Below, piece after piece: positions 1-64,000 of a DNA stretch of 64,000 nucleotides; the first letter of the stretch is position 1; every line of letters begins with the position of its first letter. The stretch comes from Calocera cornea HHB12733 (Eukaryota > Basidiomycota > Dacrymycetes > Dacrymycetales > Dacrymycetaceae): assembly GCA_001632435.1 (NCBI GenBank), contig KV424053.1, forward strand, positions 23,618 to 87,617. Reading direction: 5' to 3'. The notes beneath the pieces are model-generated. The model was not told where the DNA came from, did no database searches, and worked only from the letters and a program-made list of their open reading frames with translations. The translations under genes and the position numbers were made by a program.

Positions 1-51
1 TGATCGCAGGTTCAGTAAAAGTGTTCATTAGAACTGGCTTTCGAAACGCAC

Positions 52-1927
52 CTCAGTATCCTGCACAAGCTTGTCATCGGCAATCATCTGGCCCTCACTC
101 TCCCTCTGGTTGTTGAGGATAGAGCTGTCGAGAGCAAGTCCACCGGAAACGACAGGCAAATCTGTCCTCTTGACAACCTTCTTCTGTCTCTTCTGGGGCG
201 GCGCAGGTGCCTGACCCTCGGCAGGCGGGGCCTCCGCAGGTACGTCCTCCTCAACAATCTGGGTTGTCTCGAAGAACGCACCCTCGAAGCTGAAAATGCC
301 GTGCAAGTTGAGCCGTGTCCGGACCTTGATGGTGGCGGGGACAACCTCGCCGACACTCTTGACAGTGACCTTGCCGATCCACGGGTTGATCTTGCCGGGA
401 AGCGCAGAAGGGTCGGCGTACGAAGCCTCCAGCTCGAATGGTGCACTCCGGACGAACTTGAGGGTCTTTGTCGAAGGAATGCTGTTGCCACGAGGGAAGA
501 CGATAGCCTCGGGCTCCTCGTCCTCGTCCTCCGGAGCCTTGGTCCAAGAAATCTTGATCGGGTAGAGCGCGATGTCGTTGACTGCGAAGGAACGAAGTTT
601 GAAGCGAGGGGAAAGACCGGCGCAGGCAAAAGTGGCACCGCGGGCAATAGCTTCATCGGCATTCAGGGTGGTAGAAAGAGTCTTCCCACCGAAAAACGCC
701 TGGATGCGCTGCTTGATGGCAGGGATACGGGTGGAGCCACCAACGAGCTCAACAGCAAATACGTCTGTTGGAGCGATCTGGGCCTCACGCAGAGCCTCCT
801 CGAGAGGAACGTGAACGCGTTCTAGAAGTGGAGCAATGAACTCTTCGAACTGTTCACGGTTGAGCTTGGAAGAAGCATCAACGTCGTTCATGATGGACTC
901 GACGTTGAGAGGGGCCTCAAGGTTGGCAGACAACATCTTCTTCAAGCGTTCACACGCTACTGAGAGACGGAACATGGCTTTGGGGCTGGACAGAACGTCG
1001 ATCTTGTACTTGTCCTTGAACTCTTCAGCGAAGTGCTGAACGAGGGCATAGTCGAAATCGCGGCCACCGAAATGACGATCGTAGGCAGTGGACTTGACGG
1101 TCAGCTGTCCTTGTGCGAAAGCAACGACAGCGACGGAGTAGTTTGAGTGGCCAATGTCGACGAAGACAACGTGACGAGGGGTCTCAGGTGGAGGAAGGTC
1201 GGACTTGGTAATACCGTAGCCGAGGGCGACGGCGGTGGTGTCATTGATGAGGCGGAGAGGGTTGAGGCCAGCGATGAAGGCAGCGTCAAGCGTGGCGCGA
1301 CGCTGTACTTCGGTGTACCACCCAGGAACAGCGATGACGCAATCCGTAACATCCTGCTGAAGCTCCTTGGCAGCGATCTGCCCGAGCTTGGCGAGGTACA
1401 TCGCCAGGAGCTGGGTAGCAGAGAAGGTCTGCTTCTGCCCGCGGTACAGAACCTATGGAAACTGAGTCAGAGTCACGTCCACAATGTGCTCAGAGGCAGG
1501 GCTACTCACACTAACACCCACTTGGCCGTTCGCATCGACCAGCTGGGCATTGATGTACTTCTTCTCAATCTCCGTCACCTCAGGGTCGGAGAAGGAGCGC
1601 CCGATAAGCCGCTTCAGCGAACCGATGGTGTTCTTAAAGTTGCCCGTCTCCATCGTCTTGGCCGCCTCGCCAATCGCCCGGGCTTTGGGTCCGAAGGATA
1701 TTAACGAGCTGCAAACATGAGCATTTCTCCTCGAGTGATAGAGACAAGAAGAGACTTACGGGGTGACTCGGTTCGAGACCTCATTCGCGACGATATCTAT
1801 GCCCCTCTGACGCGCAACACCGACCTAGACGCGGGCGTCAGTCCGGGAGTCAGAAACGACAAAGAGCGGCGCATATACGTACTTTGCTGCCGAGGTTGCC
1901 CAAATCTATGCCGACAACGCTTGCCAT
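52..1927 (-). CDS. SSE1: Hsp110-family chaperone (SSE1-type), 3' end beyond the window
   Basis: Nucleotide-exchange factor and holdase of the Hsp70 superfamily, cytosolic. The start at 1927 gives MASVVGIDLGNLGSK, the Hsp110 version of the ATPase phosphate loop. Short exons follow (ANEVSNRVTP near 1765-1800, then 1453-1710) and a long exon reaches position 52. That exon has the actin-fold motifs INDTTAVALGYGI, VFVDIGHSNYSV and VELVGGSTRIP, then the beta-sandwich domain with an acidic loop (PEDEDEE). The reading frame appears to stop at 28-30, but the coding sequence reaches DDKLVQDTE and is followed by a good donor (GTGCGT on the minus strand, 46-51). The stop is therefore intronic, and the helical lid domain lies to the left of the window. 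Exon borders are hand-placed. Confidence 0.9.
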
Positions 1928-2350
1928 AGCTGTATTGCGTTCTTGACGGTATTAGGAAAGTAGAGAGAAGAGAGGAAAAGGTGTAGAGGAGGGTGTTCTA
2001 CAGTAGAGTGGCAATGGTGGTGCTAGAGTGGGTGGGAGCGCACGATGAAGACACGCAGTTAAAAAGTTGCGGCACGCGGTGCATCGCCACAACGACGTTG
2101 CCCTGTTCCCGGCCACATGTTTCGAGACGTTTCTAGCAGGATCTCTAACAAGGCATGCTCGCTCCACTTTCGGAGACCACGCTTTTTCCTGTCCCTGTGC
2201 AACGTAGTTGCATAGGTTTTCCCAGAGTTTTTGGATGCACATTCCTTCCTAATTGGGAACGGTCCGATTAGTAACAGATCTTGACAAATGTGTCTGGCTC
2301 CGTTCTTACATTATTTGCTACCGTGTTTTGGTTTCGTTTCCCTGCGTCTT
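1928..2350. promoter_or_regulatory. Upstream region of the Hsp110 gene
   Basis: Non-coding leader and promoter of the minus-strand chaperone gene. It holds one heat-shock-element-like array (listed separately). The GCGC word of the neighbouring Helitron becomes frequent only from about 2370 on, so the Helitron edge is probably between 2250 and 2450. No gene is seen here. Confidence 0.5.
2121..2138. promoter_or_regulatory. Heat-shock-element-like array
   Basis: TTCgaGACgtTTCtaGCA has four alternating triplets in exact 5-bp phase. Two are perfect (TTC) and two degenerate (GAC, GCA for GAA). It lies about 195 bp upstream of the Hsp110 start codon, which fits binding by Hsf1. The role is inferred from position and pattern only. 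Confidence 0.4.
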
Positions 2351-2559
2351 CAGTGGCTTGCCAGTTCATCAACGCGCGCCTTTTGTGCTTCGTGCTACAC
2401 TAAAGCCATTTTCGACTTCTGTGGCTTGTTGGGTCGTAGTATGTTTCTCCATGAACTTGCGCTATGTGGCTGGCACACTGGATACAGTGATCTGGCGCCA
2501 ACTACGAATCCTCTATATTGACTGCCTCTTCTGGTTAGTGCATCGACTTGTTCGACAGT

Positions 2560-5500
2560 ATGGACCTGATCTTTGATGTTTCTAGTCAAGCGATACAACG
2601 TCCTGGCGCCGTTTCTATACTGGTGACTGATTTGAATCGATGCTATCAATTCTGCACCGTTCAGTTCTTGGAAGAAGACACTCCTCCTCTGGTGGAAGGC
2701 GTTCATCTCACATTTTCCGCTTCTTTCGGCTCGGTACTTGGCGCCTATTCTTTTTTTACTCTAGTCGACATACGCCATATTGCTCAGCAGTTGCATATAC
2801 AACATGCGCCATCTTTGCGACGTCATAAGCTCTTGATGCGTCTGCATCATTATGTTGGATCCGCGCCCAGTTTTCCTTTCGCGCTTCGTTGGATTTTCCG
2901 CTTAAGGTCCGATCGGACTTATGACGGCGTGGGTCGATTACCATCGACGTCTGGTCGAAAGCGGCGTCGTGAAGAAGGCATTTCTGTTGGAGCCTCAAAG
3001 CGTACGCGTTTGGATGAAGCTATCAGCGAAATGGCGCCATTTCCGCCCACGTATGATGAAGACCTTGTGTGCAAAATCATCGCCGAATATACCGATAGTG
3101 TCTCTGTGGAGAACTTGCGCGAAGGCGTTTGTGCATGTTGTGCTGAAGCTGTTCGAGAAGTGGATATGCAAGCTATTCCTGTGGACAATATCGAGCTCGA
3201 CCTTTTGCAGAATCGACACATTCCGCACAATTTGCGCCCCTTAGGGTACGATTTCGATGGTTTCTCACACGCCATATTGGATCCTCGTGGCCTGACCAGC
3301 CCTGATGTCTATGGTGGCGAATTGCGACTTTGCGCCAGTTGTGCAAGTAGCTTGAATCGTGGCAAGATGCCAGCACTGGCGCTGGCTAATGGTTTCTACT
3401 ACGCTTTCGACCATGTACCGGAAAACGTGCGCAAAGCGTTTGATGACGCGACGTTCATTGATCGACGTCTCACGGCGCGCTGTACTGCGACAAAAGTATG
3501 CTTTCGGTATTTCGACAATCCCGACAGTCGTCTATTTCGTCAAGGACACGATGCGATGCAGCGCTATTTCCGTGGCAACGTTCTTATCTTACCGCAAGAC
3601 ACTGCCGTGCTCAACAACATCCTCCCTCCTCCATTGGACGATGTGAAGAACAGCTTTGTTACACTCTTTGCTGGGCAGGAAGCGCCGACTGCAGATATTT
3701 TGCGCAAATTGCAACCCGTTAAAGCGAATGCGACGATTGTTCGTACCATATTGGACTTCCTCTTATCCAACAATCACGCTTATACTTGTTCAACCATCGA
3801 TTTTCCACAAGGCGCCAGTTTTTCCGACGACAACTTCAATGCTATTTTTCCGTCCACAACCGGCGACGATTCTTTGACATTTCTACCTTGCATCGAGATT
3901 GGGCATGTCCAAGTCGACTCTGCGCAAGCTGGATCTGAAGCCGACGTCAGCTCGCGCAATGTTTTCGAGGACTCCGTAGTCGAAGATAATGATTTCTTGG
4001 TGGAACCATCCGGTTATTCTACCTCCAATCGTACTGCCACATCTTTCAAGGCAATGAAGGCCGACGCATTGGCGCATTGTCTGGATGATCATGGAAGTTT
4101 TCTGTTGTCTCGAAAAGGAAATCGCGCTATTCACGACCTTCGGAACGAATATACGTTAACATGGATGTTTCCCCACTTGGATCCATTTGCGCTGGGTGGT
4201 TTCGATGACCCTCGACGCCGACGCGCTGTATCCATGGGAAAACAACTGGCGCATCTTATGCGACTGGCCGATAGGCGATTCCAGAGAGATCCGTCCTTTG
4301 CCTATGTATTTCATAGTATCTTGCAACGACGGGATGCTCTGCGCGATGTTCGGTTTCGATTACCGGAGGGACGCCATCAAGCTATTGTGGAAAACTTGCG
4401 CACCGTCAATCTCGATGTTCTCGCCGATTTGTCGCGCCGGTTGGAGAAGGACAAGAAGGTGCGGCCCACAGGGGAAGAAGAAGAACTGGCGATGCGCGTC
4501 TTGCATCGAGTGCACATGTTAAGGAAAGATGTGCCCAGTTCGAATGGGTACAAACGGGCGCGACGCAACGAAATTCGATCTCTCGTATATCGCTTAGGAT
4601 CACCCGCATTCTTCATCACCATTACTCCTAGCGATGTTGATGGCCTCCTTTTTCAACTGGCAGTGAACGACTACAAAAATGCGCCAGATATATTGCAGGG
4701 TTCAACAAGAACATCGCGTTTTAAGCGTGCGATGCTGGTTGCAGACAATCCAGCAACTGCCGCATCTGTTTTTCACCGTATCATGCTCCGCTTTCGCGAT
4801 ATCATCTTACGGATCGAAAATGGCGCCGGTTTATTCGGAAAATGTACCGGGTGGTATGGCATGGTCGAAGCTCAAGGTCGTGGGACTCTGCATTGCCATA
4901 TGCTTATCTGGATCGAGGGTAATCCAGCTCCAAATCAATTGTGGGAATTGTTAACTGCCGACAAAGAACATTTCAAAACGCGCATGTTGGATTGGTTGGA
5001 ACGGCTAATTCATACGGAGTTGCCTGGTCAGACAGCTATTGTCGAAGAACCAAATGGTGCTTTACCGATGCCGAAGCGTTCGAAGGACGAAATCGATCCG
5101 AGATCTGTTGCAAGCCCCGATCTACGTCCATTTCAGCATAACTGGTGCCAGGTCTTTGAGCGTCGAGTAACCGACTTGGTGGTGTGCAATAACTGGCATG
5201 AACATCGCGCAACGTGTTGGATTCATCTGAGGCCTGGCGAGCCCAGAACAGATGATAAATGTCGTATGCGTATCGATGGGACAACACGCGCCATATCCGA
5301 AATTGACGAAGAAACCGGCTCTATTTTATTGCGCCGATTGCATCCACGAATCAATGAGTACAACGATGTTGTCATGTTCCTATTGGGCTGCAACATGGAC
5401 ATTCAGTATCTCGGATCGGGCGAAGCGTCGAAAGCGGCGCTTTATTATATTACCGATTATATCACCAAACCATCTCTTAAAGTGCATGCTGGTCTATCGG

Positions 5501-8478
5501 CGCTCATTTACGCACTGGAGAAAAACCGGAACAAATTTGCGCAAGTTCCAGACGCTCCAGAAGAAGTCGTCAGCAAAAGCCTCCTGACGAAGATAGTCAA
5601 CAGCATGTTGTCCAGGATGGAGATGTCGCTACAGCAAATCATGAGCTTCTACGTTGGTGGTGGTGATTATTACACCCAACATCACTTTGCGCGTCTTAAT
5701 TGGGGAAGCTTCTCTTCTGAGTTGCGCCGATTGGAAGATTGCGCCAATGGACAGGTCCAACAACCAGGCGCCAGTTCGGATGTCGATGATATGGACAATG
5801 CCTTAGAAGTGGACCTGCTTCAATCTGCACCTGTGGATGAAGACAACGAACAATTATCGGCGCACCTTCTTTTGTCCGTGGTTCAAGGCCACATAACAGC
5901 TTCTAATCAGTACCATGATTATGTGCTCCGACCTGAAGACGAACCGTTTGGGTCGCTTTGTCTTTATGATTTTGTCAGTCTTTGCGAAAAAATTGCTATT
6001 CCAAAGGGACAAAAAGGCGCCGACTCAATGGCGGTTTCGTATGCGGATTTGGATTATGATGATAATGAAGATGCGCCAAGTTTCGGCCTATCACGTGCAT
6101 CATTTCTTCCAAGTCATCCTCAGCGAAAATCACACTACCTCAGATTGCGCTCTGAACCGTACGTACCGGATATTCTTGGTCCAACAATTCCGAAGCGAAT
6201 GGATGACGCGTCACAAAGCACCGATTGGTATCGAGCAATGGTCATACTTTTCAAGCCTTGGCGCAATTTGCGCGATCTTATCATCACTGCCAACTCCTGG
6301 TCAGATGCATACAATGCTTATGAGTTTTCCGCCATGCATCGTGCAATTATGCGCAATATGGATGCAATGAATCAAGCTAAAGAGGCGCGAGATTCTGATC
6401 TACGTGGCAAAATACGGCAACACAAATCTGCGCGAGTTTGGTACAACGGCGATGTACAAGATGAGATGGACTTGATGGAAGATGGCATAGAACATGCCAA
6501 CGTCGGTTTTGATGATGAAATCAATAGTTCTCATGACGACGATGCATTTCTCACAACAATGGAATCGGCGCGAGAACTTCTTAATTCCGGCAAGGCTGAA
6601 ATTGCAATGCGCGCTTTCAACGATGCTTTCCATACCATGGATGCTACGCAGGTGCACCCCCCCACTTCACCGGAAGGGAACAATGTGCGCAACTTGTTAG
6701 ACGGTGACGCAGCAACACTCCTAGCGCTGGCTAAGGAGCAGAAGGAATGGAAAAAGGATCGGCGACCTAAATCAAAACTTGGCGCATATTCGATCTCCGC
6801 GATTGGCCCTTCTTCGACTATTACGCATGCCTCCGACGTATCCCATATGGGTGATGTTCGTGCTCGACCGGCTATTGCACTGGCGCGAGTTCAAGCTGCA
6901 TTGCAGCTGGTTATTACTCGCCAGAATCTATCGGAAAATAACGAACAACTGCGCGCATTGAGAGTTGTGGCTCATTACCTGTCTTCTGGTAACAGAGAAC
7001 AGCTTCTTCTCTACATTGGAGGTGGTGCTGGCACCGGGAAGAGCCATGTCATTAAGAGCATCGAGCTCTTATTCGACCTTCTCGGCATTGCCGACACATT
7101 GTTGCTCAGTGCGCCAACTGGCGCTGCTGCGTCTGTTATCGGTGGTTATACAATTCATGCATTGACTCTACTACCAAAACAACATGGTCGACAAAGCGAT
7201 ATCAATATTCTGGATGACATCTGGCAACATACCTATTGGCTGGTTATTGACGAGATTTCTATGATATCGGCGCATTTTTTGGGCGAAATTTCAGAGCAAA
7301 TTCGACTAGGAAAAGGCCTTGATGGATCGGTTCCATTCGGCGCGATTAACGTGATTTTCACCGGAGACTTCAATCAATTGCGCCCACTGGGTGCCCCGCC
7401 CTTGTATAGTTACGACTTGGTCCATCACCCACCCAGCCGTGTCTCGAACAATGCGCGTGGTTTGGAAGCTATAACTGGCGCATACTACTGGCAACAAGTC
7501 AACCACTGTGTCTTTCTTTCCCGGAATGTGCGCCAATTGGACGATCCCCGTTGGGCCAATCTTCTGCATCGTATGCGCGAGGGTGCGGCTTGGGATGGCA
7601 TTAAGACTCATACCACGGTGCAATTTGGAAATGGCGCCAATTACACCATGTCAGACTACGAAGTACTTCGTACTAGAATCCTGGCACGGCTTCGACAATC
7701 TGAGCCGGAATCGCTGTTTGGTTTTGAAAACGCGCCAGTCATTGTGTGCACTAAGGTTATTCGAGATGCCATGAACTTAACGCTGGCTACACAACATGCG
7801 CACGTTCTTGGTCGATCTCTCCAGTTATACTTCTCCCACGATCATTTGCGAACGACTCAAATTACCGGCGAACTGCAAGAGCATCTTTGGCGCTTACCCA
7901 GCAACAAGACTGAAGATGCGCCTAGTTTCATACCACTTTTCGAAGGCATGAGTGTCATGATTACGGAGAATCTCGCGCTCTCTCGAAATCTTGTCAATGG
8001 CGCAATAGGTACTGTTCAAGCTGTGCGGTATACACAAGATTCAGATGGTCGTCGATTTGCGCATGCTGTGAACATCACAGTACCTACATGCCACGAGGCA
8101 CAAATTGGGTTGCAGCCTCATACCGTATGCATTCAACCCACAAAAACGACTTACAAGATGCGCCTTGTAAATGAGCTGGGAGACGTCACCCATCACTCCA
8201 TTACTCGCCATCATTTACCCCTCTTACCGGCATATTCTTACACTGACTACAAGAGTCAAGGTCGATCCCTGGAACGTGCCATTGTTGATTTGCATGGGTG
8301 CCAATCTGCGCAAAGTGCGTACGTTATGCTATCTCGCGTACGGACATTACACGGCCTCGCCATTCTGCGCGATTTTACACCATTACATGTTAACGGATCT
8401 CCTCCCAATCAACTAACAAGTGAATTGGCGCGACTTCGCAATATTGCATCACATACCGAACATCAATTTACGGGATGA
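2560..8478 (+). CDS. Helitron Rep/helicase (HUH-Y2 Rep endonuclease fused to PIF1-like helicase)
   Basis: Single-exon protein of about 1972 residues that would nick, unwind and strand-transfer the Helitron. The first ATG is at 2560; the open frame extends 12 nt further without an ATG. The N-terminal third has paired cysteines (VCACCAEAV, LCASCASSL), a probable zinc finger. The Rep core follows: FFITITPSDVDG near residue 685, the HUH-type GTLHCHMLIWIEG near 775, and the two-tyrosine motif ALYYITDYITKPS near 960. The SF1/PIF1 helicase has Walker A GGAGTGKSH near 1488, Walker B LVIDEISM near 1562, GDFNQLRPLG, FLSRNVRQ, YKSQGRSLERA and YVMLSRVRTLHGL. All catalytic signatures are present. Unlike the accessory genes of the element it has no introns. 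Confidence 0.96.
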   Translation: MDLIFDVSSQAIQRPGAVSILVTDLNRCYQFCTVQFLEEDTPPLVEGVHLTFSASFGSVLGAYSFFTLVDIRHIAQQLHIQHAPSLRRHKLLMRLHHYVGSAPSFPFALRWIFRLRSDRTYDGVGRLPSTSGRKRRREEGISVGASKRTRLDEAISEMAPFPPTYDEDLVCKIIAEYTDSVSVENLREGVCACCAEAVREVDMQAIPVDNIELDLLQNRHIPHNLRPLGYDFDGFSHAILDPRGLTSPDVYGGELRLCASCASSLNRGKMPALALANGFYYAFDHVPENVRKAFDDATFIDRRLTARCTATKVCFRYFDNPDSRLFRQGHDAMQRYFRGNVLILPQDTAVLNNILPPPLDDVKNSFVTLFAGQEAPTADILRKLQPVKANATIVRTILDFLLSNNHAYTCSTIDFPQGASFSDDNFNAIFPSTTGDDSLTFLPCIEIGHVQVDSAQAGSEADVSSRNVFEDSVVEDNDFLVEPSGYSTSNRTATSFKAMKADALAHCLDDHGSFLLSRKGNRAIHDLRNEYTLTWMFPHLDPFALGGFDDPRRRRAVSMGKQLAHLMRLADRRFQRDPSFAYVFHSILQRRDALRDVRFRLPEGRHQAIVENLRTVNLDVLADLSRRLEKDKKVRPTGEEEELAMRVLHRVHMLRKDVPSSNGYKRARRNEIRSLVYRLGSPAFFITITPSDVDGLLFQLAVNDYKNAPDILQGSTRTSRFKRAMLVADNPATAASVFHRIMLRFRDIILRIENGAGLFGKCTGWYGMVEAQGRGTLHCHMLIWIEGNPAPNQLWELLTADKEHFKTRMLDWLERLIHTELPGQTAIVEEPNGALPMPKRSKDEIDPRSVASPDLRPFQHNWCQVFERRVTDLVVCNNWHEHRATCWIHLRPGEPRTDDKCRMRIDGTTRAISEIDEETGSILLRRLHPRINEYNDVVMFLLGCNMDIQYLGSGEASKAALYYITDYITKPSLKVHAGLSALIYALEKNRNKFAQVPDAPEEVVSKSLLTKIVNSMLSRMEMSLQQIMSFYVGGGDYYTQHHFARLNWGSFSSELRRLEDCANGQVQQPGASSDVDDMDNALEVDLLQSAPVDEDNEQLSAHLLLSVVQGHITASNQYHDYVLRPEDEPFGSLCLYDFVSLCEKIAIPKGQKGADSMAVSYADLDYDDNEDAPSFGLSRASFLPSHPQRKSHYLRLRSEPYVPDILGPTIPKRMDDASQSTDWYRAMVILFKPWRNLRDLIITANSWSDAYNAYEFSAMHRAIMRNMDAMNQAKEARDSDLRGKIRQHKSARVWYNGDVQDEMDLMEDGIEHANVGFDDEINSSHDDDAFLTTMESARELLNSGKAEIAMRAFNDAFHTMDATQVHPPTSPEGNNVRNLLDGDAATLLALAKEQKEWKKDRRPKSKLGAYSISAIGPSSTITHASDVSHMGDVRARPAIALARVQAALQLVITRQNLSENNEQLRALRVVAHYLSSGNREQLLLYIGGGAGTGKSHVIKSIELLFDLLGIADTLLLSAPTGAAASVIGGYTIHALTLLPKQHGRQSDINILDDIWQHTYWLVIDEISMISAHFLGEISEQIRLGKGLDGSVPFGAINVIFTGDFNQLRPLGAPPLYSYDLVHHPPSRVSNNARGLEAITGAYYWQQVNHCVFLSRNVRQLDDPRWANLLHRMREGAAWDGIKTHTTVQFGNGANYTMSDYEVLRTRILARLRQSEPESLFGFENAPVIVCTKVIRDAMNLTLATQHAHVLGRSLQLYFSHDHLRTTQITGELQEHLWRLPSNKTEDAPSFIPLFEGMSVMITENLALSRNLVNGAIGTVQAVRYTQDSDGRRFAHAVNITVPTCHEAQIGLQPHTVCIQPTKTTYKMRLVNELGDVTHHSITRHHLPLLPAYSYTDYKSQGRSLERAIVDLHGCQSAQSAYVMLSRVRTLHGLAILRDFTPLHVNGSPPNQLTSELARLRNIASHTEHQFTG

Positions 8479-9380
8479 TATATCAAAGAGGAACAAAATC
8501 GGGATCACCAATGACCAGCCGTCTGTTCTCGACCAAATCGGCGCGAAGTAGCAGAAGATATCTGCGCGAGTTCAGCCAAGAATCCTATCCATTTAGAAGG
8601 ACTCACAGCCGTCCGTGTATCATTTTACTGAAGATAATCGCCGACACGATGGAACCTAGCGCCCACTCACGGGGTATAGTGGCCTCGTGTTCCTCGGACT
8701 CCCCATTAAGGACCCAAACACACTGCTCGCCATCACTGAGAAGTACTCTGCGCAAAGTGAGCACTCTGTATCATAGTGGTATCCGTTGACTTACAATGAA
8801 TCACCATCACCGTGCCCGTGCCTCACTTCGCCATCTACTGTGTGCATGACATCCAGAACTTGGACAACATATCTTCCGAAGTGCGAATGATTTGAAAGCA
8901 GTTCTCCAATGGCGCCGGTTGGCCAACTTGCGCCTCGTGCAACATCCACCGCTGCCTGCCTTCCTGGTCCGGGATGCATGGCTATGTCTTCGCTGTGCGT
9001 ACCACCTTATTATCAACCGATTTATAAGTGTTCTACTTGGCGCCATATTTCCTTCATACAACGTCATACCGTTCTATGACTTGGAACATGCCTTATGGCT
9101 TGTAACATGGCTTGTAACATGGCTTGCAACGTGGCTTGCATGGCTTACAAAATGGCTTGCAACATGGCTAGCAACATGGCTTACTACATGGCTTGCTACA
9201 CGACCTGCCACAATTGCACATCTTCTCGAAGGCTTGCTTATCTCCACTATTCACTAAGCACTTCGCGCCAGGTGGCTGTCAGGTCTTACTCCAAACACAG
9301 GTTCGGTTCTAAGCAATACGCGCCATGTCGATCTTATAAATTCCGATACTTACAAGCCTTGGACATATCACTTTGCCCTC
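8479..9380. other. Helitron internal spacer
   Basis: About 900 bp without a supported gene. It keeps the GCGC word (for example near 8540, 8910, 8930, 9040, 9265, 9320) and holds a 12-bp minisatellite at 9095-9199. It presumably contains the RepHel 3' UTR and the promoter of the gene starting at 9381. Confidence 0.6.
9095..9199 (+). repeat. Minisatellite, 12-bp unit ATGGCTTGTAAC, nine copies
   Basis: Eight 12-bp units and one 9-bp unit, with variants such as ATGGCTTGCAAC and ATGGCTTACAAA. Because the unit is a multiple of three it reads as repeated Met-Ala-Cys-Asn on the plus strand. That frame continues to about 9424 with no other sign of coding, so I treat it as a non-coding tandem repeat. 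Confidence 0.85.
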
Positions 9381-10432
9381 ATGTCACGTCGACGTTCCTA
9401 TCAGTCTTCCGTAGGCGCCGATGACGTGGATATTCGGCGCAAGCGGTGCGTGTCTCTCACTTAATCCTGTCTTTATACTTATTATTGTACAGAAATAAAA
9501 TCGACGTTTCCGATGAGGTTTTGCCAGATCTGGACCTAACCGATGAACCTGCGCCGTTTAGTGAGCTCCATCCGGACTTCGCGCCGAAGAAGAAGGCAAC
9601 AGATGACGACACAGACGATACTATCCGTAGTTCGGATAGTGAAGAACATCGTGCTGAATCGGCGCCACTTGACCTTACTGCGTTTCAGCCTACCATGCGT
9701 CAGCGCATTGACGGAATGCGCAAATACGCGGATCGCTCTCGTGGTGTATTCTATATTACCAAATTCCCGGACGATCTCACATGGGGCCACCATCAAGCAT
9801 ACAACATGACCAACTACCTTGCGCGTGCTGACAACTATCCCATCGCCGTTTGGGTGCTTGGCCACATTGTCGCGTTGAAATTTGCGCCAGATTCGAAGAA
9901 AATATGGCCCAGCCAGGTCTACGCCAGCGTTCGTCCACTTACTAAGGACGACATGCGCGCAGCAAGTCAGATCCAGAGACTTTATTCCCACCCGCGTAAA
10001 GGTGCGCCATTTCATCTCTTTTTAGTCTGGATCCTCATTATCCACAGAGTCGGTAGAGAGCGCATTCTCTACTATTATCGCCAACAAATTTCAGAATATA
10101 TATGGCTCAGAGGAACCAGTAAGCACCTAGCGCAATTTACCTTTTTATACATTAACACTATCTCACAGGCTCGCGAATTTGTTGACGTGTATGATGCACA
10201 ATTGGGTATGAAACCGAGGAAGGATTTAGCGCACTTTCCAGCTGCGTCCTTGAAGAAGACGGACTTCATTCTCATGGAGATGAAGGTGAAAAAGCGATTC
10301 GACAAAGAAACGGCGCATCTTGCCAAAGGTAAACGACCGTGGTCTATTAACTTCACTTTGAGCGCAGTATTCCTCCTAGAGGAAGGGACGGGTGCCACTG
10401 GAGACGATGACAACGTCTCTTACGGATTTTGA
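9381..10432 (+). CDS. Helitron accessory protein A, acidic N-terminus, unknown fold
   Basis: Not recognised. I model five exons with introns at 9446-9492, 9996-10047, 10119-10168 and 10329-10367. The spliced length is exactly 864 nt (287 residues), and removing the second intron replaces an implausible hydrophobic stretch with PQSVESAFSTIIANKFQNIY. The protein starts MSRRRSYQSSVGADDVDIRR. A strongly acidic stretch (DDDTDDTIRSSDSEE) follows, then a globular part with WGHHQAYNMTNYLARADNYP and SQVYASVRPLTKDDMRAASQ, and a basic C-terminal segment (MKVKKRFDKE). Three of its four introns carry GCGC. The basic head and acidic block suggest a nuclear, possibly DNA- or histone-binding protein; this is inference. 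Confidence 0.7.
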
Positions 10433-10645
10433 TGTAGTACATCGACTTGGATTCTAATTTGCGCTAAGTCTGCTTCGAAATGATTCTATCTACGGTATAA
10501 CTACATATTCTGACAAAATGTAATCGCTGCTAAATAATTTGCGCCACATTTGCTTCCTCTAATTTGCCCCCTTGCGCGTTTTGTGCGAAGGTGGCTGGTT
10601 AAAGCTGCGCGTTCACCCCTGCCACGTACCACCACTCACCACAAA

Positions 10646-10849
10646 ATGTCGCGAGGCCATATCGACCCTCTCAACACCTCAACCAGCGCCAATCTCACCT
10701 TCCACCTTGCGCAGATTGAGGATCTTCGAGACGAGGTAGATGTATTGACCAGGATGCTGGTGGACGCCCAGCTAGCCATCCAGCAACGAGACCTGGCCAT
10801 CATCTCCTTGGCTGCCGAGCTCGCTCGCCTTAACCGGCGCACATTGTAG
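10646..10849 (+). CDS. Helitron accessory protein B, 67-residue coiled coil
   Basis: Small single-exon gene starting MSRGHIDPLNTSTSANLTFH and then almost entirely one amphipathic helix with Leu/Ile/Val heptads (IEDLRDEVDVLTRMLVDAQL, AIQQRDLAIISLAAELARL), ending in NRRTL. The C-terminal pattern resembles the end of accessory protein C (12690), which finishes in a similar helix and NRRK. This suggests the two form a hetero-coiled coil, or that one derives from the other. It lies in the same direction between accessory genes A and C. The function is unknown. The alternative is a chance open frame, but the heptad regularity and an ATG after ACAAA argue for a gene. Confidence 0.55.
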   Translation: MSRGHIDPLNTSTSANLTFHLAQIEDLRDEVDVLTRMLVDAQLAIQQRDLAIISLAAELARLNRRTL

Positions 10850-11153
10850 ACGAGCATAACAGCGAATTGGCGCCTGTCATACGCCAACATCACGACCACG
10901 ATCACTTGCGGCGACACCAATCATATGGCGCAAGTATGCCCTCTGATACCATGATACACTTCTTTGTCGAAGCTGCATACAGTGGCCTGCGCTGGCCATC
11001 ACGAATACACGCCAATTGAAGCCGTTGATCAAGAACCCCTGCGCTCTTTTGCTCCCGCTCGAATTGCACCCGCTCGTGCCCTCACTTGGCGCGGAGTCCC
11101 GTGTCGCCCATGGATCCACCCGTACACTTTCCTTTCCCATCTGGCGCCACTTA
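10850..11153. other. Spacer between Helitron accessory genes B and C
   Basis: Non-coding; GCGC occurs near 10868, 10925, 10988, 11040, 11090 and 11141, about once per 50 bp. No other structure is seen. Confidence 0.55.
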
Positions 11154-12690
11154 ATGCCACCGAAACCCGACAAATCGTACAGAACAATCGACAGTGGTCT
11201 CGGTGTGCCGCGTTCTAGTCTGGACGTGTATCAGCGCCAGCTGATCTACGACGAAGCGGCGCAAGCTGCAGCGTTGTTCGATCCGATCTTCTCTGATCCT
11301 GCTCTGCAGCAAGCCTTGCTGGACGACGCTGCGCAAGCTCCTTCGGACGGCTCCCGCCAACCGGCGCCGGGTCATCAACCTTCCCCTTCCCGCCACCCTG
11401 CGCAAGTTCAACGTTCATCCCAGCAACAAGCCACCACCTCGCGCACTATGCTTCCTCATACCCCACCTCGGACAAACGCGCCGACGCAGCCTCTCTCGCC
11501 TTGGGGTCGTCCTGCCCAAGACGTTGTATGGACCGGTCCTCTCTTCGTCCCGCCTGCTTTGCGCGAGAGACCTGGCACCTTGGAGGAGATTCGGTATCAA
11601 AGGTGCGCCAATTCGCTCTACGACTTCACACTCTCGCGTTAACTTCTCTTAGTCCTCCTCCCCCATTCGTGATTCCACAAACCGCTACAGTGGCGCAACC
11701 AAGGTGCGCTTGTTACATTTTTCATTTGGCGCCATCTAACGTGCGCCTCTCAGTACCACGGTCCGTTATCCTCGCTACCAACCATCTGCCCAACCCGTGC
11801 TCGGTCCGTCCAGCCACTCCGGGCCATCTGGCGCAAGTTCTCGTCGTGATAACGCCCCTCCACCTCGTCCATCTGGCGCCGGTTACAGCTTCACCCGCCC
11901 TCCCGAGATCATCGATCACGACGATACTGGTGGCGCATTTGGCAGCTTCCGTCCACTCGACGCCCAGCCATCTCATCCGCCTCCTGGTCAGACGCTCCCT
12001 TCGTCTCTTTCCCCACTCGGCGCCCAGTCTTATCGCCCGCCTCCTGGCCAAACTCTGCATCACAATCAACCTCAATTCGGCGCCCAGTCTCACCCACCCC
12101 CGCCCCCTCACCCACCTCTGCCTCCCCCTGCCCCAATCAGCGCCCATTCATCTCGTCAGCCCTCCGATCGTACACTCCGCCTTCAAGGGGCGCAACGTAG
12201 TCCAACCCAGTCCTACGCTCGTGCTGTTGTCCAATCTCCTACCCACCAAGCTGCGCCAAATACGTATATACCGCCACCTCGTTTACAGCCCTCCCACACG
12301 GCGCAGATTCGTCCGACTTCTTCAGCTTATACGCCGCCGACCCGTCCACAGCCCACGCAAACGGCGCCGACTTCGCGAAACGCTCCTCCACCGCCTACCA
12401 ACACGAACTCTGCGCCAAGTTTCCCAACACGTATTCTTCCACCAACTGGAGCGAATCCCCCTGCTGCGCAGAGCGTGTTCACCTCGCGCCTTCTGGACGA
12501 CGCAGAAGTATCAGATGACGAGATCGAAGAGTTCTCGGACGAGGAAACCGACCACGCGCCAGTTGTACCGCGTCAACAGGCTGAGAACATCATCCTCGCC
12601 CAGCAGATGATGTTGCGACAAGAGCAACAGAACGCGCGCGATTTGCGTGCTCAGGTGGACGAGCTGAAGAGGGCCAATCGGCGCAAATGA
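11154..12690 (+). CDS. Helitron accessory protein C, Pro/Ser-rich with C-terminal coiled coil
   Basis: Not recognised. Three exons with two 50-nt introns at 11603-11652 and 11704-11753; both begin GTGCGC, so the dispersed word is built into the splice donor. About 478 residues. The start MPPKPDKSYRTIDSGLGVPR is followed by a predicted helical segment (YQRQLIYDEAAQAAALFDPI). A long disordered Pro/Ser/Gln-rich middle has quasi-repeats (PPPGQTLPSSLSPLGAQSYR and relatives, 11960-12180). An acidic patch (DDAEVSDDEIEEFSDEE) leads to a terminal coiled coil (LRAQVDELKRANRRK). The architecture suits a scaffold or DNA-tethering factor. Function is not assigned. Confidence 0.7.
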
Positions 12691-12801
12691 GTATACGTTT
12701 TCACATCATCCTCACTGTCCTTACTGCTCAGTTCATCTTGCGCAAATTGTATTTCAGTCATTTCCTGCTCTTAATAAAACAATTTGCGCCTAATGCTACC
12801 C

Positions 12802-15280
12802 TTACACTTGACCACCCTCCCAGTCGATCTTCACGGCGATCCAATTCTCCGCCCCTTTGTACTGGCGCCAAGTCAGAACATTGACAATACCTTGCACCAA
12901 AAGCTTACCGGTCCCTTTGTCACTGTCGATATCTGCAGAGTCACCATGTATCTATACGAACTCAACAGGCGCAGGCTCTCTCTGAATTGATCGCGATTCT
13001 TAGGCTGTCCCACTTGTTAACTAGCGCATATTTCGTCCCCGAAAAACGTACCTGCAATGCAATAGCCAACATGTCACTCGCGCCCAGTGAAAACAGATTC
13101 TTCGTGACACCGTTGAACGCCGTGATCCAGTGCTTCGTACCCGTTGTGTCGGTTAGAATCACATTAAGACGGTACCTGGCGCAAGTTATTAAGCCAAATC
13201 CGCGCCCCTTTCAACGATACGTACTTGATGGACGGTGACGCATACACCTTATCGCAATTCGAGCATATGTAGAGAAGCCCGTCCGCCGTACGCTCGGCAA
13301 CTCGCGCCATTTTGTTGCAAGCTGGGTCGGGACATGCAAAGTACACATAAGGCTTGTCGTCCGGAAAGCAAATCGTCCCACGGATCTTCACGATATCTGG
13401 CGTCTCCTTCAAACCCAACTCGCGCGATCTGATCTGAGGGATGGTAAGGAGGTTGATGTGGTGTGGCATCGTAAGAAGGGGCGCCCCGTCAGCGCTGAAT
13501 GTGCCAGTAATGAGACGCGCCGTGTGCGTCAATGACTCCGGAGAGTCATACCTATTCTGCAATGAGCACTCCCGAATGACCAACCGGCGCAATGTCTTAC
13601 CACGCCTTCAACGCAACATGCGCCGCGTTATCAGGCTCGAACGTGAGCACCGTTCCACCAGGCTGCGTCTTCAGGCTCGTGCTTCCACGGAATTGATCAA
13701 TAAGCGCGCCTTTGATGGTGACGACTTGACCTTCCCGCATCTGCAATTGATCCATATACGGCTGTCCAAATGCGCAAAGTCGGACGTAAACGAGCGAATC
13801 ATCGTACAAGTACACATCGACGCGATCCACGTTCTCCAAAGGCGTATTGTATTTCTGCCTCAAATCAGCCATCTGCGCCGCTTGTTTCAACAACTGGCGC
13901 ACCGTGCCTCCCCTAGCAACTTTACTCGTCTTGCCTAGCATCGGCTCCCCCACTCTGACAATGATCGCAACCACATCTAACCAGGTTAATTGGCGCCATT
14001 TTCAGCTGTGCGAATAGTACTAACCCACTAGCCGATTAGCCGGAAGAGGTTCAAGTGTGTTGAGGCGCCTATACTCGAAGAACGCCGCAGGGATGATATC
14101 GTTATCAGGTACAGCGACGCAAGTCGTCCGTTCCATGATCTGGACTTGATAGAGGTGGTTCGCCCTCGTGTACCTCAAATCGGCGCGATTGAGACCAATA
14201 CGAGAAAATTGATAAAGCTGCGCCAGTTATTAGCACCATTCACCGATATACCTGCTTCCCACCTTTCCGACTTCAAGTCGCGCCATTTTCGAGGCAAACC
14301 CATCCCACGCAACACCATCGATTGCAGCCTGTCAAAGAAATCAGCGCGAAGTTCTGCTACTTGAAAGAAAGAGATTTACAAATTCGTCGTGCATTGTCCA
14401 CATCACACGCTCGCGCATGTTCTTCCCATGTTGCACCATTTGAATCGGCGTCATCTTGCTAATGCGTGCGATTATATACCACCTGGCGCAAGTTTAATAA
14501 CACAATATGCGCCAAGTTACTTGTACTCACTCTCCAAGGATCGGCCCCAGTTCTCGAATTCCCATCCGCACAGGAGGCCCCTCGCGCAACGTTAACTTCC
14601 CCGCACCATACAGCCGTCCTGCCATTTGCGTCTCGTACTTCAGTCCTTTAATCTTGCCCGTTGCATGACTCGGAGAAGGCACCGTCCGCTGCTGAACCAT
14701 ATTCTGCGCGTAGTCGACACCTTGCGGATACGGAATCGGCGCTTGACCAGGGAAACCTTGCGCCAGGTGATCGTTCGATCCCAACGCGCCTTGTCCTTCC
14801 TCAAACGGAAGTACGATCCTTTGGGGCTTGCCAATGACTCCCTGTTCCTGACGCAGAAACGTGACTTTGTCCACAATGACCACCCTGCGCAGATTGTTAG
14901 CTGCCCGCAGAACTTGCGCCTATTGACACGTACTTCACCGTTCTCCCGACCACAAACATCTGCTCAAACCCCTCGATCTCCACGACTGAATACGGCGGCA
15001 AGGCGTGCTCCAGCATACGACGAGTAAGGTCGCGCCCGGCAATAACTTGCGCGCAGTGTACACCATCGCTGATCAACAGCCTATCAAACCATCAGCCAAA
15101 TCGGCGCGTATTGAGGAGCATATACAGTACTCACGTTAGGCGGGGTGGCACGAAAGACGTGCCATCCACCTTCTTGAACTCGCTTGTCTCGAGTACTTGG
15201 ACGGCGCCCATCCAGTTATCTGGCCAGCCTGTCGTCATCGTAGAGATAGCAGCCGGCGCCAGTGGCTTGTGAAGATCCAT
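12802..15280 (-). CDS. RFA1: Replication protein A large-subunit (RPA1/RPA70) homologue carried by the Helitron
   Basis: Single-stranded-DNA-binding protein of about 660 residues in eleven exons. The start at 15280 gives MDLHKPLAPAAISTMTTGWP. The N-terminal OB fold is seen in LLISDGVHCAQVIAGRDLTR and VEIEGFEQMFVVGRTVK. DBD-A starts at EWYIIARISKM and ends in GKLYQFSRIGLNRADLRYTR. DBD-B covers 13597-13974. DBD-C has the zinc ribbon CPDPACNK...YICSNCDK, followed by NVILTDTTGTKHWITAFNG and KNRDQFRESLRLLSSYRYMV. The last exon ends at a TAA at 12802. All ten introns (about 44-54 nt) are hand-modelled and keep RPA homology across every junction. All ten contain GCGC. Plant Helitrons are known to carry RPA genes. 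The alternative, a host RFA1 trapped by the element, is less likely because the gene shares the word. Confidence 0.85.
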
Positions 15281-15430
15281 TTGAAGTCAATCTGCGCAAA
15301 TTAGGTTGAGACAATCTAGCCGACGTAGTGGAAAGGCAGCGGACGCGACGACAGAGCGCGTGGGTAGTACAGTCACACGCACGGGATCTAAATCGGCGCT
15401 TTTTGCCTCCGTGCACCCCTTTCCCCTCAT

Positions 15431-15468
15431 CGCACCGCTTACCCCAACCCCGTTGCACAGGGGGTGCG
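15431..15468. other. GC-rich hairpin near the right end of the Helitron
   Basis: CGCACC (15431-15436) can pair with GGTGCG (15463-15468). Alternatively ACCCC (15447-15451) pairs with GGGGT (15461-15465) around a 9-nt loop. Helitrons carry a short hairpin just before a 3' CTRR, but no CTRR follows within about 15 nt here, so the assignment is weak. Confidence 0.3.
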
Positions 15469-15670
15469 CGGAGCGCTTGGCTATACAACGCACCGTTGCT
15501 CCCAAGGCTCGACGTAAATTATGAAAAGGATAGTATTGCCGCCTCTCAGTCCTACAATGTGAAAAGAAAACTGTCAAATCGCTGTAGTTGACAACCCCGT
15601 CCTATGGAAGGTACAACCCTGATCGCTGAATCGATGGGTAAAGGGAAAAGAAAGAAAGGAGAGTGCATTT

Positions 15671-16746
15671 TCAGCTAGGAGGAGCAAGGGTCTGCTCTCC
15701 GTCGCTAACAACAGCGGTATATGCGGGCGCCTTCTCGTTCTCCTTGACCTCGAAGATCCGCTCAACAATAATCGGCTCGGACTCCTCCTCATCCTCAGGC
15801 AGCCTAATGCCCCTCTCGCGGCGGGTGAACGAGCGATATGCCAGAATACCCATCACGAAGATGACGCGAATGAGGGCACCGATGCCGAGACCGAGGACGA
15901 AGGCAACGATGCGACCTTCGACAGGACCAAGGATGTAGAGAGCGTGCATGATCCGGCGGGAGAAGGGCTTCTTGTGCCAATCGCCGCCCCGGTGGTGGTG
16001 GAAGCGGTGGTGCCTATCCTGCCCCTGGTGGTGGAAGGGCATGGGCCAGCGAGCATCGGGTTTGCGCATGACGTGGTCATACTCGGTGTTCACAGGGGTG
16101 GCGATCGGGGGATAGGCAGCCTCGCCAGCCATTGCAGGCGGGTTATGGTGGGGGTGACCATGAGGGTGGAACGGCTGGATGGGCGAAAGACCGAGAGCTT
16201 CGCGCACGTTGTTCGCAAAGCGGTTGAAGGAGGCCTTCCAAGACTTCCTCTGGCAGTGGCCTTTCTTGCCCCACACTAGGCTTTCAGACTGGGGACGGTG
16301 CCTCCAGACCGCGCCTTGACCGTGCTCGACCTCGGGATGGGTCATCACCCAATGGCGGAACGCATCCCCGCGCTCAGGAGCGGCGATGGGACCTTCGAAG
16401 ATAACAGCTCCCTGCTCGCCCGCGGCCGGTCGATAGACCCAGTGCGCGGGCTTCTCGTTCGGAACCTCGGCGAGCTGGATGGTGGGGTGGCGGGCTTCAC
16501 CAGATCCGCTCACAAAGCCATACCCGGAGACACGGATGGGTACGTGCGGGCGTGCCTCAGTGTACTTGAGCGCTTCTTCGAGAGAGATGGGAGCTGCGGG
16601 CGAGGCGACGAAGACATCAACTCGCAGGGGCGCTGCGCTCGCTTGGAGTGCTGCAAGACGGGTCAATACAGTTGCTATATGCAGGTCAACATTGGCAACT
16701 CACCGAGCGCAGCGACGCCGACGACACCAGCAGAGAAGAACTTCAT
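15671..16746 (-). CDS. Secretory-pathway membrane protein of unknown function
   Basis: Not recognised. Two exons; the first (start 16746) encodes MKFFSAGVVGVAAL, which splices to ALQASAAPLRVDVF, together a classical signal peptide with an ASAAP-type cleavage site. The mature part has an exposed domain (VPIRVSGYGFVSGSGEARHP). A His-rich stretch follows (FHPHGHPHHNPP near the middle, and HHQGQDRHHRFHHHRGGDWH), and then one membrane helix near the C-terminus (RIVAFVLGLGIGALIRVIFV). An acidic cytosolic tail ends the protein. The topology is type I. The His clusters might bind metal ions, which is inference. About 325 residues. Confidence 0.75.
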
Positions 16747-17188
16747 TCAAAGTCGCTGGGTGGAACGGTGCGTTGTACACAGAGATGATGGGAGAGCAGG
16801 TCTAAGGGAATGACAGTCGAGGGCAGGGGGAGCGAGACAGTAGGTGCCGGGAGGAGGGCTGACCTGCTGGCTCCACTTATGGACGGCACAGCCACCCAAG
16901 GCTGCGCAGTGTGAGACATCCGCTGACGCCACGTTTCGCTGTCACCCGCCACGCGCTGGAATGTTATTTTTGGCCACGGCTGGCAAGGGTCAAATTCAGC
17001 CATCAAAGGGCTTTTCTACAGAATTCGAGGCGGGTAGTACTAGGAAGATCATACGAGTACAGGTATGCAATGCGCGTGAATGATGGTGTCTACGGTCGTT
17101 GCGGGAATTGCGAAGTGACATGCGCGTAATAACAGACATGGTGCGGAGGTTTCCAACTTCAGAACAATCACCAAGAAGATGCGTTCAT
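16747..17188. promoter_or_regulatory. Intergenic region
   Basis: About 440 bp between two minus-strand genes: promoter of the membrane-protein gene and 3' UTR of the R3H/G-patch gene's side. No further gene or repeat is seen. Confidence 0.4.
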
Positions 17189-20100
17189 TCAAAGCGCTGC
17201 GCCCAATCCCAGCTTGGTACGCTTGATGCGCGCCGTAAGGGGATCGATAATGCCCCCTGCAGTGAGTCCGATCCTGTCTCCTTCGGACCATCTAGATCGC
17301 CAATCATCAGGAATTGGCTGCAAGTTTCAACAGCAGCACGTACCCCATCATCTGTAACATCTTGTAGCCCACATTCGTATCCGCAATCTTTGCGGCCTTG
17401 GCACCGACAATCTCGCCCTCACCATGGTGCGCATTGCTCTTCCCGCCACCCTTGTCCTTACGCTGCTTGCCCTGCATAGCCTTGTTGAACTCGGCCATAT
17501 TACTGCCCGGTCCCGAGTTCTTGCTTGCCCGCAGAATGCGCTCCACTCTCTTCTCATTGATGGCGATGCCCGAGCGGGTCGTCTTGGTCAAGATCGGGAA
17601 CCGGTCCGTACCTTTTCCTTTGCTCTGGCTCTTGAGTTTGAAGCAGTCCGCCAGCAGGTGCACGCGCCGCCGGCTTTCCTTGTCCATTGCAGGCAGGGTC
17701 ATGGTCGTCTTGCCCAGGTCGCGAAGGAAGACGCGGATCATACGCTCGAGCGAGAACATGTCCGTGACATCCTCGAATTCGGCCTCGAACTCCGAGTCGG
17801 TCTCGGAGGTGTCCGATTCATCGGGGTTTGACTTGCCCTTCTTGCCCTTGCCCTTGTCTTTCGAGGCCGTCTTGAAGGGGTTGCCGAGCTGCCGCTTCCG
17901 CTCCAAGGCACGAGCACGCTTGTAGTCGGCCTTCTTAGCACGATCCTTGTCCCATAGTATCTGAAGCTCGGGTGGCAGATCGTTACGCTTCCGGTTCTTG
18001 CTCTTGACTGCAACCCGCCATTAGTACCATCGCGAGTAGCAGTCGGATCAACTCACGAATGGAGCTGGCGAACAGCGCATCGTCCATATCCACAATCCCA
18101 CCCAAGTTTCCGTCCCGGATGGCGCTGAACAGCTTCTTCCTGCTCTTCCGATCCCCCTTCAGCAGCTCGTCATTCCCATCCAGCACAGCCTGGATCTCAT
18201 CCACCAGGTTCCCATCCTTATCATCCCATGCAAAGCCGCCCTCGAACATCTCCTCGTCATCGGAGGACTCCTCCTCGTCGTAGTTCAGCCGCCACTTCTT
18301 CTTCTTGCTCGCGGTGGCTTTGGCGGCGGCAGCTTTGGCGCGGACAAGGCGCGCCTGGAACCCGCCTGATGGGCCGGCGACGGGCTGTCCGTCCTCCCCG
18401 AGTGCTTCCTCCTCGTCATCGTCCTCATCCAACTCGTCAATCTCCTCATCATCGTCACTCTCCCCCAGCAGCTCTTTCTCCGCCTCCCTCAGCACCTCAT
18501 CCAGATCCTCGCTCTCGCTCTCGCTCCCGCTAACCTCCTCATCCGAAGAGCTCTTATCCCCATTCTCCCTCTTGATCCTCTCCTCCACGTCCAAATCCGC
18601 AATGCTCAACTGCTGTGCCCCCCACCCCAGGGCAAATCTCGCCATGGCGTCCTCGTCAAGCATGTCTATATCCATCGTCGCAAGCGCGTCCGACAGACTC
18701 CCTGCGGCCATCTTATCAGCAGCGGCGGTGAACTCCAGCTCGTCTTCCTCGTCGTCAGAGTCGCTGTCCTCCTCCTCTTCACCGCCAGGAACGCGCACAG
18801 GCGGACCATCGGTGCCCCACTCAAGGTCAGAGTCACCCACGCGTGGCCCCGCCTCTTCCCCACCGGGCATGGACAGTTTGGTCCGCTGACGCAGGGCGGC
18901 GCGCCGCAGGCGCTTGATCTCTTTCCGCTTGAGGGACGTGGATTTGCCCTTTGAGGAGGAGACATTGCGGGGCGAGGAGAAGGTCGGGGAGAAGGCGAAG
19001 GTTTCGAATGTAGGGACGGCGGCGGCGGCTGCATCGGGGAAGGCGGAGGGGACGGCTTCCTCCACCTGGGCTTGTACCGGTGTCGCCTCGGTTGTATCGA
19101 CGGCAGGAATTGGCGCAGGAGCGGGCACAGAAACCACTTCAGCCGTGTCGACGACAGGAGCAGGCGCAGCAAGCACCTCCGCCGTTTCAACAAGAGGAGC
19201 AGGAGCCACCTCAGCTGGCTCAACAGCGGGAGCCACAACCTCCGCCTGCAGGGCCTTAACAATCTCCTCCAGGCCCAGCCCCACCGCCGCTCCCTCCCTA
19301 ACCTCACCCACCATCTCACAAGGTGTAGAAGCAGCCGAAGTGGTGCCCTCCGCTGCCTTGCCCACAAAGCCCTTGAGGAGGCCCGAGAGCACCGAGGCGG
19401 TCGGGAAGCGGTCCGGGGTGGCGGCGCGGGAGGGGTCGAGGGAGTGGATGAGGGAGTGGGGTTGGGGGATAGTAGGGATGGCAGGGATGACAGGGAGAGT
19501 GGGGGGGAGGGAGGTGGTTGGCAGAGCGGTGGGTGCAGGCGCAGATTCGGGCGCGGGCAGGGGTGCTGGGACGGGAAGGGGTGCAGCGGGTAAAGCGGGG
19601 GACGGACCCATGCTGGCCACCTGGCTCCTCTGTGCCGGCGCAACGTACACCACCTCATCTTCCTCTTCCGAGTCAATCTCCATCGCTCCCACCGACTTTG
19701 GCAGCTCCACCGTAATAGTCCTCGTCGTCGTCGTAGCCTGGAGGAAGATGCCCGGCATCACACTCTGGGCGACGAGTTCCTCCAGTGTGTCCCTAGGTGT
19801 TTGGATACCAGAAGGAGCACCAGAGGGCTGGGCGGAATCATGCTCCACCGCGCGCTCTATCTCGGCCGCACGCTCGAAGGCCTTTGCAAGCCAGTCGGCG
19901 GTGGCTTCCTGGTCCTCGTCTGAACCAAGAATCTCAAATTCTGAAAGTGGGATAAGGGAAAAGGGACAACGCACCGGCATCCTGCACCTCCGCCTTGAGC
20001 AGCTCGTCCCGCTCCTCAAACAGCGTCCCGGCCTTGACGAACACGATGGGCTTGAGCAGCGGCCTCTGGCTCTGCCTCGGATCGCGCTCCCTCTCCCTCC

Positions 20101-20599
20101 CTCGCCCACCACCGCCAGAGTCGAGCACGGACCCCCCGCCCCCGCCGATCGGCCGCGCCCACTCGTACCCCCGGTCGTCTTCGGGCATCGCCCGGTAGCC
20201 TAGGCCGCCGCCTCGCTTCCCACGCCCAGAAGGAGGTGTGTAGCCCCGACCCCGACCGCTGGGCGGGGTGAACGCTCCACGGAAAGGGGAGAAGCCGCGC
20301 TGACCGCCTCCGCCTCTGCCTCTGTAGGGCGAAGGATAGGAGATTCCAAGTTCAGCCATGACCACTATCACCCATACCCAAGCTCAGCTGCGCATCAGGG
20401 AAGGTTGTATGGGGGAAAGCGCACCCTGAGCCTCCTGCTCGACCTCGAACCTCGCGAACCCTCCTCCGCCTCCTCGACCACGCCCACGCCCCCGAGGGGT
20501 GTTGGTGCCAGACCCGCGCGGGGTGTTGCCTCTTGAGCCGCGTCCGCCCCCGCCGGGGGTGCCTCGGCCGCCCCGAGGTGTGTTTTGGCCGCGGTACAT
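17189..20599 (-). CDS. SQS1: R3H and G-patch domain protein (Sqs1-like)
   Basis: Probable activator of a DEAH-box RNA helicase (yeast Sqs1/Pfa1 works with Prp43). The N-terminus from 20599 is a Gly/Arg-rich region (MYRGQNTPRGGRGTPGGGGR), then more RGG-like repeats at 19934-20340. A long Pro/Ala- and acidic-rich middle occupies 18030-19930. The R3H domain lies near 17580-17760 (MIRVFLRDLGKTTMTLPAMD, HLLADCFKLKSQSKGKGTDR), and a C-terminal G-patch (NVGYKMLQMMG, joined over a short intron to WSEGDRIGLTAGGIIDP) ends RIKRTKLGLGAAL with TGA at 17189-17191. R3H followed by a C-terminal G-patch is the Sqs1 order. Intron positions in the middle part are approximate. Confidence 0.85.
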
Positions 20600-21440
20600 T
20601 GATCGATTGAAGTTGATGGATGTCGGCGCTTGTTGCTTTATGCAGTCCCTAGTAGTTATGCGGTCTGCAGATGCGTTTCTAGGAAGATGTCGACCAGCCG
20701 ACCCGTCTAAGTATTCAAGTCAAGTTCGAGTTGAGCCGCACTCTACCAGCTGCCGTTCCACACTCTCCCGATTCCAGTTCAGTAGCAGCCGTCGGTGCAC
20801 GCTCAGTCCACCTCCGCATGAGTCCTCCAGCAGTGTCCACCCCACGCGGAGGCATTCTGCGTCCCGCATTACGCGTCAAGCTTCTGTCCCCATCCGCTCC
20901 CGCTCAGGGCCCGGGACGCGCCGCGTCCACGTCGGTTCTGTTTACAGCATCGAACCGCCCCCAAGCCCGCTTTGCCGCTCCGCTCCGCCGCCCGTCGCCT
21001 GCTGATTGTCCTCGACTCCAACAAAAGACCACAGGGGAGACGCCCTTGTGTGCTTGACACCCTCAGCTTCCAACTTTTTACGTCCTCGAATTGCATATTT
21101 ATACCGAACGACGCCTTGCTTGGATCGACGCAAGACGAAAGAAAGGCGAACGCGACGCGTCGACTCACCACCCACCGCGTGTCACAGTCATCGTTCACAC
21201 ACCTCTAAAAGAACCACCAACCAGCTTACACGCCCTGAACACGCCTTGAACACGTTCCCCACACGCCCCTCTCAAAACATTGCTCGACCTGCACGCCCTA
21301 CAAAATCACCTCATCTCTTCGTAACATCCACCAACACACCTTTTGACGAACGACCAGGCCTCCACGAATTCTCAGTCGAAAGAGCCGAACACCTGTCACA
21401 TCCTACAACGTACGACGAACACAAACGCAACGAACTACCA
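20600..21440. promoter_or_regulatory. Divergent promoter region
   Basis: About 840 bp between the minus-strand R3H/G-patch gene and the plus-strand KEN-box protein. An open frame runs into the second gene from 21006, but its upstream part is Thr/His/Pro-rich low-complexity sequence without a convincing start, so I treat it as 5' leader. CT-rich stretches occur at 21150-21330. Confidence 0.45.
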
Positions 21441-22175
21441 ATGTCCCGCCAACCCCTCTCCGAGCTCCCCCTAACGCTCTTCCTCCCCTCCCTCTTCCCG
21501 CCTTCCCCGTCGGCATCCTCCTCTTGGCCTACAACGCCCCACCCAGGAGCGTACAAGCCCAAGCTTCCGCCTACTCCTTCCCGCCACCCTACGCATTTGC
21601 ACCAGAAGGGGTTGAAGCGCGCGCATTCGGCCGAGGGGGACGGGAAGGAGGGGAAGGGGACGCCCGCGAAGAAGCGGCATTTGGAGGAGGAGGCGGTGGG
21701 GAGGAGGCTGTTTGAGGGGCTCACGCCCGTGAAGACGGGGGAGGGAGCGAGGACACCCACCCGGAAGAGCGAGAAGGGGAAGCTTGCACCCTCCCCCGAG
21801 ATCGTAGGCCGCAGCATGCCCCCTCCCCCAGCGTACGGCTCCCACTCGGCGCCCACGACCGCCAAGCCCAAACCGACAAACACCTCGCTCTCCCTGCCCT
21901 CCTCGACAGCCCACGCCCGCACGGCCCCCACCCCATCAGAGGAAGACAAAGAGAACCACCCGCCTCGCCCTCGCCGGCCGCTCCTTGGCGCTTCCAAGGC
22001 GCTCAGTAGCACGCCCAAGCGGAGCACTCCCGATGTCAAGGGGAAGGGGAGAGCGGCTGGTATGGGGCTTGGCAAGCTGGGGGTAGGGAAGCCCGCCACG
22101 CCGAGGGAGATTGGAAGGGAGATGTTGCTCCGGGAGGTTGAGGAGCCGGAGGAGGTCGATGAGGAGATGTTCTGA
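21441..22175 (+). CDS. Ser/Pro-rich basic protein with KEN box, possibly cell-cycle regulated
   Basis: Not recognised. 244 residues in one exon, starting MSRQPLSELPLTLFLPSLFP. The rest is largely disordered and basic. It has many minimal proline-directed phosphorylation sites (GTPAKK, LTPVKT, RTPTRK, STPKRS, ATPRE) and a KEN-type degron (SEEDKENHPPRP). A short acidic amphipathic end follows (EIGREMLLREVEEPEEVDEE). The combination suggests a CDK substrate degraded by APC/C. Fungal Whi5/Nrm1-type repressors look broadly similar, but I cannot confirm their binding motif. Start chosen at the first ATG with a good context (ACCAATGTCC). Confidence 0.6.
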   Translation: MSRQPLSELPLTLFLPSLFPPSPSASSSWPTTPHPGAYKPKLPPTPSRHPTHLHQKGLKRAHSAEGDGKEGKGTPAKKRHLEEEAVGRRLFEGLTPVKTGEGARTPTRKSEKGKLAPSPEIVGRSMPPPPAYGSHSAPTTAKPKPTNTSLSLPSSTAHARTAPTPSEEDKENHPPRPRRPLLGASKALSSTPKRSTPDVKGKGRAAGMGLGKLGVGKPATPREIGREMLLREVEEPEEVDEEMF

Positions 22176-23524
22176 GCCGTGAGGTCGGGCTGGGATTGGA
22201 TGTGCTGTGCTGTGTAGGACTAGGGATGAGGTGTATCCTACTACGATACGGTATGATTGAGTATTTGTTCACATTGTATGATCTTCCCGCGCTTTGTGCG
22301 CGCGCGAGTTACAGTAAGTATCCGGGGGGAACCCAGGCGTCTTCCCGGCCCGTGAATCCTGCCTAGTCCGTCTGTGAGGACAGGAAGACCGCACGCGTAC
22401 AGTAGCCGTCTCTTGGAGATCAGCTTCGGGACAACGCATCCATCTAACGCGAGCCCGGCCATTCTGACACAGGAGAGGGCGATGAGTCGCCCCCCCGCCA
22501 GAAGACAGCCGCCAGCTCTGGAGGATGTCCTGATGTTCTGCAGCACGCACAGAGAACGCGACAATGAATATGCGCACTTGACACGCGCCGAGCCGGACTC
22601 GCCTGCACATAACGCGTACGCGTAGGACGCGACAAAGTTGAACGCCTGCACGCGACACGCGCCAACTCACGCGCACGCGCGTACTAATAAACGTATGGCC
22701 ATCTCATCATCCTCACTATCAGCCCTCGCCATGACTGGTCAGCTGCAACACCAGGAGGACCCAGCGCAGGCAGCAAGCACAGGCGTTGGAAGAGCAGATA
22801 TGGAGCCTTGCGGAGGTCGCCCAAGCACCGCTTGTGCAAGCTATCCAAGGGCTGCCAGCAGGCCGTTCACGATCTCGGTCAGGGCATCGAACGTCTACGG
22901 AAGATGGAGGAGGAGAACAGCCCTATATTGCCGCGCTTATGGAAGGCAAGTATGGCCACTGCTGCCTGCGCCTTGCCTCGACAGCTTGTCTACTGTACCC
23001 TCAGCTGCACGAACTGCAGACCTAGTCACCGTCGAGCTGATGTACAGTACTGTGTCCTATGCGACGAGGCTATCTGCCAGCCTCTTGCCTCCTGTGCAAA
23101 TGTGAGACGGTCCCAGGAATACTTTATTGCTGTACCGCGAGGAAATGACTCGCCTTGCTCTCGCCTGCCCGCTGGGCGTGTGAGCACATCGGCCTACAAG
23201 GCACGTGTGGCCCACGATATCTGGCAATCCGTGCGAGCGGTTGGACAATTGACAATTGACCTACCGTAGCCTGCTTCTTGTCATTACTCAGTAGCCCGAT
23301 TCGCTCTTCGGCCGCCCTCCGAACAACCCTCGCAAGCTCCAACCCATGTACAGCATAGTGTATTGTCATTTCTACAAATCAGAACTCATTGTTCGCGCTC
23401 AAACACAGCACGTTCTCAGAAGCACTTCATTCCCAAAAATAGGAACATGAAACAAGGTCGATCCCCGCTTTGTGGAACTGAATACCCACCGCCTCTTGCA
23501 GATGGAGCTGGTGGCTTGCAGATG

Positions 23525-23548
23525 CAGCCAGCCAGCCAGCCAGCCAGC
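23525..23548. repeat. (CCAG)n microsatellite
   Basis: Six tandem CAGC/CCAG units in the long intergenic region. Confidence 0.85.
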
Positions 23549-24030
23549 TGTGGGTGCGGGGGGAAGGCGCTTACTCGCCTCCCGCCGAAGCTTCTTCCCT
23601 CCCGTGACAACTTACCACATCTATTAACAACAACAATAACAAAAACAACAACAACATTGATGCTGAAACGCCGCGGTTATTTAAGCTTTCGCAGCGGTAA
23701 AGAACCAAGCGATATGACCGCGCCCGACTGGAGCTCAGGCCGGAGAAAGCCGAAGCGGCCCCCTGGCCCGCCGAACGAGCAAGCGAGCGGGCGGCCGGGG
23801 CGTGCTTCCGGAAGCCTCGCCCACCAAGGGGGAGACCGGAGCCGCCTCCGCGGATCTGCATTCCCCCCACCTCCGACCCTCCAATTTTCCCATCCCACCA
23901 ATTCCCATGCGAAAAAAAGCGGGAGGGTTGTGGAAGGTATGGAAGCGCGCCCGAAGCCGGGGCGGGCCTGAATTCTGAATTCTGGGGCTGCGGGTTTGGG
24001 TTTCGATGGCACGTCAGAATTGGCGGGATG

Positions 24031-24058
24031 GGATTTTGGATTCTGGATTTTGGATTCT
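24031..24058. repeat. 14-bp tandem duplication GGATTTTGGATTCT
   Basis: Two exact adjacent copies; related GAATTCTG-type words occur just upstream near 23970. Confidence 0.85.
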
Positions 24059-25085
24059 AGATGGGGGTTCCCGCTTTCCTGATTGCGGATTTGATTGCGG
24101 ATTGATATTGTTGCTGTTCTTTTGGTCAGGTTGTGGCGGATATGCGGCGGGTGTGTGGGCATTCAGTGGCCACCGTGGTGCAATGGTCGGAGTGTCAACA
24201 TATCCCTTTTGCATGCCACGATCCCTGCCTGTGAATGCGTACAGCCAGCATGCTCCCATGTGTAAGCCTAACGCGCAGGTTCTTTACGGCATTCCAGCGC
24301 AGGCACATGAACGAGGGATTGTATCTCTCAGCAGACGATGTCCGATATCTCGCCGGTGATCGCCCAGGGCAGCCGCGGTGGTGACGGGCAACAGTCGCAG
24401 AGTCGTCCCATCGCAACTGAATACGCTGAGGTGTGCGCTTGGGCGGACGCAGAGGGGAGACGCCCGGTGCGTCCGGGCGCTCCTTGTGGACCCTTTGGAG
24501 GCGCGCTGCCTGATTGGTGCGCTGCGGGGTCGGGGGGCAGGCGGGTGTCGCAGACGCATGCCAGTCGGCGTTACCCCATGCGCAAACCTGGTCACTCGGT
24601 CACTCGAGCTTACAGAGGGGCGAGAACCTGCCACTCGTCGTCACCCACCACTGGGATGCTTGGGGCGTGTGCTTGGGCACCGCCGCCTTCTCTCTCCCCC
24701 CTTCCTCCCCCTCTGTCGCCCCTTCCCCCACCAACTGGCTTCTGGCTTCTGGCTTCTGGACTGGACACACACTGGGCACACCGCCGGCACTCGCATTCGA
24801 CGGGCGAGACATGCACGGCAGCCATTGAGTGGACGCACGCAACGCAACGCTGCAGCATACAGTACATACACTCCATCGCGTCTCCCTCCTTATTCGCGCA
24901 TTCCACGCTGCTTCTCCGCACCACACATTCACTCCTGCATCACACTTCTCTCCTTCTCTCATCTGGACTGAGGACAACCGACGTTCTCTGCATCACATAA
25001 CGACCACAACCACCGCATCCCCCCCCTTTCCCCACAACAGCCCGCATCGAACGACTCGCCACGATCACAAACAGCACCAACAATC

Positions 25086-27418
25086 ATGTCCAAGCCCCCT
25101 CCCCCTCCCCCACCGCCGCTCCTCCCTCTCTCTCCGCTCACCCCCCACACGAGCGAACCAATGCTTTCCACCCCCACCTCCGCCCGCTCCCCGCGAAGCA
25201 TCCACTTCCAGTTCACCCGCCCCCCGAACGGAGGCGGCGACGGGGAGGCCCTCGAGCTCAAGCCCCTCCCGCCGCAGGAACCCTTCCTTGAGGTAGGGGA
25301 CTATCCGTACCCCCAGCTGCCGCTGCAGAGGACGGTCAGTACTGTGGGGAGTGTGGACAAGGAGCTGGAGAGGCAGCTTGTGCGCAAGGTCAGTGGTCGC
25401 CTTTGGGGCTTTGGATGAAGAGGGACTGACGGCTCGACAGTTTGACAGGCTGATCCTGCCGATGCTCATGCTGGTGTACCTGCTAGGGTATCTGGATCGG
25501 TCGAACCTCGTATGTCTTTTCGAGCTGAGCGCATATAGCGAGGCTGACGACGTCATAGGGAAACGCTCGAATAATGGGCCTCCCACAGGATATTCTGGAC
25601 GGTGACCCCTCAGGCCTCAAGTACGCGCTCGTCAACACCTCTTTCTACTTGTATGCCCTGCCTATTCTCCCCACCACCCAACCGCTGACCCCAGCACCTT
25701 TCCTAGCGCATACATAATATTCCAGCTCCCCGCCACGGTGATGGGAAAGAAGTTCTCACAAAACTTCTGGCTCGGCGTCGCCGCCACTGGCTGGGGCTTC
25801 TGCTGCGCGATGCAGGCTCTGAGCTACAACTTTGCGAACATCTTCGTGGCAAGGTTCTTGGTGGGGCTGTTTGAGAGCATGTTTAGCCCGAATATCTCCC
25901 TGTGAGCTGCCTTGCCCCAAGTCCTGCGGAAACGAGGCTGACATGAGCGGCAGGTACTTCACCTACTTCTTCACCCGGCAGGAGATCGGCGCCCGCCTCG
26001 GCACCTGGTTCTCCTGCGCCTCCGTAGCCGGCGCGTTCGGCGGCCTGATCGCCTACGGCGTGCAGCACATCACGGGACGCATCCAAAACTGGCGCCTGCT
26101 CTTCATAATCGAGGGTTTCCCCGCGGTCATCGTCGGCCTCCTGTGCATCAAGATCCTTCCCGACCGGCCGGATACCGCCACCTGGCTGAACGAGGACGAG
26201 CGGCAGCTGGCCGTGATGCGCATGAGCCGGGGCGGCCTCAAGGAGAAGCCCAGGACGATCAACATGCGGCATGTGTGGATGGCCATCCGGGACTGGAAGA
26301 TCTACGTGTATGGGATCGTGTACTTCGGCGCGAACACGGCCGCGAGCGCGTTGGCCGCGTTCCTCCCGACGATCATCTCGGTGCGTTGTCCCCCCTCTCG
26401 GGCCGTGACACCGCTCTGACACAGCGTCGTAGGATCTTGGCTACCAAGGTGCCCAGGCGCAAATATTCAGTGCGTCTAACGCCCTGCTTGTTCTTCCGTC
26501 CCAGCTGACAGGAGGCAGCCGTCCCGCCATACGTCGTCGGCGCCGCCGTGCTCATCATAACAATGCCTGTCTCGGACCGGCTGCAGTCGCGCGGGATCCC
26601 GCTCACGCTTGCTGGGCTGCTGGGCGGCACGGGGTACTTGTGAGAACGCCCTGTCCACGTTTCGGAAGGGAGCGCTGACAATGGTGGCATCTGCAGGCTG
26701 CTTATTGTGCAGGAGAACCTACATGTAAAGTATCTCGCGACGTTCATGATCTGCGTAAGCCCCTCGCATCGCTCCTGCCGTTAATTCCTCTCTAAAGTGA
26801 CCCCCTTTCCGCAGGCATCAACATACACCTCCATCGGCCTCGCTATTAGCTGGTTTCCGTACAACATGGGATCGGTCCGTCTCGTCCCCGCTTGTCCTTC
26901 CGTTCCAGCAGCTGACATGAAGCAGGAGAGCAAGCGAGCCGCTGGTATCCCGCTGTTCCAGGCTATTGGCCAGTGCGGGAGCGTCCTGGGGAGCAATTTG
27001 TATCGTGAGTCCCTCCAGTGACGTGGCTGGGGCAAGTCTGATACAGCTGATTGCCTTTAGCGAACAGTGATGCCCCGCGATACTTGTGAGCCCATTCTAC
27101 CATCGTAGAGGTTGTGAACTGATAAAGCTCCCAGCCGCGGCTTCGGCGTCACATGCGCGCTGCTGTATATCATGGCGCTCTGTTCGCTTGTGATGACAGT
27201 GCGTGGCTCTTTCATTTACGTCTAAGCTTGTCTTTAAACCCGGTGCAGGCATACTACCGTTACGAGAATGCACGGAGAGATCAACTGCACGGCTTTGCAG
27301 ACCGCAACGCCCCCGTCGACACGAGTGAGATGGCTGACGACGTGAGTTGTTCTCGTGTTACCCGTGCTCTCCATGCTGACAGGCTTCCCAGGCGCCCGAC
27401 TTTCGCTATACCGTATGA
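25086..27418 (+). CDS. MFS transporter, anion:cation symporter family (Dal5/Tna1-like)
   Basis: Plasma-membrane proton symporter for small organic anions such as allantoate, nicotinate or vitamins; the substrate is not deducible. About ten exons. A long Pro-rich cytosolic N-terminus (from MSKPPPPPPPPLLPLSPLTP) precedes helix 1 (FDRLILPMLMLVYLLGYLDR, the family's LDRSN signature). Further helices are QLPATVMGKKFSQNFWLG, FVGLFESMFSPN-like (VARFLVGLFESMFSPNISLY), WRLLFIIEGFPAVIVGLLCI with the loop DRPDTATWL, and VYFGANTAASALAAFLPTII. The last exons give YYRYENARRDQLHGF and end ASQAPDFRYTV at 27418. The motifs R-x-E-x-G-x-R (RQEIGARLGTWF) and the terminal NxRRD support the ACS family. Confidence 0.9.
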
Positions 27419-27591
27419 CCACCGACCATCTTTTGGGGATCTAGCCATTTCTTCCTGGGTTCATCGTACATATGGGTTACCCATCTGTTTGCAACGCCTT
27501 GGGCATATACCCCTGTAGCATGACTGTACTGGCAGATTAATGTATCTTAATTGCATCCAGATCCGTTACAAAGGGAGAGATTGCTAAGAGT

Positions 27592-30500
27592 TCACGGCGC
27601 GGTGCCGAACATCTTTCGGACTTTGCTACACGTCACCGCCGAGCCCACGCCGACGGCGAGGATGAGCCCGAGGTCGATGACGAGCAGGGTGATGCCCGAG
27701 AGCATGAACCTGGGCGCAAAGACCTTCCATACCATGAGGTGCCGCCTGAACCAGGCGGCGCACGCGGCGGCGCTGAGGGTGACGAGCGAGTGGTAGAGCA
27801 TGAATCCGACTGCTGCTTTGAGTGTGTCGCTGAGGACGTAGACGCGCCCCTGCTGTGTGCTGAGGACGGGGGAGACCTGCCACATGGCGAGGAGGGGCAG
27901 TGCGAGTGCGGAGAGGAAGAGGGGGCCGACGCTGTTGAGCCCGACGAGGACGGGGGAGAAGGGGTACGTGACGACCTTGAACCCTATGAAGGCTGTTTTC
28001 CACTGGATGCTGCTGAGGACGGCTTGGTGGCCGGTGGCGAAGAAGAGGTGGTGGCCGAGCAGCGCTAGGAGGACGGGCTCGGCCAGTCTTGGCGCGGGGT
28101 ACGGGCGCGCGGGGGTGCCGGTGGCGGCGGAAGGGGCAGGGGCAGGGGCGAGCGGGTCGAGGGCGGCTCGGGCGGCGAGGTCGTCGAGCATCTCGACGTC
28201 GCGCACCGAGTCGGTCGTCTCGAGGTGGGCGAGGAGGGCGAGGGCGAAGAGGGCCAAGACGAGCTGGCCCGTGAGCTGGGTGGCGGCGAAGAGGAGGGCG
28301 TAGAAGACGAGGAGGAAGAGGAGGTAGAGCGCGCCGTACGCGTTTGTGTACCCCAGGACGATGAGCTGCCTGCGGGGCTGCTGCTGCTGCTGGGGCTGCT
28401 GGGGCTGCTGCTGCTGCTGGGGCTGCTGGGGCTGCTGGGGCTTGGTGGCCTCCAGAGACGGGTCGGGCTCGGGCTCCCGCATGTGCAGCTCGACGCAGGG
28501 CGGGGCGAGTGCCCACAGCGCATACCCGCCGATGAGGGTGGTGGAGAGGAGGATGCGTGCGAGGCTCATGCGTATGTTCTTCAGGGCCGGGATGCGGTCC
28601 TGGTTGAGGCCGGGCCAGGACTCGAGCTGCTCGAGGAGCCAGTAGGTGGTGCTTGCGAGGAGGGAGGCGCGGAGTGCGTACTGCAGGAAGAGGGGCGCGG
28701 GGCCGCGGTCGGACTTTGAGGTTGCGAGGAAGCGCTGTATGAGGCTTGGGAGGGCCCAGGCGGCGGGCAGGGCGAGGGCGAGGACGGGCGCGGGGGAGAC
28801 GGGGCGCGTTGCCGAGGAGTAGAAGGTCACGCTGCACGAGGCGTGCTGCTCCTCCCGGCAGACGGTGGAGAGGGCCATCGTGCGGACGCAGGCGGCCAGG
28901 AGGAGCGGGTAGCCCAGCAGCCGGTACTGCAGGTGCGTGGTGGGCGCTGCTGGCGCGCGCAGGAGGGTCGGCAGGAGGAGGGTGAGAAGGAGGTACGGCA
29001 CGACGTGGTCCTCCCAGAGGAGGAACGAGTTGCTCGTGAAGGACGCGGTGTGCAGGCCGATGACGGCGCAGGCGAGGAGGGCGTCGAACGACCATCGGAG
29101 CGGCTCCCTGGGGGAGAGGGAAGGGGGCAAGAACGAGCCGAGGAGGAGGAAGAGGGCGGAGCTGGAGGAAGCGCCGAAGAGGATCCACTCGGGCAGGCCG
29201 GCCTTGCCGACCGCGTCGGGCGCCTGCAACGTGCGCTTCGCCGCCCACCCCAGGGCGGCGCCCGCCGCCGCGCCGAGCGCCGCCCACCGCAGAGCGGCGC
29301 GGACGACGGCCTCCCACTGCGCGCGATAGCGGGCGAGGTCGGCGTACAGCCGCGCGAGGACGAGCACGGCCAGGAGGAGCACGGCGAGCCCGAGGGAGAT
29401 GAGGGCCACGTCGAACTGCGCCCAGAGCGCGCGGCAGGTCTCGAGCGCCCCGCGCACAAAGGCCGTGCCCATGGCTATCCGCGCCTGGTCCCCCGCGCCT
29501 GCGCCTGCGCCTGCACTGTCCGGGCGCGGGGGCTTCCCCACGCTCTTGGCGGTGACGTAGGCGCGCTCGAGCCGGTCCCAGGCGTCGTCCAGCTCGCCGC
29601 CGCTCGGGCTGGCCCTGTACGCCTGGAGGAAGCCCCAGACCTGGTGCACGTTGGCCCTGACGGCCGCTTCCAGCCCGCCCGGGCCGGGGCGCCAGAAGAG
29701 CTCCGGGATGACGGCGCCGAGGTTGTTGAAGGGGATGGGGAGGCCGAGGAGGAGGGAGAGCGAGGGGAGCAGGTCGATCTGCTGGACTGCGCGTGCTGGG
29801 GTGTCGGAGCCCGGGTAGAGGGTGTGCGGGGTGAGGGAGGGCGGGGGCGGGGTGGGGAGCTGGGAGAGGGCGGGCCCGGGGGAGTAGACAAAGGTGGTGG
29901 TGGACACTTCGAGCACCGAGTCGCCGCCGTGGTCGCCTTTTGGGTCCATCCCGTGGTCGCCGAGCAGGACGAGGAGGGTGTCGTCCTGCAGGAGCGGGAC
30001 GACGTCGCGCAGGAGGGTGTCCATCTGGTGGAGCTTTGCGCGCATGGCTGGGTGGTCTGGGCCGAGCCTGTGGCCGACGTGGTCGACGCCGAGGAAGTGG
30101 GCGATGAGGAACTGGAAGGGCTGGGCGTGTGCTGGGGCGCCTTGGGGCAGCTGGGCGTGGAGTAATGGGAGGAGGGTGCGGGTCACGCCGAGGTCGACCG
30201 AGTGGAGGTCCTCGACGTTGAAGCTGTCGTAGGGGCTTGTGAGGTTGTCGCTGAAGGCGTCCGGGTAGATGGACAGCCAGGTGTCGTCGCCCATGAAAGC
30301 GCGGTGTGGGAAGCGGTGCGGGTGGCGCTTGAGCTGGGAGAGGAGGGAGTCCTCTGAGATGGATGAGGCGTGGGCGGTGGCGAAGAAGTTTGATGACACG
30401 TCGATGAAGGTGGGGAGTGAGCCTGTTGTGATGGCCTTTAGGCGCTGGAGGGTGGATGTGGGCGGGTCGGCGTAGGTGTGGAAGAGGAATGCGCGGTCCG

Positions 30501-30792
30501 GGTGGGCTGCGGCGAGGTGTGCGGGGAGGGTGAGGACATTGTGGTGGTACGGCGAGTGGGGGCGGGGCGGGGCGGGGGCGAGGAAGTCCCAGCGGAGGGC
30601 GTCGATGATGAGGACGACGGCGCGGGCGTGGGTCGCGGGCAGCGTCGTGGCCGCCGTGGAGGGCGTGGTGTGCGGCAGGGCGAGGCGGGAGAGCAGGAAG
30701 CCGCGCGTGAACAGCGCGAGGCCGGACAGGTGCAGCGCAGTGAGGTAGACGAGGAGCAGCACCGCGAGCAGCGTGCCGGAGGGGGGCGCCAT
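27592..30792 (-). CDS. GPI13: GPI ethanolamine phosphate transferase 3 (GPI13/PIG-O)
   Basis: ER enzyme that adds phosphoethanolamine to the third mannose of the GPI anchor, the group later linked to protein. Single exon of 1066 residues. After a signal anchor (GTLLAVLLLVYLTALHLSGL) comes the alkaline-phosphatase-fold lumenal domain with metal-site motifs VVLIIDALRWDF near residue 56, IAHFLGVDHVGHRLGPDHP, and LLGDHGMDPKGDHGGDS near 280. From about residue 460 it is a long polytopic region. A Gln/Pro repeat (28378-28441) sits in a loop between membrane helices. The coding sequence is extremely GC-rich, with almost all third positions G or C. It shares a 279-bp promoter with ATG6. Confidence 0.95.
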   Translation of the reverse strand: MAPPSGTLLAVLLLVYLTALHLSGLALFTRGFLLSRLALPHTTPSTAATTLPATHARAVVLIIDALRWDFLAPAPPRPHSPYHHNVLTLPAHLAAAHPDRAFLFHTYADPPTSTLQRLKAITTGSLPTFIDVSSNFFATAHASSISEDSLLSQLKRHPHRFPHRAFMGDDTWLSIYPDAFSDNLTSPYDSFNVEDLHSVDLGVTRTLLPLLHAQLPQGAPAHAQPFQFLIAHFLGVDHVGHRLGPDHPAMRAKLHQMDTLLRDVVPLLQDDTLLVLLGDHGMDPKGDHGGDSVLEVSTTTFVYSPGPALSQLPTPPPPSLTPHTLYPGSDTPARAVQQIDLLPSLSLLLGLPIPFNNLGAVIPELFWRPGPGGLEAAVRANVHQVWGFLQAYRASPSGGELDDAWDRLERAYVTAKSVGKPPRPDSAGAGAGAGDQARIAMGTAFVRGALETCRALWAQFDVALISLGLAVLLLAVLVLARLYADLARYRAQWEAVVRAALRWAALGAAAGAALGWAAKRTLQAPDAVGKAGLPEWILFGASSSSALFLLLGSFLPPSLSPREPLRWSFDALLACAVIGLHTASFTSNSFLLWEDHVVPYLLLTLLLPTLLRAPAAPTTHLQYRLLGYPLLLAACVRTMALSTVCREEQHASCSVTFYSSATRPVSPAPVLALALPAAWALPSLIQRFLATSKSDRGPAPLFLQYALRASLLASTTYWLLEQLESWPGLNQDRIPALKNIRMSLARILLSTTLIGGYALWALAPPCVELHMREPEPDPSLEATKPQQPQQPQQQQQPQQPQQQQQPRRQLIVLGYTNAYGALYLLFLLVFYALLFAATQLTGQLVLALFALALLAHLETTDSVRDVEMLDDLAARAALDPLAPAPAPSAATGTPARPYPAPRLAEPVLLALLGHHLFFATGHQAVLSSIQWKTAFIGFKVVTYPFSPVLVGLNSVGPLFLSALALPLLAMWQVSPVLSTQQGRVYVLSDTLKAAVGFMLYHSLVTLSAAACAAWFRRHLMVWKVFAPRFMLSGITLLVIDLGLILAVGVGSAVTCSKVRKMFGTAP
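28378..28441. repeat. CTG/CCC-rich trinucleotide tract encoding Gln/Pro repeats
   Basis: Repeated CTGCTGCTGCTGGGGCTGCTGG units on the plus strand encode QQPQQPQQQQQ in GPI13 on the minus strand; probably length-variable between strains. Confidence 0.8.
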
Positions 30793-31071
30793 GGCGGGGT
30801 TGCGGTCGTGGGCGGGAGAGGGCTATGACGCGGGCATGCGCATCACACTACGCAATGGGTGACTTGGGGAACGTGCAAAGTGGGGGACAAGAGAGAAGCA
30901 GCCGAGGGTGGGCACGTTGCCTTCCGGGCTGGGCGTGACGCGCATGGGTGGCGCAGTCAGGTAGGGGATCGCCTCGACCTCCTATGTCGATATCATCAGG
31001 CGTGTGGTCAGCCCTCGCTACCCACTTTGTCCGTCCTCCCATTACTGACGCAAGAGCGCGCGCGGCCCAGC
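30793..31071. promoter_or_regulatory. Divergent promoter of GPI13 and ATG6
   Basis: 279 bp separate the two start codons, so the genes must share or overlap control sequences. No specific site was identified. Confidence 0.5.
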
Positions 31072-32689
31072 ATGGCAGCCGAGCCGTTCTCCTACACCTG
31101 TCAGCAATGCAAGCAGGTACGTGCCCGCTCTGCATGCCACACATGTCTCACCCTCCCCCCTCCCCTCGCCCCAGCCATTCCAGCTCGATCCCTCCCTCCA
31201 GGACCTCTCCCCATCAGCATACGACATCATCGCCGGCTCCCTGCCCCCGCCCCCGACGCCCGCCTCGCCGCGCACACCACGTGCCCCACGCACGATGCCC
31301 CCGATGGCCCATGCCGCCCGACTGCCGGCAGCCCACGATTCGCCGGCCGGGATCAACCCCGCGGAGAGCTTCGTCCTCCTGCAGGAGAGCGTCCTGCAGC
31401 CGCCTCGGGCGCCTCGGCCCGCCCCCGGCCAGAAGCTCGCCATATCCCCTCCCTCCCCGGACCCGCCCGCCCCGGACGCGGGCCACGCGCCGCCCGCCCC
31501 GCGCGCCCACAACCTGCGCCACCTGCACCGGCTGTACGACCTCCTCTCCTCGCGCACGCCGAGCGCGCACCCGCTCTGCGCCGAGTGCACCCACGCGCTC
31601 ATGGACGGGCTCAACAAGCAGCTCGAGGAGGCCCGCCGCGAGCGGGACGGCTACATCGTCTTTGAGAAGGAGGCGAAGCGGGAGCTTGTCGCCGGCAAGG
31701 GCGCCGTCGCGCAGGAGCTCGCGCTGCTGGACACCCTGCGGGCGGACGAGCGGGCCGCGGTGGGCGAGCTGCGCGCCGCGGAGGGCGAGCTGGCCAGGCT
31801 GGAAAGCGACTGGGCCGCGCTGGAGGAGGAGGAGCGCGCGCTCGCGGCGGACGAAGCGGAGTTCTGGGCGCAGCACGCCAGCACGCAGATCGCCGCGTCC
31901 AGCCTGCGCACCGCGCTGTCCTCCCTGCGCGGGGCGATGCGGACGTCTGAGCGCGAGCTGGACGCGCTGGAGCGGACAAACGTGTACGACGACGCGTTCT
32001 GCCTCGGCAGCGACGGCGTGTTCGGCACTGTCAACGGCCTCCGCCTCGGCCGCGCCGGCACCGTCGTCGTCGAGTGGGCCGAGATCAACGCCGCCTGGGG
32101 GCAGACGGTGCTCCTGCTCCACACCCTCGCCCGCAAGCTCGACTACACCTTCGACGGCTGGGTCCTCCACCCGCAAGGCTCCTTCTCCCGCATCTCCCGC
32201 ACCCTCCCGGGAGCAGCCGGCAAGGAGGAGAGCTACGAGCTCTACGCCAGCACCGACATCGTCGTCACCCGCCTGCTCCACAACAGGAGGTTCGACTTTG
32301 CCATGGTCGCCTTCCTGGACTGCCTCAGGCAGCTTGTGGACCTCGCCAAGCGGTTGGATCCGGCCTTGGACTTTGTTTATCCGTGCGTGCGAGCTTCCTC
32401 TTCCTCTTCCTCTTCCGTTTCCTTCCCGCTTCCTTCCCCTTCGTCGTCAACTCTCCCCCCCCCCCCCCACTTCCTTCTCACATCCTCTCCACCCAACCCA
32501 CTCCTTCAAGTGCCGCCGTACTGACCTTCTTTCAATTCCCCAATCCGGCCCAGGATAAACAAAGACCGGATCGGCGACGCCTCCGTCAAGCTCCAGTTCT
32601 CGCAGGAGGAGGCCTGGACAAAGGCCATGCGCTACATCCTCGTCGTCCTCAAGCGCCTCCTCAGGTGGGTCGTCAATATGGACAACTAG
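31072..32689 (+). CDS. ATG6: Beclin 1 / Atg6 autophagy protein
   Basis: Subunit of the class III PI3-kinase (Vps34) complexes in autophagy and vacuolar sorting. Exon 1 gives MAAEPFSYTCQQCKQ, and a short intron leads to PFQLDPSLQDLSPSAYDII. This is the conserved fungal Atg6 start, with its CxxC. A disordered Pro-rich part follows, then a coiled coil (31600-31970, CTHALMDGLNKQLEEARRER onward). The BARA domain has NVYDDAFCLGSDGVFGTVNG, EWAEINAAWGQTVLLLHTLA and LDYTFDGWVLHPQGSFSRI. An intron at about 32384-32552 includes a run of 14 C. The last exon gives DASVKLQFSQEEAWTKAMRY and ends at 32689. If the GTGGGT at 32654 is a donor, the true end lies further on. Confidence 0.93.
32455..32468. repeat. 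C14 homopolymer in an ATG6 intron
   Basis: Fourteen C in a row inside a CT-rich intron; a place where sequencing length errors are likely, but splicing removes it. Confidence 0.7.
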
Positions 32690-33260
32690 CCCCGCGCCCT
32701 GCTCTGCTACTATGCAGCAGCGCGTTTGGGGCTGTTCGGCCGTTTGGCTGTTGGACTGTTGGTGGGCCCGGGGAGCGGCGGGCCCGGGGGAGGGGGGGGG
32801 AAGGTCTCGAGATGGTTCGGTCGCACTGTATCCATACGCACTCCACCTGTACTCGTAACGCGTAACGCTCTATATCCCTCACGCACAGATACTCAGATAC
32901 TCGGAGATCCTCTAATGGTCTTCCATTGATTGCTGCGCTCTGCCAAACCCCGGTTGATCACGACAAGAAGAGAAATAAAGATGTCTAGCCAACTGGCTGC
33001 GTGTTGGTACACTAGGAACATGGGCGTGCGTCATACGGCGTCATACGAGTGCGGACACGAGATACGGATACGGGAATGCGAAATGCGGATACGGATACGA
33101 ACGGAAAGCGTACGCGTACAGGTACAGATCCTGGTATACAAGCACAAGGACGTCCATTGCTCTTCGGTTTAGGTTTATGTTGCAGTCGCCAAGAAGTGCT
33201 AGCTTGCATGAAAGAGAGAGGGGAAGCTCGGAAGCTCGGAAGACCCGGTTCAGTGTCCGG
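32690..33260. other. Convergent 3' region of ATG6 and GSH1
   Basis: About 570 bp. It contains a G-rich stretch (32760-32803, with runs of 4 to 9 G that could form a quadruplex) and short GATACGG-type near-repeats at 33058-33105. No gene is seen. Confidence 0.5.
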
Positions 33261-35807
33261 TCACGGGCAGGGGGTGGCCGGCTTCTCCGCGACGACGGTG
33301 TGCGGCTTGAGATGGCCGTTGAGCGCCTGTGCGCTCCTGTAGTCTGCGGGGAGCAGGTCGGGCTCTCGCCGCACTCCGCGCTCTCTGCACGTTCCGTCAG
33401 TGCGGGCAAGGGAGCACAGGGAAGGCGGAGGGGAAGGGGACGCACATCTCGTCAAACGCCTTCATGAGGTCGTAGTTGATCTGCTCCGAGATCACAGAGT
33501 CGAACTTGTAGTCCGGGTGCGTGCGGATGAAGCGGCGCATCCACTGGGCGCATGTCATGAGCGAGCCTGCCGATGCGGTGTGAGCGAGCGAATCAGAGGG
33601 AGGAGATGGACAGGCGCACCGTTCGCCCTCCGCTTCACCACATCCAGGTACATCCACAGGTTCCGCTTGGTGGAGAAGTCCACGTCCAGTGTATCTAGGT
33701 ACGCGCGCACGACGCCCAGTAGGCCAGGGAAGTAGTCCCCCTTGCCATTGATGATCTCGTCCATGGTCATGAGCTCGTACTCCTCCTCGACGGGGCCGAG
33801 CTCCGGCTCGCCCGGCGAGGGGCAGCGGGACTGTTCCGCCGAGTGCGGGCGGGAGCGCTCGGCGTGCATGTGGTCGAAGCCGTTCCCGTTCACCTTTGGG
33901 CTGACGGGGCTGACAGGCGTATGGACGTGCGAGCCCGCCTTGCTCCCGTTCGCGGACACGGGGCACGACTCGAGCGCGCGGCGGATCTCGAACGCGCGGT
34001 CCTGCGGGTAGACGAACTTGCGGAAATAGAACTTCTCCTGCCGCGCCGCGTCCCGCGCTTGCGCGGTCTTCATGTTCGCATCGACCTTGCTGATCGGCAT
34101 GTAGAAGTTGAGCCCGAAGGAGAGGATGGCCCGCGAGAGCAGGACGATGAAGATGCTGAACGCGGCGTTCTCAAAGTCGGTCACTTGGACCTCCATACTT
34201 CGGAACTCGACGCGCCAGCCGATGGGGGAGTTGGCAGGGGGTGGCTTGAACCGCAATGTCTGCCAGTTGGTGGACTGGAGGTTCTCAAAGTGATCGGTCG
34301 AGGTCGAGTCGTCCTGGTCAATCATCTCTGAGAAGATGACGAGCGGGTCGCGGATGAACAAATGAGCAATATGCTTGGATAAAAGGTCGTCAAGGCCTGG
34401 CCTGCTTCAGCTGTATTTCAGATCGGAAGACAAGCGCGCGCACCATGATCCCTCAACCGCTTGTACACGCCCTCGTCGATTGGCAGCGGGTTATCATTAT
34501 ACTCCGGTCGGTTATTATAGTCCATAGAGAGGTACGAGTCCACGCTATCGTAGCGGGACTTGGGTATCCGGTACTTGTTGTGCTTCAGAGGCTGCGGTGC
34601 CGTCAGGGATCGACTTCGCACGCAAGTATATGCTGTGACTGACCTTCAGCCCACGTTCCTCCTCTGTCCGGTCGTCGACCGCATCACGGATGACGTTCCA
34701 CCTGCAGTCAACGTCTGCCAGGTATCCCCTGTAAGCTGGGGAAGCAGCCGAGAGGGCCAACTACAAACGCCTCAGCAGAGGTCTTCTCTCAGCTTCGTTA
34801 GACGCACCATAATCGGCCCAACGGGGACGAGTGCATCGTACACCGTCCTCGCCTCAGCCACGTTACAAGCCTGGAAGGTGATCTGCAGACAGCAGCAGCC
34901 CATTCCGAACCCCATCGCGTCCATATATATGTGGTCCGGGAGCGCGGCTCCGTTCTTCGCCTCGTTATCCCCAGGGAACCAGTCGCGGTCCCAGGGAATA
35001 GTCGGGTCGATGAACGGCTTGGGCGTGTGGGTGTCCTCGAATATGGGCAGATTGATGATGACCTTGTGTCCGCGGCGGCGGCGGATGTTGGCTGTGAGGG
35101 TGCTGTTCACCCCGGGCCAGGTCAGCGACCGCCCCAGTCACACGATTCCAGAAGGTGGGACAACGTACGGGAAGCGCGCGTGCGGGTTCGTGATCTCGTG
35201 CGGGAGGAAGAGGCTCTGGCTCGCCTCGCTCCGCGGCTCGAAGTACGGCTCGGTGAATTGCCCCGGCGTGCCCAAGCGGGGGAAGGAGGTGACGGTGAGC
35301 GGGATCTCGTTCGGGTTCAGGTGCCGCCGCGCGATCTTGCGCCGGTACCGCATGTTCGCTTCGACTGTGAGGAGCTCCTTGAGCTGGCCTGTGTAGGGCC
35401 TCCCGGGCGTCGACTCGAGCATGAAGCGGCCGTACTCGGGGTGGAATGTGGGGATGGGCGGGCTGGGGAAGCGTATCAGCACCGCGCAGCGAGTGGTGAT
35501 AGATAGATGGATAGGAGGAAAGCACGCACGCGTCCGGCTCCTTCTCGTTCTCCAGCTCGTCGACGACATGCTCGAGCTTTGCGAGGATCTCGCTCTGCCT
35601 GAGGCTCAGGCGGGCGACGTGGTGCTCGTCGTCGAACTGGACGACCATGTACTCTATCTCGTCGCCCCAGAGCAGCTCGTCGCCCTCGCGGTTCTTGAGG
35701 CGGTCCCAGATGTTGAGGAACTGGGTGATGCCGTGCTGCCGGACGTGGTCGTGGTAGGGGATGCTGTCTGCCCATGCGAGCGGGGTGCCGAGGGAGAGGA
35801 GGCCCAT
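33261..35807 (-). CDS. GSH1: Glutamate-cysteine ligase (gamma-glutamylcysteine synthetase)
   Basis: Cytosolic ATP-dependent enzyme for the first and limiting step of glutathione synthesis. The start at 35807 gives [40 protein letters not shown] follows, with the conserved glutamates of the ATP/Mg site. Then come [20 protein letters not shown] and [15 protein letters not shown]. The glutamate-cysteine ligase signature [18 protein letters not shown] lies near 34900. The central exon 33600-34360 gives [20 protein letters not shown]. The C-terminal exon ends [20 protein letters not shown] with a stop at 33261. About seven introns are hand-placed. The eukaryotic heavy-chain family fits in order and length. 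Confidence 0.93.
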
Positions 35808-36339
35808 GGTGGGGGTGGGGGTGGGGACGGGGAGGACTGGTGGGCGGGGTGTCGCCTAGCCGGGGAGGGTGGGATGACGCAGGGAGGAGGAGAAGTAGGC
35901 GAGTGAGCAACAGGGGGCAAGTGGCCAGCGGAGTGATGGGAACACCAGACCTTCCGCTGTCCCGTTGATAAAGACGCGCTCCTTCCCGTTCGGGCGGGTG
36001 TTCTGACGAATAGGCGTGCGTTGCTCTCGAATGCAATGCAGCTGTCGTTGGTCAGCACACAACCCCCTGTATGCCCAAGCCAAGCCGAGCCGCCGAAAGC
36101 CGCACACGAGGGCGTGAGATGGGAGTGCGGATGGAGGACCCGGCGGTGCCTCTTTTTCGAGGGCGCTTCCATATCGGGGCGCGCAATGGGCGCATTATGT
36201 AACCACTCCTCTCCCGCGCCGAACACCCGGCGTCAGTGGGTCGAGTCGCTCAGGGTCGGGTTTGGTTTCACCGCACGTCACTCACTCAGTACTGGCAACG
36301 CTCCTGCTGCAGCAACCTACACTTGCTATACCTGCCAAC
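35808..36339. promoter_or_regulatory. Divergent promoter of GSH1 and the DAP1-like gene
   Basis: 532 bp between the two start codons. No gene is supported. Linking a glutathione gene and a haem-binding protein could allow shared stress control, but no defined site was found. Confidence 0.4.
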
Positions 36340-37057
36340 ATGATCTCCCTCATAATGCGGAACGAGGAGCTGGTGGAATCCATCAAGCTGCCCGTCAACG
36401 GTGCCCTCCTCTTCGCCATCGCCTTCCTCCTCTACCGCATCGTCTGGCCGGCGATCCCCCAGCCCAAGGAGGTCCCAAAGAGCTACAAGGACGGGTACTC
36501 GTGGATGCCCGACAAGCACCCGCAGGTCGCCCTCTTCAGGCAGTACACTCCCATGGAGCTGAAGAAGTACAACGGCGTCGAGGATAAGAGAATCTTGCTG
36601 GCGATCAACGGAAAGGTGTTTGATGTTACCGCTGGGGCGGGGTTCTATGGCCCGGGTAGGCACTTTCCCTGCATGCATGCTTATTGCTCACTAATGTGAA
36701 TGGTGCGAAGACGGCCCATACGGGAATTTTGCAGGCCGCGACGCCTCCCGTGGCATGGCAAAGCAGTCGTTCGACGCGGGTGCGTCCAACATCCCCTCTC
36801 CCCTAACTATCGTCAGTACTCACCGTCATCCTCATTATGTGCGCAGACATGCTCTCCCCCGTCGAGGGCCCGATCGACCCGCTCAAGGACCTCACTTCCG
36901 AGGAGTGGTCCAACATGCGCGGTGCGTCCTACATCGTTTTTCATCCCGCTTGCTGGGAGGCGAGAGTGCTGATTCGTGCTTTATTCAAGGCTGGGAAGAG
37001 CACTTTACGAACAAGTACATCGTCTGCGGCGAGCTGGTCGAGAATGATGCCATCTGA
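36340..37057 (+). CDS. DAP1: Membrane-associated progesterone-receptor-type haem protein (DAP1-like)
   Basis: Cytochrome-b5-related haem protein of the ER that supports sterol-synthesis P450 enzymes. An N-terminal membrane segment (VNGALLFAIAFLLYRIVWPA) is followed by the haem-1 domain: FRQYTPMELKKYNG, ILLAINGKVFDVTAG, FYGPG, then over introns GNFAGRDASRGMAKQSFDA, DMLSPVEGPIDPLKDLTSEE and GWEEHFTNKYIVCGEL. The conserved Tyr of the MAPR haem site (FYGPGGPYGNFAGRDASR) is present. It ends at 37057. Confidence 0.92.
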
Positions 37058-37461
37058 CGTGCGCAATGTTGTGCGCGCATCCCTTGTCCTGTCCTGGGCA
37101 CGGAAGGCCCGAATGGAAAACCCACAAGCTATCCGGGTCCGTAAACGCGCACTGTTCCTGTATTTATACCACGCACGTCCGAATGACATCGCATCCGCCG
37201 TTGAGGTTGAGCGTACAGTAACGAGATCCATTGCAGAGCATAAGCACGGAAAACATTGAGCGAAGATAAAGTATGAAACAAGCGGACTGCAGCGAGACCC
37301 TTGAGAGAAAGCACTGGATGAATACCCTCTTACCTGTCGAGGGCGATGGACGCAGCCATCGATTGGGAACAGAAACGGGATCGCAGTGGGCCATCATTTG
37401 GGCTGCTTGAAGTCGATCGTGATATCGAGGCAGGTCTAGCAGCGCGGTCAGCAGTCTCCCT
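37058..37461. other. Convergent 3' region
   Basis: About 400 bp between the DAP1-like gene and the ML-domain gene; 3' UTRs, no gene seen. Confidence 0.4.
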
Positions 37462-38176
37462 CTACTCTGCGAGCAATGAGCGCACCATGTCGTCCTCATC
37501 GGCGGTGAAGCCACGGATGGCGATGCCGTACTTGACTGCGTGGATCGTCAGCACACTCAAGCTGAGCTTGGGGGATAGGGACGTACACTTGGGGATCTCC
37601 TGCGGGAGGTCGACGACCTGGGTGATCTCATAGAAGCCCTCCTCGATCGGGCACTGCACCGTGAAGTTGTTGTTGACGCTGCCGGCACAGTTAGACTGAC
37701 TGCAGGCAGGGCAGGAGGGGAAGGGCGCACGCTTCCTCGCACAGGTCAAACTTCTTCTTCAGGATGATCACGTAGCCGGCTTTGACGAGGACGTTCGCGT
37801 ACGCGCCTTCCTAGCATCCGCATCACTGCGTGTCAGTCTTGGACATGGGGACGGGGAGATGGCACGCACCTCGATAAGCGACTTGACTTGCCCCGTGCCG
37901 TGAAGGGTGAGCGTCTTGCCCGGCTCGGGCGGGTCGGGGGACACCTCCAGCCCCGTAACCTTCACCGCAAAGTCGTCGGTCCCTGCACGCAATCAACACA
38001 CCAACCCCCGCAACTTCTGAGAGGGCGGACGCACCACAGTCCTTCCAGGACCACGTAGCAGGGACGTTGGCCACCTCCGGCTGTTGCTGCGGCATCACCA
38101 GCTGCAGGGGGCTCCAAGCTGCCGCCGCTGCGAGCGCGGCAGCGGCGGAGAGCGCAAGCAGGGACCGCGCGAGCAT
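37462..38176 (-). CDS. NPC2: Phosphatidylglycerol/phosphatidylinositol transfer protein (ML domain, Npc2-like)
   Basis: Secreted or vacuolar lipid-binding protein. The signal peptide MLARSLLALSAAAALAAAAA is followed by a short pro-region and the ML domain: DCGTDDFAVKVTGLEVSPDP (joined over an intron), PGKTLTLHGTGQVKSLIEEG, GAYANVLVKAGYVIILKKKF, DLCEE, CPIEEGFYEITQVVDLPQEI and the end of the last strand AIRGFTADEDDMVRSLLAE. The even number of Cys fits the disulfides of the fold. Four exons; its start is 265 bp from that of ATP16 on the other strand. Confidence 0.92.
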
Positions 38177-38440
38177 CGTTCACCGTTCACTCTCCAACGA
38201 TGATGGCCTTTCCTTTCAGGAGCGGTGAGCGCAGGAGCTGGGCGGAGGGAGAGCGATAGGGGTCCGACGGCCCGAGTCCTCCACAGCGCCTGTCGTCGCG
38301 GCGCTGCGCCTCGCCCGCTCGCCTCCGGCCGGAGAAGCCCGCGCCACTGATTGCTTCCGTCTTTCCGTCTACGTCCTTTCCCTTCACCTCGTCACCGTCC
38401 TCACCGTCCCCGTCGCTGCCGCCAGTTCACACAGGAAATC
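38177..38440. promoter_or_regulatory. Divergent promoter of the NPC2-type gene and ATP16
   Basis: 264 bp between start codons, with CT-rich runs (38350-38420) near the ATP16 start as is common in fungal promoters. No specific site was identified. Confidence 0.45.
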
Positions 38441-39168
38441 ATGGCATTCCGCCTCGCCGCCCGTGCGCTCCCCCGCCGCGCCACTCCCCTCGCCGCACTC
38501 GCCCGCCGTGGGTATGCGGAGGGCGGGCCGAGCGACAAGATCAAGCTGTCCATGGTGCTCCCGCATCAGGTGAGTGCTGGGTCCGCCTTTTCCCGCTGTC
38601 CCACTCTCACCCCGAGTTCGTGCGCAGACCATCTTCTCCTCGACCGAAGTGACCCAGGTCAACCTCCCCGCCGTGACCGGTGACATGGGTGTGCTCGCCA
38701 ACCATTTGTCGACCATTGAGCCCCTCCGCCCGGGGGTGCTCGAGGTCATCGAATCTGCTGGCCAGAGCAAGAAGTGGTTCGGTGCGTCCTCGCAGACTTC
38801 CCATATATAAAAGTAGTGCTTATGTGGTTTGTTCAGTGAGCTCGGGGTTCGCGACTGTCCACCCGGACAACACAATGACTATCAACATCATTGAGGGTGC
38901 GCCTCTCGAGGATTTCTCCGCGGAAGTGAGTAAACATCTTCCAATCCTATGCATATGCGCTTGCAAAGTTTTGTTCCCCGATGCACTACTGGGCTACGCT
39001 TCGCTTGCTGTGACGCAATGGACTCAGCTGACCTCCGTTCTCCAGGCGGTCCGCTCCAACCTGGCCGAGGCCCAACGCGTCGCATCCGGGAACGGCAGCG
39101 AGGAGGAGAAGGCCGAGGCGAGGATAGAAGTCGATGTCTACGAGGCGCTCCAGGCATCCCTCCGGTAG
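38441..39168 (+). CDS. ATP16: ATP synthase delta subunit, mitochondrial
   Basis: Subunit of the F1 central stalk, homologous to bacterial epsilon. The Arg-rich presequence MAFRLAARALPRRATPLAAL is followed by DKIKLSMVLPHQ, then over introns TIFSSTEVTQVNLPAVTGDM, GVLANHLSTIEPLRPGVLEV, FVSSGFATVHPDNTMTINI, and the C-terminal helices AVRSNLAEAQRVA and EKAEARIEVDVYEALQASLR, ending at 39168. Four exons. Length and domain order are as in other fungi. Confidence 0.95.
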
Positions 39169-39498
39169 ACATAGCCGTCATCGGGATATGTAGAGCTGAA
39201 AACGGCGCGCAAGTGGGCGGTGAGCGGCTGGAAAAGACCCCTGCTCGGCGCAAAAGGGAGCGGAATGCAAATGCATATACATAATCTATTCCCCTCTAGC
39301 TGTGGCGTGAAACTCGTCTTGCACCGTCAATGCTCTTTGAAATAGATGGCAACGTGTGAAACAGGCTCCAGAAGTCAGAGGAGCTATTAGAGGCACACTC
39401 ATACCTCAATGCGGAAGAAGTATTGTTGATTGTTGCCCAGCCAGCAGGGTCCCTGACTTTCGCTTTCCTCACCCCTGTGCGTCCTTTCCCACGCCGGG
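39169..39498. other. Intergenic region between ATP16 and the next plus-strand gene
   Basis: 330 bp; terminator of ATP16 and promoter of the following gene. No gene is seen. Confidence 0.4.
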
Positions 39499-41715
39499 AT
39501 GCCCACTCGACTGTGGCCCGCCCGGGTCCCACGTCGCTCCCACTGTCTCAAGCCCGCCTCCAGAGCGCTGCACAATGCCCGCCCACCCCGCCGGCCCCTG
39601 CACTCCGCCAGCTCCATCTCAGCCCAATCCGCCGAGCAGCGCGTCCCCTCCAGCGCACCGAGCGAGCCCACCCCCACCCCCTCCACCTCTAAACCGAGCA
39701 GCGTCACCCTCCCCCCACCGCTGGCCGTCAAGAACGTGCTGAAGGAGGCCGCGTCGGTGCTCCGCCGGCTGGCGCCTCAGGGGGTCGGAGAGGGGGCCGT
39801 GCCGTGGGCGAAGTTTGCAGAGAGGGCCGCGGAGGATCTGGGCGCGAAGAGGAGGGCGAGGATCGCTAGTGCGTCTACTCTACCTCACAGGGGAGAATGG
39901 AACTGACATGTATGCAGTTGTGGGTGACCGGCTGGCAGGGACGAGAGAGCTGGTCACTGCCCTGCTGGACGATCCGTTCAGCCCAAGCCATAGGAGGAAG
40001 GCGATCTGGACGCGATGGGACGGGCTGGATGGCGAGGAGGTTGTACGAATCCAGTGAGCTCGTACGCAGAGCATATGTGCAGCCTTGCTGATTCTATGTA
40101 TAGGCATGGTAACATTGTGAACGCAGAAGGCGGAATGCTAACCATACCGGCACCGTGGCTGGACAAAGACGGAGCAGAGCTGTTCGAGGTGGTCTGTACG
40201 TAGCTGTCGACCCCTCTGCTTCATCTATTCTCATATCATTCCACAGCATCCGACTTGACAAAGCACATTCCCCTCCTCGTAACGATGGACTCCATCCTGC
40301 TGGTAACAGACTCGACGCGCCTGCTCAGCCCGCTCTCCCAGATCCTCCCTCACCTCCCCATCTCACCGCTCGCACCCACCTCCCTCCAGCTCGTCATCAA
40401 CCGCCTAGCGAACCACAGCTTCTCATACACTCCCTCAGAAGAGGACGCGCGCGTGGCAGCGGCGCTCGAGGCGTACTATCGTGGTGCGCCCCACCCGACC
40501 GTGACGACCGTGTCGAGCTCGCTCGCGCTCGAAGCGCTCGAAGCATTTCAAAGCTCCGCTTCGCCCAACACGGATGCCGTGCGCACCTTCCAGGCCAAGT
40601 ACGTCGGGTCGAGGATCACCCACCTGCAAACGGCACTTTCCCGGCCATTGCCAGACGACTTCCAGGTCAACACCGCCGCTGGCATCGCATCCGCTGCTGT
40701 GGGAGCAGCGAACTTCGGCGTGGTCGAGGCGGAGCAGGAGGTGGAGGACGCGAGGAGGAAAGCGATGTGGCTGCAGGGGGAAGCAGAGCGGGAACTGGGG
40801 AAGTGGTCCGAGGTGAAGGAGCTTGAGGAGCAGGCCGACAAGGCGGAGGGTATCGTTCAGGCAGCTTTGGCGAGATACGCCTTCTGGAAGCTGCCTTGGA
40901 AGGTGGATGATCTGGGGACCGAAGTGCGGGAGACGATCGAGCGGACTTATGGCAGAGAGCTGGAGCGAAAGGTATGTCCTGGTTCGCCGTGACCGACACG
41001 CAATGCTGAACTTCTGTGACAGCTATGCCATGACGCCGGCCGGCTGAAAGAGATTCAAGCTGATTTCAGCACGACAACAACCCGGACGCTCGATTCCTTC
41101 GCTGGGTCTTCCGATCTGGGCCCATCCCCCTTCTTCTCACCATTACTACTGAACAAGATCGCACAATTGACCTCTCTCACGACGCTCACACCCACATCAC
41201 TACTATACCCGATCTTCCATCGCCGACACCAGCTCATCCAGCCGGGTGGTCCAGTCGACCACCTGCACCTGCGGGCGCAGAAGCTGGTCCTGGCAGCTTG
41301 GGCATCCTTCATCGGTTCTCCCCTCGCTGGCCTGGCTGGCTGGACGATATATGATATTCAAACTGGTACCGCGGTCGCGGCGGTTAGCTTCGTGTGGGCA
41401 GGGACAGCTTGGTGGTGCCAGGGGAATTGGAGAAAGGGCCTGAAGCGGTTCTGGCAGGACTGGGCGAGAGTGGAGAAGGGGCTTGATGTGGACTTGAAGG
41501 TCAGCACTCCTTCAATAACAGATTTGCTTGATTGATTGACTGTATGGTTGCAGACGGAATTACAAGAGGTCGTAAGAGCTAAGGTGCTCGCCAAGCCGCT
41601 GACTGCAGCGGAGGGTATACAAGAGTTGGTATCTCGACGGGAGACTGTGCTGGGTCCAATCAAGCACGATCTACGAAGCGCACAGAAGAAGCTCGATGAG
41701 GTCGTTCATCGGTAG
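39499..41715 (+). CDS. Probable mitochondrial membrane protein, Mmc1-like (uncertain)
   Basis: The N-terminus MPTRLWPARVPRRSHCLKPA has many Arg, no acids and an aromatic set, as in a mitochondrial presequence. Exons at 39499-39870, about 39917-40053, 40110-40195, 40246-40970, 41023-41500 and 41550-41715 give about 620 residues. Notable segments are VVGDRLAGTRELVTALLDDP and LLVTMDSILLVTDSTRLLSP. A charged coiled coil follows (EQEVEDARRKAMWLQGEAER). Two hydrophobic helices lie near the C-terminus (LAAWASFIGSPLAGLAGWTI, AVAAVSFVWAGTAWWCQG), then an amphipathic end (EGIQELVSRRETVL). The helical, dynamin-like layout with a C-terminal hairpin recalls fungal Mmc1, but I cannot confirm it. Confidence 0.7.
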
Positions 41716-41818
41716 CACGAGTAGATGTGCGTACGGGACGATTGGTTATGGTGTACAGGTGATAGCAATATCGTAATCGTAATTGGGTGTTCAGTGATCG
41801 CTATCCTTTGAGTTAGCT

Positions 41819-42642
41819 TCATGTGGAAGGAAGGCACAGTGGCGGAACGTACCTTCGTTGTCGGCTGTTCTGGACACGAATGAAGAGCCAGTTGACAGCA
41901 TCTCGCACGCCGGTCCTGAATGAAACACTCAGCCTATATAGGAGACGTCGATCTCATTTAAGCTCACCCTTCTATTGCAGAAATCCCTTGCACGTTCAAA
42001 CTGGCCATCCGTTCAGCCGTAGGTACCTCTGACGTCGGGCTGACAGGTCCCATCTCCGCAGCGTGTTCTCGTTGCCGCCGCTGAAACCACTCCTCGTAGT
42101 GATTGCGGATCTCCTCGACGGTCATACTGTCGGGGACGTCCTGCTTGTTGGCGAGCAGGATCAAGGGCACACCCAGGATTTGGGGTGCAGAGAGTACGTT
42201 CTCTGGGAATATCGATCAGGCCATGGGAACAGTGGAAGAGCAGTCGTCATACCAAATACCTCCCAGCCTTCCTCGAGCCTCTCCCGATCCGCAGCATCGA
42301 CGACATATGCGACCGCGTGGCAGTCATCGTAGTACCGTGGCCAGATGAGCCGGATGTCCCGCTGCCCGCCCAAGTCCCAGAACTGCAGGATCGTGCTCGG
42401 CAGTGTAATCTTGCCCATGTTCTGCCCTACTGTGGGGGCGATCTTGTCCGGTGGTAGTCCGGGAGTGGGGTTGTAGAGGGTCTTGATCTTCTCTAGTAAT
42501 GTCTGGGGACCGGTCAGCAAGCGGGGGGGAGACAACGCGTGGCGCGTACCGTCTTCCCCGCGTTGTCGAGCCCGAGGATGAGAACATTGTACTCATCCTT
42601 GCGGGTTAGTTGCTGGTACAGTCCCGAGAGCAGGTGATACAT
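41819..42642 (-). CDS. ARL3: ARF-like small GTPase, ARL3/ARFRP1 type
   Basis: Golgi GTPase that recruits Arl1 and golgins. MYHLLSGLYQQLTRKDEY leads to the P-loop ILGLDNAGKT, which splices to LLEKIKTLYN. Then come switch I PTVGQN, switch II FWDLGGQRDIRLIWPRYYDD, ANKQDVP (NKxD) and a final exon with VRDAVNWLFIRVQNS and RQRR. The initial residues MYHLLSGL and the absence of Gly2 match the Arl3 subgroup, whose N-terminus is acetylated rather than myristoylated. The insert QREHAAEMGPVSPTSEVPTA is longer than usual. The C-terminus is uncertain: a GTACGT donor follows RQRR, and without splicing the frame stops at 41819. Confidence 0.88.
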
Positions 42643-42855
42643 GACCAAAAGTGGACGGTCAGAAGGTGATTGAAGGTAGCCAGTCTGGATTGTGATGAGG
42701 TTCAAGCAGACGCCGCCAGGATCGGGCGAGCTAGGGTCCACGCTTTCAAGGTCCAGTGGCACTGCAGTCACAAGCGCTTCTTCATTGCCCACGATCGTAC
42801 TCATCGTTTGTCTGCAACTCTCTTTCAGCGCACGCATCCCATATCCCTTGCGATC
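42643..42855. promoter_or_regulatory. Divergent promoter of ARL3 and SR140
   Basis: 213 bp between the two start codons, one of the shortest bidirectional promoters in the window. No specific site was identified. Confidence 0.45.
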
Positions 42856-45603
42856 ATGTCTGGGCTACGCAAGCCAAACTTGGCTATGTTCAACGACTCA
42901 GACGATGACGAGCCTGTCAACACTCCTCAGGTTTCATCGGCTGTCCACACGTCCCCGTTCGTCCGCTTACCTAGCCTTCATGACAGTCCAAGCCGAAGCT
43001 CCACGACAGCAAGATCCAACACTTCACCAGCGGCAGTGTACGCAAGTCACGAAAGGACAAGGAGCGGGAAGCAGCGGAGGTGAAGGCGAGAGAGGAAGAA
43101 GAGCGTGCGAAGGCTGCGTATGCGGAGTTTCTGGATGACTTTGCCACCGGCCCATCGGAGCGGAAAGAAGGAAAGAGCTTTGTAAGAGCGGGAGAGTACA
43201 GATCGGGCCCACCCTCAGTCAAGGGAAGAGGAGAGGTCAAGTCGAAGGTAATGTGGGACGAAGAAAAGCCTGATGATGTGAGTGACGTAGTTGTGTGGTT
43301 GAGAGCATCCCTAATGAGCCGGACAGTCTGGACCTGCGCTAGGCGGTGCTCGACACCACACCAAGGGCAGGCGTGCTATGGACTCGTTTCTGGAAGAGAT
43401 CAAAAGGTACGTATACTTGATTGAGTTTATCTCTGTTTGGGCTCATGACTATCACTAGGGACCAGGCTGTGCGAGAAGAACGCTTGAAGCGTACGAGCCA
43501 AAGTAGGTCACATGCTGCGAGGAGTGAAGTGTTATCTGAATATCCTTCAGCACAAGGGAGTTCTGTCACGGCACTTGCAGGTGAGTGAAGTATATCTGTT
43601 ATCGGGTCATTTTCTGATATGTAGTACAGCTTTCGAGTCTCAAAGAGGTTCTCGTGATGTGGGCGACTCCGAGGTCGGCACCTTCGCCACATCAAAGCAA
43701 TATATACTGACAATGTCGCAGACCACCAACGTTTTCGTCGCAAACCTCCCGACTGGGGTGACTGAGCAAGCGTTCGGCACCTACTTCGCAAAATGTGGAC
43801 CTGTTGGATCGGTATGTACCGCACTGATGACAAAATGGTATGTCATTGACTACATTCAGGTTAAAATCATGTGGCCGCGTCATGAAGAGCAACCATCCAT
43901 ACTTGGCGGGGCGCCATCTGGGCCCCGCCGTCAAACTGGCTTGAGCGGCTTCGTGTGCTTCATGAAGCGTCGTGATGCCGAAGCTGCGGTCACCGAACTT
44001 GATGGGCAGGAGTGGAATGGGGCAATTTTGAGGGTTGGGTGGAGCAAAGCTGTCTCTGTCCCTCAGAGGGCGATGTTCGGTGAGCACGGTCGGTCTTGTC
44101 CTGAATGCTGGCTGACAAGTAATAGATCTCGGACCTGGGTTGGGTTCCAAAGGGGGTCGCTCCCGCTCCCCTGAAAGGCGGAAATCCCGCCATTCCCGGT
44201 CACGGAGTCGCTCGCCGCGTCATCGGGAAAGCACAGCTCGAGACAGGGACAGAGATCGCCCGCACGAGCCGCGCAAGCGGAGATACTCGGATTCGAGATC
44301 TCGCTCCCGTTCACCTGTGCGCAGGAAGTACCATGATGATTCCAGGAGTCCGGAGAGGTCGCATTCTAGAGACGCAAGAGGGAGACGCAGCCGCTCGCCT
44401 GAAGACTCCGGAAGGGAAAAGACACCAGATCTCGTGCCGTTCGAGGAAGACGTATGTCTCTGGATGTCTCTGCACGACGGTCGCTTACCATAATACAGGG
44501 CGCCAATTCAATCTACTCCACCGATTCGGCTGAGGAGTCAGAGCAGGAGAATCACAGAAAAGGGACGTTGGGAAAACTGGCTCTGCGCCGGTTCGAGTCC
44601 ATGCTACGAGGAACGACCGGTAAGAGGGGCGAGATTGCGCGTTTGATGGGTTTCGCACTGGATCATGCAGACGCGGCGGTTGAGGTAGGTCCAACTCGAC
44701 ATCCACGGAAGACGTTGCTGAAACTGAAATTACCAGGTTGCTGCAATAATTCTCCGTTCTCTACAAGTCGACGCCACGCCTGTGCCGCGAAAGGTCGCCC
44801 GGCTGCACCTAGTCTGCGACATCCTGCACAATTCGGCCGCATCAGTGCCCAACGCATGGAAATTCCGCCAAGAATTTGAGACTGGTCTCGGTCAAGTCTT
44901 CGACCATCTGTCAGCCATACGTGCCTCCTTCCCTGGACGAATCACCGCGGAGACATTCAAGAAGCAGATCACAAATGTTCTTGACGTCTGGGAAGATTGG
45001 ATCGTCTTCCCGCCTGACAAAACCCAAGAATATCGACGTCGTCTGGACGGAAACGTGGCGGAGGAACCAGTTGTAGAGGAAGAAGAGGAGGTCGAAGAAG
45101 AGATGCAGGAAGAAGTACCGGAGAAACCCCGATTCAAGGCTAGCGCCTTCCGACCCGCGACGGAAACAGCCGAGGACGTCGATGGTGCGCCTATCGAAGA
45201 GCTCGATGGTGCGCCCCTTGAGGATGTCGACGGTGCACCAATGGACGACGTTGAAGACGATGTTGACGGTGCTCCCATGGAAGACGTCGACGGGGCTCCG
45301 CTTGAAGATGTCGATGGCGCGCCGCTAGAGGATGTCGATGGCGTACCTATTGAAGAAGACCTTGACGGTGTACCTATTGAAGAAGACCTTGACGGCGCAC
45401 CTATTGAAGAAGACGTGGATGGCGCTCCGCTCGACGAGGATATTGAAGGAGCTCCTCTCGATGATGATGTGGAGGGTGCTGTGCTGGAGGAGGAACCGGC
45501 TGTTTCTGCAACCGACGTTGCTGCGTCTATGGTGGATGCTATAGTGGCTGCTATCGCTGCTGAGGAGGACGAGGAGGAGGACATGGCCATTGAGGATGAC
45601 TAA
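42856..45603 (+). CDS. U2 snRNP-associated protein SR140 (U2SURP-like)
   Basis: Nuclear splicing factor linked to U2 snRNP. About ten short exons. MSGLRKPNLAMFNDSDDDEP is followed by the SR140 leader (KAREEEERAKAAYAEFLDDF, SERKEGKSFVRAGEY). The RRM has TNVFVANLPTGVTEQAFGTY, KIMWPRHEEQ, GLSGFVCFMKRRDAEAAVTE and LRVGWSKAVSVPQ. An Arg/Ser-rich block (44150-44430) follows, then the CID domain (LRRFESMLRGTTGKRGEIAR, HLVCDILHNSAASVPNAWKF, VLDVWEDWIVFPPD). The end is a tail of acidic VDGAPLED repeats (45178-45470). In animal SR140 a SURP domain separates RRM and CID. I do not see one here; the Arg/Ser block occupies its place. Confidence 0.9.
45178..45470 (+). repeat. Degenerate 27-36 bp repeats coding acidic (D/E)DVDGAPLE units
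   Basis: About eleven copies of a D-G-x-P-(I/L/M)-(E/D) unit in the C-terminus of the SR140 gene. Synonymous changes between copies show that the protein repeat is old and probably kept by selection. Confidence 0.85.
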
Positions 45604-45975
45604 GTGCATTTTACCCATAACACTTGTCCAGCAATTACCACGCATTTCTTTGTATTCTCCATTGAGTCTTCTGTAGGCTCAGCTCGGTAGTAATTGACCA
45701 ACATGTCTATTTGTAATTTAGGTGAAAGGGTCCCTTGCTACCCTGTCTCTGATGTGTTGCCCTGGCCGCGGCAGGGGCGGGTGGGAGAGCCTACTTGCCT
45801 CCGTTCCCCCAGTCCACGTTGTGACCAGAACTGGTCCCACTTTCCGCCCGGCCGCGTCTCCCATTCCAGGACACCATTCCTCCTCTACTTTCCCCACCAA
45901 AACCCCCCTCGTTGGCGTCACTCCCCGACGGCATTTGACTTGTCACAAAGTTAAACTCACCCCATACACCCAGCC
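45604..45975. other. Intergenic region between SR140 and SCP160
   Basis: 372 bp between two plus-strand genes; terminator and promoter, CT-rich from 45780 on. No gene is seen. Confidence 0.4.
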
Positions 45976-48900
45976 ATGGCCTCATCCAACGGTATCTCTG
46001 CCGCCGACCTGGCGCGCATGCATGGTGCTGCCCCCGCGACCGTTGGCGGACAAACGGTGGAAGACATCATCGCTGATCCGTTCCCATCTCTGGGCGGGGG
46101 CGAATCGGCTCCCATCGCCCAGCCCTCCAGCTCTCGTCCCGCTCAGAGGCCCGCCGGCGCGCTCGACACTGCGTCCGAGGATGCCTTCCCTAGCCTGGCA
46201 GCCCCCGCCCCTCGCCAGCCTGAGAAGGCTCCCGCAAAGAGCAAGTGGGCAGCCGGTTCGGCGGCAGTCAAGGGCAAGGGCAAGGCTCCGGCCGGTTCAG
46301 CCAGGGCGAATGGCACTCCGTCCCCTGGTCCCGCCGTTGCCAAGCAGGCCTTCCACACCGATACCCTGGTCATCGAATCGCCCGTTCTCCAGCCCAAGCA
46401 GAGTGTCGGAGATGTGTGCAGGATCGTCATGAAGAAGCACGGTGTCACCATCGACCCCAGTTCTCAGATGAAGGCGGGCCAAAAGGAGACTACCTTCTTG
46501 ATCAAGGCGTCGAATGCTAAGTTGGTTGAGGATGCTCGCAAGAGTTTGGTTTCGATGCTGTCCCCTGTCGTGCGTTCCTCGAATCAAAATTGGTTCCGCG
46601 GTATATGCTGATCTCGCTCGACCAGATCACATTGACAATCGAGGCACCGGTGTCCACCATTGGTCGCATAGTTGGTCCTAAAGGTGCGTATTGGCACGTT
46701 CAGCCTCGCTAGCGGTGTTGCTGATGATCGGTTAGGTGCTTCGCTCAAGGCGCTCCGTGACGAGTACAACGTCCGCATCGACATTCCAAGGCGCGAGACG
46801 CTCACGAACGGCGATTCCGCTACTCCTGTCAACGGCGATGCCGACGAGGTCGAGGAGCCCACTATGACTGTCACCATCAACGGCCCTGCCCCGGGTGCTC
46901 GTCAGGCCTACAACTCGATCCACGCCATCGTCGCGGAGAAGACCAGCAGGACGTCCACCAAGGTTTCCGTCCCTCACCATTTCTGGCCGTTCCTGTCTGC
47001 CAAGAAGGATGAGCTGGAAGGTGGTCAAGATGTCAAGGTCAACGTGCCTAAGGGCTATCATCCTGCCGAAGATGATGACGATTCAACTGCTGCGGAGAAG
47101 ACGCACGCTGCCCACAGTGCCCCGATTGTTGTCGCTGGCGAGCGGAGCGCTGTTGCCCAGGTGGCCGAGCGCATCACGGCCCTGGTCACCGAACTGGAGA
47201 ATGACACCAAGGAACTTGTGTATAAGTTCCCGAAGCGTCAGCACCGTTTCCTCGTCGGCGAGGCTGCTCGGAAGATCATGGAGGAAACCGGCTGCAGCGT
47301 CGAGCTGCCTGCCTTCGATGATCCCAGTGAAGAAGTCGTCATCCGTGGACCGGAAGATCAGCTTCCCGTGGCTCTTGGGGTCGTGATGAAGCAGGCAAAC
47401 ACTGCGACTGTCCTGCAGGTCGATCTCTCCAAGACCTACCCTCCGCCGTCGAACCATGCCAACCAGCTGCTCATGTTCCTCACCCGCTCCGGCCGGCTTC
47501 GCAAGCTTGGCGAGTCTCATCCCGGTGTCAAGTTCTACGCCCCGCGGCCAGCCATCGTCGAGTCTACTGGTGGTCACCTGGTGATCGACATTGTCGGCGA
47601 CAACAAGGCGGCAGTGCAGAAGGGCCGTGACGATCTGGACAGTATCGTCAAGTCGCTCACTCCCGAGTGCTTCGACAGCATGGAGATCGAGCCTCTGACT
47701 CACCGCTTCCTGATCGGCAAGAAGGGCCAGAAATTGAAGGCCTTCCAGGATGCTCATGGTGTCGATGTTTTGTTCCCTCATGAGGGTGCGGAATCTTCGA
47801 CTGTTCTACTCGTCCACACTCGTCCACTGGATGGCGACAAGAAGACCAATGAGGCCGAAATTCGCAAGCGTCTTGCTGAGGTCAAGGAGGAGATGGGCAT
47901 GCTGGAGAAGGAGGCCGCCGACATGAAGACAGAGACCCTGAAGGTCGAGAAGAAGTGGCACCGCTTTGTGGTTGGTCAGGGCGGCACCACGCTGAACGGG
48001 TATGTTGACTCACTCATACTCATGCGGTTACCTTAGTAATCCATATCTAGCATTATCGGCGAAGACAAGTCAATTATTGTCAAGCTCGGCTCCAGCGGCA
48101 AACCCGGCGTGCCGGTCAATAACGACGTGGATGAGGACACTGTTGTCATCCGCGGCCCCAAGGACCAGGTCGACCGTGCTGCTAAGGAGATTCTCCAGAT
48201 CGTTGAGGATGCCAAGAACGACGACATCGTGAATGGATACGTATGTATCGGTCCACCGTTCTGCAGTATATATCTGACTGTTCCATGTAGACCGAGGTGT
48301 TCAGCGTCAACAGGGACTACGTTGCCCGTATTGTCGGCACCGGAGGGTCTGGCATCAAGAAGATCCGTGACGAGCTTGGCGTACGGGTCGACATCGATGA
48401 CCAGGAACAGGCTGGGGACGATGGCAAGGGCAAGAAGAAGAAGGCACCGACGACGGCAAATATCAAGATCGTTGGAAGGAAGGAGAACGTACTCAAGGCC
48501 AAGGAGCGCATTTCGGAGCAAGTTGACCGGATGGCGGACGAGACCACGGAGATCCTCAAGATATCCGCACAGTACCACCCTTCCTTAATTGGACAGCATG
48601 GGAAATACGCTATTCGGCTAGAGGAGAAGTATGGTGTCAAGATTACCTTCCCCAAGGAGAGGGACGAGAGTGACAACGAGAGCCGCCGACGGGAGCCGCC
48701 TATTGGAAAGGATGAGGTTCTGCTTCGTGGGGGCAAGAAGGGTGTGGCTGGGGCGAAGGCTGAGCTTCTTGAGGTGAGTGCACTTATGGCTTGGACTCCG
48801 TAACCCACTAATTGTGTTTCTTTTCAGACCGTCGAGTTCGAGAAGGAGACCAACAATGTGGTCAAATTCACGGTTTCTCAAGGCGCTATCTCTCGTATTG

Positions 48901-50228
48901 TTGGCAAGGGCGGTCAACAGATCAACGAAATCAAGGATGCGACCAACACCCAGATAGACATTGATCGCGAGACGAAGGGCCCCATCACAAGCATCACCGT
49001 GAAGGGAGGCAAGAAGGAGGCAGAAGCAGCCAAGAAGGCTATCTTGGCCATTGCCGCGGAGGTGGACGATGAGGTCACTATGATGGTGCCCATTGAACAA
49101 AAGTATCACCGTGCCATCATCGGTGCAGGAGGTCATGGGCTCCGCGAACTCGTCATTCGCTGTGGTGGACCTTCTGATCCCAGGGCGCAGGCCAGCCTTG
49201 TTCACTTCCCGCGACAGGGTGAGCTCCAGGACGAGGTCCGTCTCCGCGGTAAAAGCGCTCTCGCGAACAAGATCAAGGTTGAGTTGGAGAAAGTTGCCGA
49301 TGGTCTCCGTGACAGAGTTGTCCTCGCCGTCAGCGTACCGGTGACTCTGCATAGTGCTCTGATTGGTCGTGGCGGCAAGCGTTTGCAAGAGCTGCAGGAA
49401 ACCACCGGTGCTCAGATTCAATTCCCCGGGTCCAGGTCGTATGGAGCCGTGGGTGAAGCGGAAAACGCCGCAGATGTCAAGGAATCCGAGCCGCAGGACA
49501 TTGTGAAGGTTTACGGCTCTCGCGCCGCGTGCGAGAAGGCCATCGAAGAGATCAAGAAAGGTGCTGAGCAGTTCGCCGCTTCTCCTGTATGTACTATCCT
49601 TTCCTCTTCTCGGCTTCGCTAATGCTAAACTCAGGCTCATAATCGCGCTCCGCGTGCACCGCAGGAGCATGCTACCTCCGTGAAAGCCGTGCCGCTGAAG
49701 TACCATCACGTGATCTCACAAGGAGGTGCTTTCTTCCGCAACCTGCGCAGCTACGGTGTAACCGTCGACCATTCGACCATGCCCGAAAAGCCTGAAATCA
49801 AGCCACCTACCGCGAGCTCGGAGGGTGGAGAAGCACGGATCGATCAGCCCATCTCGTCAGCGGAAGGCGCTCAGTGGGACGTTGTTCCCAACTACCAAAA
49901 CATGCCTGAAGGCGATGCCGAGTGGACCATGAAGGCCAAGAGCAAGGAGGACCTAGAGCGTGCCGAGAAGGAGCTGGATGAAGCTATCAGCCATGCGGCT
50001 ACATACACGCATGTTGGCTTCCTCACCCTTCCCGACCGGTCCATGTTCCCCAGGATCGTTGGATCGAAGGGCTCCACGATCACAAGGATACGTGAGGAGA
50101 CCGGCGCCAACATCGACGTTGGTCGTGACAACAACACCATCATGATCACAGGGTCGGAGAGCTCCATCGACAAGGCAAAAGAGGCAATCGAGAAGATTCT
50201 GGAAGGTGGTCGCGGACGCGACTACTGA
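45976..50228 (+). CDS. SCP160: Vigilin / Scp160-type multi-KH RNA-binding protein
   Basis: Polysome- and ER-associated RNA-binding protein of roughly 1290 residues. The Ala/Pro-rich N-terminus begins MASSNGISAADLARMHGAAP and includes EDIIADPFPSLGGGESAP. A long series of KH domains follows. GxxG loops seen include RFLIGKKGQKLKAF, RFVVGQGGTTLN, ARIVGTGGSGIKKI, SLIGQHGKYAIRLE, SRIVGKGGQQINEI, RAIIGAGGHGLREL, SALIGRGGKRLQEL and, last, PRIVGSKGSTITRI. Some repeats are degenerate, such as one with ETGCSVELPAF but no clear GxxG. Several short introns were noticed, near 46573, 46683, 48000, 48242, 48774 and 49588. The end is EKILEGGRGRDY at 50228. Confidence 0.94.
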
Positions 50229-50583
50229 TCGCGGTCGTCCTTCCAATCTCTCAGCCTCCTTCTATCTATAGGTTTTTCTCGTCATTTGGACCTGCTTCCA
50301 TGCACGCTATATCCATCCACTCACTGTTCTCTTGCCCGAGCCCGCTTGATTGCGGAGCCGGGTTGCGGGAGATATGACCATTACTCTCATCATTATGCAT
50401 CTTTTAAAATGCAGGCCTTCCTTGGATATCACATGTAGCATTGTGCAATCAAAGGCTAGTTAACGTAATCTGCAATTCAGTATTATGCAATGGAGGTATC
50501 GTGCGTGAAACTCGCATGTTCGCGTGGTAAGAGAGAGAAAGTGTACGCAACAAGAAACCAACCCAGGAAGGAAAAGTAGCCAA
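50229..50583. other. Convergent 3' region of SCP160 and the GRF gene
   Basis: About 355 bp of AT-rich 3' UTR sequence; no gene seen. Confidence 0.45.
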
Positions 50584-51635
50584 TTATCCGCGATGTCCCA
50601 TCAAATTCGCCACCGCCGCCTCCAGCTCGGCGATCCGAGCTTCATGTACCGCACTCTGCATAGCCAGCCCCTGAACATCGGATGTATCCGCCCCGCTTTG
50701 CTGGTGTTCAAGCTCGACGATGTGTTGCTTGCAAGCTTCCAATTCGGACAAGAGGTCGACTATCTTCCTATCGCGGAAGTAGATAGTCTTATCCGCGGCT
50801 TTGAGGAGACGATCCTGCCGCTTCAGATGTTCCGCCAGAGTCGTGAGTTCGTCTGCATAGGATGGATGGACCTGGGCGGATAAAGTAGAAAGGAAGCGCA
50901 GCTGTTCGGCAGTCGCAGGTGTGATGTAGCTCGGGGTCGGAGGCGGATCTTTGGAGCTCGTAGAGAGATTGAGATTGGCAGGCGTCCGGGGCTCGTTTAC
51001 CAGAGCTCTGGCAGGGGTCCGGGGCGTGCGTGGGTCTTGAGGAGCCGGCATCCTGCTTGCGGGCCAATCGAGCTGCATCGGGCGAGCCATGGGCGATCCC
51101 TGCGTGGAGAAGAACTCCTCCTCTTCCTGTGCTGGCCAAGCACCAGGCGTGTGCGTTGCAGCTCTGAAGGATCTCTCGGGCGTGCGAGGGGGCGTGCGAG
51201 CAATGTGGTTGTGAGCGGGACGGTGGTTCGAGAACCCGATCATATGCGTGTTCATGTCTGCTGTTGCTGGGAGTGGGCGGGCGGGATGGGCTTTGCCGAT
51301 GACTTGATCGGCCCACACTTAGAAGGTGGTCAGCAGATAGGGAACGAGGAACAAGGAGTAGCTTACTGAAGAAGTTGCACTGATAATCTCTGGACCTGCT
51401 GCACGTGTAGAACCACCTATATGCGGGGTTATCCCGTTAGAAAGCGGTCGATGTTGAACGATGTCTTATCTTACCTGCCCTTGTTGCGCTTCGTATTGGC
51501 TTGATAAAGCGCGGACGGTTCGGGATCACAGCACCAGCAGGACGGTCGATGGTCGTCGACTGGAACAGGCCAGTTGAACTCCCCGTCGTCCTGCGGCTCC
51601 AGCTTGACTAAAGGGGAAGGAGGAGTCATCGCCAT
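50584..51635 (-). CDS. GRF-type zinc-finger protein with C-terminal coiled coil
   Basis: Three exons. The start ATG at 51635 gives MAMTPPSPLVKLEPQDDGEF. Exon 1 ends CWCCDPEPSALYQANTKRNK; a tiny second exon (near 51370-51420) gives WFYTCSRSRDYQCNFF; the third begins MWADQV. Joined, these form a GRF zinc finger: C-x-C, NKGRWFYTC, C-x-FF-x-WAD. GRF fingers bind single-stranded nucleic acid in DNA-repair and topoisomerase proteins. The rest is disordered, with TP motifs (ARTPPRTPERSF, DPRTPRTPARALVNEPRTPA). It ends in a coiled coil (LKRQDRLLKAADKTIYFRDR, LLSELEACKQHIVELEHQQ). The finger is split over three exons and is easy to miss. The specific role is unknown. Confidence 0.8.
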
Positions 51636-52855
51636 GTGCAAGAGCTCATTGTTGGGGCGGCAGCAAATGGAGTTGCTAGTTTGGGCGCGCACGTGGCCGA
51701 AGAGAAGTCCGGAAGATCGGAGAAGCTTTCGCGTCAGACCGTGGTGATCAGCGGCGTCGCTGATTGTCGCTGGGGAGAGATTCTAGCGCGGTCCTGGTGC
51801 GAGAACGTTGTTGTCAGCACTTCACGATAACGATAACAAGTCGAGCACGCTCTCCGGATTTGTTGAGTTTATCAGGATGGTATTCAGCTAGACAAGAAGA
51901 GCGACAAGCACGAGAATGATGTGAATCATGACTTCGTCTGAATGTGAAGTCTAAGAAAGCCAGCAGAATACGGGGCCCCGGCTAAGAAGACGATTCTATA
52001 TATCGCGTGCAACTCGGAGGACGACGGGACCTCTCCCGGCTCAAGAAGAGCCACTTACGACATGAAAAGACCCGAGGAAGTCGGACATGAGTCGGTCTGC
52101 GCCTGGCGTGGTGAAAGGCAGCTCCGGAATGTGCGGTGTGTATTCTTGGCGGGTAGGGGACAACAACACCGCGGATAGTTCTAAACAAAGTGCAGTATGG
52201 AACGAACGCTGTTTGTACGCCGAGCTTGGCGTATGCTGGCGGAGTGAATGCATTGGGCGGGTTGGAATGGTGACCAATCCCGTGTGGGCCGTCGCGACGC
52301 GTCGTGAGGGGAGCGGACGCGCGAGACACGTTAGATTTCCGATTGTCGGGCTACCCTTTCATTTACGCTGCGCAGCTGCACCCCCAAAGTGCGGATTGAC
52401 GCATCGCATCGTCATGGAAGCCGTGCCGAGGTGGATATACACAAGGCATGAGCCAAAGTAGGGATATTGGGGCTTGAAAAGGTTGCGGGATTGAGCGAGA
52501 CAAGGGCTCCACAGCCTTGTGGCTCTGCGGGCGGGCCTTCGCCTCGAGTTCCGAATTAGAATTTTACAGCCGCTGGGTGACCGCCGTGATGGCACCAAGC
52601 ACATATCACACGCTTTTCCATCCTTTTCCACCCGCATCTATCCCCATCCCTTGTTGCCGCTGTATCTCTCTCATAAACCTCGTCACGTACCGTCTTGTGT
52701 TGACTGCAAGACCATCCTTTCCCACCCTCGTTCCTCATTACGAGAAGAGACGCGAGGCCTCTTACCAGCTCATTACGCAACTTGGAACCCTGAGTGAGAC
52801 GGATCGCACGGCGATCCCTCATATCACCACGAGGCAAGCAGCCCGCACACAATAA
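51636..52855. promoter_or_regulatory. Divergent intergenic region
   Basis: About 1.2 kb between the GRF gene and the MscS channel gene. Short open frames occur but none has codon or family support. A CT-rich stretch at 52610-52760 is the likely leader of the channel mRNA. Confidence 0.45.
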
Positions 52856-55434
52856 ATGCCTACTGGCCGTCCCCCACATTCGACCAACGACTCGTACGCG
52901 CTCTCCGCATACCCAGCCAACCGCAGCGACATAGACGACACTACCACGCTGCATTCGGATATACCAAACAACAGCTCGCGCACCAATCTCGTCGGTCCCT
53001 ACGGCATGGCTTATCCAGGGCCTACTAGCGACGACGAGCACAACGTGCAGACGCCGAGGGCAAAGACGACGTTCAAGCAGAGCACGGAGAAGCGGCCTCA
53101 GTCTACTAGACATGGCAGCTGGGACATGCTGGGCGGGCACCAGTTCAATGAAGGTGAGCTCTAGGGCGCTGGCAGAGAGGCCCTATTACTGATACGGTCT
53201 GCTTAGGTTTCGAATTCAACACTAGCACTGCGAAGGAAGAGCATTTGAGGTTCGCGCAGGGCGACTTTGCCGTGACGCCCATGTCGAAGTTCTATGCTTA
53301 TCTGCTAAATCTCTCCATTGTCACGCGATGGATCCTATACATATTCCCCGTCCTTGGCCTGCTCTGGATCCCCGGTATCCTGGGATTGACAGTAGCGAAG
53401 GATGCCCGCCTCGCAACTGTCCCCCTCCTCTACTGGTCCATCTGGTTCACGGTCGTCTGGGGCGGCTGGTGGGCCGCTTTCGCTGTGGCTAAGATGCTCC
53501 CTAGCCTCTTCCGCGCGACAATCGGTATCGTCCTTCTCAGCTCGCGCAAGTACATCGACTTCCTCGGAGTATGCCAACGGTACATCGCCTTCTTCGGCTG
53601 GTCCCTCTCCGTCTGGATTGCCTTCACGCGCATGCTTGAGCAGTTTGCGGACAACAAGAACCCGCTCGACTCGGCCCTCACTACCATCGCGGCCATCTGC
53701 GAGGCTCTCTTCATCTCCGCCACCATCCTGGCTATCGAAAAACTGCTCATCCAGTACATCGCGCTCGCCTTCCATCAGACCTCGTATGCAGATCGCCTCG
53801 CAGAGCAGAAGATGAACGTCAAGTTCCTCGTCGTGCTCTACCGCAACTCGTCGAACATCCCGGGCAGGCTCGATACGATGAACGACGACCAGTCGACCTT
53901 CGGCCAGCGCATGAACCCCAAGAAGGTCCTCAAGGACTTCCTGCATGGCATGCGCAGCGTCGCTGAGACGTCTGCAACCGCCCTTGGAAACATCGCCACG
54001 GAGATTGCTGGTTCCTCTGTGCTGCAGCCCAATTCTCCCGAAGGCCGTGTGCAGGTTGCACTGACGAGCGCGAACAAGTCCCGCCTTCTCGCTAGGAGGC
54101 TGTACTACTCCTTCCGCTCCGAGGGCTCCAAGATCGTCACCCTGAACGACATTGCGCGCTTCTTCCCCGACTTCGAGACGGCCCAGCTCGCATTCCAAAT
54201 GTTCGACAAGGACGGCAACGGCGATGTGTCTAGGGACGAGATGGAGATGGCCTGCATGGAGGTGCACAGGGAGCGCCTGAGCCTCGCGGCGAGCATGAAG
54301 AACCTGGACAGCGCCGTTGGGCGGCTTGATGCCATCCTGGTGTATATCTGGTTCCTTGTCGCTCTCCTCATCCTCATCGCGTGTCTGGACGTCGGCCTCT
54401 ACACCACCCTTTCCGCGTTCGGTGGATCGCTCCTCGCCTTGTCTTGGCTGTTCGGTGGTACTGCTACGGAGATCCTCGCCTCGATCATCTTCCTGTTCAT
54501 CAAGCACCCTTACGACTGTGGCGACCGCGTCGATATCGACAACTACCAATTCACGGTCAAGGAGATCCAGCTTCTCAGTACGATATTCATGACGACGAGC
54601 GGAAAGTCTGTGCAGTGCTCCCACGCCGTGCTTAATGCCAAGTACATCGAGAACGTCCGCCGCAGCGGGCAGATGGCCGAAACATTCACCTTCGACGTCG
54701 ACTTTGGCACAACGTTTGAGCAACTCGAGAAGCTCCGCGCGAAAATGCTGGCCTTCGTCACCTCGGAGAGGCGAGACTACCTGCCCCAGTTCGACGTGGT
54801 CGTCCAGGACATCCCGGCGCAAGGCAAAATGACTCTGACGGTGCAGATCAAGTACAAGAGCAACTGGCAGCAGGTCGCCCTGCACGCACAGCGCCACAAC
54901 AAGTGGGTGTGCGCGCTCAAGGAGGCTATGGGCGACTGCAAGATCTTCGGTCCGGGCGGTGCAGGCAACCCGAGCCCGGCTCCGGCTCCGCCCAACCATG
55001 TCACGCTCGTGCCCTGGGAAGAGGTCAAGGCGGAGGCGGCGGCAGCCAAGCCTGCTTCGCCAGCTCCGGCCTACCGCGAGCCGCTCATGCCGCGCAGCGA
55101 CTGGAACCTAAGCGACAGGAACGCGGTGCTGCGAGATGACGAGCGAGATGTGTTCGGCGTCTCAGACGAGCTGACGAGCACTACAATGCGCTCGCGAGGG
55201 ATACATACTCCCAACTCCACGAGGCCAAACACGCGCAGCAATACGCCTGATCTTGGTAGTTCGGGCGGCTCGGGTCCTTATGGTTACGGCCGCTCGACAG
55301 CTGTACCGCCCGTGCCTGCTATGCCCCAGATACCCCCTGGGACCTCGCGACGCATGGCGAGTGCGGAAGGCGAGGAGTTCGAGATGCAGGGCGGGCCGAC
55401 GACCGTCCGTACGCAGAGCGCACCGCAGATCTGA
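52856..55434 (+). CDS. Mechanosensitive ion channel of the MscS family with EF hand
   Basis: Channel of the fungal Msy1/Msy2 type, which sits in ER or cell membranes and controls calcium release under osmotic shock. Two exons: MPTGRPPHSTNDSYALSAYP to HQFNEG, an intron near 53153-53206, then the rest. Helices include FYAYLLNLSIVTRWILYIFP, IFPVLGLLWIPGILGLTV, LYWSIWFTVVWGGWWAAFAV and later ILVYIWFLVALLILIACLDV. The EF hand AFQMFDKDGNGDVSRDEMEM (DKDGNGDVSRDE loop complete) precedes the pore helix region and MscS beta domain: GTATEILASIIFLFIKHPYD, CGDRVDIDN and VKEIQLLSTIFMT. The C-terminus is a long disordered tail. About 840 residues. Confidence 0.95.
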
Positions 55435-56249
55435 TTTTGGTCGATAGATGCAATGACATATAGGGAGGCAGAGGGGCGGCTGGACACGCGACCCTCCTGA
55501 TTGAAACTTGAAACGGACTTCTCCTTCCTCTTCATCTTACTCGTAAACGCATCTCACTGCACGAAGGACTCCCAACAGAAATGTAGATCGAATCACCGCC
55601 GCTGTAGCCTAGTACGAGCGTGGAGCGCCTTCTCTTTGTGAAATACACACTCTTTCATTTCTCATGGATCGGGCCAAGGGTCTGGCGGGCGCTTGGACAG
55701 GAAAGCTTCCTCGCTTCGTGTGCGAGGAGGTCGAGCAGGGGATCGCTCCTTTGCGACCAATGTCCTTCTGCGCTTCAACTTACCCGTCCCGCTCAACTTT
55801 CCTGAAATATGCTGCCCACCAGACTTGTTTGTTTACTAGTGCGGCCATAACTTTGCTGGGTGCTTCAACTTCGATTGGCTCATCTGCTGTGGAAGTTCCG
55901 GAATCATTGGATGGATGAGTCGGACGACGATGATTAGCTTAGGCAGTCCGCCCCTCTTTGTGTGGGCAGTGGCGGCAGCCGAAAATTAGCCTCCGCGCCA
56001 AGTTGGACGGCGCGTCGTCCGCCCTTTTCTGCCTCTCACTCTCAGCACCGTCCGGCCTTTGCACGCCGTCGTCCCCGCCCACCACCACGTCACCACAGGT
56101 CTTTCCTTCTTTCTTACACTTACCGGCCAACCCTCGGACCTCTTCATCGAGCGATCTGATACGACCATAATAACACACTTAGGGTGACAAGACGCCCACT
56201 TCGACGACTGTTCGGCGCGTATTCCAGGAGGCCAAGCGAGACATTCATC
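55435..56249. promoter_or_regulatory. Intergenic region upstream of RPB3
   Basis: About 815 bp. An 84-codon frame starting at 55664 has no recognisable homology and is left uncalled. CT-rich sequence just before 56250 fits a fungal core promoter. Confidence 0.4.
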
Positions 56250-57832
56250 ATGGAGGAGCCTACAGTGCGGATACGAGAGCTGCAGAAGGACAGAGTGGAT
56301 TTCGTGCTGTCGGGAGTGGATCTAGCGTGCGCCTGCCTGCACACTCCATGTTGAGCGCTTATTGATACGGTCAATAGGTTCGCAAACTCGTTTCGTCGAG
56401 TAATAATGGCGGATGTGGCCACATTGGGTACGTGTGCGGGGATGAGGACCGTCTCACCGTCTGCATCACTCCCAGCATGATGCTGAATGCGTCGCAGCGA
56501 TTGACATGGTCGAGATCGAGATCAACACGACCGTTCTCGTCGACGAGTTTCTGTCCCACCGGCTCGGCATGATCCCGCTTACGAGCACGAAATGCGACGA
56601 AGGGATGAGGAACAAACGGGTTTGTCACATGCCTTCACCCAAGAGAAATGCATGTGCCTGAACTTTGTGCGCTTCGGGCGCACGTATTCCAGGAATGCCC
56701 CTGCCTTGGCTTCTGTCGCTATTGCGCCCTCGTATATGAGATCGACGTGCGGTGTACGGAAGGCGAAATGAACGTGACGAGCGACCACCTCACTCTAATC
56801 CCGCCCGACCAGTGGGACCACGACTCGGAGGAGACATCCGCTGCTGAGGACATCCTCGCGAAACGCGGCAAAAACTTCGGGATTCCTGCTGGCCCGGGTA
56901 TGTGCTGGAGCACGTCCGACATCAGGTCGTGATTTGCTCACGCTTTGATGTCAGCTACCGACCCTGATCCAAGTCGGAGACCGATATCTCTCGTGCGATT
57001 GCGGAAAGGGCAGGCACTGAAGGCGCGGTGTATAGCGCGGAAGGTGCGCTGTCTCTCCACTCAAGGGTTTCTGTCAACCTAATGCCGTTCCAGGGTATCG
57101 CAAAAGAGCATGCAAAGTGGTCGCCTTGTTCTGCTGTGGGCTTCGAATACGACCCACATAACAAGCTACGACACACATCGTACTGGTTCGAGGCAGATGA
57201 AAAGGCAGAATGGCCGCTGAGCAAGAACGCAGACGAGGAGGCTCCGCCAGGCGATGTCTTCGACTTCGCGGCCGTCCCAGAGCAGTTCTACTATGATGTG
57301 GAGACGACCGGCTCGCTTGCCCCTAGGGAGGTGTGCAACAAGGTGTGTGTCGTGTACTTGCAACCTGTGCTGCCGTTCATTCGTGTTATAGGGATTGGAG
57401 GAGTTGCAGAACAAACTCGCAGCTATCGTCTATGCGTGTCGCACGGTAAATGAGCCGGCAGAGGCACCCGCGCTCGACTTGCCATCAACCATGACGAATG
57501 GACACGCGGACGGGTTTGGCAAGGACGGCGGGGGAGGTTGGGGCGGTGGAGGAGGGCAACCGAATGGCTGGGATACGTCCCCGGCATGGGGCCCAGCAGG
57601 GGGAGAAGGAGGCAGCCGGTCGCCCGCAGCTGGCGGCTGGGGTGGGGGAGGAGCTACGTCGCCAGACGCGTACGGCCCAGGCGGTGGTGCCAGATCACCG
57701 GCCGCCGGCGGTTGGGGTGCCACCGGTGGGGCGTCTCCGCCTGCTGGAGGTGGGTGGGGTGGGATGAACGGCTCCTCTGGTGGCGGCGGCGGCGGTGGAG
57801 CTGGCGGAGGAGGCTGGGGAGGCAGTTTCTAG
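56250..57832 (+). CDS. RPB3: RNA polymerase II subunit RPB3
   Basis: Alpha-like assembly subunit of RNA polymerase II (pairs with RPB11). [20 protein letters not shown] leads over an intron to [16 protein letters not shown], then [20 protein letters not shown] and [17 protein letters not shown] further intron leads to the zinc loop [20 protein letters not shown], with the expected C-x-C-x3-C-x2-C ligands. The alpha-fold closes with [58 protein letters not shown] and [14 protein letters not shown]. After residue 280 or so comes a tail of Gly/Trp-rich GGWGGGG units up to 57832. The tail is an addition to the core fold. Confidence 0.95.
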
Positions 57833-58137
57833 AGGGTTGTCTGGACCTATGGACCTGGGGAAAACTGCTATTGCGGTCGCGGGCTGCCACTACAACAGCT
57901 AAGCGCAATGCTGCGGGCCCGAGGTGGCCGATATGATATGTGCATCTTAGTGTATATCGCTCTGCGAAGCGATCTCATTGTATGCTGTGTTTGTAATGCG
58001 ACAAACACGGCTCTGTTGGGCTTACGTGCCCGTGTCTCTGGGAATTTGCGTCTTGTGTATCATTCTAAATGAGGCGGAATCAGGGGGCGAGTTCCATTGA
58101 AGTCCATTCTGTCAATCAACTAGCGACCCACGACCTA
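57833..58137. other. Convergent 3' region
   Basis: 305 bp between RPB3 and the amidohydrolase-like gene; 3' UTRs only. Confidence 0.45.
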
Positions 58138-59351
58138 TCACGCCTTGTAAACATCGAGCCCGTTGATACCGAACACAGTGTCTAGTGCGTCTTGCTCTAC
58201 GCCCATCTCGGCCACGCACTCGCGTGCCAGGGTATACCAGTCGCTCGCCTTGGAAATCGGAGCCTTGCTCGATCCAGTCGAGCTGTAGATGATCCTCGAG
58301 AAGCCGAACGCCTCGACAACGGGCCCGACTGTGCTCCATCAGCAATCGTCAATGGGAAACAGGGGACAATACGACGCACGGTACAGTTTTATCCGCCTCT
58401 TCCACTCCCTACGCTCCTTCTGCACCTCCTCGTTGCCCTTCTCGGCGGGGACGACACCCCACTCGGGCGGGCCGAACTGGACGTACACGCTCGGGAAGAG
58501 GGAGAGCGTGGTGATATGGTCTTGGTAGGCCTTGTACACAGGGTGCGTGAGCAGCTTTACGAGCGGGGTCTGGAAGCCGAGCGCGGGGGGAAGGAGATTC
58601 TCTGTAGTGCGATCAGGTATCATTCAGTTGAGGTGGAAGTAATGCGCACTGAGAACGACAGGCTTGCGCTTCTGCTCCTCGGACGGCAACGCCTTGCTGA
58701 GCACATCCTCGAGCTCGTCCCACACCGCGTCCGTTGTCAGGTCAGCGGCAACCTCGATCTCCGCCACATGGCCACCTTCCAGTACGGCCTGCAGACCCTT
58801 CGCGTACGTGTCGGACGCAGACTTGAAAGGCGAGTTGATGGCGAGGTGCACTTCGGACTTGCTGAGCCTCTCCGGGAGGGAGAAGGGCTCGGAGAGGTCA
58901 ATAGGCACGGAGACTGCCAGGACCTTCTCCATGGTTGCGGTGTATGCACGATTTCTGAGGCATAAGCATGTCAGACGTGGCATGGGTGGCGTCAATGAGC
59001 AATAGCGACTGACAGCATGTGGCCCGGGTAGAGCTCGACCAGTCCCTCTGCCGCCTCAAGGGTCGGAGCCTGGACGACGATCCCGCTCGTCCTGTCTGCA
59101 TGGTCGGCGGCCTTTGTCCACCACTCGCTGAGCCCCTCCCAGGTGGAAACGCCGCTCACACCCGCGTCGACGATGCTGACGGGGAGCATGAGGGACGGGT
59201 CTGGTGTTGGGAGCGGGAAGCCCGAGCTGCTGCCCTGCACACTGAAGGCGGAGAGGGGCAGCTTTGGTGTGTGCTTGCGCCGCGCGCCGACACCGGCCGT
59301 GTGCGGCGTCGGGGGGACGTCGTCCCGCGAGTAGTCATCGTAGCTCGACAT
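58138..59351 (-). CDS. Amidohydrolase-like TIM-barrel protein, unknown substrate
   Basis: Four or five exons. MSSYDDYSRDDVPPTPHTAG is a disordered leader. The barrel starts at LPVSIVDAGVSGVSTWEGLS; then SGIVVQAPTLEAAEGLVELY, MEKVLAVSVPIDLSEPFSLP, AKGLQAVLEGGHVAEIEVAA, GFQTPLVKLLTHPVYKAYQD, and the end AFGFSRIIYSSTGSSKAP, MGVEQDALDTVFGINGLDVY, KA. Strand-helix alternation and the closing (F-G-x-N-x-L-x-x-Y) pattern resemble metal-dependent amidohydrolases. The typical HxH is not seen, so it may be non-catalytic or use another site. A TATAAA box on this strand at 59472-59477 lies about 120 bp upstream of the start. Confidence 0.65.
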
Positions 59352-60020
59352 GGATCTTCTTCGACTTGGCTGGAGGTGGACGATAAGAGTGTAAGAAACG
59401 GAAAGGACGATTGGGGGATTCGGAGTAAGTGCGGGCACGAGGCTGACACCATTGAGGAGGACCCTAGGGGGTTTATATGGACGCTTGCTGCTGCAGTGTC
59501 ACTCGCCCGGTGCCCGCAACTGCATCTACAGTCGCGCAGCGATATGTTCAGGGTTGGGCAGGCCCTATCAGACCCGTCAGGGCTGTCAGGCCTGGCCATC
59601 TGAAAAGTCCCTGAGAAGGCCTAGTAACCACCTGCGCCGGGTTGGCAATGCCTGTCATTTGCTCCCGGGCCAATGTCATCATGCCGCATGATGGGCTGTG
59701 CTCGGCAGGGTGTCAGGCACTGATTGCTTTGCGTCATAATATTGCACCTGACACAGCTTGGTCAGGGTTGCCAGGGCGGATAAGCGCAAGCCTGTGTGAA
59801 GTACTCTGGCAAGTACTGATTGGATGCTCATCCGTCTTGTCAATCACTGGTCGTGTCTCTGTCAGGTCATGCAGACACGTCCAGACATGTGTCAGGTGAC
59901 TTGACATAACACTCCGAACGTCAGGTGCTGCATCTACACCACCTGCCAATCCCGCGGTCACTTAGTGTCAGGTTCCATGGGACTCCGATCATGGGGTGAC
60001 AATCATATATTGACTAGAAA
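59352..60020. other. Junction of host promoter and second transposon
   Basis: The first 120-200 bp are the promoter of the amidohydrolase-like gene (TATAAA at 59472-59477). From 59574 on the word GTCAGG recurs (59575, 59585, 59712, 59747, 59761, 59861, 59891, 59919, 59966), so the transposon edge probably lies at 59500-59575. No gene is seen between the edge and 60020. Confidence 0.5.
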
Positions 60021-61598
60021 CTACCACACATCCTTCCTCCTCCCCGCTATCTGGTTCTCCTTGCACAGCTGACGGAGCAGCTTCAAAGCGGTTCCACTAC
60101 TCATGCTCTTGTGCTCCCGTCTTGCTTTGGTTTCATCCGGGAAAAGTCGCCTGGGTAGATAATCAATAAGCATGTCATGTGTCAGGTGCATCACTGACCG
60201 GTTCCATACGGCCAACACATGAGGCAAGAAGGGTGCAAAGGTGTCACTTCTAAGCACATCGACAACGGTGTTGTAGAAGAGAAGATAAGAGAAGTTCCCT
60301 TGGCCCCCAGAATGGAATTGTTCATCCGAAGAAAGCGCGAGGCGAGCCTGCCCAAAATCAGGACATGTTTCGCCGTGTCAAGCACACTTAACACACCTGC
60401 ATGGCTACATAGGCAATTGCCTCGACGGTGATTTCAGTCATCTTGTGGCGTCCAGCCTTGCCCTGTCTGGCACTTCTTAACCCTTTCGGTCCTGTTGAAA
60501 CCGAAAATGTAGCCACAGATGGCGAAATGAAGATGCCAATGCCCATCTGGTCTTGTGTCAGGTACTGGCATTATTCTCACATACCAATGAATCACGTACT
60601 CTCAAAAGAAATTCGTTCTCCATCAGTCCTTCCGTAAGTTTGTTCATGTTGCACTCTCTGTTCTTGTACAAGAAGAGTGGGAAATTTTCTTCGTTCGTCA
60701 CGATTTCTTCCTCGACGTTCGTCTCTTCGTTAAGCTTCATGATCGGCAGGCCATCCTGAAGCTTAGCTCGACACCTTGAAGACCGATCGGTGTCAGCGGG
60801 TGATTCAGCTGAGGGTAGTCTGCTCACCCAAACTCGGGATCCTCCCACTCCTTGGCCAGGTCCACTGGACACAGATAGCGCCCTGTCATGTGGTGGTTGT
60901 ACCCGCGTTCTGCCTTCCGCTTGCGATGCAGACCTTCCGTCATGCCAGAGCCCTCGACAGCTCCCAATATGTCAATGCATATCTCCTTGCATGTTGCCGT
61001 GTCGTCGGTCCGCCCGACGCAGCGGCCCACCTCGATCTGGGGCATCATCAATGCAAGTGTCAAGTGCAACCATGGCCAGGGGCGTACCCGATTGGCAACA
61101 TCAGCCAGTACTCCAGGAGTACGACTTGCAATGTGATCCTCTATTTCCGGGATCACTGTGGCAATATTCCGGTACAATTGGACACTCTCCCGAATCCTAG
61201 CCATACAGCATCAGAGACGGCCACTTGACACAAGGCTGGAAACGGACTCCTCGTCCTCAATGTCATTGAGGTCATCCACCTCCAAGAACTCTCTTCCATC
61301 TCTGAGAGCCTGCTCGATGTTCCCAAAGAGAGAAAAGGCTCGCCCAATGTGCTTGCCGGCATTGCGGAAGGGGCAGAATTCGGTCCTACCCCAAATTGTG
61401 TCAAGTCGTTCTGAAAGGGTTAAAGGACACCTACCTTGGTCGCTTGGAAGCATCTAGCAAGTCGGCTTGTTGGAGCTTCCTCTTGGCAGCCTGACGTGCG
61501 AAGGCTGCCGTGGGAGACGATGGCGGAAGGGGAGACGACAAGTCTCCTGGGGAGGAGGAGACCAGTGTGGAGCTAGGAGGGACGGGGGTAGATGACAT
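60021..61598 (-). CDS. DUF6698-like protein encoded in the second transposon
   Basis: Starts MSSTPVPPSSTLVSSSPGDL with a basic helix (AAKRKLQQADLLDASKRPR). A 49-nt intron joins to TEFCPFRNAGKHIGRAFSLF, GNIEQALRDG. Next come SVQLYRNIATVIPEIEDHIA and RTDDTATCKEICIDILG. The most telling stretch is KAERGYNHHMTGRYLCPVDL followed by W-x-DP. Then AKLQDGLPIMKLNEE, FPLFLYKN, MTEITVEAIAYVAMQ, ARLALSSDEQFHSGGQGNFS and VWNRRLFPDETKARR, ending RRKDVW with TAG at 60021. From memory this is the basidiomycete-expanded DUF6698 family; its function is unknown. About six exons. The joint near 61200 is unclear, so a damaged copy is possible. Confidence 0.75.
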
Positions 61599-62072
61599 GA
61601 CACTGGCGATGGAAGGGCCAGGCCGGTCCCCCCTCCTGCGTCCATTTCATACCTGACACACACTCCAGCGCAATCAGTGTAAACAAATCATCGCTTATCA
61701 CTGATTGCGATCACGTGTGTTAGGTCAGGGGGGGCATGACACAACCGCACCTAACATTAGGTCAGGGGTGACCTGACGCAACGGCACCTAACGTTAGGTC
61801 AGGGGTGACCTGACACTACGGCACCTAAAACAACGGAACCTTCTCGCATCATCCGTGGAATTCCTCACTCATGCATGGGAATTCTAATTAGTCATGGGAG
61901 AGGAAGCCATGAGTACACTGTACCAGAGTCCCCCCCACACATGACACACCGAGACTCGACCTGACGAGGGCGCACCTGACGCGTCGCGGTCCTTCCCAAA
62001 TCTTGCCCCTCCAAATACGATTCCATTATCCACTTGTTGGTTCTTCATCATCCAACATACCTTGATACTCTC
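61599..62072. promoter_or_regulatory. Bidirectional promoter of the second transposon
   Basis: 474 bp between the divergent DUF6698-like and transposase genes. It contains the 37-bp tandem repeats (61721-61830) and further CCTGAC words at 61652, 61961 and 61973. Motif density is the highest in the element. Confidence 0.6.
61721..61830. repeat. 37-bp tandem repeat with inverted CACCTAAC/GTTAGGT and GGTCAGG/CCTGAC
   Basis: Two full copies (61748-61784 and 61785-61821), a partial copy before (61721-61747) and a short start of another after (61822). Each copy contains TTAGGTCAGGGGTGACCTGAC, in which AGGTCA and TGACCT face each other as a palindrome around GGGG. It is placed centrally between two divergent genes. 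Confidence 0.9.
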
Positions 62073-63969
62073 ATGATATGGTCATGTGCTTGTGGGGCAT
62101 CCTTTGCCAACCGCGGCAAGCGCAGCTTACATCAGAGAGCGTGTCCAGTTCACGCTCTCGCACGGGAGCACGAGGCGGATGACGGTGACCTTTTCGCTCG
62201 AAAACTCCTGGAGAAAAGAGCCCGTGACCGAGCGAGGTTGCAATCCAACCCCAAGCGACAGCTTTCACTGGCAGGGGAGACTGAAGGGGAGACGTGGGAA
62301 GGAGACGTGAGTCTGTTAACTATGGTAATCCGGCGCGGCTGACCGGTCATGTTGGGTTGCAGTCAAGTGTCAGGTGGGACACTTCGAATACTCCCCAAGA
62401 GAATATGCAAGACGAATCCAGCCGAGACTCCGACCATGCCTTCCATGATGTAATGCCTCAAGGTCTCCACTGGCATTATGTTCCAATCAGCGCCCTGCCC
62501 ACTCCCCTATTGGATCAACCTGTGTCAAGTGACATTCCGCGAGCCACTCGTGCCAATCGGAACCGCCTCCCCGCACGATTCCAAGACTATCTTCCCGAGA
62601 GCTCCGCCAGGAGTGTCTCCACCGCCCTCTTGCCCACGATCGACGCCGATCCCCCTGCACTGCAGCCTCCGCCGCACCTGACAGACGCTCTTAACACCCC
62701 GAGTCCGTCCCGGATGCCAGACACGGAGACGTCTTCGGGGTGCCCTGAATGGCAGAGCCAGCCCAATCGATTCGGTCTCTATCGCAAGTACCTCCAAAGG
62801 CCGCTCTGCATTCCAGACCTCGATGCAGAGTTGGAAAGCTTGCTGAGCGGCGAGGCGGAAACTGTGCACTCCCCCCCTACACTCAATGTCAGTATCCCCG
62901 ATGACCAGGATACGGCTTCCAATCAGCCCACATACGTCCTCCGGCGCCTTCCCGCCCCCAAGATGCTTCTTCAACAACTTGACGCTCAGCGCCAGATTCC
63001 ACCTGACGCATACTCCCCCTGGCCCAATCGAGAGGCATTCTTGCTTGCTCAGCACTGGATGAATGGTCAAGTCAAGTCTTTGGCCGATTTGGAGCGCCTT
63101 TCTGCGCTCTTTCGGATGCCGGGGTTCGATGCCAATAAACTTCGCCATGTCAACTGGCGTGCCAGTTTTCGGAAACTCGATGAGGCCGTCCCTTCCTATG
63201 GACCGTTCCAATATGGCCCGGAGTGGAAGACCAGGGTATTGAGGTTGAAGGTGCCTTTGGGCAAGGGGAATGGGAATTGGGATTACCTGGTACCAGGCTT
63301 CCATTTCCGTGACCTGACACAGCTGGCCAGGGACGTGGTGGAAAATGACCCGCGCTCCACGGCCTTCCATTGGGAGCCCTTCGGGCTTTGGAAGCATGCC
63401 GAAACTTCCCAGCAACCGGATCAACGTGTGTTCTCTGAAGGATTCACTGGAGATTACATGTTGGAGGAGTTCCGCAGCATTTTGTCGTTGCCGCCCAACA
63501 ACTGCGATCTGCCCCGGGCGATTCTTGGTTTCTGCTTCTGGTCTGATGCCACTCAAGCTACGCAGTTTGGGCATTCGTATCTCTGGCCAGGATATGCTAT
63601 GTTCGTTAATCAGTCAGTGAGGGAGAGGTGTAGCCCTACGTCAGGTGCATGCCACCACTTTGCTCACTTCCCCACGGTACGCTCCCACAGTTCATGACCC
63701 TCCCATCCTCACCTAACACTTGGATGTAGATTCCCAACTCTTTCCACAAAGAGTACTTTGCACGCACGGGCCGCGCACCCAGCTCTAGACTGCTCTCACA
63801 CCTCAAGAGTATCACGATGCATGCCGCCTGGGACACCCTACTCAACTCAGACTTCATGGAGGGCTACAAGAATGGATTTCCCATGAGATGTGGAGATGGG
63901 TTTGAGCGCCGCGTGTTCTTCCGCGTTTTCGCCTATTGTGCAGACTACCCTGAGAAGTGTGTCAAGTGA
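62073..63969 (+). CDS. Plavaka-type transposase, 3' part beyond the window
   Basis: DDE/RNase-H-fold transposase of a family widespread in basidiomycetes. MIWSCACGASFANRGKRSLH is the start, with a C-x-C...H-x4-C finger (CACG...HQRAC). An intron at about 62308-62362 leads to a long second exon with a disordered region, the conserved helical part (REAFLLAQHWMNGQVKSLAD, FHFRDLTQLARDVVENDPRS) and the catalytic-core segment ILGFCFWSDATQATQFGHSY followed by LWPGYAMFVNQSVR. A second intron (63676-63729) joins IPNSFHKEYFARTG, and then CGDGFERRVFFRVFAYCADY, PEK. That block is the family's dG-x-R...YxADYPE signature. The frame then meets a stop at 63967-63969, which is probably intronic (donor GTGTCA), and the gene continues to the right. 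Confidence 0.8.
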
Positions 63970-64000
63970 CCAAGTGACCAGTCAGAAGTCAAAAGACTGA

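Follow-up and report, generated by a model that had tools for sequence, protein, structure and literature searches.

Related transposons can carry short sequence words of their own that are recognised by a protein. In the VANDAL elements of Arabidopsis, which are MULEs, related transposons bear different short motifs read by the sequence-specific protein VANC, and motif and protein diverge between families, at least as described in the available portions of two accounts (PMC5735166, PMC10398659). The motif of VANC21, YAGTATTAY, lies in noncoding regions, and its targets are often tandem repeats (PMC5735166, available portion). Fungal Helitron2 elements such as FoHeli, according to the part of their description at hand (PMC5148889), have asymmetric terminal inverted repeats with the 3′ inverted repeat about 20–40 bp from the end, terminal hairpins and a RepHel protein. 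Other fungal DNA transposons, Helitrons included, bear a TET/JBP gene, a likely counter to methylation in the accessible text of the report (PMC12730594). A limited search of the open literature found no report of dispersed, selected words in Helitrons or Harbingers.

Here we describe a Helitron of Calocera cornea HHB12733 that lies in a window of 64,000 nucleotides, the whole stretch of DNA analysed, and carries a short palindromic word throughout its length. Calocera cornea is a wood-decay fungus. As in the VANC system, a short lineage-specific motif is enriched in Calocera Helitrons; unlike VANC motifs, the Calocera words are palindromic, evenly dispersed and as dense in coding sequence as elsewhere, without the noncoding or tandem layout. 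No VANC-like protein was recognised, and both hosts and transposon classes differ. Unlike the TET/JBP transposons with their enzyme gene, the Calocera Helitron has a ladder of sites.

A Helitron2-like element with accessory genes

The original prediction placed the Helitron at 2370–15480. This location was approximately right and its exact ends were not, as comparison of termini with related copies extended the element to 2192–15484, a length of 13.3 kb; beside RepHel lie the accessory genes A, B0, B and C. The features of the window are as follows.

2192..15484, + strand: whole Helitron2-like element (group I, contig C140, Calocera cornea), with termini common to C21, C118 and C36
2192..2216, + strand: 5′ terminus TCCCTGTGCAACGTAGTTGCATAGG, with internal inverted repeat GCAACGTAGTTGC
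2374..15476, no strand: ladder of GCGC sites, 201 in number and on average 65 bp apart, with the 14-bp palindrome AANNNGCGCNNNTT; A(-7) or T(+7) at 182 of them
2560..8478, + strand: RepHel, with DUF6570, Helitron_like_N, HUH, Y2 and PIF1 helicase with Walker A; 81 GCGC in the ORF
9381..10432, + strand: accessory gene A, exons 9381–9445, 9493–10001, 10048–10118 and 10169–10432, 302 aa
10646..10849, + strand: accessory gene B0, about 67 aa, coiled coil as judged by eye
11154..12690, + strand: accessory gene B, Pro-rich, C-terminal coiled coil as judged by eye, exon borders approximate
12960..15280, - strand: accessory gene C, RPA1-like, multi-exon, borders approximate
15451..15484, + strand: 3′ terminus CGTTGCACAGGGGGTGCGCGGAGCGCTTGGCTAT, an inverted copy of 5′ CCTGTGCAACG followed by hairpin GCGCGGAGCGC

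The RepHel ORF was listed as 2548–8478 from a TTG, and its first in-frame ATG is at 2560. It matches Pfam Helitron_like_N (6e-30) and PIF1 (7e-17) and contains LHCHMLIW at residue 781, YYITDYITK at 966 and GGAGTGKS at 1492, which we take to be the HUH, Y2 and Walker A motifs, respectively. The terminal inverted repeats are asymmetric (CCTGTGCAACG at 2194; CGTTGCACAGG at 15451–15461, 23 bp inside the end at 15484), and hairpins are present at both termini (GCAACGTAGTTGC at the 5′ and GCGCGGAGCGC at the 3′ end). The element thus has two hallmarks of Helitron2, an HUH and Y2 Rep with a PIF1-type helicase, and asymmetric terminal inverted repeats with hairpins. In its repeats, hairpins, RepHel and the distance of the 3′ copy from the end it resembles FoHeli, and it differs in its 13 kb size, its four accessory genes and its dispersed words, of which the available portion of the FoHeli description makes no mention (PMC5148889). 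A degenerate pattern of the 5′ terminus was found on the 5′ side of seven of eight related loci scanned (C21, C118, C36, C45, C67, C116 and C23), the one without it being C79. Protein A is CALCODRAFT_486799 of Calocera cornea HHB12733 (100% identity over 302 aa). Accessory protein C matches REPA_OB_2 above the Pfam cut-off (4e-7) and Rep_fac-A_C below it. A small ORF resembling B0, as judged by eye only, is also present in group II elements (see below).

A palindromic word across genes, introns and spacers

GCGC was counted 201 times, overlaps included, in 2370–15480, against 360 times in 43.7 kb of host DNA (15671–59350); without overlaps the densities are 14.7/kb and 7.4/kb. The mean gap of 65 bp compares with about 60 bp first proposed, and hand counts of about 16 in 6001–7000 and about 42 in 13000–15480 agree with 17 and 43. 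Set against a dinucleotide model (about 90 expected), GCGC stands out more than any other 4-mer in the element as a whole, and under a maximal-order Markov model it is still the top 4-mer, with a z of 10. It does not appear among the listed top outlier words of the host stretch, and in host DNA at 46001–47000, which had been named as free of the signal, it was seen 6 times against 6.9 expected. The excess thus survives dinucleotide correction and is not equalled in the host, the two points on which the original prediction had asked to be judged. In the test by compartment that it had suggested, GCGC leads in the RepHel ORF, in 8479–10700 and in 12701–15480, and ranks third in 10701–12700.

The word is longer than GCGC. 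The core is followed by M, A, R (a mild preference) and then by T, in 50% of cases at +6 and in 74% at +7, with the mirror image on the other side, giving a 14-bp palindrome whose strongest flank is T(+7) and next strongest T(+6). The context K-GCGC-M first proposed is indeed palindromic, and is the inner part of this word rather than the full word. A(-7) or T(+7) accompanies 182/201 GCGC in the element against 144/360 in the host, and both together 115/201 against 14/360. The observation on GCGC is therefore confirmed and larger than first reported.

The word is dense in the leader, RepHel, the spacers, the introns of A and the accessory genes; as proposed, the signal crosses coding, intron and spacer compartments, is palindromic and lies at the level of DNA. 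Shuffling of synonymous codons, which preserves the protein and the codon usage of an ORF, gave 41.6 expected GCGC in the RepHel ORF against 81 seen, and 12 expected half motifs against 66 seen. Composition or dinucleotide bias as the cause is rejected by the Markov-model counts and these shuffles. Codon usage or a protein repeat, which the original prediction had likewise discounted, is rejected by the shuffles and by a blind scan of 6-mers (see below). Pair distances between sites showed no clear helical or other short period.

Word-bearing lineages of related Helitrons have their own words

A tblastn search of the 32.1-Mb genome with RepHel gave 31 matches. Eight related Helitrons carry words: C21 has that of the window element, three have ACTNTGCGCANAGT and four have CACGTG. 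The same word, which the original prediction had proposed to look for in related Helitrons, is present in C21, and the other word-bearing relatives have words of their own. Group I (C140, the window element, and C21) has AANNNGCGCNNNTT; group II (C118, C36 and C79) has ACTNTGCGCANAGT, with G at +6 in 81–86% and T at +7 in 62–79%; group III (C116, C45, C67 and C23) has CACGTG with weak flanks. These groups are clades with 100/100 support, groups I and II being sisters, C48 branching next and then group III.

Four patterns were counted in 16 RepHel ORFs against synonymous shuffles, and the resulting matrix is near-diagonal, strong enrichment following lineage. Seen and expected counts were 66/12.0 and 40/6.1 for the half motif in group I, 29/4.5, 30/6.0 and 27/4.8 for TGCGCA in group II, and 22/5.0, 23/6.8, 19/4.3 and 25/4.6 for CACGTG in group III. 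Off the diagonal, the chief counts fall in group I, whose word shares its core with that of group II (TGCGCA 10/4.1 and 8/2.5; in C140 also 4/0.3 for the longer half word of group II). None of the seven RepHel ORFs outside the groups comes near such an excess; TGCGCA in C8, at 4/1.1, is the highest. In a blind scan of all 6-mers, controlled at the 99% level by the shuffles' own maximum, the word or a part of it was the top match above that level in 9/9 ORFs of groups I–III, and nothing exceeded it in 6/6 ORFs of other Helitrons. C48, checked for the known words and by general scans, has no visible word, and general scans of further, mostly partial Helitron loci gave no comparable word. Helitrons without words thus also persist in this genome (the six of the blind scan, and C48 by known words and general scans).

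Two candidate words were rejected. GATATC in C23 is found mostly inside an inserted block matching reverse transcriptase; this block of about 6.8 kb is also without CACGTG. TCCGGA in C48 was seen just 5 times against 1.7 expected in the correct orientation.

Even spacing and selection for words in place

Spacing was tested against 2000 random placements for the window element, groups II and III, and host GCGC. The coefficient of variation of the gaps is 0.57 in the window element and 0.52–0.59 in group II, where random placement gives 0.95–0.99 and 0/2000 placements were as low. Group III is weakly even (0.66–0.76; 46, 16, 225 and 34 of 2000 as low). Host GCGC gave 0.98, 1.17 and 1.08.

Conservation in place was assessed by seeking the word of one element at the same aligned codons of a relative. 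In group II, between pairs of 64–70% nucleotide identity, words are intact at 22/29, 22/29, 24/27, 24/30 and 20/27 places (74–89%), against 8–11% for other 6-mers, and we therefore conclude that selection keeps the words. Conservation at third codon positions is 0.84–0.94 in the core against 0.39–0.44 outside it. In group III, distant pairs retain 11/18, 11/22, 8/21 and 6/20 words (30–61%) against 6–10%, the pair with 6/20 being weak at the base level (z 1.5), and the close pair C67–C23 retains 17/19 against 40%. Retention in group I is modest, its partner C21 being decayed: 30/81 and 30/44 words are intact, where any 4-mer gives 27% and CpG-centred 4-mers give 11% and 24%. Between groups little is shared beyond chance (14/77, 2/29, 1/21 and 0/19 against 13%, 6%, 4% and 3%). 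Words are thus maintained by selection within a lineage, and at different places in other lineages.

A mutational process, one of the sources originally considered, does not explain why words stay at fixed aligned positions when synonymous sites next to them are almost saturated; it is ruled out by this conservation in place and by the lineage specificity of the words. More broadly, all three Helitron words contain CpG, and the base composition and CpG content of the element differ from those of the host, as would suit an origin in biased mutation or composition, in codon usage or in a protein repeat. Such an origin is nevertheless highly improbable given the synonymous shuffles, the in-place conservation near saturation, the lineage-specific words, the even spacing, and the presence of words in introns and spacers. 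For group II it is refuted, and likewise, through shuffles and spacing, for the window element; the group III numbers are weaker.

A proposed ladder of protein binding sites

A palindromic word that differs between lineages, is evenly spaced and is maintained by selection is probably best explained, a view we hold with some reserve, by a ladder of about 180–200 double-stranded DNA sites for a sequence-specific, two-fold symmetric (dimeric) protein that keeps the element open. The putative sites, spread evenly over 13.3 kb in and outside genes, would each be bound by this protein. Less certainly, the bound protein may act at short range and keep the element accessible by excluding host CpG methylation or heterochromatin. 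The even coverage suggests a limited reach for each site, and short-range action would explain the need for a site every few hundred bases. The inserted block of C23, which lacks CACGTG, fits this reading; the persistence of Helitrons without words, the weak evenness of group III and the modest retention in group I count against it. New lineages might then arise by joint change of reader and word, as in VANDAL transposons.

By analogy, the mechanism most likely works like VANC anti-silencing. We do not class the element as a member of the VANC system, because the noncoding layout is lacking and the reader is a postulated one. The VANDAL analogy of the original prediction was a good lead in that related elements do carry different words, and its candidate readers, accessory proteins A–C, found no support. 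Homologues of A also accompany Helitrons that yielded no word, which weakens its candidacy as a dedicated reader: they lie about 2 kb or less from RepHel in C48 and C62, and on the same contig as RepHel, some 8–17 kb away, in C8, C28 and C86. A further homologue of A is present in Calocera viscosa. Protein A has no recognised domain, with no Pfam match, no match to PDB sequences below E 0.1 and a poor predicted fold (pLDDT 42). Among related elements, the B ORFs matched C21 alone by tblastn. Protein C, being RPA1-like, would by family be a single-strand binder. No double-stranded DNA-binding domain was found in RepHel, A, the ORF pieces of B and five pieces of C, and no TET/JBP domain in the proteins scanned.

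The words could alternatively serve as a self/non-self label, RepHel or a partner preferring DNA with its own word (a cis-preference, like uptake sequences). The DNA uptake sequences of Neisseriaceae are spread through the genome and are reportedly short words with related dialects between lineages; they belong to prokaryotic chromosomes and transformation, unlike the Calocera words, which lie in transposons. Lineage dialects in and outside genes, with site positions shared between groups at chance, would suit such a label. It would not need even spacing, the only DNA-processing domains among the scanned proteins are those of RepHel, and we know of no RepHel-type domain that reads dispersed palindromes, so that we regard a label as quite improbable.

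Probable words of similar form in PIF/Harbinger transposons

A genome search with AANNNGCGCNNNTT gave 591 places, against 421 for the reversed pattern. Among the matches listed, a cluster on C1 proved to be a PIF/Harbinger element that is also represented by another copy, on C6. Five further Harbinger loci were picked by PF13359 (28 match rows) and not by word. PF13359 (DDE_Tnp_4) is present at 7/7 loci (L038–L044), and PF12776 (Myb/SANT-like) at L038, L039, L040 and L041 and also at L044, where the match runs partly beyond the stretch examined, with no match at L042 and L043; the set thus combines the DDE_Tnp_4 transposase and Myb/SANT-like partner of PIF/Harbinger elements.

The Harbinger words AACnnGCGCnnGTT, ACCTTGCGCAAGGT and AGGnTGCGCAnCCT resemble those of the Helitrons in architecture, with weaker statistics. 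Four of the five further loci have palindromes with a TGCGCA core (ACCTTGCGCAAGGT in L040; AGG..CCT flanks in L041, L043 and L044), and L042 has TGCTGGTC. The own word exceeded all 400 synonymous shuffles in 12/12 Harbinger ORF sets, a result that is weak by itself because words chosen post hoc also exceeded all 300 shuffles in 4/4 LTR ORFs (e.g. TCGAGA 14/5.0 and 16/4.5, CTATCA 10/2.5). Harbinger ratios are mostly larger than those of LTR elements, ranging between 4-fold (L042) and about 20-fold (L041 and L044). The blind test, which takes the post hoc choice of word into account, was passed by 4/6 Harbingers (L040, L041, L042 and L044), with L043 borderline (5.3 vs 5.4) and L038 failing (4.2 vs 4.7); it was also passed by 1/4 LTR ORFs, narrowly (L046, 5.4 vs 5.2), and by 1/8 host ORFs (17983–20112, AGGGAG, 5.9 vs 5.3). 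Random placements as even as those observed numbered 3 (L038), 17 (L040) and 674 (L044) of 2000. The case for words in Harbingers is good but not settled, its best support being the recurrence of a palindrome with a GCGC core in loci that were not chosen by word.

No convincing protein common to Helitrons and Harbingers was found, the best phmmer match, at E 4e-4, joining two short ORFs without annotation. When the C-terminal part of the Harbinger Myb-like protein was used as a profile it had no match, and all 13 Myb_DNA-bind_3 matches adjoin PF13359 matches, none being in a Helitron. A GCGC-core architecture in unrelated transposons therefore points to a family of readers encoded by the host, to a factor that works in trans from one element to another, or to convergence.

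CACGTG is a classic bHLH site, and the words could be sites of general regulatory or pioneer factors of the host, exploited to stay open: a paralogous family with a ANNNNGCGCNNNNT footprint, and a bHLH-type factor for CACGTG. The similar architecture in unrelated PIF/Harbinger elements and the lack of a convincing shared protein, with Myb_DNA-bind_3 never in a Helitron, would agree with this. Against it, no more than 15 places in 32.1 Mb match the complete group II palindrome. The three group II elements account for 10 of these and the window Helitron for 1, which gives no sign of a host regulon, and several lineage-specific flanks are hard to explain by one factor. We consider host factors of this kind rather unlikely. 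A ladder serving replication, coating or compaction of an element intermediate, e.g. RepHel or another element protein tiling circular double-stranded DNA, would account for even tiling across the element, and a circular intermediate is likely in fungal Helitron2, in the part of the account available (PMC5148889). Harbingers, of another transposition class, also seem to bear words, and words are missing from related Helitrons that have RepHel and a homologue of A, which makes this use of the ladder unlikely.

Returning to a ladder that keeps the element open, it is tempting to speculate on a self-address code spanning superfamilies of DNA transposons in this fungus: lineages would tile themselves, coding sequence included, with an evenly spaced palindromic word of one type, A-N4-GCGC-N4-T, whose inner flanks vary, and its readers would be a family of DNA-binding factors either host-encoded or passed between transposons. 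The ladder would keep the element open, and changes of dialect would give new lineages. We put this forward as possible but doubtful. At the least, a protein-coding transposon carries a second code at the level of DNA, selection holding synonymous sites where divergence erases the rest. If the reading as a ladder of binding sites is right, sequence-specific self-marking, known from one plant transposon group, would also occur in fungi, in Helitrons and probably Harbingers, and would extend into genes. Escape of transposons from CpG silencing becomes testable, as does the joint change of reader specificity and some 200 sites, and the even spacing would provide a natural estimate of the reach of one bound protein along chromatin.

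Decay of CpG in and around the words

Some copies have TGA stops and low CpG, as decay of methylated CpG would give. The evidence from this decay is mixed. Protection of neighbouring CpG according to distance from a site was not seen: in 0/6 comparisons was CpG near a site significantly better kept than far CpG, and C36 to C118 leans the opposite way, with kept CpG slightly farther from sites (p 0.031). Within the words themselves, motif CpG of the decayed copy C21 had decayed almost equally to other CpG (37/81 against 189/347, p 0.17). In the decayed group II copy C79, motif CpG had decayed at 5/30 places against 143/315 for other CpG by comparison with C36 (p 0.0019), and at 5/28 against 136/340 by comparison with C118 (p 0.025). 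The sites themselves may thus be shielded in this one family, as would be the case if a protein provided in trans continued to occupy the words of C79.

Words in other elements

The reverse-transcriptase element that also interrupts a group III Helitron on contig C23 (loci L045 on C23 and L046 on contig C64) carries more TCGAGA/ATCTCG than synonymous codon shuffles that keep the protein, with 16 occurrences at L046 versus 4.5 in the shuffles. In a blind scan of all 6-mers, with the shuffles' maximum as control, this word was borderline, and the element perhaps has a word of its own. The word of a Harbinger-like element (L042, contig C16) is TGCTGGTC, which contains neither CpG nor GCGC; CTGGTC occurs 23 times, against 3.0 expected.

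Composition of group III Helitrons

At L010/L036 (C23, about 106.3-113.0 kb), the Rep-helicase ORF (RepHel) and accessory gene A of a group III Helitron are separated by a block of ~6.8 kb, from which CACGTG, the word of this lineage, is absent. The block includes a reverse transcriptase match at 108901-109383 and is presumed to be an LTR-type element. Two other Helitrons of the group, on C45 (L008/L033) and C67 (L009/L037), have extra genes between A and the RPA1-like gene C. Inspection of these accessory regions by eye suggests that one such gene is nucleotidyltransferase-like, and that a second RPA70N-like stretch may be present.

Tandem repeats and a host ORF in the window

9075-9200: imperfect tandem repeat of the 12-bp unit ATGGCTTGCAAC, in the RepHel-A spacer
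45171-45425: tandem repeats of 24- and 27-bp units, in host DNA within the control region of the original prediction
61720-61828: 37-bp unit repeated ~3 times in tandem, at the right end, where the DNA is low in CpG

The host ORF at 17983-20112 contains AGGGAG 12 times, versus 2.8 in synonymous shuffles; it may represent a repeat or a frame that does not encode a protein.
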